Position numbers and translations under genes: made by a program. From Lepiota brunneoincarnata (Eukaryota > Basidiomycota > Agaricomycetes > Agaricales > Agaricaceae), in NCBI GenBank assembly GCA_023014365.1, contig JAEBUN010000020.1:868001-932000 (forward strand): a DNA stretch of 64,000 bases, in the 5' to 3' direction. Every line of letters starts with the position of its first letter. The stretch's first letter is position 1. The notes below the pieces were generated by a model that did not search any database, had not been told where the DNA came from, and saw only the letters and a list, made by a program, of their open reading frames with translations. Shown here one piece after another: positions 1-64,000 of this stretch.

Positions 1-63
1 CATCGACCATCATGTCCTGGAGATGAGCGATTATCTCAGCCAATGTAATAGGTTGAGAAGCAG

Positions 64-716
64 CTATATTACCGTGTTAGCACCGGTTGCTTGGGAGTTG
101 GAAGCACTGGTCATACTCTCAGCAAGTTCGGTATTGGTGTCTACCACAACAGCAGCAGAGACAGGGGCCTTGCGACCTTTGCGAGGCTAAGCTTATACAT
201 GAGGAGACGATTGGAGCCAAAAGAATGCTAAGCTTACACGTTTGGGGACAGTAGAGCCTTCGGCAACGTTGGAGGAAGTAGAGCCAGTTGTGGACGATGG
301 GTTCTGAGCCTCTTTGGTCCTGGATTTGTGGGATTCTTCAGAACGAACGCGATTAATGCAGCTACAGCATTCAGAGAGTGCCTTATAGATCGTGGGCATC
401 TCATAAGACGAATGGTAGTTGTTTTGGTAAATTTCGTAGAGCTTGCGGATACGGAAGACGTAGTCCTGGTTGACATGAAGCTTGATAGCCTCATTATCCT
501 CCGATAACGCTTCAATATAAGCAGACTAGAAATGATTTAGAAACGGCGAGAGAAGCATGGAAAGAGTAGACATACCCCAGGGGCGTCGAATGCAAGGAGA
601 GCCTTCTCGACGAGGGGACAAGCGACTTGGCCGTTTTGCAGGCGCTGAAGACGACCTTTGGCGTTGCTGATGAGATCGTCAAGCTCGACCTGGAGATGGG
701 GGATAGAAGAAGCCAT
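64..716 (-). CDS. Spliced hypothetical 183-aa protein beside a retroelement 3' end
   Basis: Three exons fit without a frame break: 716-576, 525-238 and 186-64, with GT-AG introns of 50 and 51 bp, all phase 0. The product begins MASSIPHLQVELDDL and ends with a Ser/Thr/Ala-rich tail; a CCSC cluster lies mid-protein. I do not recognise a domain. An open stretch continues upstream to 956, so the true start may lie further up. The gene points away from a polypurine tract and LTR-like sequence at about 1000-1380, the same geometry as the antisense zinc-cluster genes elsewhere in this window. It may be the antisense gene of a truncated retroelement; this is inference from position and splicing. Confidence 0.55.
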
Positions 717-999
717 TTTCTTGCGAAGGGTGTCTGCTAGAATGAGGCATCGCTCCCTCGCTTTTATAAGAAAAGGCCATAGGCAGTGATGATGAATCAT
801 AACGAGTGGATGAAGAGCACCCTCCACCCTAAGCTTATGACCTGAGGGGCCTAGGAAACCTGTAATCTTGAGTAGCCAGCCTTCAACAGACTTGCTGAAC
901 CACAGTTGCCTTATTAGGTAACGTGTCGCCAGGGTCTCGCGGTTATCAGTGTGCACAGGGATTCTGATGGAACAGTGAGGGCACCAAGTTCAATTTGGC

Positions 1000-1380
1000 T
1001 AGGGGGAGATGGGCCCCAAGTGGCGCAAGTGGCGCTTCAGTTTTGTTTGACGTGACCTTTTTCGCGGCGAACACCGTGTACAGGCTGGTTCGGGTCCGGG
1101 CTTGTAAGAAAACCAGAACAGATGACCGGGTCACTATGCGTTGTGGGTCACGGCGCGCTGAGATGTCAATAAACATCACTGATAGATCAGAGAGGCATAT
1201 AATGAGTATATAAGTGACTGGCAACCTAAACTAGCTTAGGAGTCTCCCAGGAGGTCTTTAGCTTAGCTTTAGGAGATGACAAGAAAGTCAGAAACAGTTT
1301 AGCTTAACTCAGTAGGAGACAAGGAACAACAAGATGACTATTGGGATGTATATACATGACAAGATTATATACTACATCCA
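1000..1380 (+). repeat. Probable 3' LTR preceded by a polypurine tract
   Basis: The tract TAGGGGGAGA at 1000-1009 is preceded by CAATTTGGC, and the same context (CAATTTGGTTAGGGGGAGA) lies just before the LTR at 3165. The sequence after it starts TGGG, has a TATA-like AGTATATAAG near 1205 and may end at a CCA near 1380. The right boundary is uncertain and no second copy is in the window. The body would lie to the left, partly outside the window. Confidence 0.4.
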
Positions 1381-1402
1381 AGAAGTAAACTAGGCGCAGA
1401 GA

Positions 1403-2837
1403 TCACTCAAGGTCTTCTAGAACAGACTCCGGATCCTGAGTCATCGGGAAAGCGAGGAAGAGAAGCGATTTGAGCTCCTCGAATTCCTCGTATGTTGGGA
1501 CCCCCGGAAAGTTGTTGGCGAACTCAAAGAACACCCAGACGTCTTCAAGGGAGTCGGCCATACCCATCTCTACAAAAGCCACGTCATTACCATCCAAGGC
1601 AGTCCTGGTAGCTTGCATCTCCTGGACGAATTGGTAAACTACACGGCGGTGGTGAAACGCCAAAGCCTCGTAAGCGACACGGTTTGCCTCCAGGCTGACC
1701 AAGCTAGAGGACACAACACGCGCGAACATGGCCAGATCTAGAAAAATAAAGAGAATAAGCAAAGGGAAAAATAGTGAACAGAGAAACTTACAGTATTCAC
1801 TGGTCAGTGAGGATGTGACCAGGGCGTTCGCAACGCCGGCCGAAACCCGGGGATGGTCCGTGAAGGTACAAGGGTAGTTGTACAAGTCGCAGCTGCGACA
1901 CTTCTTACCCTTGCCCAGAGGCTCGCACTCCAACTTACGAGCAGCGCAAGAAGGACACCGAGACCGAGGTGGCACATACTGGAGCAGATGTCAAAGCCAT
2001 CAGTATTTCGCCTTCTGTTTTCCTTTAAGGGCAGCTGGGATACGTGCTAAAGCGGAAGTTAGCAGAAAGGACAAATATACCTTGTAAAAGACTAAGCTTA
2101 CACGTCGAAACAGTTGAAGAGGCTACAGGAGAGGAGGGGCGGTTTGTTGAAGGGCCTGGCACCTCTGAACCTGATGCAATACCCAGGGGAGGGAGCACCA
2201 GCAAGCCTTCACCGTCAAAGGAGCGCAGAGAGATGGCAAGAGGGGGCAGCGACATTAAACTTGATGAGGCCTCTGTGGACAATCCACCAGAGGGCCCACC
2301 AACGGGGATACCTGACGAGGGTTCTGCGAAAAATCCGGCAGAACGCTCATTGGTTGGATTGCACAACGACGTGATGGAAATCACGCACCTTGGCACTGGA
2401 GCAGACAAGGGAGAGGCCGGCGGAGGAGTTGGTGCATGAGGCGGAGAGTATGGTGGAGGAGGGGTCCTTGCCACACCCACCTGACGATTTCCGCAAGCTC
2501 CTCGGGCTCCTCACCCTCCTCTAGCTCTCCTAGTACATGGTGCTGGTGGTTCCCATTGAGATAGGAGGTTGCGACGCGCCGGGAGGCGAATAGTGAGACC
2601 TAAAAGTAGAGAAAACATAAGTAAAGACAACGAGAATAGGGGAAAACACGACTTACATTGTGCGATTGATGATGAAGGCATGCCTTGGGAAGCTGTTGAG
2701 GTGCTGCTCAGCCCAGGGTAGCCTGAAAACAGGTTAAGAAAACAGAGAAAACTGTAACTCGAACTCTACTTACTGGAAGAAGAGTCCGAGTCCTCCTTGT
2801 AGTGAGCACGTTTGCTGCTGCGCGTGTTTCTGTCCAT
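1403..2837 (-). CDS. Zn2Cys6 zinc-cluster protein, antisense to a retroelement 3' end
   Basis: The core exon (about 1975-1798) reads CPSCAARKLEC, then eight residues, then CRSCDLYNYPC, which is the fungal CX2CX6C-X8-CX2CX6C binuclear zinc cluster used for DNA binding. A canonical intron (GTAAGT to TTCTAG, about 1790-1738) joins it to a C-terminal exon ending at 1403 with an acidic tail (PESVLEDLE). Upstream, a likely first exon starts at 2837 (MDRNTRSSKRAHY, Ser/Asp-rich) and is followed by introns; the middle exons (2025-2640) are Pro/Ser-rich and I could not join them with confidence. The gene starts about 320 bp inside the LTR at 3165 and runs away from it. It could instead be a host transcription factor fragment, but the position favours a retroelement gene. 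Confidence 0.6.
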
Positions 2838-3164
2838 TGTTGATAGAAGTGGGCGTTAAAAGGTGAGTATGCGAGCAGGATAGACAAGTAAGAAGTAAGA
2901 GGGAGAACGAAAGAGATGAAACGAGACCTTGGGACATTTAAAAGACCCAATAACGAGATAAAAATTTAAGCTATAGCGACAAGAAGTTGATCTATACATT
3001 TAAACTCGGTGACATGACATCATTCTGAAATAAGCTTAGCGAAAGTGCGCTACCCTCAAAGCTGGTGAACGTTCTAGACCATAGAGCGCGTCAGAGAGAC
3101 TCAGATACTGCGAATTTGAAGGAGATAATGACTGAGGACAGTCAGCAATTTGGTTAGGGGGAGA

Positions 3165-4466
3165 TGATACGCTGATTTCACGCCTATACATGAATTCCGT
3201 ACTCCAGAACAATTCTCTACATAGAATCATTGGCTATATCATTAAAGAACTCTATAGAGGATTGGTACTATATCCCATAGTAGCCAGTTCGACCGAACTG
3301 AGGATATTCAAGCCTCGGAAGTGTTCAAACCAGCTCATTATCACTAAGCTTAGTGAACCAAGCTATCAGAACGCTCTCCGGAGGGATTCAGGGCTCTACA
3401 TAGCCTATCGAGTATACCCCGGTCGCATCAAGGGACCTTACGAGCAGTTTTCTGATGAACCCGAATGCGTTTGAACATAAAGAATGTACCTAGCGGCTGT
3501 CGCAGGCGTATTACGTCTATAGCGAGTTCAATAATGATGACCGGACCACGGAACGGAACGTCCAATGTTCGGGAGGCAATACCCGATGCCCAAAACCCTA
3601 GAAATATCAAAGACTCCTAATTAACGAGTGCTTTGGGGGTCCCAGCACTTCAGCATACTGCTTAACTGAGATTAATTACAACGGATCAAGGAATTGTCCA
3701 TCTGCTATACATTCCGATCATAATTGATCCGGAAACTTAATGCGCTCACGTGGACGCAGAATAATGCAGACGAGCACGGAACACGTCTGGCTGGATTGCC
3801 ATTCGTTAATCAGAGAAAAACCCATAACCCAGGGTGAGGTAGAAATGCTGCCGAACCTTCCAAAATGTTCTACAGTGCCTGTAACAATTAAGCTTATTGT
3901 TTTCTATTTCATATTTACTATCTCTCGTATGTATCCAAACAATATAAATACGGTTGCACTTGTTCGTGAAGAAGAAGGAGGTCTCACCCCCGCTTCCACA
4001 TGCAAGTCTGCAAGCCGTGATCAAGAACGGTTTCAGAGGGCTATTTAGTGTGCGTTGTTAAGTGTGATTTCTTCGGTCGTCGACCAACCCAGAGACAGAG
4101 ACAGAGACCAGAGTTTAGAGTTTAGAGTTCCAGAGTGCTAGAGACAGAGACAGAGACAGAGACCAGAGTTCAGAGACCAGAGACCAGAGACCAGAGACCC
4201 AGCGCTTTGAATTGGCAGGGATTGTCCTTTCATTGTTGCACCGTACGGCTAAGATAACTTCAACGGCTGTTTGTTAACCTCTAAAAACACTACTCTCTTG
4301 AATTTCGCTGTCAGAATGCACCCCCAGAACACCCTAAAAGATGAAACTGTTCATTATCTATCTCATTCCACTTGTATTAGCTTAAGCTTATTGAATTGCG
4401 GCTAAGCTTAGTGAAAACAAGCCCACTATCTATATTAAAACCAACAAAAGTTTCTCCACCTTTTCA
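3165..4466 (+). repeat. 1.3-kb LTR (copy 1), probably a 3' LTR
   Basis: The sequence begins TGATACGCTG, ends CCTTTTCA and matches the full-length copies at 39709-41009 and 57449-58741. A polypurine tract (GGTTAGGGGGAGA) abuts it on the left. The flanking four bases do not match (GAGA and CCAC), unlike the two solo copies, so this looks like the 3' LTR of an element truncated on its left. It contains a TATA-like AATATAAATAC near 3948 and a GAGACA-type short tandem repeat at about 4090-4200. A 94-codon open frame in its left part is shared by the copies but is probably just LTR sequence. Confidence 0.8.
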
Positions 4467-5512
4467 CCACGGAGTGTGTCATAGACATTCTCAATTATTC
4501 AAAATACACCAACGAATGCTCAGTCTTGTTACCAACAGATCACTCCCTTTTATACTTTGAATACTTGACCTCCATCTACTTAGAGCAAATATCACTACTC
4601 AATGTATATATAGTGTATAAACTAACTCACTGCCTCCAACGATAACATCCCATCCCAAGTGCTCTTGCCCTCGGCCGTTCCCCAGAATGGAATTGGGAAG
4701 ACATATCTTATCCATGTCCTGGCGGATGGTTCTCTGAAGCATTGGAAGGGCATGTAGACATATTTATTTGGATTCCCCAGCGAAGGGGCATCTACAATGA
4801 ATCAAATAGGCAATAAGACACCAGAATGTCAGATGTACGTTTTGAACGAGGTTTAGAATATCACTCTCCCAAGCATGGTGGGCTTAGCCATCACTCCGAG
4901 TTAGAATTTTCTTTACTCAGGAGAGCGGCGGAGGCAGAACGACTCTATCACTCTGTAGATGGAGCAGCAGTAGTGTCACGGAGAGTGGTAGAAGGAATGA
5001 TAGTGGCGCTATGAGAAGCAGAATTGGAGTGCAAGACCAGGGATATGATTATTCAAGGTACTGGCATTGTAGACACAACATATATCTATTATTGAACAAT
5101 GAGCTTGGCACCCATGCTGTAGGCTTAAGCAACTCAGGGTTAGCTATATGAGAAGTAAAATACGTGGAAGCTACCATGTCCGACCCCTTGCAATGCCTGT
5201 CACAAGCTAAATCTCGAACAGGGCCAGGAAACTTGTGGCACATCACTTCTTTAGTGGCATCCATAAACTGGCGCCTTGGCTCGTGAAGTGATGATGTATA
5301 TTACAAGTTAGCATATTCGGCTCTCTGTGGAAGATCCGCTGGGCCGGTCTGGCACTTTCTGCAATAGACAGATTGATGGTGGTAGGAAGCACAGTATCAC
5401 AGAATTTGTCAGTTGATGGTTCTGTTCCTTCTGGGGGGGCATATTGGACATGGACAGTACCGGTGCAGGCTGGTGGGGTGGGGAGTAAGCCTTATGGCAT
5501 GATTGGGATAAG
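4467..5512. other. Host flank with unrecognised coding remnant
   Basis: There is no clear complete gene. On the minus strand around 4790-4620 a stretch reads like a conserved exon (YVYMPFQCFREPSARTW...) preceded by a possible intron ending TTGTAG, but I do not recognise the family. The right end is the target site of the Ty3 element (ATAAG at 5508-5512). Confidence 0.3.
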
Positions 5513-6172
5513 TGTTAGAGCCGGTGCGGGTCGGGACTGAAGCGGAGGGTCGGGGTGGTATCCTTGGTATAAGGTAACCGGGGACAGGGCAAAGTCAGTA
5601 CGTAGACTTCGGGACCGAGGCGGAGTATGTCGGGCGGGGGGTTGGACTTGCGGCCTCAGCTTATGTGCTGTGCCCTCCTACTATCCTAGTCTGTATTTCA
5701 GGAAGTCGGAGCCGAAGCGGAGCGAGGCAGAAGAGAGGAGAGGATAGGGAACAGGGAGCTGGTCCGCTGCTCGATTCAATTATCAGACTGAGGAGTATAA
5801 GCCAAGTACCTACGGTATATATACTACTGGCCTTATGAACTATGACTCGTACTGACTACGTGCAGAGCGGAGCGGAGACCGATCTAGTTACAAACGGATT
5901 ACAAACGGATTACGAATGGAATGGAAATGGGTACAGGTATGGAGACTAATAACATATCTTGACTACGGACGGGAAATGGAGACGGGGGTATGAGACACTG
6001 AGGGCCAGGTGACCACAGCATGTGTGGAGGTGGTCGTGTGATTGGGGCAGGGGGTTGTGGTCGGAGCAGGTCGGGGCCGAGTCGGAGGGCAGAGGGTTGT
6101 TGTGTGGAACACACGTGGAGTTGAGAAGCCGAAGTTTAAATGATTAGACTCTGAGTTGGCATGGATATGACA
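5513..6172 (-). repeat. 3' LTR of Ty3 copy 1
   Basis: In element orientation it starts TGTCATATCC and ends GGCTCTAACA. It has the TATA-like TATATATAC near 5819. It is about 97% identical by eye to 12681-13340. Confidence 0.95.
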
Positions 6173-6188
6173 GTGCCCCCCCTTTAGG
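6173..6188 (-). other. Polypurine tract of Ty3 copy 1
   Basis: On the minus strand, CCTAAAGGGGGGGGCAC directly precedes the 3' LTR, the expected primer for plus-strand synthesis. The same tract with one fewer G precedes the right LTR of copy 2 at about 51085-51101. Confidence 0.85.
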
Positions 6189-6242
6189 GCCGAGCCTTGA
6201 GGCCCAAGGCGGTCTAGGCTGGGGCCCATCGGAAAGTTCCGG

Positions 6243-6256
6243 CAGGGTATAAAAAC
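6243..6256 (+). promoter_or_regulatory. TATA box for the antisense gene
   Basis: GGGTATAAAAACGG lies about 50 bp before the ATG at 6304 on the plus strand, just inside the 3' LTR. Copy 2 keeps the equivalent (on the minus strand at about 51022-51028). It suggests the antisense gene has its own promoter next to the LTR. Confidence 0.55.
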
Positions 6257-6303
6257 GGTGAACTGGTTCGATTCCAAAAAACACAACTTGACCTCTTACT
6301 CCC

Positions 6304-7367
6304 ATGAGCAGACAACTCTCCCGACAACCGACCGCCGCGGAGCGCAAGGCGCAATTGTTGAGGGAGAAGGTGGAGCGAGAGGAGCGAGAGCGGTTGGAAA
6401 TCGAGAGGTTGGAGGAGGAGGAGCAACGAGAGGAGGAGGAGTGGCAGCGGATGATAGCGCTGCGCCAGCGACAAGCGGAGGAGTGGGCGAGAGAGTGTAT
6501 GGCGGAAGATATCAGGCGGCAACAAGATGAGGCTGCCGAGGCAGAGCGTCGGGCGATCCAGGCCCAACTCGTCGCAACGACTACAGGGGCCTCGTCGAGC
6601 CGTCTGTCGGAAGAACCGATGCAGGTAGATACGGAGGAGTCGGATTCCGAATACACGGATAGGGACGAGGCGGAAAATGAGGAGGAGGAGGAGGAGGACG
6701 AGGACTCCGGGGACACAGGGGGTAAGGGAAAAGCAAGGGTGAGGGCGGCCCCGCAACGGGGCCATGCGAACATATTCGGGGGTGAGAACCCCTGCTGGAG
6801 GTACGAGTGAGATGGGGTCCAGTGTGAGGTTGCCGGCGGGTAAGTCATTTTGAGGGTTTCCAAGCTACATACTGATAGTTTTTTAGTAACACCAGGAGTT
6901 GCCGTTGGTGCAGCAAAATGAAAAAACGGTGTGGGGGTCAAGAGGAGACGGAGCCGAGCGGGGCCGGGGGGATGTCGGGCCAACAATTTGAAGGTGAGTG
7001 AGGAATTTCTGACTGCGAGGTTTGCTGACCAAATGATCCCATAGAGCTGAAGCGACTTATCGAGGAGGGGCACCAGAAGACCCTCAAGCAGGTCAATATC
7101 ATGGAGGTGCGGCTTGCACAGGCCATCACTCGATTGGGGGAGAGGGTGGACAAGGTCGAGCTGACAGCTGGCCGCTATGAACAGTTACGGCATTGGGAGG
7201 CGCAGGTGGATGGTAACTGGTCGAGTAGGGGTATTACGGAGACGGAGGAGTCGGAGGAGTCGGAGGAGTCAGAGAGCATCGGAGGTATTTCGGAAGAGGA
7301 GGTGCAAGGTATGATGGAGGATGCGGCGGCGCCGCCCCGTACCTCTGGGAACGATACGGACAAGTAG
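6304..7367 (+). pseudogene. Antisense Zn2Cys6/coiled-coil gene of Ty3 copy 1
   Basis: Three exons fit in frame: 6304-6839, 6887-6993 and 7045-7367, with canonical introns (GTAAGT...TTTTAG and GTGAGT...CCATAG); 966 bp in all. The first 160 residues are Arg/Glu-rich predicted coiled coil followed by an acidic run. The exon 1/2 junction encodes CWRYE-stop-DGVQC and then CRWCSKMKKRC. In copy 2 the first part reads CWRCQQDKVLC, so the ancestral protein had CX2CX6C-X9-CX2CX6C, a Zn2Cys6 cluster. Copy 1 has lost it: the second Cys became Tyr and a TGA stop sits at 6808-6810. After the cluster come a second coiled coil (LKRLIEEGHQKTLKQVNIME) and an acidic tail (ETEESEESEESESIGG). It converges on pol with a 59-bp gap. 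A DNA-binding regulator role is inferred. Confidence 0.8.
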
Positions 7368-7426
7368 TTTGTACTTGTCCAATAATATTTTTTGTTTCTT
7401 GGTGTGGTGGGTGGTCAGCGGAAGAT

Positions 7427-10400
7427 TCAGAGTGAATGGAGGGGACCAGGCTTAGAGGGGTAAGAGGAGTGGAAAGCCTCTACTAGATCGGTAGCATGTT
7501 CAAGCTCGGTTGCCAGTAACCACAAGGATTCTTCTTCAGTATCTTCATAACCTAACCAGATGACTTTATAGAGGAGCTTGCATGCGCGGCGCCGATCAAT
7601 CTTTGAATCAACAATGCGGGCAATCTTGTATTCTGGTTCACCGTCAATAGAAACTGGCGCAGGTGGCAGGTCCGATCGGGTGGGTATGGTGTTAGGCGTA
7701 GCTGGTTCGAGCATGGAAACATGGAAGACGGAGTGTACCCCACGCATGGAATCAGGAAGTCGGAGTGTAAAGGAATGGGTACCTGCTTGTGCAATGATCT
7801 CATAAGGCCCAAGGAACTTTTCGGAGAGTTTTTTGGAAGGACAGGTGGTGCGGAAGAATTGGGCTTTCACGAATACCTTTTGTCCAACCTTGAAGTCCGG
7901 GGCGGGGAGTCGGTGGGCATCGGCGGAGGTCTGATACCGTTGCTGGGCTAGCAATATTTCAGACTTCAAGGTGGTATGTAGGTCGTCGAGGTCAACAGCA
8001 AAATGGCGGGCCCGAGCGGAGGCAAGATCGCGTTCAGGATGAACTGTGATGTTCAGATGGTATCCTTTATTAGCGAAGAACGGGGAGATACCGGTGGTGG
8101 CACTAGGAGCATTGTTGTAAGCAAACTCAGCTAGTGGTAGTAATTCAGACCAATTGTCCTGTTGGTAGTTACAATGGACCCGGAGATATTGTTCCAGGGT
8201 CTGGTTGGTGCGTTCCGTCTGTCCGTCGCCTTCTGGATGGTAGCCCGAAGTGAAATGTAACTTCATATCGAGGGCTTGTCCCAATGAGCGGAAGAAGTGG
8301 GAGACAAATTCGGAGCCGTGGTCGGAGGTAACATGTTCGGGTACGCCGTGCTTGGAGAAGACGTGGAGGACAAATAGGCGGGCGAGGTCGGAGGAGGTGA
8401 CGGTATCATAAGTCGGGATGAAGAGGGATTGCTTGGTGAGTCTGTCAACAATTACTAGGATGGCATCGTAGCCGGAGGAGGTGGGGAGTTTTTCGATGAA
8501 GTCCATGGAGATTGAATTCCAAGGGCGTTCGGGAATGGGGAGTTGTTTGAGGAGACCGTAGGGACGGTGGCGCTGGGGTTTAGACCTCATACAGGTGACA
8601 CAAGACTTACAGAAATCCTTGACGAAGGTGCAGACACTAGGCTAGGTGTACTCGCGCCGGATGAGCTCCAGCGTTTTATTCTGACCGAAGTGGCCGGCTA
8701 GGACATGATCATGCTTGTACTAGAGGACCCGAAGTCGGAGATTGTCGGCATCAGGGATGTAGATTCTGCCGTCTAAGAGGAGGAAACCTTTATCATTAAC
8801 TGACCAATGGCCTTCTGGGCTGGCAAGATGGGCGGAAGCGGTCGGATCCGCTGGTAGGGCGGTGAGGATATCGCAGTGTAGCTGATTGAGGTCCATGACT
8901 ACAGCTGCGCGAAGGGAAGGAGCGTAAAGAGTGGTGGCACGGACGGAGGCTGCGAGTTGTTCATGAGTGAACACAGGCCGGAAGTTGTGCGGGTTGACTG
9001 ATGCATAGTCGCTATTCCCCCCTTTAGGGTAGACGTCCCATCGTCTAGTTAGGGCATCAGGCTTGGTGCCGAGGCGGCCGGGTCGGAACCGGATGACGAG
9101 GTGGAATTGGGATAGGAACTCAGACCAACAAGCTTGGCGGCGAGTGAGGATTTTGGTGGTGCAGAAGTATTCGAGGTTTTTGTGGTCGGTGACTACATCA
9201 ATAGTAAGAGGGGCACCCTCAAGATAGTGCCGCCAGATACGAAAAACCTCGAATATCGCCAAGAGTTCCTTGTCGTGGGTGTCATAATTAAGTTCGGCTG
9301 TGTTAAAGGTGCGGGAATGGAATGCAACAGGGTGAACTTCCCCATCATCAGTGATGATAGAGAGGATAGCCGCAAGGGCGTAGTCGGAGGCGTCAGTCTC
9401 GACAATGATCTGAGCGTCGGGGGCCCAAGGAGTGAGGACGGGAGCAGATATGAATGCTTCCTTCAGAGAGTTAAAGGCTTCGCGACATTCGTCAGTGAAA
9501 TTCCATTTCATGTCTTTGCGGGTGAGGCGAGTGAGCGGAACGACGATGTCGGAGTAACCGTGAATGAAGCGACGGTAGAAGTTGGCGAAACCTAAGAAGG
9601 ACTGGATGTCCTTGACTTTCTTGGGCTCCAGCCACTCCTGGATGGTCTTGACCTTAGATTGGTCCATTCGGAGACCGTCAGGGGAAAGAATGTAGCCAAG
9701 ATATTCCACTGTGTCGGAGTGGAACTGGCATTTGTCGGGGCGGGCGTATAGACCATGTTGGCGGAGCCGCTTGAGGACCTCCTTGACTTGGTCACGATGG
9801 ATACTGTGATTGTCGGAGTATATCAGAATGTCGTCAAGGTAGATAGTAACGCAGACGTCGAGCATGTCCTTGAATATATCGTTCATGAACCGCTGGAAGG
9901 TGGCGGGGGCGTTGGTGAGGCCGAAAGGCATAACCATCCATTCGAAGGAGCCGTAGCGGGTCCGAAAGGCGGTCTTCCATTCGTCGCCGTCAGCAACATG
10001 GACTAGATGGTAAGCGTGACGGAGGTCAATTTTGGTATATACGCGAGCTTTGCGAGGGGAGTCTAAGAGGTCGGAGATGAGCGGAAGGGGGTAGTGATCC
10101 TTCTTGGTAATACGGTTGAGACCTCTAAAATCAACACATAAGCGGAGGGAGCCGTCCTTTTTCTTGACGAAGAGGACTGGGGCTCCATGAGGAGAAGTGG
10201 AAGGGCAAATGAAACCAATGGACAAATGTTCGTCAATAAAATCACATAGAGCTCCAAGCTCTGATTGTGAAAGGGAATAAATGGTACTGACCGGAGGTTG
10301 ACTGCCATCCTCTAGGTTAATCTGGAGGTCGTAAGGGCGGTGTGGAGCGAGTGTGTCAGCACGCGATTTACTGAAAACGTCAGCGAACTCGTGGTATTCC

Positions 10401-11229
10401 TCGGGGATGGACGAGAGGTCAGCCGGGTCATCGGAGACAGAAGAAGACGCGGCCGATGCGGAGGCGGTGGAGAGGTTGATTCGGAATTGTTGGGAGCCAG
10501 GGAGCTTGGCAGCGCGGATAAAGGCAGGAGCGTTTATCAGGGAGATATGCGGTTTTGCAATGGGGACAGGTTGGGACGAGGTCCCGGACAGGGGTGGTGA
10601 ACCTAGGTCAGGAGAGTCAGGGGTGGCCATAGGCAGGGCCGATGCGGGTGCGACGCAGGTAGAGACGGAAGCAGGATTCTTGAGTAGGGATGGCCGGAAA
10701 GTGATACTGCCCAAAACCCAGTCAATCAACAGATTGTAGCGGGTGAGCCAGTTGTGTCCTAAGACCACAGAACAGGAAGAGTCGAGCCAGGTGACATAAG
10801 TGTCCAAAATGATAGATTCACCGGAGGGGAAAGATACAGGCAGTTGCGCAAGCTCTGTAATGTAGGCATTTGAGGTCCCATCAAATAACCGAAGTTCAAT
10901 AGCCAGGATGGGTGAGGTTGGAATACTATGAGAACGAACAAAAGATGAGTCCACAAAACAGTGAGTAGAACCACTATCAACAAGAGCTTTGAAAGGAGAA
11001 AGAGAAGAGAAATCAGAACTAACTACATTGTCCATTGTAGAAATCGGGTCCGAAGCGGAGAGTACGGAAGCAGAGACAGAAGATACAGAAGTAATTAAAG
11101 GAGAAGTTAATGTGATATGAAAGGAGTTTGGGTCGGAAAGAGCGGACGCATTGAGATGGAAACTCTCTGGGGCACAGCAGAGTTCAATGCGATCCTCAGT
11201 CTGTGCAGAGGCCTGAGGACCGCCGACTA
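7427..11229 (-). pseudogene. Pol polyprotein: protease, RT, RNase H, integrase, chromodomain
   Basis: Reading from 11229 downward: aspartic protease (LVDSGSTHCFVD), reverse transcriptase (KIDLRHAYHLV; catalytic YLDDILIYSD about 400 residues after the ATG at 11035), RNase H (VETDASDYALAAILS), integrase core (MDFIEKLPTSSGYD, TSDHGSEF, YHPEGDGQTERTNQTLEQYL) and a C-terminal chromodomain (LLYKVIWLGYEDTEEESLW). The frame is -1 relative to gag and overlaps its last codons. Two stops interrupt it between RNase H and the integrase zinc region: TAG at 8722-8720, where copy 2 has CAG, and TAG at 8644-8642, where copy 2 has TGG. Otherwise the frame is open. A -1 frameshift from gag is possible, but no textbook slippery heptamer is present. 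Confidence 0.93.
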
Positions 11230-12486
11230 TTTTTCTGAGCTTGGGAGAGTCAGCGCGTCTGTCTCGGGGAGCTGAGCCTGTCGGCCTTTAGCCTTGGCAT
11301 CAGGGAATTTTTTCTTGTTGCAGTTAGCAGCCCTGTGATTGGGATCTGCGCAGACAAGGCAGAGGTTATTGTCGAAACGTCGTTGACGTTCCTCGGGGGT
11401 TAATTTACCGTCCTTACCAAGTTTACTAGTAAGGTCGGATTTGGGCGGGGCCGATTTCTGACCGGCAGACGGGTTGGGTGGATTGCCCTTGAAGCTGGTG
11501 TTGGGCGTGCTGCCTCTGTTATTATTGGCAGGCTTGGCAGCAGGTTGCAGGTTGGTCGAGGTGGAAGGGGATGGGTTACCTCCAGGTTTCCTAGAGGCAG
11601 TCGGGTCCGAAGCGGATTTGGCATGGGCCTTCTCGCGTTGGCGCTCCCAGTAGCGAGCGTTGATCTTCATCGCTGCTGCTCGCATTTCGATGAAGGTGTC
11701 GGGCTTGCCATCGGGCCGATTTGACAGAATGTCCTGGATGCGGTCGGGGAGGCCTTTGTAGTAGCAGTGACAAAATACTTCATCACCCCAGCAGAGTTGG
11801 CCAGCTAGGCGGAGAAAGTCGACGTTGTAGATGGCGATCTTCTCGTCGTAGCGCATTTGGAGGGAGTCAAGCTGCTCAGTAGCTTCTCCGGTCGGATCCG
11901 CGGGACCGAAATTGGTCTGCAGCTCCAGGGTGAACTGGTCCCAGTCCTCGATCCAGTTGTGCATTATTCCGTGGTTGTTGGCCTCATCGAGGCCGATTTT
12001 GAAGTGTTGCTGTGCCACACCTGTGAGGTATGTCAACGCGAAGTTGACCTTGGTGGCGGGGATAGCAAACTGGGCTGGGTTGGTACGGAAATAGAGTCGG
12101 TATTGGAAGAGGAAGGGTTTGAGTTTGGCAGGGTCGGAACCTGTAAAGATGTCAGGTTCGCGAGCTTTGGTACGGGGAGTTCGAGGAGGCTGTGGGGCTT
12201 GAGAGTTCCCACAGCCATCCATTTGATCGGCTATGCATTGGAAAACTTGGAGTATGAGTCTATCATGGTCGTCTCGGGTGTTGCCAGGTGGAATGTTGTT
12301 GTTGTTGTCGCCGTTGTCTGATGGTTCGTCGTCGCCCAGGGGCCCGTCCCTGTTGTCAGGATAGTCATCGGGATCACCAGGGTCGCTGGGATCAGGATTG
12401 GGGTCGGGGCCGTCGTTGGGGCCGTCGGGAGTCCGGAATACTGAAGGTTGTATATCTTCAGAGAACTGGTCTGGGGTTGAGGGCAT
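11227..12486 (-). CDS. Gag of Ty3 copy 1, intact
   Basis: A 419-aa open frame starts MPSTPDQFSED. It has an acidic Pro/Asp-rich N-terminus, a capsid-like retrotransposon-gag middle region (FLFQYRLYF...YLTGVAQQHF), a Ser/Asn/Pro-rich linker and one CCHC zinc knuckle near the C-terminus (CLVCADPNHRAANC). It packages the element RNA. It is the first gene after the 5' LTR at 12681. The same frame in copy 2 has lost its ATG and gained stops. Confidence 0.9.
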   Translation of the reverse strand: MPSTPDQFSEDIQPSVFRTPDGPNDGPDPNPDPSDPGDPDDYPDNRDGPLGDDEPSDNGDNNNNIPPGNTRDDHDRLILQVFQCIADQMDGCGNSQAPQPPRTPRTKAREPDIFTGSDPAKLKPFLFQYRLYFRTNPAQFAIPATKVNFALTYLTGVAQQHFKIGLDEANNHGIMHNWIEDWDQFTLELQTNFGPADPTGEATEQLDSLQMRYDEKIAIYNVDFLRLAGQLCWGDEVFCHCYYKGLPDRIQDILSNRPDGKPDTFIEMRAAAMKINARYWERQREKAHAKSASDPTASRKPGGNPSPSTSTNLQPAAKPANNNRGSTPNTSFKGNPPNPSAGQKSAPPKSDLTSKLGKDGKLTPEERQRRFDNNLCLVCADPNHRAANCNKKKFPDAKAKGRQAQLPETDALTLPSSEK

Positions 12487-12680
12487 GATAGATTGTCAGC
12501 GAGAGCGAGAAGCCCTTGGGGAGTCGGGTTGCAGTTCCTCGGAAGGAGGTTGTCGAGTGATGCGTTTGCTACGGCGAGCGGCTGGAGTTACCAGAGTGCG
12601 AGTACGGGTAACTGTTCGAGAGACCATGGTTAGAAAGATTCAGAGTGTGGTGGACAGGAGGAGTGTGAGTCTGATAATAC

Positions 12681-13340
12681 TGTTAGAGCCGGTGCGGGTT
12701 GGGACCGAAGCGGAGGGTCGGGGTGGTATCCTTGGTATAAGGTAACCGGGGACAGGGCGAAGTCAGTATGTAGACTTTGGGACCGAGGCAGAGTACGTCG
12801 GGCGGGGGGTTGGACTTGCGGCCTCAGCTTATGTGCTGTGCCCTCCTACTATCCTAGTCCGTATTTCAGGAAGTCGGAGCCGAAGTGGAGCGAGGCAGAA
12901 GAGAGGAGAGGATAGGGAACAGGGAGCTGGTCCGCTGCTCGATTCGATTATCAGACTGAGGAGTACAAGCCAAGTACCTACGGTATATATACTACTGGCC
13001 TTATGAACTATGACTTGTACTGACTACATGCGGAGCGGAGCGGAGACCGATCTAGTTACAAACGGATTACAAACGGATTACGAATGGAATGGAAATGGGT
13101 ACAGGTATGGAGACTAATAACGTATCTTGACTACGGACGGGAAATGGAGACGGGGGTATGAGACACTGAGGGCCAGGTGACCACAGCATGTGTGGAGGTG
13201 GTCATGTGATTGGGGCAGGGGGTTGTGGTTGGAGCAGGTCGGGGCCGAGTCGGAGGGCAGAGGGTTGTTGTGTGGAACACACGTGGAGTTGAGAAGCCGA
13301 AGTTTAAATGATTAGACTCTGAGTTGGCATGGATATGACA
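12681..13340 (-). repeat. 5' LTR of Ty3 copy 1
   Basis: 660 bp, TG...CA ends. The element transcript would begin here, downstream of the TATATATAC box near 12987. I see no obvious tRNA primer site with the usual TGG beside it; the adjacent internal sequence is GTATTATCAGACTC. Confidence 0.93.
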
Positions 13341-14460
13341 ATAAGCTGTGTCCTGCTTTATACATGTGTAGCCTGAAAAGGGAAGCTAATTAATGACATG
13401 GACATTGAAAAGGAAGAGAAAGAGACATGCTACGATTTTCTGAGCTCTGCGAGTAGTGGTAGAGGATGTGATAATACACAGAAGAGATCTGCTTTAAATA
13501 ATTGGGTGAGATGCTGTAGACAATGTCAATTCTCTAAGAGGTAGGAGTCACGTCAAGCTAGCAACTTACCGTCATGTTTTATTTTTATAATGAGGTGGAA
13601 TCTGGATCCAGGCACAACACATATTTGGAATACATAAAGGCTGAAATAATCTGTTGGAAAAGATAATTAGATGGGAGACAAGTAGACTTGCATCACTATT
13701 GTTTGAGTTACAATATTCAATTTCTCGTCCCCATAGGTCCGGTCGGTGAGGTAGCAATGCGATTGCTTGCTTCATTGGTCATCCAACTTGGATGCAGCTC
13801 GAAGGCAGTCAAACACGCGCATGGGCACAAACAATGACAACGAGGGGCCAAGCCCGCACATCCGTCTTATAAAGTTATGATTTCCAGTGATTGCCACTAC
13901 AGACCTACTCAGTTCTGTGAGGATGGCACGGGTGGCACCACAAATATGTGGGGTATATAGTTACAATCACACTGCTGTGATTCTCTGTTGAGATGGTGAG
14001 CTGTGGGGCTGAAGGACCACAGGTCACACACATGATGTTACCTCTGTACTACGTGTGTTGGTGGTTCGCTTTTAGTGCGCTTCAAGCAGTAAAAGGACTG
14101 GGAGTGTGTGGGTGTCGTGGTTGCCCCTGCGGTCTTGTCCAGATTAATGGAGGAGGGGATGATGGGTGCTATGCGAGCAGCCATTGTTGGCCCTCCACAC
14201 CACCTCTTAGGGAAGCTCCAAGAGCCTAACACCGGTCGAAGTTGGCTTCCTCATACACATTTACCAGTGGCATAGCCTTCAGGCTGTGGCCTGTGCTTCA
14301 AAATATGAGCTTGAGGTTACATGATCCAAATACAGTGGCATCAGGGCGGCCAACTGAGTTTCATTTGTCAGACTGCGCGTCTTGCAGTGTTTGGTTTGAA
14401 TCATGGGCACATGAGCCTGTTGTATTCAAAATAGCATTGTATCCATCTTGCTGCATGTTA
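13341..14460. other. Host sequence between transposons
   Basis: It starts with the ATAAG target duplication and ends at the TA target of the pogo-like element. Short open frames occur on both strands but none has a recognisable domain or splice pattern. I see nothing definite in it. Confidence 0.4.
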
Positions 14461-14552
14461 CAGTGATCTGCTGTCACTTGGCACAGCAGATTGATTTTAT
14501 TTTTTCCTGCTTGCATTTTGCCTCAGACCATAGAAAGAAATAGTCAAACATA

Positions 14553-14762
14553 CAGTGACCCACAAAACCGTTCCAATGTTTTGTACTTTTGACTTAAAGT
14601 AGTAATAGCTCAGTAAATAAAATAGCCATATTTGTGAATATATTTATAAACATAGCCAAATATGTCATATCTGACTCTGCAAAGTTGCATCCTGTAATAC
14701 TTCCAAATTAGGCAATTATGAATTTTGTAATCATTTTAAGTCATTGGAACGGTTTTGTCAAT
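14553..14762 (+). repeat. Left inverted repeat of the Tc1-like element
   Basis: 210 bp, ending CGGTTTTGTCAAT; it pairs with 15949-16158. Confidence 0.9.
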
Positions 14763-14792
14763 GACATATTATACTAGGCTATCCTATTATTT

Positions 14793-15809
14793 CTAGTACT
14801 TAGAGTAGCCCCCCCTGGCTTTGAGTACAGCTGCTACTCTTCTAGGCATACTTTCAATTAACTTCTGACACTCAGAAGCTGGAATAGCATCCCACTCCTT
14901 TTCTACCCTCTGCCACAACTCCTCCATACCCTTGGGAGGAGATTCATACTCTCCCAACTTTCTCTTCACATATTCCCATAAGTGTTCAATGGGATTGAGG
15001 TCAGGTGACTGTGCTGGCCAGGTTAGGAGCCTAAAATGATTTTTTTGAAACCATTCTTTGGCCAGTGTACTCTTGTGTTTGGGGTCATTATCTTGCTGAA
15101 AGATAATATCTCGGGGTTTAAGCTTGTACCACCGGAGACTCTTCTTCAAATCTTCCTCCAAAATTTGCACAAACAACTCTGCATCCATCCTTCCATCAAT
15201 CCTCACTGCATAGCCTGGGCTATCCCACAGCATACAGCCCCAAACCATCACTGATCCTCCTCCATACTTCAGAGTTCCCTTGACCAATCTTTCACTAAGC
15301 CCCTCTCCCTTCTTTTTCCATCCCCACTTCCTCCCATCTGACCCCAAACGATTAATTTTGGTCTCATCAGACCATACAACCAGCTTCCAGTCCTCCATAG
15401 TCCAATGCTGGTGTGTCAGAGCAAAATCCAGCCTAGCCCTCCTATGCTTGTCAGAGAGTAAAGGCTTTTTTTGCTTGACTACAGCCTTCATTCCTGCCTG
15501 TTTGAGATGCCTTGCTACAGTCTGTGAAGAGACTGATGTCCCAATGATGGGAGCAAGAGATTTGGCTATATCTACAGCAGTTTCAGCCTTGCCAGCAGAG
15601 ATAAGATGGATAGCATGCCGAATATTAGTGGTAGAGAGTTTTGAAGGACGTCCTCCAAGTGATTTAGTAAGGCTGGAACAATTTTTAGAGGCTAGCCTGG
15701 ATATGGTACTGCGCCCAACACCAGTAATTGCCTCAATTTTAGTATAGGAATGATGAGAATTTAGCAAAGAGAGGATGGTTTGCTTTAGAGTAGAAGATAA
15801 TGGCTTCAT
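14793..15809 (-). CDS. Tc1-family DD34E transposase, apparently intact
   Basis: The 338-aa frame starts MKPLSSTLKQTILSLL and has no stops. It has two helix-turn-helix units (ITGVGRSTISRLASKN, then a second around SSQTVARHLKQAGMKA) and a complete DDE triad: Asp in VVWSDETK, Asp in FQQDNDPKH, and Glu in NPIEHLWEYV 34 residues further on. It would cut and paste the element at TA sites. With near-identical terminal repeats and TA duplications, this is the copy in the window most likely to be still mobile or recently so. Confidence 0.93.
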   Translation of the reverse strand: MKPLSSTLKQTILSLLNSHHSYTKIEAITGVGRSTISRLASKNCSSLTKSLGGRPSKLSTTNIRHAIHLISAGKAETAVDIAKSLAPIIGTSVSSQTVARHLKQAGMKAVVKQKKPLLSDKHRRARLDFALTHQHWTMEDWKLVVWSDETKINRLGSDGRKWGWKKKGEGLSERLVKGTLKYGGGSVMVWGCMLWDSPGYAVRIDGRMDAELFVQILEEDLKKSLRWYKLKPRDIIFQQDNDPKHKSTLAKEWFQKNHFRLLTWPAQSPDLNPIEHLWEYVKRKLGEYESPPKGMEELWQRVEKEWDAIPASECQKLIESMPRRVAAVLKARGGYSKY

Positions 15810-15948
15810 GGTAGGTAGGGGGGTTGAGAATGATGGGACATGGCTGTCAGCACATCTATTTATATGTCAAAGACACGTGGTCACATGATCTTGTTGATTC
15901 ACAATCAACGGAGTCATGTGATTGCTTGGATTAGTATTAAAAATTACT

Positions 15949-16158
15949 ATTGACAAAACCGTTCCAATGACTTAAAATGATTACAAAATTCATAATTGCC
16001 TCATTTAGAAGTATTACATAACGCGACTTTGCAGGGTCAGATATGACATATTTGGCTATGTTTATAAATATATTCACAAATTTAGCTATTTTATTTACTG
16101 AGCTATTACTACTTTAAGTCAAAAGTACAAAACATTGGAACGGTTTTGTGGGTCACTG
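15949..16158 (-). repeat. Right inverted repeat of the Tc1-like element
   Basis: 210 bp. It differs from the left repeat at about ten positions, mostly in three short patches. Confidence 0.9.
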
Positions 16159-16308
16159 TATACTAAATAGTGTTCTATGTAACATGGAGCCTTGTTAAAA
16201 TGAACCATAGCATGAGAATTTGTGAAATTATTTTTTCTAAGACTTGAGACCCAAAACAGCCGAAAACCGTCATTTGGCACAGTGTGACAAAAGTGTGACA
16301 CCTGCTTA

Positions 16309-18497
16309 TCAATCTGCATCTTCCCTATCATGGTTATCCTCTGCTCCGTCTCCCTCACCAATTCCCATGTCCCGCTCTACTAGAGCCTTGATTTCTGCTC
16401 TGGTAGGGCATTTTGGCTGCTTTGGGAGCTCCTTCTGTGGTACATTTTGCTTCAGGAGCTCCTCCCATTCCTTTTCATTGTCCCCTTTTGCCTTCTCCCA
16501 CTGCAGTCTTGTTGCCTTCCATCGTACCTCAATGGCATCCTTCAGAGCTCGCTTCTGAGCCCTTTCATCTGCTTGTATCTTTTTCTCCCTCTCTTCCCGC
16601 TCCAGCCACTCCATCAACAACTCAATCTCCCTGGTAAATGATGGATCTGTCAAGACCCTACCCTTCCCACTTGGAAACAAGAGTGTCCGGTCTTCCTTCT
16701 TCTTGTTCTCCTTTACATTTAAAGAATGGTTTTGCTGACACAGTGTAAGGTCCTAAATGACCATCTGGGCATGATTTGCCTCAATGATTAGATCTTGAGC
16801 CTTGATCTGCTGTTGAGCACTCTTGAGGCTTGTCTCAAGCTTTGAGATGTGTTCAACAAGCTTGCTCCGACCAAAATTACTGGCTCCAGGTGAGTTTTGA
16901 GTGTTGAGGAGACTCCAGTTGGGTTTAGGAAGATTGTGTGGATGCTCAATGATTGGATGAAGAATGGAATAGGAGGATTTAAATGGGCTATCCGAAACCA
17001 GGTATAATACTGAACTTGATGAGAGTGATTCTGACAGCATCCGAGCTTGTTTTCTAGGCATAAAATCAGTCGGGCTTGCAGATCTGTATGCTGGAACTAT
17101 TAGGTTTGGCCCTGGGGAGGTTATTGTTGATATTGAGGGGGGATTGCTGTGAAATACTGCCATCACTCACTGAATTGGTGATGGTTGCTGGACAGGAAAG
17201 GTTCCCTTTGTAGATTTTGGTATACTTGGTTGTCTTTGTTGTTCGGAAATGATATTTGGATTGAAAGGATGAACACCTATTGCCTTGAAAGCAGCTTGAA
17301 TAGTATCTGGGGTGAATGCACGCAAGTAAGCTGTCCCAAAAACACGAGTAAAGTCTGCCTTTGAGAGGGAATTGTGGTTTTCCTTTTCGTATGAATTCAG
17401 TTCCTCCTTCCAAACTTCTTTCATCCAAGCAAAGCAGACCACATCCAACCCTTGAAGAGCATGGGTGCAGTGTGGTGGATATCCCAAGATCACGATGTTA
17501 TTGTTGATGGCATAGTGTAGAAGTTCACAAGTGTAATGAGATTTATGGCCATCCAGAATGAGAATGCAAGTTTTTCCATTTGCCTTGTCTTTTGTTGGTG
17601 GATCAAAATGCAATTTAATCCAGTCAAGTGCAAGTTCACCATCTGTCCAACTGTTAGGTGAGTGTGCAATCCTTGGTAAAAATATTATATTAGTCACAGA
17701 TCAAGATATTCCTATATTAATATTGACTTACGATGCATTCACAACATTGTTTTGATTCCACTTTGCCATAAAATGTTTCCCCTTGAAAATTATCATAGGA
17801 TGGAGAGCAGAACCATCTGCACAGATGGTCACCAGTACAGTAACATTTCTCGGTTGGCCCCCCCCTGTTTATGCTGTGTTTTTGTTCCCTGACATCCCCA
17901 TACCCGCTCCTTTCCTGAATGTGATCTTGTGAATCCACTTTCATCCATCCCATAGATATTCTCTGGCAAGATTTGTTTATCAATTAAATTTGCCTTGATA
18001 AGTTCAAACCAGGCCTGTACAGCCTCTGGAGTGAGCACACTTGCACGGACAGTATCTAGAGATTTACTCCAGTGAGTCTGGATGACGTCAGCATGACGAT
18101 CCCTAAAACCATCAATCCAATGCTCTCCAAGTGGTTTGCATCCGTTTCCTTCAACTTCCTGCACAATCGCATTGGCATAGTTCATGATTTGTTTCCCATT
18201 TAGGGGAAGCCCACGGTCAGCTGATTGAATAATAAAATCCACAAGAACTTGCTCCTTTGCAGGGCTGAGCTGCTGCAGTGAAGCAACATATTCTTCTTGA
18301 GTCCCCTCTCCATTTACACACTGTGCGAGACTTCTGTATGGTACCTGGAGTTTTTCTGCAAAAAAGCGAAGGCCTGGAGGCTTCTTTAATGTCTCCTTTT
18401 CTTGGATATATGCTGCTGCTGCATCATTAAGGTTCCGGTTCAGTTCTGCCCAAGCCTTCTTCTTTTTGTTGGCAATGGACTCTGCATGGAACACCAT
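16309..18497 (-). pseudogene. pogo/Fot1-family transposase with a poly-G frameshift
   Basis: The reading starts MVFHAESIANKKKKAW at 18497. It has a CENP-B-type helix-turn-helix region (GKQIMNYANAIVQ, HWIDGFRDRH) and then the DDE/D catalytic parts: GMDESGF, LILDGHKSHYT and PPHCTHALQGLDVV. The C-terminal part is Lys/Glu-rich (16680-16309). A run of eight G at about 17859-17866 breaks the frame; six or nine would restore the usual QGG...NVTVLVTICADGS stretch. An intron (about 17728-17669) separates the second and third coding parts. Because of the G-run shift this copy is probably dead. Confidence 0.85.
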
Positions 18498-19202
18498 AGT
18501 ACCAGTGCAAAAGATGAGTAACGAGAAGGAGATGGGAGGGATGTACAAATTTTTGAGTTTACGAGCATACTTCCACCTGTGTTGAATGTCACGCTCTCAA
18601 AAAGGCCATCTATCGCTAGCTCCTGAGCTTGCAGCCCTACCAAAATTGACCTACAGATAGCTTGAATGCATATCTACAGAATGGGCCAAGACTCGCACAG
18701 AAATATGTGCTTTTTGTAGTTTGAGTGACATTTGATCTCGCCTCGAAAGTTGTTTGGGCATATTTTGAGAGACTTTCGGAGGGAATCATGGCATGCCTCC
18801 CTCAAATTTGCTTCAATCACCTTAGTTTTAGGTGAAACAGTAGACCTCTATGTAGTGTGTTTATCATAATTTTATCAGGATATTACGCTGAAGAGATGAG
18901 CACTAATCTTAGATTGTGCCAAATGACGGTGGTGTGCCAAATGACGGCAGATCACTGTAAGGTGGTGTATAACGCAATAATTCCAGCTGTATAAGGCAAG
19001 CTAGTTACGCGATATCTACATTATCGACTCAGGTCTTTCCTTAAGCGATATATTTTCTGCCGAGTAATCAATCATGCTTGGTATCGCATCCAGGGCTTGC
19101 TAACTTGACCCGTCCCAGCCGATGTGTGGAGTTGGACAATGGGAGGATATAAGTTGCCAATGGACCCCAATGATAGGCGTCCTCAGTACAGCCCAAGTAG
19201 AG

Positions 19203-21492
19203 ATGCCTGGGATGTTCTCCAATCTTGTCCTCGTTCTTGGACTAGCCTCTTTCGGTTTGTGCGCAATCCATGGTTCAATTGACGATGTCCCAAAATTGAA
19301 CTGGGATTTCATCATTGTCGGAGGTATGCAACCATCCTCTTGTTCAGTACACATCACCCAAATGATGTATGTGTCAATCTAGGAGGCACTGCTGGCTCTG
19401 TCCTAGCGAGCAGACTAACAGAAAATCCAAAGTTCAATGTCCTCGTTATAGAAGCAGGACCTACGTATGTTCGGATTCTCTTCGTCTCCGTCAAGCCACG
19501 GCGCTAATTCTTATTGTCCCCCTAGGAATGAAGGTGTCCTCGACTCTATCGTTCCAGGTCTGCAAAACAACACCGCTCTATCACGGTTCGACTGGAATTT
19601 CACCACGACATCGCAACAAGGGCTGAACGGCCGTTCAGTTCCTTATCAACGCGGGCATTTACTCGGTGGGAGTAGTTCCGTCAGTACGTTTATCCTCCAC
19701 GCAAAAGTATACGTCCAGCTTGCAAACTTTACCGAGTACAGATGGTATGGTTTACACTCGAGGTTCTTCCTCCGATTTCGACCGTTTCGCAAGTGCGAGC
19801 GGGGACCGAGGATGGAGCTGGGACAGGCTCCAGCCATACATCAGAAAGGTAATAAGCAAAGTCAAATTTCAGTTCGTCAGACTGCTGAATGCCCTACTCA
19901 GCACGAAAAGCTCGAGGCCCCGGCCGATAACCACGATACCAAAGGCCAATTTAACCCCGCTGTCCATAGCACGACCGGAATGGTACCCGTAACCCTCCCT
20001 GGATTCACCTTTAGTCCGGCCTTCGATGCGGCCACGTTACAGGCGAGTAGAGAATTGGGTGGGGATTTCCAGTTCAATTTGGATATGAATTCTGGTAGCC
20101 CGCTTGGGGTTGGTACGTCCATTCCATGCTTCGCAATAGACGGTGATGGGGAACCCCTGGGTAGGCTGGTTGCAATCTACCATTGGACATGATGGGACTA
20201 GAAGCAGCGCCGCAACAACGTACCTCAACTCACGGGCGCAGTCTCGGAAGAACCTACATATCGTAACCGACACTCGTGTCGCACGTGTACTCAGGACGAC
20301 TGGCAGCGATGCCAAAGGCCTGGCGATCCGCACCGTCGAGATTCGCTTCCCAGACTCACAGCGTACGGTCCGTTTGACTGCATCTAAGGAAGTCATCTTG
20401 TCCGCCGGATCCGTTGGCACCCCGCACATCCTCCTGAATTCTGGCATTGGTGACCAGAACGACTTGGAAGCACTCAACATATCAACAGTGTTGCATAATC
20501 CCAGCGTGGGGCGAAATCTGTCCGACCACCCGCTCACCTTCGCCGGATTTGGTTTGGCCCCCAACTCGATTGATCTAGGTCCTTGGGTAAAGTGGGTGAT
20601 TCAGTCAATGGATAAGGATAGAACGCGCACTCACAGCATTCTAATGGCAGCCTGAGCTCCGACCCAGCACTTCAAGCCCGAGCGCTGGAGCTTTGGAAGA
20701 CGAATAGGACTGGACCAGACGTGAATTTCCTTGCGGGCAGTCATATTGCCTGGACACGTCTACCAGATAATTCGTCCATCTTCGAAGGATCCCCTGATCC
20801 TTCCTCAGGTAGCAATTCTGCGCACATCGAGATCCTGTCGAGCGTGAGTTTTTTCATGTCCCAACTTCACCAAATATTTAAACCATACCCAGGTATCTGG
20901 GGGCATCTATTTCACCCTGATTATTCTTGTCAGCCCTAGCTCTCGTGAGTTGAACAGTGGTTTCCAAGCTCTGAAATAGTGGATGACGGAGACAAACAAA
21001 GGTGGCTCTATAACACTTCGATCCAATAACCCCTTCGACGATCCTCTAATCGACCCAGGATTCTTCACCTCGGAGTTTGACTTATTTGCCACACGCCAAG
21101 GTCTCAGGGACACAATACGTTTCACTAAAGCATCCGTTTGGGAGGGCATCATCACAGACATTCTGGGACCCTTGGCCAATGGAACTACCGACGCGGACAT
21201 TGACGATTACATCAAAAACACTGGTACGACGGGTCTCCATCCCGTAGCGACTGCCTCTATGTCACCCAAGGGCGCAGATTGGGGGGTGGTCGATCCTGAT
21301 TTACTGGTGAAGAAGTTATCAGGATTGAGAATTGTCGACGCATCTAGTATGGTGAGCTGCCTTTGTTGGAAGTTGGCTACACATACTGATTAGCGGGGAA
21401 AATAGCCATATGTGCCTTGTGCGCACACACAGACCCCGGTGTACATTATCGCGGAAAGGGCTGCAGATATGATTAAAGCTGCTTGGCACTGA
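19203..21492 (+). CDS. GMC oxidoreductase, aryl-alcohol oxidase type
   Basis: The product starts [18 protein letters not shown], a likely secretion signal, followed by the FAD-binding [18 protein letters not shown]. Further motifs are [16 protein letters not shown] (GMC signature 1), [15 protein letters not shown] (GMC signature 2) and a C-terminal [12 protein letters not shown]...[17 protein letters not shown]. About eight short introns are needed; those checked join in frame (19324-19382, 19465-19525, 19684 onward, 20587-20636 and the last near 21349-21410). Stop at 21490-21492. Secreted enzymes of this family oxidise aryl alcohols or sugars with FAD and supply peroxide in lignocellulose decay. 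I see no disabling mutation. Exact substrate cannot be told from sequence. Confidence 0.92.
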
Positions 21493-21933
21493 TTACCCGA
21501 ACGCTAACTTAGGCATACCGTATAATATGCTGTTTGGAGTTGTGGGGCTGATGCCATTAATCTGTAAGTAGTTGGGGTGTTAGGCATCAAGTACCGCGTT
21601 AGCCGTGCATGAACTATCTATCGACCCTGCTCTAGAATAATATCTATAGTTTTACCCATCCAAGATGCCCAAGTAGCACGCCCAAACAGAGGGTGAGAAG
21701 ATTGAAGATAGCAAAGTTCCTGGGTTCGTATTTCAGAAAAGCGTGGCGAACGCTTGACCGATGTCCGAAAAGCTCTTTCTGACCCGATTGGCGTTTGCCG
21801 TCTGCCCCTTGCTCCTCCTTCTCGGCCCCCGTCGCCGAACCCTCTTCACCCCAACGCAGTCGCCGACAACTCACCCCAACTCCACACCTCATCCTTATCC
21901 CTAACCAGTCGGCGTGGTGCAGCATAGTCATTT

Positions 21934-23306
21934 TCATGCTAGTAGGCCCTCAAGTTTACGCATGAGCACATCATCGGATACGAACGGGCCACCAAAATAG
22001 ACAGGAGCCAGAGTTGCATCCTCATCCTCATCATCGACGAACTTGTCAAAGATTTCGGAAGCTCCGGAAGCATAGGCGACCCGACTTAAGGCCAGCTGCA
22101 GGTTGCAGATCTGTGGGTCGGGGGGTGGAACTCGACCCCCGCCGGGGCCCTTTCCAAAGGCAATTTCGTCGCCATCTTTCAGCTTAGCCCAGGGTACGAG
22201 TCGATCTGGTCGAACTATTCGATAGTAGTATTTCCACTACCCCGAGACGTGAATTTGGGATCAACCAACGCGAATCGGAAAAGACTTGCCTCGTTATCCA
22301 AGAACCGTGCTTCGATCCCCCATGCCATGTACTTATCCATCATGTCATGAGCGTCACTTTGGAGATTTAACGCATTACAGGGGTTGTTGATATTCTTGAG
22401 GACGAATTGCGCTCCTATGGTGGAGCCCGTGAATGACTCGATTGCGACGTGTGTCTGTGTCTGGGAAACGCATGAGTAAATCAATAACACATCATCCAAG
22501 GGGTTGGACTACCTTCGAGCTTACTGAGAATGGAATGATATGACAACAACGGGCCACCACCATCATCGGGGGAAAGAAACGTGCGCCCGTTATGAGGCAG
22601 TTATCGCCATCACGGAGGAGGATCTGCAATATCCCTTTAGCCTTACAGACGGTGGATCAATGGCAGAAACGTGCCAAATCTCTTAAGGCTGATTGGCTCC
22701 TCTTGTTAACAGCGTGGTCTAATAATTCCTGAATCTCCTCGACTCGCTTATGATCTGGGGTGGGATGAACAGTATCTTGAGGGGTCTTTCTCCCACCAGG
22801 GTTTCTGACTTGGAAAAGTGGGATATTAATGATGGGTTGCCTTCTTGAGGGAAAATAGCTGCATACATGGAATTACCAGGTGGGATAGGTAGTGACTTGC
22901 AAGGTTCGTGAGACCGGTGATATTTTGATCCGAACTCTGCAGTTCTTGATAAATCATAGCTGCCCACTCATCTGGAGCCATGTTGCAGGTACCGACAGAC
23001 ACTGGTACCGCTTGAAGACGGATTCAGTCATATCGAATCTGTTTGGGCCACAGATGAAAAAAATGCACCTAACGCCTCCGCAGTTGAATTTTCACAACGA
23101 CCAAGCTCAAATATGAACTCCCTAGCTATGGTTTCTGGCGATGGAGCATGTTCGACCAGAGCCAGCAGCAAGCGGTGGGCAGGCAAACTGAAGGTTGACG
23201 TTGCTGCTCCAATACGTTTGGCGATTCCCAGAGGTGGAATTCGGGCAGGCCCCTCATCCATCCGTTTCAAAATCGCCAAAGCATAGGACGTCAGAGAGAA
23301 TTGCAT
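21934..23306 (-). CDS. HNH endonuclease-domain protein
   Basis: Several exons on the minus strand assemble. The N-terminal helical region is 23306-23080, then MAPDEWAAMIYQELQ, LASHYLSHL and a linker. The HNH_2-type core follows (RDGDNCLITGARF, CHIIPF, NPCNALNLQSDAHDMMDKY...WGIEA), then the C-terminal part (YYRIVRPDRLVP, GPVYFGGPF-like VYFGGPFVSDD) ending at 21934. The paired Cys/His and NALxL...DAH residues match the fungal HNH family, which is expanded in Agaricomycetes and of unknown role. One intron near 22235-22265 uses a weak donor (GTTGAT). The start is a best guess. It is convergent with the GMC gene. Confidence 0.8.
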
Positions 23307-23548
23307 AGGAGCAGACTGACGCGTGACGTTGTGAAAACAAAGGCCATTCGGCTGCTTACAGAGTTAGCCCCGGACGGCTCTGTTAAGGCTTAACCAGGAG
23401 GAGAACCCACCCACCCACAACGATGCAGGAGTGTAGGGCTGCCGACCGTATGGGATTCAAGAATATGTTTACATGTAGAGATTGTGTCCGACCAAGGCGT
23501 CCTAGAACATGTGACCAATATCCAGTTGTCACACTCAGATACCCCAAA
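23307..23548. promoter_or_regulatory. Divergent promoter region
   Basis: These 242 bp separate the starts of the HNH gene (-) and the pseudouridine synthase gene (+). There is no clear TATA box. An alternative upstream ATG at 23484 lies in another reading of this stretch. Confidence 0.35.
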
Positions 23549-24624
23549 CCCAATGCCTACCCCGAAGTCCCATATACGCTCAGCAGCACTGGCTCTGCGA
23601 AAGGGGCTCATTTATCATGACAGAGGTATAATCTTGATTAACAAACCGCGCGGCATGGTCTGTCAGTTGTCTCACGGCAAATCATCTGCAAAGGTGAGCA
23701 GACGACCACACAGAAGTTCATGACTCTCATACTGTGGTGGTAGTACGAGAATTTTAATATCCTTCTCAAAGGTAGTCACGCGTAGACGCCATGTCCATTT
23801 CTGACGATGGTATCAGGTATCTGTGACGAGCTGAACATGTCTGAGAAGCCGTTTCCCGTGCATCGACTAGACCAAGTGAGCATCCAAACCACTCTCTTGT
23901 TCATCTGCTCGACTCGAAACAGGACACAACTGGGGCCCTTTTCCTTGCGCGCACCCGAGAGTGGGCACACAAGCTCCAACAACAGTTCCTGGAGGGTACT
24001 GTTCACAAGACATACCTCGCGCTGGTCCACGGGGGACAAGAAAGATTCCCTCGGCGTCACGGTGTCATCAAAGCTTCCCTATCGCAGGAGGACGGTCGTG
24101 TTTCTCTGGATCCAGGAGGGAAGGAATGCGTAACGAAGTGGGAGGTCCTAGGATTTTCGGTATGCCAGCCGAGGGTACCTATCACCCTTCTTCGGCTCCA
24201 ACTTCTCACTGGTCATAAGTACCAACTGCGTATACATTTAGCGAAGTATCTGAAAGGTACTATCAGTCGAATAATTGAGTTCTACATTCATGAACACTGT
24301 TTTAGCCCCCATCCTCGGTGACAAACTATACGCCAGATACGAAACCACAGGAAACATCACGAATGTCATCAATTAGCCCACAAAAGAAATGTTCCTGCAT
24401 TCTTCTGAGCTTTCTCTAATAGTGAGAATAAAATGCCACCTGTTCAGCTACCGATACTTACATAGTGTAACCAGCGCTTCAACAAGACAGGTCCAAATAA
24501 ACGCTTTACCCAGACCTTCCGCGTCCCTGTGCCTTCAAAATTCCAGGTCCTCTGTCGAGACGCGAAGATACCGTTTGAGGCAAACATTCTAAAGGGAGAG
24601 ATGTTCCTCAACGGGGAACAATAG
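23549..24624 (+). CDS. RluA-family pseudouridine synthase
   Basis: Exon 1 starts MPTPKSHIRSAALALRKG and contains GIILINKPRGMVCQLSHG. The catalytic block PVHRLDQ joins over an intron (from 23876) to DTTGALFLARTREW; the Asp of HRLD is the nucleophile that isomerises uridine in RNA. The frame continues through HKTYLALVHGG, KWEVLGFS and LLTGHKYQLRIHLA, then APILGDKLYA, ending in GEMFLNGEQ at 24622-24624. Several short introns lie between. The N-terminal basic/Ser-rich start would fit mitochondrial import, as in fungal PUS5-like enzymes; that is inference. I could not settle the intron between 23694 and about 23812. Confidence 0.83.
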
Positions 24625-24680
24625 ACTTTGTACAAATGGCGTTTTCGAGTAAAGCTTTCTTCTCAATCTAAATCGGACAC

Positions 24681-25181
24681 TTGAATAACCATAACACCAG
24701 CCGGTTTCCCAAGGCAAAGATCATCGTTGGGCATCTTGGTGAACGCATTCCATCTGATTTGGTCCGCATTGACGAGCATGAGCCATTGTATTTGGCTTCG
24801 TCACTTGTCTTTCTAGCTCACATGTGGACTATAGAACTTATGCGCCAATTAGATCTTGGTATGCCAATGAAGCGCAATGTAAGCTCATACTGGCGAACCA
24901 ATATCTGGGAGGCAACCTCTGGAAACTTTGCCACCCCCCCTGTTGAAGTTCCACATGGAAACCATTGGGTTGGATCGCATCGTGTACTCTGTTGACTACC
25001 CTTTCGTGAGTGCCATTTCTGATTGTATGGTTCTGGTGCATTGACGGAGCATGTTGTCTAGGTGGCGATACCTGAAGGAGAAGCATGGGTCAAGGCGTTG
25101 GACCGTGTCTTTATAAAGAGGGAGCTTGATAGTCTCAAACGCGATGTTGCGATTAGAGTCCTTGGTCTTGACAAAGACTAG
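24681..25181 (+). pseudogene. 3' part of a dihydroxybenzoate decarboxylase-like amidohydrolase
   Basis: It reads SRFPKAKIIVGHLGERIPS...DLGMPMKRNVSSYWRTNIW, then HMETIGLDRIVYSVDYPF, an intron, and the last exon AIPEGEAWVKALDRV...VLGLDKD with stop at 25179-25181. This is the C-terminal third of the amidohydrolase_2 family that includes 2,3-dihydroxybenzoate decarboxylase. The metal-binding N-terminal part is absent: upstream is the end of the pseudouridine synthase gene. A small frame change occurs between 24950 and 24960. Two more pieces of the same 3' end lie at 28412-28767. Confidence 0.75.
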
Positions 25182-25323
25182 GCACGCCTACAGGCGAGAG
25201 GAAAGAAATAAAGATAAAGATAATAAAGATCACATGAGTGACGGAAGATAGCCGATTCGCTACAGGCCATTTGAGCACGCGTTACCAGATATGTCACAGG
25301 TCAGCCATTCGCGCTAAACCACC

Positions 25324-28232
25324 ATGACGGACACACAGATGGAATCCGATACGCTTCCCTCGCCCCTACGCACCGGGATGGATGAACCGATGGACACCGA
25401 CACGCCATCTTCCTCTGGGCCACTGAATCTAGGAGGCGTTGATCTGTCTGGGTTCAACAAGAAGATGAAAGAACACTCGGATCGACTTCGTTGGCGAGAT
25501 TATTTTGGATTGGCTGGGGATGACGCGGAAATGTTTCGTTTCCTACTTCAGCAAGTTTTGCAACACCTCACAACGGAATTGGCGCACACGGACTTGAAGG
25601 ACGCCGTCATCAAAACCATGTCCGCCGCCGATGCCGCGAACACAGCAACCAAACTTGACAATGAAGAGTTGGAACAGTGGAAGATTGGATGGTGGGATGG
25701 TATAAAGAAGAATGATTGGCGCAAGCTGATTCAGCGTCGTATGTGCATCTCGAGTCATTCGTTCTGCTGCAAGACAATTAAATCCCGCGCAGCTTCGCTT
25801 CATGTAGCATCCCCTAGTGAGGAATCTATCGAGTCCATCATCAACGTCGAGGACCAAGAAACAGGTATGTCGTCGGGAACCAGGTTCAAATGCTTACCGA
25901 CATTTACTTTACCACACAGCCACTCAGAGGTCTTGGGAACACGAGTTTCGGGGCGACGCTGCAGAAGGCCTATGGCAGCACATTCTGAAACACCACCGAC
26001 CTGACGACACAGACATTTACGCCCAGTATGCTGCCATTGTCCAGTCTTCGGGTATGGGAAAATCAAGAACTGTGGATGAACTAGCCAAGAAGTGTTTCGT
26101 ATTGCCCTTAAATCTTCGGCAGGAGGGGTCCAGTGGTATGTTAGTTTCGGCTTGGGCATTTGTGGTACTTGATCATACTTTCATCCTTCTTTCAGGGTAT
26201 CCCCCTCCGGATCGCCATGTTCGAGATTATCTCATTCCTGCCAGTTCAAGGATAGCTGCCTTCAATCGTGCCAGTGCTTTCCTTGAGGCCCTATTCAAAC
26301 ATGCAGCTGATTATATCCATCTTGACAAATCATCCAATTATGTTGGATTTGCGCGAACATTCAGAGAGCGCATGACTGAGGGTCAGACGATGGCAAGTCA
26401 TAACAAATTTCGGAGAGAGTTCTACAGTCAAGTCATCGGCAAGGCAGAGGCGCTATTACAGGAAAAGGTATGTGATTACCCAGTACATCATTATAGCTCA
26501 CAAATGTTTTGGCTAGTTGCAGAATAGGACCACAGACAATCACGATTCCCCCCTTTATTCTGCGTTCAAGGCACTTGACGATCTGCTCCAGGACCAGTGG
26601 CTGCAGGAACAGAAGACGGTGAAACCCCAAGAGAGCCCCCGGCTTGTTGTCCTAGCGTTTGATGAAGCACATACATTGACCGAGCGGCAACCGACTTCCA
26701 CCGGGGATGATTGGTCCATATTCAACGAACTTCGCCGTGTGCTACGAGCGCTAAATGGCCTTCCTTTGTTCTCGCTCTTCTTGTCAACAACTGGCAAAGT
26801 TTCTCAGTTTGCCTCTGCTGCTGGAGAGGACCCCTCGATGAGAGTTGTCAAGGGTGACTTGCGCATCATTGAACCCTACACGGATCTTGGTTTCGACCAT
26901 CTCGCACATAAGATCAGTTTGGATGGCTCATGGACCCTGGAGCGGCTGACTGAGGATGATCAGATCTGTAGTCTAGGCCGCCCCTTGTGAGTATCTGGAT
27001 TATGCGCCAATCTTTGTAGTTATTCATGAGATGATGATAGATTTGCAACCCGGAACCAATATGGCACAGGCACTATCAAACTCGATATCATTCGGTTCGC
27101 TGCTGCAAAACTCCTCAACGCAGCCCGGCACCCATCGGAACTCTTCGCTGATCAACATCTGGCATGCCTATCCCAACGAATTCCTATTGAATTCAGCTCG
27201 ACCAATTATATGTCTCAGAGGAACGAGAGGAAGCAGGTGGAAGGACACATGCGAGTCTGCCTCAAAATCGACTCCGCCTTCGAGACCATGGTAACGACGT
27301 CCTCGTCTGAACCGATCCTCTCAGAGGCTGCCTATTACGTCATGCAAGGCCCCTCTTTCGCAGCACCACAGGCACTGAAGCAGGTGATGCAAGGATTTTC
27401 AATATCGAAGGGTGACCGTGGCGAATTCCTGGTCCTCTTGTTGTTGATTCTTGCCCGTGATGCAGCTGTTGGTCCCGCTGACCCAAACGCGCGGCCAGAG
27501 ACAGGAAAGCGCTGGATTGGGATGGCAGATTTCTTATATGGCCATGTCTTCCGCAAGCACATCATTCCTTCAGGCTTTATAGATCAACACACGATCGATG
27601 CTCTAAATGGGCTTTCCAAGGACTTCGGTGACGCACATATCTACTTCACTCACTTCGCAAAGGTTCACGAGTACAAGGCCATTGATATCACCTCGCTGTT
27701 GTTGCTCAAAGGCCGAGGGGCAGCAGTGTTATGTGCAAATAGCCAAGCGGGAGTTGATGCTATTAACGTGTTTTTGGTGAAGGGTACGCAGTTGGTTAGG
27801 GATAATGCAGGACTTATTCTCCACCAAGTCAAGAATGACTCGCGCTATTCAGCAACTCCTAAACAGAAGCTGTTCGATGATATGGACCCTTATGGCCTCG
27901 AGATCCTCGAAGAGAATGCCCCTGCCGTTCCCTTGGTCAAGATTGTGTTTGCCCTAGCCGCAACGAAGCCCTGCCTGAAGGTTGTGCGCCACGACTCACT
28001 CGAAAACTACAATGCCGTCGTCTACGAGATTTGGTGTGCAGGCCTTTCTAAAGATATCCTAGGTCCAATCGAGCAAACGAATGTGGGTGTTTGGGATGCA
28101 CTGCTTCAAGCTTCGTTCGGTTGGAAAGAATTATACAAGACCCCTTCGGTAGTAACAAGTAACCTACGAAGAACTGCAACTCCAGGTGCAGCACGAGATG
28201 CCGCCCACTATTCTAGCTGGGCAGAGCGGTAG
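25324..28232 (+). CDS. P-loop NTPase fused to a restriction-like nuclease domain (Crinkler-like)
   Basis: Five exons join in frame to 894 aa: 25324-25864, 25920-26135, 26196-26467, 26523-26986 and 27041-28232. After an unrecognised N-terminal region comes Walker A (QSSGMGKSRT, about residue 225) and Walker B (LVVLAFDEAH, about 390), then a conserved LGRPLFATRNQYG junction. The C-terminal domain has SQAGVDAINVF and, 20 residues on, LILHQVKND, which fits the D...QxK catalytic core of the PD-(D/E)XK nuclease fold. NTPase-nuclease fusions of this kind are described in basidiomycetes as Crinkler/RHS-type proteins, with links to transposons and effectors. No disabling mutation is seen. A DNA-cleaving role is inferred, not shown. 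It lies between fragments of one decarboxylase gene. Confidence 0.8.
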
Positions 28233-28233
28233 T

Positions 28234-28411
28234 TTACTTCAGGAGGAAGAACCAACCAGAAAGTAGGCACCTCTTCTTGCTAGGCCCTACTTGTAAGATC
28301 CTTTTTGTTGTTTGTGTCCTTCGATAGTGTTTTGTCATCTTTGGATTGTGCTTTGCTGCGCTAGGAATAAATTCACTTTTCTCACATGACTCAAGTCCCT
28401 CGCTCCTAGGT
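28234..28411. other. 3' flank of the NTPase-nuclease gene
   Basis: The stretch is T-rich with GGAATAAATT near 28362 as a possible polyadenylation signal; no gene. Confidence 0.3.
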
Positions 28412-28529
28412 TTCGATGTCTGAGGGTGAGGCACGGGTTAAAATGTTGGGCAATGTCCTTTCAAAGAGGGAGCTCGAAAGCCTCAAACGTGGTGCTGCAA
28501 TTGGGATGCTTGGTCTGGACAGGGACTAG
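28412..28529 (+). pseudogene. Decarboxylase last-exon fragment B
   Basis: SEGEARVKMLGNVLSKREL...MLGLDRD then stop. It matches the last exon of the fragment at 24681-25181, including the acceptor CTAG before it. Only this exon is present. Confidence 0.7.
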
Positions 28530-28549
28530 CATACGCCCAAGGTTGTACC

Positions 28550-28767
28550 CTTGCATCATGTACTCTGTTGATTATCCCTTCGTGAGTGCAACAAGTCTTG
28601 GCATGGTGGTCCTAGTTGAAAGGGGGCATCGATGTCGGAGGCAATCCCCGTTACTGAAGGGGAGGCATGGGTTAGGACACTGAGGCGTGGTCCTTACGAA
28701 GAGGGAGCCCTACTGCTTCAAGCGTGGAGTTGCAATTAAAGTTCTTGGTCAGAACAAGGACTGCTGA
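28550..28767 (+). pseudogene. Decarboxylase 3'-end fragment C
   Basis: It reads IMYSVDYPFV, the same donor and intron position, then VTEGEAWVRTL; a later frameshift destroys the end, though nucleotide similarity continues to the GGACTGCTGA at 28767. It is a second, decayed copy of the last two exons. Confidence 0.68.
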
Positions 28768-28931
28768 CCGCTTTGGACGTGGGGTTATTTCTGCTTCCCC
28801 GAACGAAGGATGAGCACAGGTGTATTGCAAACATGCAGATCTGCGATGCAAATACATGTGCAGGAACATAGTTCCCTCTACCCGACTATGGACATTGTTT
28901 TGAGAATACCAGGTCGAGTGCATTGAATATG

Positions 28932-30141
28932 TCAAAGATCCTCGGGCTTGTTAAGAAGTCGCCCTTGTTGCAAGAAGTATAAGACCCCTTGGTTGATCAG
29001 CGCATCGTCTAGGTACTCGCCTTCCATTCCCCCTTCAATCATCAGGACTTGGCCGGTGATATGACCAGAAACTTTGGCGGATGACAAGATCACAACCTGG
29101 GTTGCAACATCGTATGGCATTGCGACTTTCTTGAGTGGTGTGCTGATAGAGGGACATCTCAGCACTACTTCTGAGGATGATGTCGACGATGAATCCAGTG
29201 ACGTACGTAGCGAGGGCTTGATATACGATCGCAGGATTCTTCAAGGCGCTCTCAGCCATGGGCTACAAGTCGACCTTGAGCACTTCGTCCGATGTTAATT
29301 GATCATTGGGTCCTCACCGTCATGACCCATCCAGGTCCAATGGAATTCACCCTTCCTTTCGGTGCTATCTTCACGATCTCGTTTTTCAAAGACAGCATCA
29401 AGCCGTACATCATCGCTAAATGGACCAACAGATGGGTCAGCCCTCATAGATCCTGAAAGAATAGGAGCTCCGAACCACTCTTTGATGCAGCATAGTCTGC
29501 ATGTCCTGCTTCGCCTGGGTCCGGAAAAAAGTAAGCCCAAACTCCGGCACCAGATCGAAGCAATTCAACGCACCGTATTTCCCAGCAGTACTTCCGATCA
29601 TAATAATAGCAGCCTTCTCCTTGACTTCCGCAGGTGCCCCCTCCAGACGCTTGAGATAAACGATAAACGACGAGGTAAGGTTCGTGTCGATGGTGAGTTT
29701 CCATCGTTCGAGAGAAAGTTTCCACAGTGGCTCCGGGGTAGAGGGCCAGATCCCATGACTGAGGATAAGGACTTGAATTTCTCCAAAAGACGTTGCGGAG
29801 GCTTTTGAGAAAAGATTCTCTACCGCAGCTTCTTCAGTGAGGTTCGCTTGTATGGCCTGTATATGGTCTGGACCGAATTGAGTAAGGAGGAGTTGCAAAG
29901 GTGTCTTGTTTGCGTTGTATTGCGTCGTTACTCTGGCCCCTTGTTCTGAGTGTTGGCTTGGGATATCAAGCTTTTCTTTCTCGATGGATATGACAATATA
30001 CCTGCAAACAAACGAGAGATTTCCAGACCGATTCCACCACTGGCCCCTCCGATGAAGTTTGAGTACAGTATAAGCTTTGCTTCATTGCTACAAGTACTGA
30101 CCGGTGACCAGAACGTGCACATCATTCAAGCCTAGGTCCAT
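28932..30141 (-). CDS. Short-chain dehydrogenase/reductase
   Basis: The start is MDLGLNDVHVLVTG at 30141. Introns split the cofactor motif TGASGGIGLEISRLF. The frame then runs GARVTTQYNANKTPLQ, ILSHGIWP, IIMIGSTAGKYG, the catalytic YAASKSAMMYGL (Tyr-X3-Lys), RVNSIGPGWVM and a C-terminal GQVLMIEGGMEGRLLN ending at 28932. All introns are short; the last seems to use a GC donor (GCGAGT, near 29012). Family members reduce or oxidise alcohol/carbonyl groups with NAD(P). The gene looks complete. It is divergent from the NDOR1 gene. Confidence 0.9.
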
Positions 30142-30437
30142 TGCAACAGAGGGAAGAGTAAGTAAGCATTGATTCCGTTCCAGGGCGGATCTCAGTTCTT
30201 AGGATAATCGATAAGACTAGTTTGGTCGAGCGTTCTCGCACTCGGAGCGGTTGGCATGGTGGACACCGATAGCGGTGATACGCCGGGCAGATATGTCTGT
30301 GTTACAGAGCTATATGATATATCCTGATGACCGGAAGACTGTCCGGTCATCCAGATGTGTTGCTTGCACGAGAATTATGGCTTCATTGATATTTTTATGT
30401 TACATAAGCAGCCTCAGCTACGGGTTATCTGATAACA
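30142..30437. promoter_or_regulatory. Shared upstream region of the SDR and NDOR1 genes
   Basis: The 296 bp lie between two divergent starts. A TTATGTTACATAAG palindrome-like stretch lies at about 30397-30412; no firm TATA box. Confidence 0.3.
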
Positions 30438-32694
30438 ATGACCACACATGATCCTTCTTCCTCCCAACCCAACAATAACAGATGTCTCCTCATTCTTTAT
30501 ACCACGGAAACAGGAAATGCCCAAGACGTTGCAGATAGGATCGCTCAAACGTGCAGGAACCTTGGTTTCAGGTGCCAGGTCATGAGCATTGACCATTATT
30601 CACTGGTGTGACCAGGTCCCAGCATTGTGATTTCCTGAATCAAATTGTCTCCAGGAGAACCTTGTGACAGAAGAGCTGGTGATGTTCGTTGTCTCGACCA
30701 CCAGCTCTGGTGTCAAACCGTGTTCGATGACCCCGCTCTGGAACATGCTGCTTACCACACATCTGCCGACGGACCTCTTTGAGGACTTGTTGTTTGCTGT
30801 GTTTGGACTAGGAGACACCTCCTATGAACAATTCTGTTGGCCTGCAAAGCTGCTTTCAAAATGCTTGGTCAATTTAGGTGCTACTGAAATATTTGAACAC
30901 GGGGAAGGAGACGAACAGCATCCTCTGGGGTGAGTTGTCAGTAGATGAGCCACAAGTCGAGAATAAATGCTTTTTTTACAGGCTGGATGGTGCACTAGAG
31001 CCCTGGCTGAATTCACTTCCAGACGTGCTACTCCAGATATACTCTCTCCCTGATCCGATACCTGTTGCACCCACTTTGGGACTTCTCCCACCCCGAGTTA
31101 TCTTCCAACCAGAAAACACAGCACATGAGAATGCGTTAGATTGCCCTGCCAATGGACCTCATTCCATCTCAGCAACTGTGGCTGTAAATGAGCGAATAAC
31201 AGCCAATGATTGGTTTCAGGATGTTCGTCATATGGAGTTCCAGCTAGACGAAGAGGTTGAGTAAGTTTATCACCATACACAGTCGACGAGAGAGCTCACA
31301 CAAACCAGATATCAACCGGGAGATATTGCCATAATTTGCCCCATTGCAGCTGCACAAGAAGTTAAAGATTTTTTGGACTCGATTGGTTGGGGGAATACTG
31401 CCGATGAGCCATTGTCAATAAAAGAAAAATTGGAAGGTAAATGATAATTTTCGAAGGCCCCCTTTTCTTTTTTAAATGAGGTATGACAGATCAGACGCTT
31501 CCTGACTCCTTGCCGGAAGTGTTCACGTTGAGGACGTTGTTCACACATTATCTTGACTTTAACGCGACTCCGAGACGAACATTTTTTCAATACCTTCGAG
31601 ACTTCACTACGGATGATATGGAGCGGGAGAAAATGGAAGAGTTCCTCTCCAAGGACGGAGCCGTGAGCAGATTCATTCCCGCACCTGGTTATAACATTAA
31701 GTACAGTGCCCTAGGATGAATTATACGACTACTGCTACCGGGTCAAGCGGACCATTCGAGAAGTATTATCCGAGTTCAGATATGTCGTGATACCCAAGGA
31801 TTATGTCTTTGACGTATTCCCATTCTTAAGGCCCCGGCAATTCTCCATTGCCAGTTCGGCTAAGGTATCTCCATACCAAACACCAAAGGGACCGGAACTA
31901 AACGATAATGCTCTAGAACCATCCACGCCAAATACATCTATGTATTGCAGTTGTGCGATATCGAACTAAACTCAAAATCCCACGAAGGGGTGTGTGTACG
32001 ACTTACCTATCGGCACTGAAACCAGGTATTTTCCATTTATTTATTGCGCTCACTACCTTTACAGTTGTTACAGGCGATAAACTGGCAATCGAAATTCAAA
32101 AAGGCTTGATCCTAACTTCCCCCTTCGCTTAATACTCCTGTCATTTGTATTGGACCAGGCACTGGTATCGTGCCTATGCGAGCCATCATCGAAGAAAGAC
32201 TCCAGCTCAATTCACAATGTGAGTCCGCCGTGTGGCGACCACTGCCCCTTGTCTGACCCCCCACAGCGAACACGCTGTATTTCGGTTGTCGATCTGCAAC
32301 CAAGGATGAACATTACGTTAATGAATGGGAGACCTACGCTGCAGAGCGCTGCTTGGTATATCGTGTGGCTCATTCCCGCGATGGGCCTGAAGGCGTTAAG
32401 CGGACCTATGTCCAGGACCTCATTGAACAGGATGCCCGTAGAATATGGAAGTTGATAGATGATGAGAAGGCCTGGGTATATATATCAGGGTGCGGATCCT
32501 TCCCTATCATCGTCGCTGGCAGAGTTGCCTGATTTTCGTCGACTTGTAGATCGTCAAATAAGATGCCTGCCGGCGTCAAGGCTGCCCTTGCGAGGGCCGC
32601 AGAAATCGAAGGGGGATATTCGGCAGAGGGCGCAAGGAAATACATAGATTGCATGACACAAGAGGGCAGGTTGAACGAAGAATGTTGGAGCTAG
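30438..32694 (+). CDS. TAH18: NADPH-dependent diflavin oxidoreductase (NDOR1/TAH18-like)
   Basis: The start MTTHDPSSSQPNNN leads into the flavodoxin/FMN domain (LLILYTTETGNAQDVADRIA, VVSTTSSGVKPCSMTPLW, FGLGDTSYEQFCWPAKLL), then the linker and FAD domain (LRPRQFSIASSAK, HPRQIHLCIAVV) and the NADPH domain (VICIGPGTGIVPMRAIIEE, WVYISGSSNKMPAGVK), ending NEECWS at 32694. The enzyme passes electrons from NADPH to Dre2 in cytosolic Fe-S cluster assembly and is normally essential. At least eight short introns join in frame. One break remains near 32110: KGLIL must shift by one base to continue as LPPSLNTPVICIG. This is either a real lesion or a sequence error. Confidence 0.85.
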
Positions 32695-33304
32695 CTGTAG
32701 TTTCGGTGTATCGCCTGGCTGCTGGTTGCGGCCCGAACCATCCCTGCAGAAACTGACTTCATCCACAGTATTACAAGTCGAGCTCCATATCGAGTGCTAA
32801 TAGTCATCAGCTATATAGTAAACGAACCTCAGCAGCGTCCGTCACCAACAACCAAAGACAACAAACCAACTGTGACAGAAAGGCGAAACGAGGATATAAG
32901 ATATACTCACGGCATCAGTGTACATATACCTCAAGCTCGGAATCCCACCCTTCTGCATATTCATCATCTTCTGAAAGGGCGGGCGGAGAGGCATAGACGA
33001 CTGAGCAGCCGAGAGAAGGGGAAGAAATGTAATTGGTAATGGTGCAAGACTGGCAGAATTTGCCTATACAAGTGGCCCGTGCATGGAAACATCAAACGTA
33101 CGAGTCGAGCCCTTCCACTAGGCGTTGTTTGAGACCGTCAACATTTTTTTGTGGATGGTACGGAGGCTGGACATATCAAAACAACAAAGGGACGAGGCAT
33201 ACAAGAAGAGGGGAACACTGTTGAAGCGTATTACAATACAAATCAAGCGCTGTTGGAGCGCTATGAAGGAGAATTTTTATTACGTCTTTGGCACAGGGGA
33301 GCCA
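32695..33304. other. Intergenic region between convergent genes
   Basis: Short open frames only; nothing recognisable. It separates the NDOR1 gene from the tyrosinase 3' end. Confidence 0.4.
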
Positions 33305-33732
33305 TTAAAGATCTCCGACCTTGGGAGGCTCTGGCTCGTCGCCTCGACGGGGAGCAGTTGGAGGCCTCCGAAGCTGATCACGAGTTTGAACCTCTGCCCA
33401 CCACTTGATACCCTCCTTCCTCCCGGGACCCTGGAGTATCCCCAGCATCACCTCGTCGATGGGGACGAACGCCTCCACGTCCAAGTGACTCTGGCAATTG
33501 GCACAACCTTTCACGCTCCAACGGCTCAAGACCGCCTCCCTACCAACCTCGACCTCCCTGCCATCATGTCCCTCGGCATACAATCTGATGACAAAAGAAC
33601 CTTCATATTGAGCGCGGTTGATCCCATGTATCCTCTTTGTGAGGATTATGGGGGCTTTTTTGCTCATATCGATAGGAGTATGGATCCTAGGATCACGGGA
33701 GCCCGGACCATAGGTATAACCCAGGTCATTCT

Positions 33733-35207
33733 TAGGGGTGCCAAAGTTCAGTTCAGTTTGGTTCAGCACCCCTTTGGTCTGAACCTGAACCTGAACCCTT
33801 TCAGAATTTCTGAACCTGGACCTGAACCTGAACTGAACCCCCTGAACCTGGTTCAGCAAGTTCAGTTCAGGGTTCAAACCAGTTTGAACCCTGAACTTTT
33901 TTAAAAAATGGCCAAATCAAAGTTTATTTTATAATTAAACTATTCAAAGATCTATTCTATAGGTTCCCATTCTTTAATTCCACTCCATTGCCTAGAATTC
34001 CAGCCCTATATCCATCTTTTGCATTTTGTAAAGCTGTAAAGATATTAGCTCTGAGAAAGTTGCAAGTAAGTATACTCTCTTAGAGGCTACTGAGGATCCT
34101 GCCAAATAGTCTCTTGCCATACACCCAAGAGCTGGAAACCTGACATGGCTGAGCCAAATAATAAATCAGTAAAACAATGAGGCTCTCCAATGAAAAGAAC
34201 TTACTTGCTCACTGTACTATAACATCTTCAACTGGTTCAATATCAGCACTTAAATACTCATCTGACTCTTGGAACATATCATGGGAGGAAAAAAGTGAGA
34301 ACAGAATGAAAATCAACAATGGCCCACCAGGGTCAATATTGGATAATCAAGCAGCACATAATCAAGTAGCACTGCCACTGCAGTGCCAATGTGTATTTGG
34401 GTGGCTACAGGGTGAGTTAATTTACATCAATCAGAATCATCTGAACAGCAAATGGATTGTACAATGCAAAAGAACTACTGTGGTATATGTGACAGCCAAA
34501 GAGTAAATAGGGTATCTAGGTAAATAAGGACCAGCAAGGGAGAAGAGGTGATGGGAGTGACAAAGATCTTTAAATTGCAAGGAAACTGCCAAGCACAGCC
34601 AGACATGAGTGAGCTCATTGGAAAGATGAGGTAGAGCCCTTCCAGATGTGGGCTGGCATGTCCCAAGGTGTTGGGAAATGGCCCCAGAATAGAGACATCT
34701 GTGTGGAAGTGGTGATATACACCAAAATGCATTTTCCTCCACAAAGAGTGCATTGTTCAAGCTTTGCTATAGGGCATGAGAACCACTTGAAACTCTGCAT
34801 GGAATGGTGGTAACAATGCAACCAACAGCATGGTGTGAGGTCACCAAATGAGGATGGAAGGTGGGGGATGTTGATGGTGATGATGAGGGAAGGAGGGGGT
34901 CAATCGGAATGCAAAGTGGCGCGTTCGAGAGCCGTTGACAATGGCTATTGAACGGTGAAAACTGCTAGCTAATTGGTGCTATCGTTCCTGACATATAGGC
35001 CAAACATCATGCTGCCTCCCTTCCACTCCCTCTCTAGTTGCCACAGTGCATTCAAATGCATTCAGGCTCCCTATACTTATGCCTGAACCATGAACCAAGT
35101 CGGCAAACCAAGGTTTGAACCTGAACCTGAACTGGACTGAACCTTTGGGTTCAGTTCAGAAGGTTCAGGTTTGAACTGAAGTTCTGAACCAAACTTCAGC
35201 AGCCCTA
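33733..35207. mobile_element. Non-autonomous hAT-like element (MITE)
   Basis: The 1475-bp insert is flanked by the 8-bp duplication GTCATTCT (33725-33732 and 35208-35215), the hAT signature. The ends are TAGGGGTGCCAAAGTT and, inverted, TAGGGCTGCTGAAGTT. Both subterminal regions are packed with CTGAACC/GGTTCAG motifs (about 33740-33900 and 35085-35195), as expected for transposase binding. No transposase is encoded. Removing one duplication restores the tyrosinase frame. Confidence 0.88.
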
Positions 35208-35395
35208 GTCATTCTCAATATTGGTCATATCGTCCAAGTCATAATAACCTCCACTGGGTTTTTCAAACAGGATGAGGGGTGTGGACATATTGATATGGGT
35301 TCCAATGGGGTAGTTCAGTGGCTGCCCTTCCTTCAAGATCATTCTGGCATAGTCTTTGATGACAGTTAAGCTACCATGTTTCGTGAGCCCCTTCT

Positions 35396-35779
35396 TGTTA
35401 CCCAGGTTAGGGGTTCACTCTTGAGTAGCACAGCATTCGACACAGGATATCTATACAGACTTGGTCCTGTCCTACTAGGCATGACTTGGAGATGATGGAG
35501 CACTATAGTCCAGCTGGTTTAAGGGCAAAGAGGTATAAGAGGCAAGAACTTTATAACAGTAAGATAGAGATACAAGGTAATGTACTGTATCCTTATATAC
35601 TTCTAAGTGTGGCTGTGTTCCTATTATAATGGTCTGGACCCAAGTAGCTATGAGTCAGAGATAAGAGGCATGAGGTGTAACTAAGAATAGTTCTTCTGAT
35701 GTACACTACTGATGGTTTCATAGTGACATGGGAATGTAAAGTAAAAATAACTGTCCTTCTGATAAGACTTCTGATAAGA
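35396..35779 (-). mobile_element. Solo LTR (384 bp) inside the tyrosinase gene
   Basis: It is flanked by CTTCT at 35391-35395 and 35780-35784. On the minus strand it runs from TCTTATCAGAAG (TG lost by mutation) to GGGTAACA. It matches 51814-52198 and 63198-63594. The small size and TGTTA...TAACA ends suggest a Ty1/copia-type element. Confidence 0.88.
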
Positions 35780-36509
35780 CTTCTCCTTCTGCCATACTGC
35801 AAAGATGTAGTCACAGAAGCAGTGATGGAAGTAAAATATTGGATCGAAGCCTGCCATCTCATTATTGCCCATGTCACCATTGGTACCCCTGATGGGATTG
35901 GCATTATACACTCCCCCCTGATAAAAACCTCCAACAGAAAGGTGGATCGCATTGTGTGCACTTTCCATTGCAACATAGGAATGCTCCACACCCCCATGTT
36001 CTGTGATCAATTGATTTTGAGAATCCGTATTCAAGAAGACTGTGTAATTGGGTGCTTGGAGACTGCACAAGTACCGCATGGTAACAGAATAGGTATCAGG
36101 CATTCTGGTGTCTGGGTTCCCATCAGGTGTGATTTTGACTGTACCTTCCAACCAATTGGCCACATTGGCATTGAGTATTTGGGTGTTCAGTTCTTGATCC
36201 TGCCAGTGTGCATTGTGGATCCTCATGGTCTCTCTATCCTCTGGGGTTCCTACTAAGCCTGAGAGTGGGTATTGAACAGTCTCATATCCCTTGTGTTTGC
36301 TGTAACGCTCATTTGTACCTTCAACTTGCTCCTCCAGAGCTTATTGGAGCTTGTACGAGTATAACAGGCTATTGTTTCAACTGTTGAGTTCAAATGTAGG
36401 GGAGGTAAGAATGGATGGGATTGGCTGGGAAGGGTCAGTACCTATGTTGGCCAGCTTGTCCCAGAATGAGATAGTGACGTTTTGACAACCTGAGATGCTT
36501 CATAGCACA

Positions 36510-38091
36510 TCCTCAAGACAAAGGAGATAAGCTCAGTGCCAGGTGGGGAACAAGATGGTGGCATGCCAGCAATAGCCTCCCCACCATGTTGGATCTGTTG
36601 TTCCTGGTCCAAGGAAAGGCTCTCCATGGTAGCTGGCAATGCGGAAGAAAGAGTTTGGATCCTTTGGATTGAGGGCCTGAATACCACAGAATGCCCTGAT
36701 CAAATTTTCGACTGGGACCTGTCTTCACCTGTATCATACAGGTTCTGAATGTATGCAAGAGAATAGCATATGCAAGTTGCAGTCATGATGTTTGTATATG
36801 TTGGCATGAAGTAATGAGATGCTAGTCAAAGTGCACTTGTAAGCAAGTGGAATGAGACTGGGATGACTCTGCACTGACATACCAGGGGGGGGGTTTGATA
36901 ATGGTGTGTGAACCAATTGCTGGGGTTTCACATCCTTAGATGCAGGCCCTTATATGTGCAGAACCCCATCATATTGCAGGTTGGTTCAATCGAGAAAATG
37001 ACACCATCTGGGGTACCCTTGGAGTATCTGTGGTGTTACTATTGAACTTGCAGAAGCTGGCATCTTCCATACCAGCTGCCCAAAGCTGCAATGTACTGGA
37101 TGGAATCCTAGTTGATCACCTGCCTTGCTCTCTACCAATCATGTTGTGGGTGTGAGGTCATGAGTCAGCTGAGGCTGAGCTTTTTTTTGGGGGTTGCTTT
37201 GGTGGTGATCATCATTGTGGTAGTCCCTGCACCAATAATCACAGCTGAACATCTAATGAGCAATTTCAGCTGATTGAAATATCCCTATTCCCATGGCTCT
37301 TGTAGAGGAGCTCTGGGAGGGAGTCTCACCTGTGGGGTACTGTAGCTCTCATTTGGTGGGTAGTGGCAGAGTGGCATCATAATTGAAAGTGATAAGCTTT
37401 TGTAAGATGATCAGACTTGCCATTGCTGTTCCTGTATTGTTGACCCCACAGTGCATGACAGGTTATATGGTTTGATATCTTCACATGACTGACTGTGCCC
37501 ATTAATTTAGCTTTGAACTTAGGGAGGTTCGATAGGGGGTTCATCGAACCACCATCTATTTACAATCATACAATCTGCCTGTCAAATATCTGAAGGTGGC
37601 AGTAAGAAGTCCATACCCCTTACTTCAATTCCTCCTTTTGCAAATTGGGCTCCTGAGTGGATATCCTGTGGTGGACTTTTGTGAACATCATCTCCACAGA
37701 CTCCCATGAAGTGGTGCTGGTGTTTAACATTGCCTCAGCCTGCTCCTTAGGCCCAAGTATCTGCAGAATTAACTGAGTTGATCTGGTTAAGAGGTTCTTA
37801 TATTTTGGGGTGGGTCAAGCCTCAGCCAACTGCTAAAAATAACTAGTAGTGGCAAAAAAGCCTGAGAGTGGGAACCCTCATCTTGGGACTGGAAGGGGGT
37901 GCAGAGTATGAATACAGTATATGCCAATCAATACCTTCTCTGTATGGCTCTTCTATGGGGCAGCCCTGAGCTTCTGAGAAGGGAGTTTCTGATGAGCACC
38001 TCCACATTCACAAGTGGACAAGTTCGGATGGGAATGGTAATCAATATTGGTCAGAGCCATGGCCACACATCAGCATCAGAGCTACTGCCAT
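36510..38091. repeat. Tandem duplication, unit 1
   Basis: The unit holds tyrosinase 5' coding sequence (36510-36930) plus upstream DNA. It repeats as 38092-39671 with scattered substitutions. The joint is clean: GAGCTACTGCCA is followed by TCCTCAAGAC at 38091/38092. The upstream DNA has no gene I recognise. Confidence 0.85.
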
Positions 38092-38521
38092 CCTCAAGAC
38101 AAAGGAGATATACTCAGTGCCAGGTGGGGAACAAGATGGTGGTGTGCCAGCAATAGCCTCCCCACCATGTTGGATCTGTTGTTCCTTGTCTGTGGAAAGG
38201 CTCTCCATGGTAGCTGGTGATGTGGAAGAAAGAGTTGGGATCCATTGGATCAAGGGCCTGAATACCATGGAATGCCCTGATCAAATTTTCGAGCTGGGAC
38301 CTGTCTTCACCTGTATTGTACAGGTTCTGAATGTATGCAAGAGAATAGCATATGCAAGTTGCAGCCATGACATTTGTATATGTTGGCATGAAGTAATGAG
38401 ATGCTAGTTTAAGTGTGCTGGTAAGCAAGCAGAATGAGACTGGGATGACTCTGCACCGATGTACCAGGGGGGGGGGGGGGGGTTGATAACAGTGCACAAA
38501 CCAATTGTTGGGGTTTTGCAT
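38092..38521 (-). pseudogene. Duplicated tyrosinase 5' fragment
   Basis: The minus strand reads YIQNLYNTGEDRSQLENLIR and FFHITSYHGEPF, then WWGGYCWHTTILFPTWH, the copper-A half only. The copy stops at the duplication joint, so it never contained copper-B. It is less damaged here than the same part of unit 1. Confidence 0.85.
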
Positions 38522-39671
38522 CCTTAGATGCAGGCCCTTATATGCAGAACCCCATCATATTTTAAATTGGTTCAATTGACAAAATGATGCCGTCTGGGGT
38601 ACCCTTGGAGCATCTGTGGCATAACTGTCGAACTTGCAGAAGCTGGCATCTTCTATACCAGCTGTCCAAAGCCGCAACGTACTGGATGGAATCCTAGTTG
38701 ATCACCTGCCTTGCTCTCTATCAATCATGTTGTGGGTGTGAGGTCATGAGTTGGCTGAGGCTGAGCTTTTTTTTGGGGGTTGCTTCAGTGGTGATCATCA
38801 TTATGGTAGCCCCTGCACCAATGTTTACAGTTGAACACCCAATAAGCAATTTCAACTGGTTGGAATATCCATATTCCTATGGCTCTTGTGTAGGAGCTCT
38901 AGGAGGGACCCTCACCCATGGGGTACTGTAGCTCTCATTTGGTGGGTGGCAGTGGAATGATATCAGAGTTGAAAGTGGTAAGCTTTCTTAGATGATCAGA
39001 CTTGCCATTGCTGTTCCCCTATTGTTGACCCCACCATGTACAACAAGTTGTACAGTTTGATATCTTCACATGACTGACTGAGTGTGCCCATTTAATTAGT
39101 TGAGCTTACAGGAGGTTTGATAGGGGGTTCATTGAACCACCATATATTTACAATCATACAATCTGCCTGTCAATCATTTGAAGGGAAGCTCCATGCCCCT
39201 CACTTCAATTCCTCCACTTGCAAATTGGGCTCCTGAGTGGATATCCTGTGGTGGACTCTTACAAGCATTCTCTGTATTGACTCCCACAAAGTGGTGCTGG
39301 CATTTAACGTGGCCTCGGCCTGCCCTTTAGGCCCAAAAATCTGTGGAATCAACTAAGTTGATCCAGTTAAGAGGTTCTTATATTTTGGGGTGGGCCAAGC
39401 CTCAGCTGACCACTAAAAATAATTAGTAGTGGCAAAAAAGCCTGAGAGTGGGAACCCTCATCTTGGGGCTGGAAGGAGGTGCAGAGTATGAATACAGTAT
39501 ATGCCAATCAACACCTTCTCCGTGTGGCTCTTCTATGGACCTGCCCTGAGCCTTCAAGAAGGGAGTTTCTGATGGACACCTCCACATTCACAAGTGGACA
39601 AGTTCGGATGGGAATGGTAATCAATATTGGCCAGAGCCATGGCCACACATTGGCATCAGAGCTATTGCCAC
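38092..39671. repeat. Tandem duplication, unit 2
   Basis: It is the second copy of 36510-38091. It carries a G-run of 16 at about 38467-38482 where unit 1 has 9. It ends before the short stretch leading to the solo LTR at 39709. Confidence 0.85.
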
Positions 39672-39708
39672 TAGTCATGTCCCCCATGGTTTGAGGTGCT
39701 AGCTGCGG

Positions 39709-41009
39709 TGATACGCCGATTTCACGCCTATACATGAATTCCGTACTCCGGAACGATTCTCTACATAGAATCATTGGCTATATCATTAAAGAACTCTATA
39801 GAGGATTGGTACTATGTCCCGTAGTAGCCAGTTCGACCGAATTGAGGATATTCGAGCCTTGGAAGTGTTCAAACCAGTTCATTATCACTAAGCTTAGTGA
39901 ACCAAACTATCGGAACGCTTTCCAGAGGGATTCAGGACTCTACATAGTCTATCGAGTATACTCTGGTCGCATCAAGGGACCTTACGAGCAGTTTTCTGAT
40001 GAACCCAGATGCGTTTGAATATAAAGAATGTACCTAGCGGCTGTCGCAGGAGTATTATGTCGAAAGCGAGCCCAATAATGATGACCGGACCACGGAACGG
40101 AACGTTCAACATTTGGGAGGCGACACCCGATGCCCAAAAACCCTAGAAATATCAAAGACTCCTAATTAACAAGTGCTTTGTGGGTCCTGGCACCTCAGCC
40201 TATTGCTTAACTGAGATTAATTACAATGGATCAAGGGACTGTCCATCCGCTATACGTTCCGATCATAATTGATCCGGAGTCTTAACGCGCTCGCGTGGAC
40301 ACAGAATAATGCAGACGAGCACGGAACACGTCTGGCTGGATTGCCATTCGTTAATCAGAGAAAAACCCATAACCCAGGGCAAGGTAGAAATGCTGCTGAA
40401 CCTTCCAAAATGTTCTACAGTGCCTGTAACAATTAAGCTTATTGTTTTCTATTTCATATTTACTATCTCTCGTATGTATCTAAACAATATAAATACGGTC
40501 GCACTTGTTCGTGGAGAAGCAAGAGGTCTCACCCCCGCTTCCACACGCAAGTCTGCGAGCCGTGATCAAGAACGGTTTCAGAGGGCTATTTAGTGTGCGT
40601 CGTTAAGTGTGATTTCTTCGGTCGTCGACCAACCCAGAGACAGAGACAGAGACCAGAGTTCAGAGTTTAGAGTTCCAGAGTGCTAGAGACAGAGACAGAG
40701 ACAGAGACCAGAGTTCAGAAACCAGAGACCAGAGACCAGAGACCCCGTGCTTTGAATTGACAGGGATTGTCCTTTCATTGTTGCACCGTACGGCTAAGAT
40801 AACTTCAACGGCTGTTCGTTAACCTCTAAAACACTACTCTCTTGAATTTCGCTGTCAGAACGCACCCCCAGAACACCCTAAAAGACGAAACTGTTCATTA
40901 TCTATCTCGTTCCACTTGTATTAGCTTAAGCTTATCGAACTTCGGCTAAGCTTAGTGAAAACAAGCCCACGATCGATATTTAAAACCTACAAACGTTGTT
41001 ACCTTTTCA
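39709..41009 (+). mobile_element. Solo LTR, copy 2 of the 1.3-kb family
   Basis: TGATACGCCG...CCTTTTCA, flanked by GCGG on both sides (39705-39708, 41010-41013), a 4-bp target duplication. It keeps most CpG sites, unlike the DNA around it, so it inserted late. Confidence 0.88.
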
Positions 41010-42473
41010 GCGGGTTGTGGTTGTCCTTCTGTTTTGGTTAGGGATGCTACACTGCCCTTAATGAGCAGGCTCTGAGACCAGTGCATCCATCGGTCGTGCT
41101 TCCTCTGGAGAGGTTCAGCCATGATGTATTCACAAAGTTTTCAGAAGCAGCACCCCTGAACAATATTGAGATAACTGAGAGCAGAATGCCAGAAAGGAAC
41201 TGACTTTCGTGCAAGGACCAAGATCCATGAAATTGCTGTGATATCACCCTGTTGTTCAGCTCCTCAAGTTTTATTCAAAACAGGTCACTTACCATAACCG
41301 CTAACAAGTAAATCATACCCTACTGCTACATCCAGCACCCAAGTCTCTGCTGTCTACAACCTGCATGAACATTACTGCATGCAGGGGCAACAAATTGAAA
41401 TCCCTAATTGTAGGTGCCAGGGTGCACTGGCCTTCCCTGTTTAAATACTGCAGAAAGAGAGAACCTCAAGTGAAACATGATCTGAAGATACCTGAGGATA
41501 TACCAATTTCTGCGTGAAGTGCTCATAGCTTACAAACTGTACTCCAGCCTTGGCAGCATTTCCGAACATCAAAGTAGAACATCCTAAGTAGGGGCCTGTA
41601 ATACTGCGCTTCTTCATGGTATCCTTGACAATGGCAATCAGGCCTTCTGAGGGCCCAATGTGTCAGCTAAGTATTGTGTAGCTCCTGACTGTTGAATAAT
41701 ATTGCAAAGTTTTGGCAAATTTGGTAGGATATGTTATGAATCTGTCATTCTGACTGCATTCAACAAAGAACAAAAAAGCTAGACAGGACAATACTCTAGA
41801 GATTTGAAAGCAGCATAAGCTACCTGTCCCTCACAGAGAATGTGGGACCCTTTCCCTCTAGAACACCATTGGAAGAAGCAAGGAATGAGGCTGATGAGCA
41901 GCATAGCCGAACAAGTTCCCTGAACAGGGAAATCCCCCAATGTGTGGTTTTCGAGCTCCAGTCCTTCCTATCTCACATCTGCCTCACCTTGAAGCACAAA
42001 AAAAAATACTAGTCTCCCAGAAATTTACTGGAGATTTCAGCAAAATTGCAAAACGATTTAGCTGTAATCACCAACTTGGCTAGCAACTTCTGGGCACATT
42101 CCTGGTACAGTGCCCCATCTTGCTTCTTTCACTCATGTTCATCAGCTAGACTGGAACATCCTCCTCCACATACCATTAGAATCTCCATAAGACCTTTATG
42201 ATTCTCCAAGACCTCATCACTGCTGGCTCATGGCCAAGGGCCTATGCTGGTGTAATTCTATCTAGCAGGTGCTCCTGTGAGGCCTGGACAACAGGCATAA
42301 AGAACAAAATCATCTCTTCTGATGATGAAGCTGCACATCCAACACTGAAGCTTTCCCAAGATCGGCCTTCATATCCCCTGATCCAATCACATAGTCAACC
42401 TACAGTATATCAAGTGAGTGGGGCCAGCAAAGACATACATAGTATTGAGTGAGTGGGGCTCAGCAGGCCCACT
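41010..42473. other. Decayed host DNA with a carrier-gene relic
   Basis: Apart from the relic at 41500-41790 I find no readable gene. The right end (42410-42473) holds two units of a GTGAGTGGGGC-containing minisatellite into which Ty3 copy 2 inserted. Confidence 0.4.
41500..41790 (-). pseudogene. Relic of a mitochondrial carrier, tricarboxylate-transporter like
   Basis: The minus strand reads ITYPTKFAKT, a stop, then GPSEGLIAIVKDTMKK and GPYLGCSTLMFGNAAKAGVQ, FVSYEHFTQKL. The pattern (PxEfxKT after a membrane helix, then GxYxGCxxLxxGNxxKAGVxFxxYxHF) fits one repeat of the citrate carrier CTP1. Neighbouring exons are not recognisable. Assignment to CTP1 is from memory of the family. Confidence 0.6.
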
Positions 42474-43078
42474 TGTCATATCCATGCCAACTCAGAGCCT
42501 AATCATTAAACTTCGGCTTCTCAACCCCATGTGTGCTCCCATGCAACAATCCTTTGCCCTCCGACTCAGCCCTGACTTGCTCTGACTACAACCCATTGCC
42601 CCAGTCACGCGACCACCTCCGCACGTGCCATAGTCACCTGACCCTCAGTGTCTCTATATCCCAGTTCTCCATTCTCCGCCTGTAGTCAGGGTATGTTACC
42701 AGTCTCCATACCTGTACTGGTTTCCATTCTATTTGTAACCATTTGTAATCCATTTGTAACCATATTGGTCTCCGCTTTGCTCCACACATAGTCAATACAA
42801 GTCATAGTTTGTAAGGCCAGTAGTATATATACTGTAGGTACTTGGCTTGTACTCCTCAGTCTGATAATTGAATCGAGCAGCAGACCAGCTCCCTGTTCTA
42901 TATCCTCTCCTCTCTTCTGCCTTGCTCTGCTTTGGCTCCGACTTCCTGAAATACAGACTAGGACAGCAGGAGGGCACAGCACATATGCTGAGGCCGCAAA
43001 TCCAACTCCCTGCCCAAAGTACTCCACCTTGGTCCTGAAGTCTATGTACTGACTTCGCCCTGTCCCCCGGTTACCTTA

Positions 43079-44680
43079 CAGTGGTGTCCAAAAGTATTGC
43101 ACCATCATGTGACCTGATCTCTTGATCTCGCTTATCTATTTCATGTAACACTTGAGGTGAAACAAAGTATGCTGTTTCATGCTCCAGGACACAAGGAATC
43201 ATCATGGCAATGAAACTTTGCTGTATAATGTATTCTAGGAATAAAATTCATGTTTTAGCGCCACACCTATGGTGCATTTCTTTTGGACATCTAAGTTCAA
43301 TCACCTTTGAAGCTATATAGGCGAAGCCAGAGTGAACAAACCTCAAGTTTTTTGCATCATTCAGGCCTCATTACACCATGGTCTATACTTCCCCATCTAA
43401 AGTTGCTTGCATTGTTGAACTCCGGTCTTCTGGAATGACCCATAGACAGATTGGGTCAAGGATCAGTATCCATCACTCTACTGTCAGCTGTGTACTCGAC
43501 AGATTCTCCAAAACTGAAGATCCATATTATGTCAGGCCCAAATCCAGTCGCCCTCGAAAGCTGGATGAGCGCCAAGTGCGAGTTGGGGCCTGGCTTCTTG
43601 CCCGAACGGAGGTATCCAATGCAACTGAATTGGCTAAAACCACCTTCCCGGGTGTGTCACGCCAAACAGTAGCACGCTCCCTAAAGGAGAAAGGATTGAT
43701 ATGCCAAGTCAGGAGGCCCTGTCCCTACATTTCTCCAATCAATCAGAAGAAGCAACTTGCGTGGGCATGCCAGCATTCTGATTGGACGGTTGATGACTGG
43801 AAGGAGGTAATTTTCTCCAATGAATCTAAATTCCTCCTTTTCAAGTCAGATGGCCGTCAATATGCTTGGATGAAGCCTGGACAGGCCCTGGACCCTCAAT
43901 TTACCAAGAAGAACATCAAACTCGGGGGGGGGAATATTATGGTTTGGGGGTGCATCACTAGTCAGGGGGTAGGGAGGTTACATCAGATATCCGGCATCAT
44001 GTGTGGTCCGGATTATGTCAAGATCCTTGAAAAGTCTTATCTAGGGACTCTCAAGGATCTTAATCTGAGATCCACAGGTCGAAGTGCACCAATTTTCCAG
44101 CAGGATAACGATCCGAAACACAGGAGTAAAGTTGCCGAGGAATTTTTCAAGAAGAAAAAAATTTGCCACTTGGACTGGCCACCCTCAAGCCCTGATATGA
44201 ACATTATGGAGCATGCATGGGACCAATTGGATCATCTTGTGCATGCCCGTGACCCTCTTCCTCGCAACCAGGATGAGATGTGGGCTGCTCTTCAGGAGGA
44301 ATGGGGTAATATATCTCAAGAAAATTTGGACATCCTTTTTGAGAGTATGCCTCATCGTGTTGAGGCAGTAATTAAGGCCCAGGGTGGAAACACCAAGTAC
44401 TAACTTGTTTCAAGGTGAATGGTTTTGTTTTCATCCCACAATGCTCTAATCTTATCTCTTAATAGGTGATGTCCAAAAGTATTGCACCATCCTTTTCACA
44501 CTCCTCCTCATTTTTTGATTTAAATTCTGTATATTATGTCTCTCAACTACTATATATCGATTCCCTACATGCTTAGCTCTCTGTCAATATAATTTATGGA
44601 TGAAACAACAATGATCTCGAAGAATGAGAGAGAGTTGATCCGTTGGTCATGTGATGGTGCGATACTTTTGGACGCCACTG
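43079..44680 (+). mobile_element. Tc1-like transposon inside the Ty3 copy 2 LTR
   Basis: 1602 bp, ends CAGTGGTGTCCAAAAGTATT and, inverted, CAGTGGCGTCCAAAAGTATC. It is flanked by TA (43077-43078, 44681-44682), and the intact right LTR shows the empty site (CCTTATACC). It is unrelated in sequence to the element at 14553. Confidence 0.93.
43378..44403 (+). CDS. Tc1-family transposase with altered first catalytic Asp
   Basis: The 341-aa uninterrupted frame begins MVYTSPSKVACIVELRSSG, with an HTH (GMTHRQIGSRISIHHSTVS) and FQQDNDPKH plus NIMEHAWDQL spaced 34 residues apart. The first catalytic motif reads FSNESKF instead of the usual SDESKF, so Asp has become Asn (GAT to AAT). The protein is open throughout but should be unable to cut DNA unless that Asn is an error. 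Confidence 0.9.
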   Translation: MVYTSPSKVACIVELRSSGMTHRQIGSRISIHHSTVSCVLDRFSKTEDPYYVRPKSSRPRKLDERQVRVGAWLLARTEVSNATELAKTTFPGVSRQTVARSLKEKGLICQVRRPCPYISPINQKKQLAWACQHSDWTVDDWKEVIFSNESKFLLFKSDGRQYAWMKPGQALDPQFTKKNIKLGGGNIMVWGCITSQGVGRLHQISGIMCGPDYVKILEKSYLGTLKDLNLRSTGRSAPIFQQDNDPKHRSKVAEEFFKKKKICHLDWPPSSPDMNIMEHAWDQLDHLVHARDPLPRNQDEMWAALQEEWGNISQENLDILFESMPHRVEAVIKAQGGNTKY

Positions 44681-44934
44681 TATACCAAGGATACCACCCT
44701 GACCCTCTGCTTCAGTCCCAATCCACACCAGCTCTAACAGTATTATCAGACTCAAACTCCTCCTGTCCACCACACTCTGAATTTTTCTAACCATGGTCTC
44801 TTGAACAGTCACCTGTCCCCACACTCTGGTAAATCCAGCCGCTTGCTGTAGCAAATGCATCATTCGAAAACCTCCCTCTGAGGAACTGCAACCCAACTCC
44901 CCAAGGGTTTCTTGCTCTTGCCAACAATCTATCA

Positions 44935-46197
44935 CACCCTCGACCCCAGACCAGTTCTCTGAAGATATACAACCTTCATTATTCCAGACTCCCAACAGCC
45001 TCGATGATGGCCCTGACCCCAATCCTGATCCCAGTGACCCTGGTGATCCCACCAACTATTCTGACAATGGGGATGGGCCCCCAGGCAACAACAAACCATC
45101 AGACAATGGCAACAACAACAGCAACATCCCACCTGGCAACAACTGAGATGACCATCATAGACTCCTGCTCCAAGTTTTCCAACGCATAGCCAACCAAATG
45201 GATGGCCGTGGGAACTCTCAACCCCCACAGCCTCCCCAAACTCCCCGTACCAAAGCTTGCGAACCTGACATCTTTACAGGTTCTGACCCTGCCAAACTCA
45301 AACCCTTCCTCTTCCAGTGCTGACTCTACTTCCATATTAACCCAGCTCAGTTTGCTATCCCCGCCACCAAGGTCAACTTTGCGTTGATGTACCTTACAGG
45401 TGTGGCAGAGCAACACTTTGAAATCAGCCTCGACGAGGCTGACAACCACAGAATAATGCACGACTGGATCAAGGACTGGGACCAGTTCACCCTGGAACTG
45501 CAGACCAATTTTGGTCCTGCGGATCCGACCAGAGAAGCTGCTGAGCAGCTCAACTCCCTCTGAATGCACTACGACAAGAAGATTGCTGTCTACAATGTCG
45601 ACTTTCTCCACCTAGCTGGCCAACTCCACTGGGGTGATGAAGTATTTTGTCACTGCTACTACAAAGGCCTCCCTGACCACATCCAGGACATTCTGTCCAA
45701 TCGGCCTGACAGCAAGCCCGACACCTTCATTGAAATGCGAGCAGCAGCAATGAAGATCGACACTTGCTACTGGGAGCACCAACATGAGAAGGCTCACACC
45801 AAAGCTGCTTTGGACCTGACAGCCTCTAGGAAACCTGAAGGCAATCCATCCCCATCCACCTCGTCCAACACCCAACCTGCTGCCAAGCCTGCCAACAGTA
45901 ACAACAAAGGCAGCACCCCCAACAATAACTTCAAGGGCAATCCACCCAATCCACCCGCTGGTCAGAAATTGGCCCCACCCAAATCCAACCTTACTAGTAA
46001 ACTTGGTAAGGATGGTAAATTAACCCCCAAGGAACATCAACAACGTTTCAACAATAACCTCTGCCTTTGTCTGCACAGATCCCAATCACAGGGCTACCAA
46101 CTGCAACAAGAAGAAATTCCCTGATGTCAAGGCTAAAGGCCGACAGGCTCAGCTCCCTGAGACAGACACGCCGGCTCTCCCAAGCTTGGAAAAATAG
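44935..46197 (+). pseudogene. Gag relic of Ty3 copy 2
   Basis: It parallels the gag of copy 1. The start ATG has become ACA. Stops arise at former CGA codons (for example CTCTGAATG near 45560). A one-base insertion in the zinc knuckle near 46068 breaks the CCHC motif. Confidence 0.9.
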
Positions 46198-46388
46198 TCA
46201 GTGGTCCTCAGGCCTCTGCACAGACTGAGGATCACATTGAACTCTGCTGTGCTCCAGAGAGTTTCTGTCTCAATGTGTCTGCTCTTTCCAACCCGAACTC
46301 TCTTCACATTACATTAACTTCTCCTTTAGTTACTTCTTTATCTTCTGTTTCCACTCCTGTATTCTTCGCTTCAGACCTGCTTTCTACA

Positions 46389-49300
46389 ATGGACAATGTA
46401 GTTAGTTCTGATTTCTCTTTTCTTTCTCCTTTCAAAGCTCTTGTTGATAGTGGTTCTACTCACTGTTTTGTGGACTCATCTTTTGTTCATTCTCATAGTA
46501 TTCCAACCTCATCCATCCCGGCTATTGAACTTTGGTAATTTGATGGGACCTCAAATGCCTACATTATGGAGCTTGCGCAACTGCCTGTATCCTTCCCCTC
46601 CAGTGAATCTATCATTTTGGACACTTATGTCACCCAGCTTGACTCTTCCTGTTCTGTGGTCTTAGAACACAACTGGCTCACCCACTACAATCTGTTGATT
46701 GACTGGGTTTTGGGCAATATCACTTTCTGGCCATCCCTACTTGAGAATCCTGCTTCTGTCTCTTCCTGCATTGCACCCGTATTGGCCCTGCCTATGGCCA
46801 CCCCTGACACTCCTGACCTAGGTTCACCACCCCTGTCTAGGACCTCATCCCAATCTGTCCCCATCACAAAACCACACATCTCCCTGATAAACACCCCTGC
46901 CTTTATCCACACTGCCAAGCTCCCTGGCTCCCAACAATTCTGAATCAACCTCTCCACCACCTCCGCATTGGCTGTGTCCTCTTCTGTCTCCAAAGACCTG
47001 GCTGACCTCTTGTCCATCCCCAAGGAATACCATGAGTTCACTGATGTTTTCAGTAAATTGCATGCCAACACACTCACTCCACACCGCCCTTACGACCTCC
47101 AGATTAACCTAGAGGATGGCAGTCAGCCTCCGGTCGGTACCATTTACTCCCTTTCACAATCAGAGCTGGGAGCTCTACATGATTTCATTGATGAACATTT
47201 ATCTATTGGTTTCATTCGCCCTTCCACTTCTCCTCATGGAGCCCTGGTCCTCTTTGTCAAGAAAAAGGACGGCTCCCTCCGTTTATGTGTTGATTTTAGA
47301 GGTCTCAACCATATTACCAAGAAGGATTGCTACCCCCTTCCGCTCATCTCCAACCTCTTAGACTCCCCTCACAAAGCCCATGTATATACCAAAATCAACC
47401 TCCATCACACTTACCATCTTGTCTGTGTTGCTGACAGTGACGAATGGAAGACTGCCTTTCAGACCCACTACGGCTCCTTCAAATGGATGGTTATGCCTTT
47501 TGGCCTCACCAATGCCCCCACCACCTTCCAGCGGTTCATGAACAACATATTCAAGGATATGCTTGATGTCTGCATTACCATCTATCTTGATGACATTCTG
47601 ATATACTCTGACAATCATGGTATCCATTGCGACCAAGTCAAGGAGGTCCTCAAGCAGCTCTGCCAACATGGTCTATACACCTGCCCCAACAAATGCCAGT
47701 TCCACTCTGACACAGTGGAATATCTTGGCTACATTCTTTCCCCTGATGGTCTCTGAATGGACCAATCTAAGGTCAAGACCATCCAGGAGTGGCCTGAACC
47801 TAAGAAAGTCAAGGACATCCAGTCCTTCTTAGGTTTCGCAAACTTCTATTGTCGCTTCATTCATGGTTATTCCAACATTGTTGTTCCACTCACCCGCCTT
47901 ACCCGCAAAGATGTGAAATGGAATTTCACTGACAAATGCCATGAAGCCTTCAGTTCCCTGAAAGAAGCATTCATATCTGCCCCTGTCCTCACTCCTTGGG
48001 TCCCCAATGCTCAGATCATTGTCAAGACCAATGCCTCCGACTACACCCTTGCAGCTATCCTCTCTATCATCACCAATGATGGTGAGGTCCACCCCATTGC
48101 ATTCCATTCCCCAAAAACCTCGAATACTTCTGCACCACCAAAATTCTTACGTGCCACCAAGCTCGTTGGTCCTAGTTCCTGTCCCAATTCCACCTCATCA
48201 TCCGGTTCCAACCCGGCCGCCTCAGCACCAAGCCTAACACCCTAACTAGATGATGGGATGTCTACCCTAAAGGGGGGAATAGTGACTATGCATCAATCAA
48301 CCCACACAACTTCCAGCCTGTGTTCACTCATGAACAGCTCGTGGCCTCCATCTACACCACCACTCTTTATGCCCCTTCCCTTCGCACAGCTGTAGTCATG
48401 GATCTCAACCAGCTACACCACAACATCCCTGCCACTCTACCAGCGGATCCAACCACCTCTGCCCATCTTGCTAGCCCAGAAGGCCATTGGTCAGTTAATG
48501 ATAAAGGTTTCCTCCTCTTAGATGACAGAATCTACATCCCTGACACTGACAATCTCCAACTTCAGGTCCTCCAGTACAAGCACAATCATGTCCTAGCCAG
48601 CCACTTCGGTCAGAATAAAATGCTGGAACTCATCTGGCGCAAATACACCTGGCCTAGTGTCCGCACCTTCATTAAAGATTTCTGTAAGTCTTGTGTCACC
48701 TATATGAGGTCTAAACCCCAGCACCACCGCACCTATGGTCTCCTCAAGCAACTCCCCATCCCTGAACACCCTTGGAATTCAATCTCCATGGACTTCATCG
48801 AAAAACTCCCTGCCTCCTCCGGCTATGATGCCATCCTAGTAATAGTTGACAGACTCACCAAGCAATCCTTATTCATCCCCACCTACGATACCATCACTTC
48901 CTCCAGCCTCACCCGCCTATTCATCCTCCATGTCTTCTCCAAGCATGGCGTACCTGAACATGTTACCTCCGACCACAGCTCCAAATTTGTCTCTCACTTC
49001 TTCTGCTCATTGGGACAAGCCCTTGACATGAAACTATACTTCACTTTGGGCTACCACCCAGAAGGCAATGGACAGATGGAACACACCAACCAGACCCTGG
49101 AACAATACCTCTGGGTCTATTGTAACTACCAACAGGACAATTGGTCTGAATTACTACCACTAGCTGAGTTTGCATACAACAACGCCCCTAGTGCCACCAT
49201 GGGTATCTCCCCATTCTTCACTAATAAAGGATACCACCCGAACATCACAGTTCATCCTGAACGCGACCTCACCTCCGCTCGGGCCTGCCATTTTGCTGTT

Positions 49301-49867
49301 GATCTTGACAACCTACATACCACCTTGAAGTCTGAAATAGCATTAGCCCAGCAATGCTATCAGGCCTCCACCGACGCCCACCGACTCCCTGCCCCGGACT
49401 TCAAAGTTGGACAAAAGGTATTCATGAAAGCCCAATTCTTCCACACCACCTGTCCTTCCAAAAAACTCTCTGAAAAGTTCCTTGGGCCCTTTGAGATCAT
49501 TGCCCAAGCAGGTACCCACTCCTTCACCCTCTGACTCCCTGACTCCATGTGTGGAGTACACCCAGTTTTCCATGTTTCTATGCTTGAACTGGCCACACCT
49601 AATACCATACCCGCCCAATTGGACCCGCCACCTGCACCAGTTTCTATGGATGGCAAACCAGAATACAAGATCGCTTGCATCATCAACTCAAAGATTGATC
49701 AGCACCACGCATGCAAACTCCTCTACAAAGTCATTTGGTTAGGTTATGAAGACACTGAAGGAGAGTCTTCATGGTTACCAGCTACTGAGCTTGAACATGC
49801 CATAGATTTAGTAGAGGCCTTCCATTCCTCATACCCCACTAAGCCTGGCCCCCTCCATTCACTCTGA
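46389..49867 (+). pseudogene. Pol relic of Ty3 copy 2
   Basis: Protease (LVDSGSTHCFVD), RT (YLDDILIYSD), integrase and chromodomain are recognisable. There are several TGA stops and a deletion near 48112-48118 that joins AFHSP to KTSNTS and removes the middle of RNase H. The linker and integrase zinc region are open here where copy 1 has its two stops. Confidence 0.9.
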
Positions 49868-49925
49868 GTTTTCCACTGATCACCCACCACACCAAGAAAC
49901 AAAAAATTTATTGGACAAGTATAAA

Positions 49926-50968
49926 CTACCTGCCCATGTCGTTCCCAGAGGTGTGGGGCAGTGCCGCCACATCCTCCATCATATGTTGCACCTCCTCCTC
50001 CGAAATGCCTCCAATGCTCTCCAACTCCTCCGACTCCTCCATCTCCATAATACCCCTACTTGACCAGTTACCATCCACCTGCGCTTCCCAACACCACAAC
50101 TGTTCAAAGCGGCCAGCCATCAGTTTGACTTTATCCACCTTCTCCCCCAACCAAGTGATGGCCTTTTCAAGCCGCACCTCCATGATGTTGACCCACTTGA
50201 GGGTCTCCCGGTGTCCTTCTTCAACAAGCCTCTTCAACTCTACGAGACTTGGTCAGCAACCCTCACAACCAATGATCATTATATTACCTTCAAATTGCTG
50301 GCTTGACACCACCCTGGCCCTGCTCGGCTCCATCTCCTCTTGACCCCCACACCATTTCTTCATTCTGCTACACTGATGGCAACTCCTGGTGTTACTAGAA
50401 AACTATCAGTATGTAGCCTGGAAACCCTCAAAATGACTTACCTGCCAGCGACCTCACACAGGACCTTGTCTTGCTGGCACCTCCAGCAGGGATTCTCACC
50501 CCTGAATACATTTGCATTTCCCCGTCATGGGGCCACCCTCACCTTTGCCTTCCCCTTACCCTTATCCCCTGAATCCCCAGAGGCCTCCTCCTCATCTCTC
50601 GCCTCGTCCCTATCTGTGTATTCGGAATCTGACTCCTCCGTATCTACCTGCATTGGTTCTTCTGACAGATGAGTCGACAAGGCCCCCATAGTCATTGCAA
50701 TGAGGTGGGCCCGAACTGCCTGATGCTCTGCCTTGGCAGCCTCATCTTGTTGCCGCCTGATTTCTTCTGCCATACGCTCCCTTGCCCACTCCTCCGCTTG
50801 TTGCTGGCACAGCGCTATCATCCACTGCCGCTCCTCCTCCTCTTGTTGCTCCTCCTCCTCCAGTCTCTCAATTTCCAGCTGCTCTCGTTCCTCTCACTCC
50901 ACCTTCTCCCTCAGCAATTGCGCCTTGCACTCTGCAGCAGTTGGTTGTTGGGGGGGTTGTCTGCTCAT
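49926..50968 (-). pseudogene. Antisense Zn2Cys6 gene of Ty3 copy 2
   Basis: Same three-exon layout as 6304-7367: exon 1 from 50968 (MSRQ) to the GTAAGT donor at 50441, an exon with CHQCSRMKKWC, and a last exon ending at 49926. The first half of the cluster is intact here (CWRCQQDKVLC), so the two copies together show the full CX2CX6C-X9-CX2CX6C. TGA codons near 50896 and 50538 lie where copy 1 has CGA or CAA. Confidence 0.82.
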
Positions 50969-51813
50969 GGGAGTAAGAGGTCAAGTTGTTTTTTTTTGAA
51001 ACCAAACCAGTTCACCAGTTTTTATACCTTGGTGGAGATTTCCAATGGGCCCCGGTCTAGACCACCTTGGGCCTCAAGGCTCAGCCCTAAGGGGGGGACA
51101 CTGTCATATCCATGCCAACTCAGAGCCTAATCATTAAACTTTGGCTTCTCGACCCCATGTGTGCTCCCACACAACAACCCTTTGCCCTCCGACTTGGCCC
51201 TGACTTGCTCTGACTACAACCTATTGCCCCAGTCACACGACCACCTCCGCATGTGCCATAGTCACCTGACCCTCAGTGTCTCTATATCCCAGTTCTTCAT
51301 TCTCCACCCGTAGTCAGGGTATGTTACCAGTCTCCATACCTGTACCAGTTTCCATTCTATTTGTAACCATTTGTAATCCATTTGTAACCATATCGGTCTC
51401 CACTTTGCTCTGCACATAGTCAGTACAAGTCATAGTTTGTAAGGCCAGTAGTATATATACTGTAGGTACTTGGCTTGTACTCCTCAGTCTGATAATTGAA
51501 TCGAGCAGTGGACCAGCTCCCTGTTCTATATCCTCTCCTCTCTTCTGCCTTGCTCTGCTTCAGCTCCAACTTCCTGAAATACAGACTAGGACAGCAGGAG
51601 GGCACAGCACATACACTGAGGCCGCAAGTCCAACTTCCTGCCCAAAGTACTCCGCCTTGGTCCTGAAGTCTACATACTGACTTCGCCCTGTCCCCCGGTT
51701 ACCTTATACCAAGGATACCACCCCAACCCTCTGCTTTGGTCCCAATCTGCACTGGCTCTAACACCACTGAGACATGCATTGTATTGAGTGAGTGGGACTC
51801 AGCAGGCTTGCTG

Positions 51814-52198
51814 TGTTATCAGAAGTCTTATCAGAAGGACAATTATTTTTAGTTTACATTCCCATGTCACTATGAAACCATCAGTAGTGTACATCAGAAG
51901 GACTATTCTTAGTTTATGCCTTGTGTTCCCTATCTCTGACTCATAGTTACCTCAGTCCAGACTATTATGGTAGGAGTACAGCCACACTTAGAAGTATATA
52001 AGGATACAGTACAATACCTTGTATCCTTATCTTAGTGTTATAAAGTTCTTGCCTCCTATAACTCTTTGCCTCTAAACTGGCTGGACTATAGGGCTCCATT
52101 GTCTCCAAGTCACACTTAGTAGGACAGGACCAAGTCTGTATAGACATCCTGTGTCGAACTCCATGCTACTCAAGAGTGAACCCCTAACCCGGGTAACA
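51814..52198 (+). mobile_element. Solo LTR (385 bp), copia-like
   Basis: TGTTATCAGAAG...CGGGTAACA flanked by TGCTG at 51809-51813 and 52199-52203. It lies 50 bp beyond Ty3 copy 2. Confidence 0.92.
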
Positions 52199-54784
52199 TG
52201 CTGGGTTGGTCCATCATCCTATATAGCTTTGCTCATGTATTTGGGGAGCATGTCAGAGGAGCCCTTGGGATCCAAGGATCATGGAGGCATAGAATCCTGG
52301 GCTCAGAAGTGGATAGCAAGCAATTGCAGAGTGGTGGCATGGCATGAGACTAAATATGAACATTTCCATGGATTGATTGCTTAACAAAAATTAAGTGATA
52401 ATAGATATTTGACATAATGGAAGTGCCAAATGGTATGGGGTTAGGCAGCATGGGTGGCAATTTTGTGGCAGCATGGTGAGGTGAATCAGTCTGGTTGGAA
52501 AAAGAAAGAGGGGGGCATCAAATTAAAGAGTGATAAATGAGGCGATAACAAGTTGAGGAAAGTGACAGCAAGAAAAAAGCCAGCAAGGGGCAGCAGGTGG
52601 CACAGAATGAAAATTGCCAAATGGTATGGGGGGTGGACAGCATGAGTGGCAAGCTCATTGCAGCATTTTTGAGAGGAATCAAGATGGTGGGATAAAACAG
52701 GGAGACTGTTTCTGTGGGTATGTATTAGAAAATATTCCACAAGATGGGGTGGCATTGTACCAGATAACCTGAAATGAGGGCAGGCAAAGTTCTGAACAAT
52801 GGTGGTCAGGTATGCATTCAAAACCATAAGTGATTATGTATGGTATACACAATGATTCAAATGTTTGGCAAGATGGGGGGGGGTTAGGGACAATGTGGGT
52901 AGTATTAGGGTTGATGCTGTCAATGTTGAGAAAGCATTTTGTGATATCCTCTTCAATAAGCTTGTCAACAGATTGCCATAATTTGATGAGTTTGCCATGG
53001 GCATTGTCTTGGACAGCAAGCTTTAGGGTTTCAGAGTGATACAATCGGTGAGCTGCATCCTTGTAGCTCAGGACTTGATGTTGCTGCAATGCCTTAATCT
53101 TGGCATGAGTGGCAAGGAGTTTGTACTCCGTGAGACTCTGGGCAAATGGATCAAATAAGGGCCTGGTAGTTTAATACAATATACAATGTGGACAGCTGTA
53201 CTGGAAGGGTGGAAACCATGATTTTGCCACAGCCAATGATGGCATGAGGGAGATCCTCCATTGAAGTCAGCTGAAATATGAAACAGATGGTGAGCAAAGA
53301 AGCATAATAAATGAATGATTAGTAGTATCCAACAATGAAGGCATGAGTGAGTGGATGGATACATTATCCAAGTGGCAGGTTTATTAAGATCACCAGCAAA
53401 ATGCCAATTGCCACAACAAATGTGGGGAGAAAAGGGTTGGATATTGGAAGTGGAACATACCATGACTTTGATGTTTTGAATATTGAATAGTCATTTCATT
53501 TCAGCATTTTGGTGGTGAAGCTTGTCAGCATTGACCAAATATCCAGGCATGGAGTCTGTAAGCAACCTAATTCCCAAAGTGGTGAATTTGGATGTGTCCT
53601 CCAGTGATTCTATGTTGATAGGTGCTGCAGTGTTCATGATGGATGGATGGCACATGGGTGGATTTTGGAAGGAGAATGAAGATGGTGTTAAGGGCAGCAC
53701 TTAAGGCGAATTGTATTGAAGACTGATTATTAAGCAATTCATGATTTGATCACATGGCTTGTGTTGAAAAATCTTTGTGCACTTCTGACTTTAAATTCCT
53801 GTTTTCTGTGTTCCTCCCATCAATGACAAAATTCCCATCTTCATTTTGGAAAATAAGAAAACGATCTTTGTAAGATGTCCACAATCAGCAAAAGAGAAAT
53901 TTCAGCTGCCCTGGAAAAGTATGAGGGTATTGTGTGACATGGATTACAAAGTGGCACAGTACAAGAATTGATGGAAAAACATAGAGAAGAAATGGTAAGA
54001 ATTCCCCCATTGGTTGTCATTTCATTGCCAACCCCCCATTGATATATATTACCACTTGTAGTAGAGGACATTCACCCATACAAGCAGTCAAGACCCAGCA
54101 ATTTGTGTGGCATTCAAAACAGATAAGTTCCTCATAAGGTTCCTAGTGGAATGGTGTGAACATGGCAGTGAACCCTTGTAGGAAAGAGAATCTTCCTCCA
54201 AGACAATCATAAGGGTGAGGTGTGGTTGATGAAACAACCACAGGCTCATCTTCTCAACCTCATGAAACTGGGTACAAGTACAACTCCATTGAGTGGGAGA
54301 CTTGAGAAAGAGAGAGAGAGTGAGAGAGAGTGAAACTGAGGGGAAGAAACTTCAGGCTGGTTGCACTGTAGCCTATTGGAGGTCTTATGGCAGCAGAGAC
54401 ATCCTCATCGTTGGGAGCTAAGGTATCTAAGTACAAATGTGCTACTTAAATACCTAAATGAAAATATGATGCAGGGATGGATTCTGCACGTAGGCAAGTT
54501 TCCTCCCTCACACCCTCATTTGCCATGAACCAATTAGCAGCATTGGCAAAACATGAGCAGAAACAAGTGAAAAAGAATGTCCATAAATTGGTGGGTGGTC
54601 CAGCAAACTGTTTTCATGTGGTAGGCAGCTAACTAATGTTTTATAGGGGGCATAGACAGGAAAACAAGATGTGGTCACCAGAATGACAGCTACAGACTTG
54701 CTGCCAACTGCTAAATACTTGCCACTGATGGCAAACATAACTCTGGCATTGAGGAATGGCTGAGGACAAGAGCAACCTCAACTT
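52199..54784. other. CpG-poor decayed DNA with unrecognised coding remnants
   Basis: On the minus strand 53463-52679 has stretches that look like decayed exons (SMEDLPHAIIGCGKIMVS; QQHQVLSYKDAAHRLYHSET), but I recognise no domain and cannot join them. A GA-rich run lies at 54300-54340. Nothing else is supportable. Confidence 0.35.
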
Positions 54785-55912
54785 ATGAAAAAAAAGATGG
54801 ATGATCAGGGTAGCACCATGGGTGGTGCTGGTTATTTTTCCATTGGCCAATGCAAGCCAGCACAAGAAATGCCACAACTGGCACCAGGTCAAACAGGAAC
54901 AAGCCCAATGCTGCAATCACTTTCAGTCCCAACAGCAACAGCCAAGCAATCTGACCAGCCAGAAACATCAACAGCTGGATGTGCCTGGCATGCCATGGTA
55001 TCATGGCCCCCAATTGTCATATTGGATGATATGATGGAGGTCTCAAGCTTGGAGTCATATAAACCCTCTGCATTGCCTCCACCAGTTTTGCAGAGCAAAG
55101 GGAAGGGAAAGGCACTACTGCTTGAGAAGAAGTCTACAGTGGGAGACAATGAGGGCCATGGGCATAGCCAGCATAGGATCATGCCACAGCACTAGCAAAG
55201 AGCCCAGTGGCCCCAGCCCCTGCACCATAGGCCACAGCCAACCAGAGAACTCTTCAACATGGCATGCCAGTATTGTGCCTCAAGAAATCAACCTTGCAAA
55301 ATGGATGCTGGTGGAGGAGCATGTTGTGCCTGTATGGTGAAGAAATGCCAATGCATGAATTACACTGGCCCATGAGGAGTAGGGCAGCAGCAAAGGAATG
55401 TGCCACAAACATTGCCACAATGACCAGTGAAGTAGCAAAGGGGAATCAAGGAGGAATGGCCAACAAAGAAGTATCAAGGCAGCAGCAACCTATGCTGAGA
55501 ACCCCATTGAAGACTTGGAATGGGGCCCTGAGAAAGTGTTATGAATAGTCCAGATCGAGAGGAACAGGAACAACTATTTGACTTTACAAGATGGGTACAG
55601 GAAACCACAGACCAGTTACGAGCGCAGGAGTATGAAGATGAAGAAGGGGAATATTATAATGCCATGCAGGACCTGGCGAGAGAAGTAGGAATTGAGATAA
55701 CTCTGGAGGATATTCTGGAATACCCTGAGGACAAAGAAGACAGCCATGAATCAACCAATCCAACCTCCAATATGGATGGAAGCACCGAGAGAGTGGAGAG
55801 CAAGAATGGAGGAGATTCCATGGAGATAGAATCAGGAGAAGGAGATTATGAGTCAGAAGAAAGTGATGGAACATCGCACAGCAGTGAGAATGAGGACACT
55901 GACTCATTGTAA
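54785..55912 (+). pseudogene. Decayed Zn2Cys6/coiled-coil gene
   Basis: One frame runs from MKKKMDDQGSTMGG at 54785 to DTDSL at 55912, without frameshift but with several TGA/TAG codons. At 55265-55354 it encodes CQYCASRNQPC, eight residues, then CCACMVKKCQC, which contains CX2CX6C-X8-CX2CX6C, a Zn2Cys6 cluster. It is preceded by a Lys/Gln/Ser-rich region (SKGKGKALLLEKKS) and followed by Gln/Lys-rich sequence, EEQEQLFDFTRWVQE and a long acidic tail (EEGEYY, EGDYESEESDG). The order matches the retroelement antisense genes. No LTR was identified beside it. Confidence 0.72.
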
Positions 55913-56366
55913 TATAAATAACACTAGGATGCCATCAGCTAGGATGCGCATCATGGTCAAGACTGCAGATGACAAGTAGAACAGCCCAACTACATATAAC
56001 AAGTATATAGTGTCTCATAGGTATATAAGGCCTATACAAGTAGGGATTAAAGCCTTAAGCTTTAATCTTGTTAACAGCGGTTGTTAACCCTCTCTGCCTT
56101 AACTTGGCGTGTTCCCTTGTTATCTCATTGAGCGCAATCCACTAAGCTCTGCAAGGCCAACCGTCTTGGACACCTTGTAGAGTGATTGAAGGCCATCTCC
56201 AGTTATCCTTGGATACAGAAGGAGCATGGATCATAACAGAAAGAGGTGGAACTGCAAGAAAGTAAGTAAAACCTCATTATTTGGTCTCCAATAATAATTC
56301 ACACTCCTACTTGCTTTTTCTTCCAGTGAATAAATATTGCCAGGAACATCTCAACTGATTTGATCA
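55913..56366 (+). promoter_or_regulatory. Promoter and leader of the gene at 56367
   Basis: It contains TATATAAGG near 56022 and a probable leader intron (GTAAGTAAAA near 56260 to TTCCAG near 56326). The stretch could instead be an LTR ending ATCATAACA at 56240; no partner or duplication was found. Confidence 0.4.
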
Positions 56367-58797
56367 ATGGCTGATCAAACATTTTTTGTTGAAGCTGTGG
56401 CACCAGCCACACACCTCATATTTGACAGCCAAGTCAGTGCATTGGAGGCTGCAGTGGAAAGGCTATCTCAATGGATGGATGCCCTTTGTCCTGCACCACT
56501 GACTGGCAGTGTTGCTGCCACAGCAGACACAATGGTGCCAGATGTACCTACAGGTGTAGTGGCAATGGATATTGATACTGCTGACCATACTCCCTTGCCA
56601 TTGCCACCCACCCCACTGCCAATGCCAGGGACATGCATCCTATCTCCCATTGACATGACCTGTGATCCCATGGCATATTATCAAAATACTGCTGACTGCC
56701 TCTCTGCTGAGTTGCCACTCCCCACCCCAGTCATACTTGTGCCAACATCTTCCAAGGCTCTGCTGGCATTGGGTACCACTGCTGCCATGGCAGACTCCCC
56801 CTCCCCTATCCCAAGCAATGCTAATTTGAATACACCAGAAGATTATATGGGATCCATCCCAGCAAATAATCCCACCTCTGGTCCAATAATACCAGTGAAT
56901 CTCCCTCCAGCAAATCTTGCCACTCCCTCAGCAGCAGAGCCTCCCTGCCCTACTGAATATGTCCCCTCCTTGTCCCAAGCAACATTGGAAACTCACATCC
57001 TGGCACATTCTCCACCAACTCTGGCAGACCTTTCTCTCCCAATCATGGGCACCTCCTCAGAAACTCCTGAGTTGGACACTTCAGAAGTCTCAATTGCTGA
57101 CACCCCTCAGGTAGCAAATGTTGACTTGAATTGTATTGCTGCTGAAGCCATTGCCAACTCCCTTCCTGGTCAGCAACCTGCATCTGATGTTGTTATGCCA
57201 GGGGTGTGACTCCTTCCTCCTATGCCCCTCAATGCTCAAGAAGATGTCATACAGGAGGTCACCTTGTTGGAGCTCCCACATTCTATTATGGCCTGGCCCT
57301 GGACTTGCTCACAGTTGCAAGCTGATTGTGAGAGGAACAACAGACCCAATGGTGACCCTCTTGCTGAGTCATCCCATATGCCACAGTGTAGTCCCTGGCT
57401 TATGGAATCCTCTTTGCCAACAGTGGCAAACATTAACATACCACACAGTGATATGCTGATTTCATGCCTATACATGAATTCTGTACTCCAGAACAATTCT
57501 CTACATAGAATCATTGGTTATATCATTAAAGAACTCTATAGAGGATTGGTACTATGTCCCGTAGTAGCCAGTTCAACCAAATTGAGGATATTTGAGCCTC
57601 AGAAGTGTTCAAACCAGTTCATTATCACTAAGCTTAGTGAACCAAGCTATCAGAATGCTCTCTGGAGGGATTTAGGACTTTATATAGCCTATTGAGTATA
57701 CTCCAGTTGCATCAAGGGACCTTATGAGCAGTTTTCTGATGAACTCAGATTTGTTTGAACCCAAAGAATATACATAATGGCTGTTGCAGGTGTATCACAC
57801 CTATAGCGAGCCCAATAATGATGACTGGACCACAGAACGGAACATCCAACATTTGGGAGGTGATACCCAATGCCCAAAACCCTAGAAATATCAAAGACTC
57901 ATAATTAATGAGTGCTTTGTGGGTCCTAGCACCTTGGCATATTAACTAACTGAGATTAATTACAACAGATCAAGGGATTGTCCATATGCTATACATGCTG
58001 ATCATAATTGATCTGGAGGCTTAATGTGCTCACATGGATGCAGAATAATGCAGATGGACATGGAACACATCTGGCTGGATTGCCATTTGTCAATCAGAGA
58101 AAAACCCATAACCCAGGGCAAGGTAGAAATGCTGCCAAACTTTCCAAAATATTCTGCAGTACCTGTAACAATTAAGCTTATTGTTTTCTATTTCATATTT
58201 ACTATCTCTTGTATGTATCTAAACAATATAAATATGGTTGCACTTGTTTGTGGAGAAGCAAGAGGTCTCACCCCTGCTTCCACATGCAAGTCTGCAAGCC
58301 ATAATCAAGAACAGTTTCAGAGGGCTATTTAGTATGCATCGTTAAGTGTGATTTCTTTGGTTGTTGACCAACCCAGAGACAGAGACAGAGAACAGAGTTC
58401 AGAGTTTAGAGTTCTAGAGTGCTAGAGACAGAGACAGAGAACAAAAGTCAGAGACCAGAGACCAGAGACTAGAGACCCCATGTTTTGAATTGACAGGGAT
58501 TGTCCTTTCATTGTTGCACCGTACAGCTAAGATAACTTCAATGGCTGTTTGTTAACCTCTAAAACACTACTCTCTTGAATTTTGCTATCAGAATGCACCC
58601 TCAGAACACCCCAAAAGATGAAACTGTTCATTATCTATCTCATACCACTGGTATTAGCTGAAGTTTATTGAATTTTGGCTAAGCTTAGTGAAAACAAGCC
58701 CTCTATCTATATTAAAACCCATGAACATTTCTACCTTTTCAACAGCAAGAAGTGTAAGCTATCTGGGGACAATCCTGATGAGCGGGAGTCACAATGA
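56367..58797 (+). pseudogene. Unknown Pro/Ala/Thr-rich protein split by a solo LTR
   Basis: The frame starts MADQTFFVEAVAPATHL with a short helical segment (VSALEAAVERLSQWM), then long low-complexity Pro/Ala/Thr/Ser sequence. A TGA at 57207-57209 is followed in frame by LLPPMPLNAQEDVIQE. The solo LTR at 57449-58741 interrupts it; across the 4-bp duplication the frame rejoins as NIPHSKKCKLSGD and stops at 58797. No domain recognised. It could be an accessory gene of a transposon. Confidence 0.5.
57449..58741 (+). mobile_element. Solo LTR, copy 3 of the 1.3-kb family
   Basis: TGATATGCTG...CCTTTTCA, flanked by ACAG (57445-57448, 58742-58745). Most CpG sites of copies 1 and 2 are TG or CA here, so it is the oldest of the three. 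Confidence 0.9.
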
Positions 58798-59016
58798 GCA
58801 AAGCTGCGACCTTCTTGATGACTATTGAATCCTCCTATTCCACCCCCTGTTCCCTGTACATTCATTATCCTATCTATACACATATTGTTATATTTTTTTA
58901 TAATTTTGATATAATATGACAGGGTATTTCATTGTTCTTGCATCACTGGCTGATTCTCCCCTCAGTTCACTTTTTCTACCTCCTCTGCTGAGCTTGTTGT
59001 GGTAGTCAGGATGGGC

Positions 59017-61529
59017 CTATGAATGCACAATTTTTAGAAAGAGGTTCAAAAATAATAAGTTGACAATGCAATTACCTGCATATGGTTCATCCACCAGCAT
59101 TAACAGTGGGTCAATTGTAAGTGCTGGCAAGGCATTTTGCACCATTGATGTTCCTGGTGGCATATTAATTGGTGCCATGGAACTTCCTGGGGGAAGCCTT
59201 GGGATGTGGTTGAGTATGGTGTATACAGGCATGGTGTATTGTAGATCTCCCTCAGCAGGGCCATTGCTTAGCAATGTAGGCGCAAATCCACTTGCCACCA
59301 ATTGATCCATGAATTCCTGCTGTAGTAGGATCATGCCCATGTCTGGTTTGACCTCTGGCATGAGTGGCATCTCTCTGGCAACTGGGGCTGGCCCATGAAA
59401 TGTAGGGTCAGATAGGATGGTGACTGCATCTGGCACATGTTTGTCACTAAAGTTAGCCTGTAGTGAGGCCAGGCCTTTGGCATGTGCTTTTGCTGTTTTG
59501 CCATGACAATTGTATACATTGCCATTGTGATCAATTGGTGACACCATCCAACCAGGTGGGTTCTGGCCAATAGTATTATTAATTGCCATTTGTGATGGGT
59601 TGGTCAGGGCCTTTGGATTTCCTGCCACCAACTTGCTGCTGATCTTGGGTGCTTTGCCATTATCTGCCATTGATGCCTTGATTGTTCCAGGATATTCTGC
59701 TGGCAGGTATTCCCCATTATGAAGATGAGCACAGAAACAAAATGCATGCTCAGCACCAAAGGTTGCTTGGTGCCCAATGACATGTCCAAAGAAGCACTGT
59801 ATCTCTGGCTTCCAAATGTTCTGGGGATCCCATAACTGAAAATTCCTTGGAATAAATTTCCAATGTATCATCTTTGGCTGCAAGATTGCCAAGGTTTTGA
59901 AAGGCACATGGCAGGATTGGTTGCTGGAGGCTAATACTTCCAACCCAACAAATAATCACAATGAATGACCATTTCATTTGCTAATTGAATTTAACACTTA
60001 CTATAGTGTATGGTCAGATAAGTGTGCATTAACTCCTCCAGTTCTTCTTTTTTCATTTTCTTTAGCATAATCCCTGGTGAAATGATTGGAAATCCATTTT
60101 CAGTGTGGTCAAAATATGGGGTTGCCTTTGTTGCCATGGAAAGTGGCAATGGCAGCACAAGTGGCAATGGTGGCAAGTATTCCTTTTGTTGGTGGAGTCC
60201 CTTGACATATGATAAAAACTCTTGTTCCAATGCCAGCACAGGCACCTTGTGTGTCTTGATGAATGGTGTTGCTGCCGCACCCATAGTTGCCGCAATCTCA
60301 TCAAAACTGCCATCATGTATTAGTTAGTAGTATCAGGCATACTTTGGGAAAACTGGGCCTCACATGCCAAACCTAATCTCTCCATCATCACCCCCAGCAA
60401 ATGCAAAAAATGTCATCATTACAATCCCCATCTCTAGCCAACATTTCCTTGACTATTCTTTCATACATCACTTGGCATGTTTTGTCACTATCCTATATTT
60501 ATATAACTTATCAGCCCCCTCACTGAGCACAATATGAACATGCCACCAGATTGGTGATCCTGCCAACTTACTTTCTTTTGAGTTCTGGCTCATTCCCAAT
60601 GGTCTTGTATGACTGAATGTATTCTTCAATTGCCTCTTTTCCTGCATCATCCATCTGTCCATACATGTTTTTGGCTACCCAAGTATGATTTTGAAAGTAT
60701 TTCTGCAACCCTGGATGGAGTTCCATGATATTTAGAATTGCTTTCATCTCCTGTTCAACAACTACTTTCTCTGTCCTCCACACTGCTTGGTTTTGATTTA
60801 TTTTGGCACCATGGTTTATTGCTTTGCAGGAAGCATATGGATGCCAGTTGTTGGTCAGCCATTTCCCTAATGCCTGTCAAACCATCATCTGACATCCTTG
60901 CCAGGGTGACTTGCAATTGCTGCATACCTTGATATGCTGTTCTACCTCATCTGCTGCCATGGCCCTTGTCCTATTGTTTGTCCAGTAGTTAAACATATCA
61001 GGCAAAATTTGTGATCTGACAATCATCCCTCAGTGCTCAGAAGTTGTTTGTTTTCAGTAGTTCTCCTTGTATTTATGGATAACTTTCTGTTTGGCAGGAG
61101 AATACTGACAGTTTGCTCTGGGCTTCTTTTCCTTTGTGATGGCTTGCATGGTGGTGATTGGATACAGTAGGAACAAAGGCCATGAGGGACCAACTGTGAT
61201 ATTTTGAGCCATGCTGAAGGCATGTGTCCCTGCTTTCATCCAATACCAACTATGTCCCCTTCTTCGGGTCCCATGGATTACTTGGTCATACCTCACAAGA
61301 CATCAAAGTGACACAAGTGTGGGAAAGATGATGGGTGGGTGGTTAAAACTGCCAATGACCTTGTTGATGCTTGAACATAGGAGGAGATAACAATGGAGAC
61401 AGCCCAAGGGCCCATCAAGACAGAGGTTGAGGTTCTATTCAACTTTGGGTCAGGCATAAGAGCCACAGAAGAACATGGAGGTGGCACATCCAAAAGTGAT
61501 AATAAGACAGTACTAGATGGATCTGACAA
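59017..61529 (-). pseudogene. Decayed unknown gene, head-to-head with the KDZ relic
   Basis: The minus strand holds several open stretches. One near 60890-60568 has NNWHPYASCKAINHG and ELHPGLQKYFQNHTWVAKNM; 60284-59991 is Pro/Leu-rich; 59943-59017 has FFGHVIGHQATFGAEHAFCF and HNGEYLPAEYPG. They may be exons of one gene. I recognise no domain. Basidiomycete KDZ elements are known to carry partner genes, including TET/JBP; I do not see TET/JBP motifs here. Confidence 0.35.
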
Positions 61530-61606
61530 TCATCTGAATATGAGCAACATCTATAAAGAATGGCAGGCCGCCTTAAGTGGAGCCCGTTTGTACGATTTGT
61601 AAGCTT

Positions 61607-61643
61607 AGTCAGAATTAGTCAGGATTAGTCAGAATTGGTCAGC
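61607..61643 (+). repeat. 10-bp tandem repeat upstream of the KDZ relic
   Basis: AGTCAGAATT, AGTCAGGATT, AGTCAGAATT, then GGTCAG. It lies between two head-to-head genes and could be part of a terminal or promoter repeat. Confidence 0.6.
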
Positions 61644-61718
61644 TTTTTTTAATTATGTCAGCAATTGTTCCCTTTGTTCTGATGCGCGGGCCGAAGGTCC
61701 AGTGCGCTTTGTCAGACA

Positions 61719-63197
61719 ATGCCAAAGTCGCACAAACTGGGTGTGCCGAAGGCACACGAGCGTAAGCTCGTTGATATAGAGGAGGAGGATGCAAAGGAAG
61801 CTAGCTCAAACAAAGTCAGTCATTACTTACAAGTCATCCAACAGAGGAAATCCAATGGTGTGAGGTATATAGCAACAGAACTGGATGGAAGATTTTGTTA
61901 AGCATGCTGACAATTTGCTGATGGCACAACTTGCATGGGAGGCATTTCCAGGTGGCAGCAGGTGTTCAAATTGTGCCAAGCAACAAAAAGCAATTTGGAG
62001 GTGTAAAGATTGCTTTGGTGCCAAGATGCTATGCCAGATATGCATGTGACACTCACATTTTGACAATCCTCTGCATGGGCTAGAATGGTGGACAGGGAAG
62101 TTTTTTTGCTTGGCTGCCATGGCAGAAGTGGGGACATATATACATGTGTCTCACAACTATGGGGCATCTACATGTGAACAACTTAGCAAGCAGATGCAAA
62201 TGCTTGAGCTATGTGAGCAAATTGCAGATAATGCTGAACAAGAAACACTGCTAGCTGGTGAACAAGGTGGCAGTACAGTGCTGCTCAGCAATAGTTTGCT
62301 GCTTGGGAACAAGGTTGCCCCCAAACAGGATAGTTGGGAAAGCACAGACAATATATGTCTTGCATTTGGGGATGGCTGGTGAGATGATCCAGGGAACAAT
62401 AGCAGTGAGGTGGCCAATGCACCAATGAACCAAAATTGTGATGGATCCCATGGACACATTCCAGGTCAACCAGATCTTGGAAAACAAAAATATATTCCCT
62501 GGTTGGATCCACTGAAAAATCAATGTGTGAGGGTCATTCATACAAATGACATCCACAATATCACTCTTGTTACCTGCACATGCCACCAGAGGGTGGAGGT
62601 CATTGCCAACTTGATGTATTGCTGCCTTGTGCCAGCAACTTTCATTCAATGCTGGACTTTATTCATGGTTGATGTTCTTAAAGACTTCTGACTCAAAAAT
62701 TTGGAATGCAAGGCTTCAGCATATCAATATTTCCAGAAGCTCTGCAGGCTCACATCACCGATGGTACCAGCAGAGGTCCCAAACTTATATCAGGAACTAC
62801 TGCATATGGCATGGCTCTGGCACTGGTTAAAAAAGTGAAAGTGGGCTGGTCATGGCCATGGTGTGCCCAAAGCAGATGGAGCAATACACCCAGGGACACT
62901 TGCTTCTGTCTGGTATGCCCCCAACCTGGCATTAATCTTCCTTCAGATTGGAAGGAGGATATGAATAGGTTAGTAACAATAAATAATGCCTCTCTCACCA
63001 TTGTCGCATTGACATTATCATAAACACTATTAGATGGGCATACTGCCAATTCTTGGTTGCCAATAGCAATTTCAAGGCTGACCATGTGCAGCAACCCAAC
63101 AACACTTCAGATATGTGGTTATCAGAAGGAGCTGGCATGTTTACCACATGTGCCCAGTACGAGAATTTCCTGAAGGATGCCATTGAAATGTCAACAG
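61719..63197 (+). pseudogene. KDZ-type transposase relic with CxC2-like zinc domain
   Basis: The start MPKSHKLGVPKAHERKLVD is followed by SNKVSHYLQVIQQRKS. The Cys-rich part reads CSNCAKQQKAIWRCKDC...MLCQIC, then HFDNPLHGLEWWTGKFF, the CxC2-like cluster. After it come VIHTNDIHNITLVTC, LECKASAYQ, LVCPQPGINLPSDWKED and NFKADHVQQPN...WLSEGAGMF, which match the start of the KDZ transposase domain known from basidiomycetes. Many stops and shifts are present, and the gene is cut off by the LTR at 63198. KDZ elements are large DNA transposons. Family assignment rests on recalled motifs. Confidence 0.7.
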
Positions 63198-63594
63198 TGT
63201 TATCAGAAGTCTCATCAGAAGGACAGTTATATTTAGCTCAAGTATCTCATGTCATATGTCACTCTGAAACCATTAGCAGTGTACATCAGAAGGACTATTA
63301 ATAGCTTATGACTCACTTCCTTATCTCTGACTCATAATTACTTGGGTCCATCCAATTATAGTAGGAGCATAGCCACACTTAGTTGTACATATATGAGAAT
63401 ACAGTAAAATACTATGTATCCTTATCTTAGTGTTACACAGTTCTTGCCTCCTATACCTCTTCGCCCTTAAACCAGCTGGACTTATAGTGCTCCATTGTCT
63501 CCAAGTCATGCCTAGTAGGACAAGACCAAGTCTGTATAGACATCTTGCCTTGAACACCATGCTACTCAAGAGCAAACCCCTAACCTGGGTAACA
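63198..63594 (+). repeat. Copia-like LTR, probably the 5' LTR of an element leaving the window
   Basis: TGTTATCAGAAG...TGGGTAACA, the same family as 51814-52198. The flanks differ (AACAG and AAATA), so it is not a simple solo LTR; the other half should be beyond 64000. Confidence 0.75.
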
Positions 63595-64000
63595 AAATAC
63601 TAAGATACTCTGCTGCTTATCTCTTGCTTGCCCTCTACTCTACTCTGCTTTGCCGATGTACTGAACACATTGAGGTACTCTGGTCATCCAAACACAACAT
63701 GCAAAAGAAAACTGCCTCTCTGTGTAGCCATCACTATGTCCTTGAACCTCTCCCCACCAGAAGATCTGGCTTACCTACTCCTCTTTGTCTTCACCTCCAC
63801 CACCACCCTCATTGCCTACAGAATCATAACCCTAGAACTCAAATGCATCACATGCCCCTGCCACTGCTGTGTTGTCAGATCATGGAACCTGTATTCAGGA
63901 ATATCCATCATCGCCACCCAATTTTTCATCCTTCTAGCAATAATCAATTGCTAGACAACTATCACCATGTCTTCCAAGAAATTCTCAGCCCAAGAATCTC
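63595..64000 (+). other. Possible leader and Gag start of that element
   Basis: About 370 bp of leader precede an ATG at 63968 that opens MSSKKFSAQES and runs off the window. A 108-codon frame at 63628-63954 has no recognisable features. No clear primer-binding site follows the LTR. Confidence 0.35.

Follow-up and report, generated by a model that had tools for sequence, protein, structure and literature searches.

Antisense genes between pol and the 3′ LTR are called "relatively frequent" in plants, with the fungal element Boty included, in PMC7264820, and this contradicts the initial annotation of the locus studied here, which had regarded retroelement genes as rarely antisense. The same paper reports an own promoter and a nuclear protein for the antisense gene of Grande, considers nuclear and accessory functions for the antisense proteins of plants, and discusses non-coding antisense roles for other elements, as does PMC10186651. 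For the TRP28 antisense proteins of Retand, DNA binding was predicted and a regulatory role suggested (PMC11963269). The title of Zhao et al. 2011, cited in PMC8365987, names brtn as an additional antisense gene of Boty in Botrytis cinerea, and HBZ of HTLV-1 is described as a regulator that acts in the nucleus and reduces viral expression (PMC10186651). The function of antisense genes of LTR retrotransposons is presented as an open question in PMC7264820 and PMC11963269.

We analyzed a 64,000-nt stretch of DNA from Lepiota brunneoincarnata (source genome: 55.6 Mb, 95 contigs), hereafter called the window, in which such a gene occurs in a Ty3 element. Its slot and orientation are already known from the systems above. 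No description of an antisense Zn-cluster gene in a fungal retrotransposon was found among the titles and abstract openings covered, with most subscription journals outside that scope; as far as this literature shows, what is new comprises the Zn-cluster content, the two retained introns with measured selection, the pair of candidate sites within the antisense promoter, and gene-less derivatives that have been amplified.

Structure of the element and its antisense gene

Element 1 of the window has the PR-RT-RH-IN order, chromodomain, LTRs and 5-bp TSD of a Ty3 chromovirus, and its layout, LTRs and TSD confirmed the initial placement of the gene between pol and the 3′ LTR of a complete Ty3 element. 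In the window copy pol is split into two frames, and the two LTRs show 17 differences, transitions only.

5513–13340, minus strand: Ty3/chromodomain element 1, complete layout, TSD ATAAG at 5508–5512 and 13341–13345
5513–6172, minus strand: 3′ LTR, TG...CA, 660 bp
6175–6189, minus strand: polypurine tract adjoining the 3′ LTR, conserved among copies; the antisense promoter region begins here
7427–11287, minus strand: pol (protease, RT, RNase H, integrase core, Tf2-type SH3, chromodomain), convergent with the antisense gene
11227–12495, minus strand: gag (PF03732)
12681–13340, minus strand: 5′ LTR, 660 bp, 97.4% identity to the 3′ LTR
about 42474–51764, plus strand: second element copy
49926–50968, minus strand: antisense gene of the second element copy, the same gene as at 6304–7367

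A Tc1/mariner-like transposase frame at 43336–44403 (family judged by eye) splits the 5′ LTR of the second element copy (window 43078–44681). Elsewhere (36508–39489), two tandem copies of a unit about 1,580 bp long share 87–92% identity.

The antisense gene of element 1, separated from pol by 59 nt, comprises the following features.

6248–6254, plus strand: TATAAAA box, between polypurine tract and start codon
6304–7367, plus strand: antisense gene, three exons
6304–6839, plus strand: exon 1; Arg/Glu-rich coiled-coil-like N-terminus, acidic stretch, basic stretch, first half of the Zn cluster
6793–6932, plus strand: codons of the Zn2Cys6-like cluster; Cys at 6793, 6802 (TAC here), 6823, 6900, 6909 and 6930
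6840–6886, plus strand: intron 1 (47 nt), GTAAGT...TTTTTTAG, interrupting the Zn cluster
6887–6993, plus strand: exon 2; second half of the Zn cluster (CRWCSKMKKRC in the window copy) and linker
6994–7044, plus strand: intron 2 (51 nt), GTGAGT...CATAG
7045–7367, plus strand: exon 3; amphipathic coiled-coil-like segment, acidic tail, stop

The coordinates, the three exons, the canonical introns and the TATA box given in the initial annotation were exact. Two alternative acceptors of intron 1, at 6895 and 6898, also leave the frame open; they were set aside in favor of 6886 as the more probable acceptor, because the latter is the first AG clear of a CTGAT branch-like motif and is aligned with the AG ending the diverged intron of locus L047.

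Conservation, decay and selection

A DNA search of the genome with the gene yielded 41 matching pieces (best 40 of 202 candidates scored), and the resulting alignment contained 31 rows: 30 loci, including the window copy itself, together with the other copy present in the window. Counted one by one, the splice dinucleotides were intact in 30, 31, 31 and 29 of the 31 rows, and all four together in 28. Five of the six cluster cysteines were present in every row and the second in 30, the window copy being the sole row with a lost cluster cysteine (TAC, 6802–6804); it also carries an in-frame stop at 6808–6810, so that the full CX2CX6C-X9-CX2CX6C pattern is seen, as had been noted initially, only in other copies.

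When 55 rows were translated under the three-exon model, 12 were free of stops, two of them identical (L029/L030) and one (L045) flanked by LTRs that are 99.85% identical; the remaining 43 had stops or frameshifts or were truncated, and some were rearranged. The 31 rows contain 46 stops in register, of which 38 arose by CGA-to-TGA change, the expected mark of CpG decay following insertion. Taken with the all-transition differences (17) between the LTRs of element 1, these 38 stops suggest CpG methylation and deamination of element copies.

The comparison of dN/dS across copies, proposed in the initial annotation, indicated purifying selection: values (NG86) ranged from 0.18 to 0.46 in 15 pairs among six stop-free copies of different subfamilies, with dS up to 0.90, and were 0.30 or lower in 13 of the 15 pairs, which are not independent, as the copies are related, so that the counts are likewise not independent. 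The frame was kept despite differences in exon length among stop-free copies. RT was under tighter constraint than the antisense gene (dN/dS 0.04–0.09; three pairs, 300 codons), and the stretch from protease to RNase H gave 0.19 (633 codons, pair of the window copy and L043), near the value of the antisense gene. A chance ORF was rejected on the basis of splice sites and cysteines conserved over 31 rows and of dN/dS well under 1. From its sequence, the gene is probably a genuine protein-coding accessory gene of the chromodomain Ty3 family.

The introns are unevenly conserved, the share of interior bases in common varying from 15/38 (L045–L047, intron 1) to 37/38 (L005–L008, intron 1). In the pair L008–L047, the two introns share 15/39 and 36/41 interior bases, respectively, and this combination of one far and one close intron within a single pair points to recombination. 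Locus L051 is a mosaic with an L047-like start and an L045-like end of the antisense gene, which is evidence that elements have recombined or that templates were switched between them.

Distribution of the gene and of gene-less derivatives

A protein search of the genome with exons 2–3 of L029 as the query gave at least 343 matches (best 150 of 309 candidates scored), and the 146 exon-3 rows listed were compared with the 150 best-scoring of 927 candidate pol ends. At least 122 of these 150 pol-end loci had a convergent exon-3 match at a gap of 73–231 nt, and among the matches listed no same-strand exon-3 match lay within 400 nt of the pol end at any of the 150 loci. Three further pol-end loci with the gene came from the genome DNA search, and inspection of 23 of the 25 remaining loci revealed a full-length gene in 9, internal deletions or a remnant in 8, and no gene within about 1.6 kb in 6; C52:29209 is a deletion copy, and C11:142524 is the sole uninspected locus. 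The tally for the best 150 of 927 is thus 134 loci with at least exon 3 (an exon-3 match alone not being proof of an intact gene), 9 deletion derivatives, 6 loci with none and 1 unseen. The initial annotation had allowed for a gene confined to this element, a case set aside by the 134 loci that retain exon 3. In the other direction, 24 of the 146 exon-3 rows lacked a counterpart among the pol ends listed. The slot between pol and the 3′ LTR, the orientation opposite to gag-pol and the presence in most copies of the family are those of an antisense additional ORF of LTR retrotransposons (aORF-3R).

A deletion that extends from about codon 18 of the gene into exon 3 is shared by at least four copies (C52 twice, C69 and C25), which are 99–100% identical across the joint (best 40 of 408 candidates scored) and have pol frames of 1286, 1181, 1286 and 1286 aa. 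In six loci with an internal deletion, the overlap of the matches at the joint is 8–17 nt, which corresponds to short repeats. Five of the six gene-less loci have one common junction, and in these the polypurine tract and the LTR are still present, the LTR of L090 being partial. Two subfamilies have lost the gene through a common deletion and yet multiplied (L071, L073, L074 and C52:28761–29230; L083, L084, L087, L089 and L090). Because gene-less derivatives have been amplified, the antisense protein is dispensable in cis; these derivatives fit a trans-acting product or a dispensable regulator and argue against an essential cis function.

The predicted protein and its relatives

The protein begins with an Arg/Glu-rich coiled-coil-like region, continues with an acidic and then a basic stretch, the cluster and a linker, and ends in an amphipathic segment and an acidic tail; the coiled-coil-like flanks (judged by eye) and the acidic stretches agree with the initial description. 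Its cysteines are spaced C-X2-C-X6-C-X9-C-X2-C-X6-C, within the Zn2Cys6 range of CX2CX6CX5-12CX2CX6-8C. Matches to Pfam Zn_clus (PF00172) were sub-threshold, with 12.7 and 14.7 bits for the protein and 16.2 and 15.3 bits for pieces of it, against a gathering score of 21. The first cluster half alone matched profile positions 15–32 of 39 (16.2 bits), and the second half alone gave no match to the Zn_clus profile. The basic run SKMKK(R/W/Q) sits in the second half; typical Zn2Cys6 clusters have their basic residues between Cys 2 and Cys 3 and thus in the first half. Thus, the six-cysteine spacing behind the original Zn2Cys6 assignment stood, and its scores under the Pfam cut-off and the basic run in the second half did not agree with that assignment. 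The cluster is better described as apparently Zn2Cys6-like with the character of its halves exchanged, and not as a Pfam member; zinc binding and DNA binding are predicted for it. The layout of the whole protein is one that we take to be Gal4-like, and the basic stretch is the only sequence hint of nuclear location. A Pfam scan at E up to 1 revealed no bZIP family, and a PDB profile search gave no significant match (best E 0.14), with the Zn2Cys6 chains 6o19 (Pho7) and 6e33 at E 5 and 7, respectively.

The search proposed in the initial annotation placed the gene antisense at the pol end within its own genome, with exons 2–3 of L029 as the query; the spliced protein gave no homologue in the protein database, in which none of 7,995 candidates scored reached E ≤ 0.01 and, with residues 138–280, none of 284 candidates reached E ≤ 0.1. 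As a control, pol matched 7,939 proteins at E ≤ 1e-20 of 7,982 scored; the closest named fungal relatives among the 120 matches listed, at 66–76%, were in Agaricus and Leucocoprinus, and a search of viral_contigs with pol found nothing. Since relatives of pol are present in the database, the absence of the antisense protein is informative but falls short of proof, since such a search loses power with spliced genes and with low-complexity words.

Candidate sites in the antisense promoter

Two candidate sites of the form CGG-N6-CCG, which resembles the Ppr1 site, lie between the polypurine tract and the TATA box and recur across subfamilies together with the latter.

6210–6221, plus strand: candidate site A, CGG-N6-CCG (right half CTG in the window copy)
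6230–6241, plus strand: candidate site B, CGG-AAAGTT-CCG

Promoters were compared at 54 loci (51 distinct sequences) of 75, of which 13 belong to the second family described below; a recognisable polypurine tract and TATA box were the selection criteria. In the 51 promoters, non-CpG changes amounted to 3/306 and 6/306 in the half-sites of the two candidate sites versus 31/306 and 48/306 in the six interior bases, and CpG-type decay within half-sites was seen in 41 and 38 cases. The polypurine tract and an adjacent block were invariant too, and since the promoter adjoins this tract, part of its conservation may serve reverse transcription.

At the 47 loci with LTR sequence, of 90, CGG-N6-CCG had 38 matches in 6,110 nt of antisense promoter versus 0 in 31,020 nt of LTR. 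At least one site was found in 30 of these loci and no intact site in 17, and 4 of the 38 matches are a third, overlapping match that is neither of the paired sites. Among 20 promoters listed, 11 had at least one site and 9 had none. Shuffling of four promoters, picked for having two sites, gave P of 0.0013–0.0037 at a spacing of N6 and of 0.027–0.052 when any spacing of 0–20 was allowed; for the L047 promoter, with one site, P was 0.048 and 0.589, respectively. L045, in which the second site has decayed, contains four more CGG-N6-CCG in the gag-pol part.

Regulation of the element's own LTR, considered in the initial annotation, found no sequence support, given the lack of CGG-N6-CCG from the LTRs of the 47 loci. 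The placement of the sites suggests autoregulation and not LTR control. The conserved TATA box (6248) is outside the 3′ LTR, which ends at 6172, and marks a putative promoter of the gene's own.

A second element family with an antisense Zn-cluster gene

The window also begins with part of another LTR element.

1–4468, plus strand: 3′ end of the second LTR-element family; antisense frames, one with a Zn cluster; 1.3-kb LTR

Compared with its relatives, the window copy has lost about 590 bp at 2005/2006. On C12, the copy represented by L046, L068 and L069 contains a gag-protease frame, a pol frame, and then antisense frames and the 1.3-kb LTR, with 5′ and 3′ LTR pieces 99.6% identical over 264 nt. 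Domains matched in its pol were RNase H and the integrase zinc-binding domain, from which the family is probably of Ty3 type; the RT model gave no match in this pol.

For the antisense gene beside the LTR, two models that maximise length were built; one gives an open spliced frame of about 620 codons, so that the introns are uncertain, and the gene contains CPSCAARKLECEPLGKGKKCRSCDLYNYPC. By inspection, an additional antisense frame lies closer to pol. The Zn domain of the gene beside the LTR was found in 137 genome rows at E ≤ 1, 133 of them below 1e-8, with a few loci split into two rows, and scored 13.8–19.1 bits against Zn_clus, under the cut-off. The Zn proteins of the two families match each other at E 0.08 and have only the Cys pattern in common, which suggests two recruitments of one kind of domain. 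A polypurine-like TTTGG(C/T)TAGGGGGAGATG occurs twice in the second family (window 994–1011 and 3149–3166; L046 about 6880 and 9640), one preceding each antisense frame, as if a module of gene plus tract had been added. In this genome, element-borne Zn-cluster rows (343 and 137) outnumber the Zn_clus rows above the Pfam cut-off (36 of 79), all of these counts being rough owing to introns and split rows.

Discussion

The explanation that accounts best for these data, to which we give about an even chance of being correct, is a spliced antisense accessory gene whose product would be a nuclear, dimeric Zn2Cys6-like regulator that autoregulates in trans and tunes gag-pol. It is built on the exon–intron structure seen in conservation, the selection, the distribution of copies, the location of CGG-N6-CCG and the amplified gene-less derivatives. 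An antisense transcript would start at a TATA promoter of its own, immediately internal to the 3′ LTR, run against gag-pol and be spliced twice. Introns that are reversed in genomic RNA escape removal; standing backwards there, the two introns would remain unspliced and be retained through every round of retrotransposition. The antisense placement therefore shows a route by which an intron-bearing gene can persist in an element copied through RNA. The product would re-enter the nucleus, bind as a dimer to the two CGG-N6-CCG sites upstream of its own TATA box and so set the level of the antisense transcript, by either activation or repression. Protein from few or many copies could act in trans on the element population, and gag-pol might be tuned by transcriptional interference, because the antisense transcript runs towards it, or by other partners of the protein.

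More tentatively, and with doubts about the combination as a whole, the results may be read jointly: a half-swapped Gal4-like antisense regulator would sense element dose through its own CGG-N6-CCG pairs and set gag-pol in trans, gene-less derivatives would exploit or escape this control, and the second family would have converged on it independently.

Among other explanations, the protein might be an accessory factor of retrotransposition and no transcription regulator, one that brings the pre-integration complex into the nucleus, chaperones it or targets integration, and whose cluster binds RNA, cDNA or a partner. The selection on the gene and its wide retention among the elements, the basic and coiled-coil-like segments, and the roles raised for plant antisense proteins in PMC7264820 would all suit such a factor; however, it would have to act efficiently in trans to account for gene-less derivatives at four or more copies that are 99–100% identical, and it leaves the CGG-N6-CCG in the antisense promoter unexplained, so that we consider it unlikely.

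Action mainly on host genes or host silencing, as an anti-silencing protein or host-gene regulator, is less probable still: the Gal4-like layout would suit host promoters and many copies could serve as a source of protein, but the candidate sites were found in the antisense promoter of the element itself. We likewise see only a slim chance that the antisense RNA is the working product, forming dsRNA with gag-pol RNA to limit or tune the element, with the ORF secondary. The genes are convergent with a gap of 59 nt, so that an RNA reaching the 3′ LTR would hold the full complement of gag-pol RNA, and non-coding antisense roles are discussed elsewhere (PMC7264820 and PMC10186651), whereas codon-level purifying selection and in-frame length differences point to a protein. 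A decayed passenger, captured once as a fragment and copied along without function, would fit the 43 of 55 translated rows that are not stop-free (some truncated, rearranged or frame-shifted) and the derivatives that lack the gene, but is scarcely credible in view of dN/dS of about 0.2 between stop-free subfamilies, which largely refutes neutrality, of 38 of 46 stops being the CGA-to-TGA changes expected of CpG decay after insertion, and of the 12 stop-free rows, including L045 with its nearly identical LTRs.

The regulator hypothesis is made directly testable by the DNA-binding-type Cys cluster, the candidate site pair, the copies with and without the gene, and the codon-level selection.

In comparison with known systems, the protein resembles Gal4/Ppr1-type Zn2Cys6 factors in its six-Cys spacing and in the linker and amphipathic segment downstream, and differs from them in scoring under the PF00172 cut-off, in the basic run of its second half, and in a first half that corresponds to the later part of the profile. 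Like HBZ of HTLV-1, for which a spliced form is known, the gene is antisense, adjoins the 3′ LTR and is probably spliced, as judged by splice-site conservation; HBZ, however, belongs to the bZIP proteins and its expression starts from the 3′ LTR, whereas this gene has a Zn-type cluster without a bZIP match and an internally placed TATA box, and the LTRs scanned contained no CGG-N6-CCG. Boty with brtn is likewise a fungal LTR element with an additional antisense gene, according to the title of Zhao et al. 2011 and the mention in PMC7264820; the closest named pol relatives here are those of Agaricus and Leucocoprinus. With gene23 of maize Grande, rice RIRE2, Silene Retand and PvRetro13, the gene shares its slot, its orientation and its presence in most copies. 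In contrast to these plant elements, whose antisense genes encode TRP28 or SMC domains, it belongs to a fungal chromodomain element, encodes a Zn2Cys6-like cluster, and has two conserved introns and CGG-N6-CCG in its antisense promoter.
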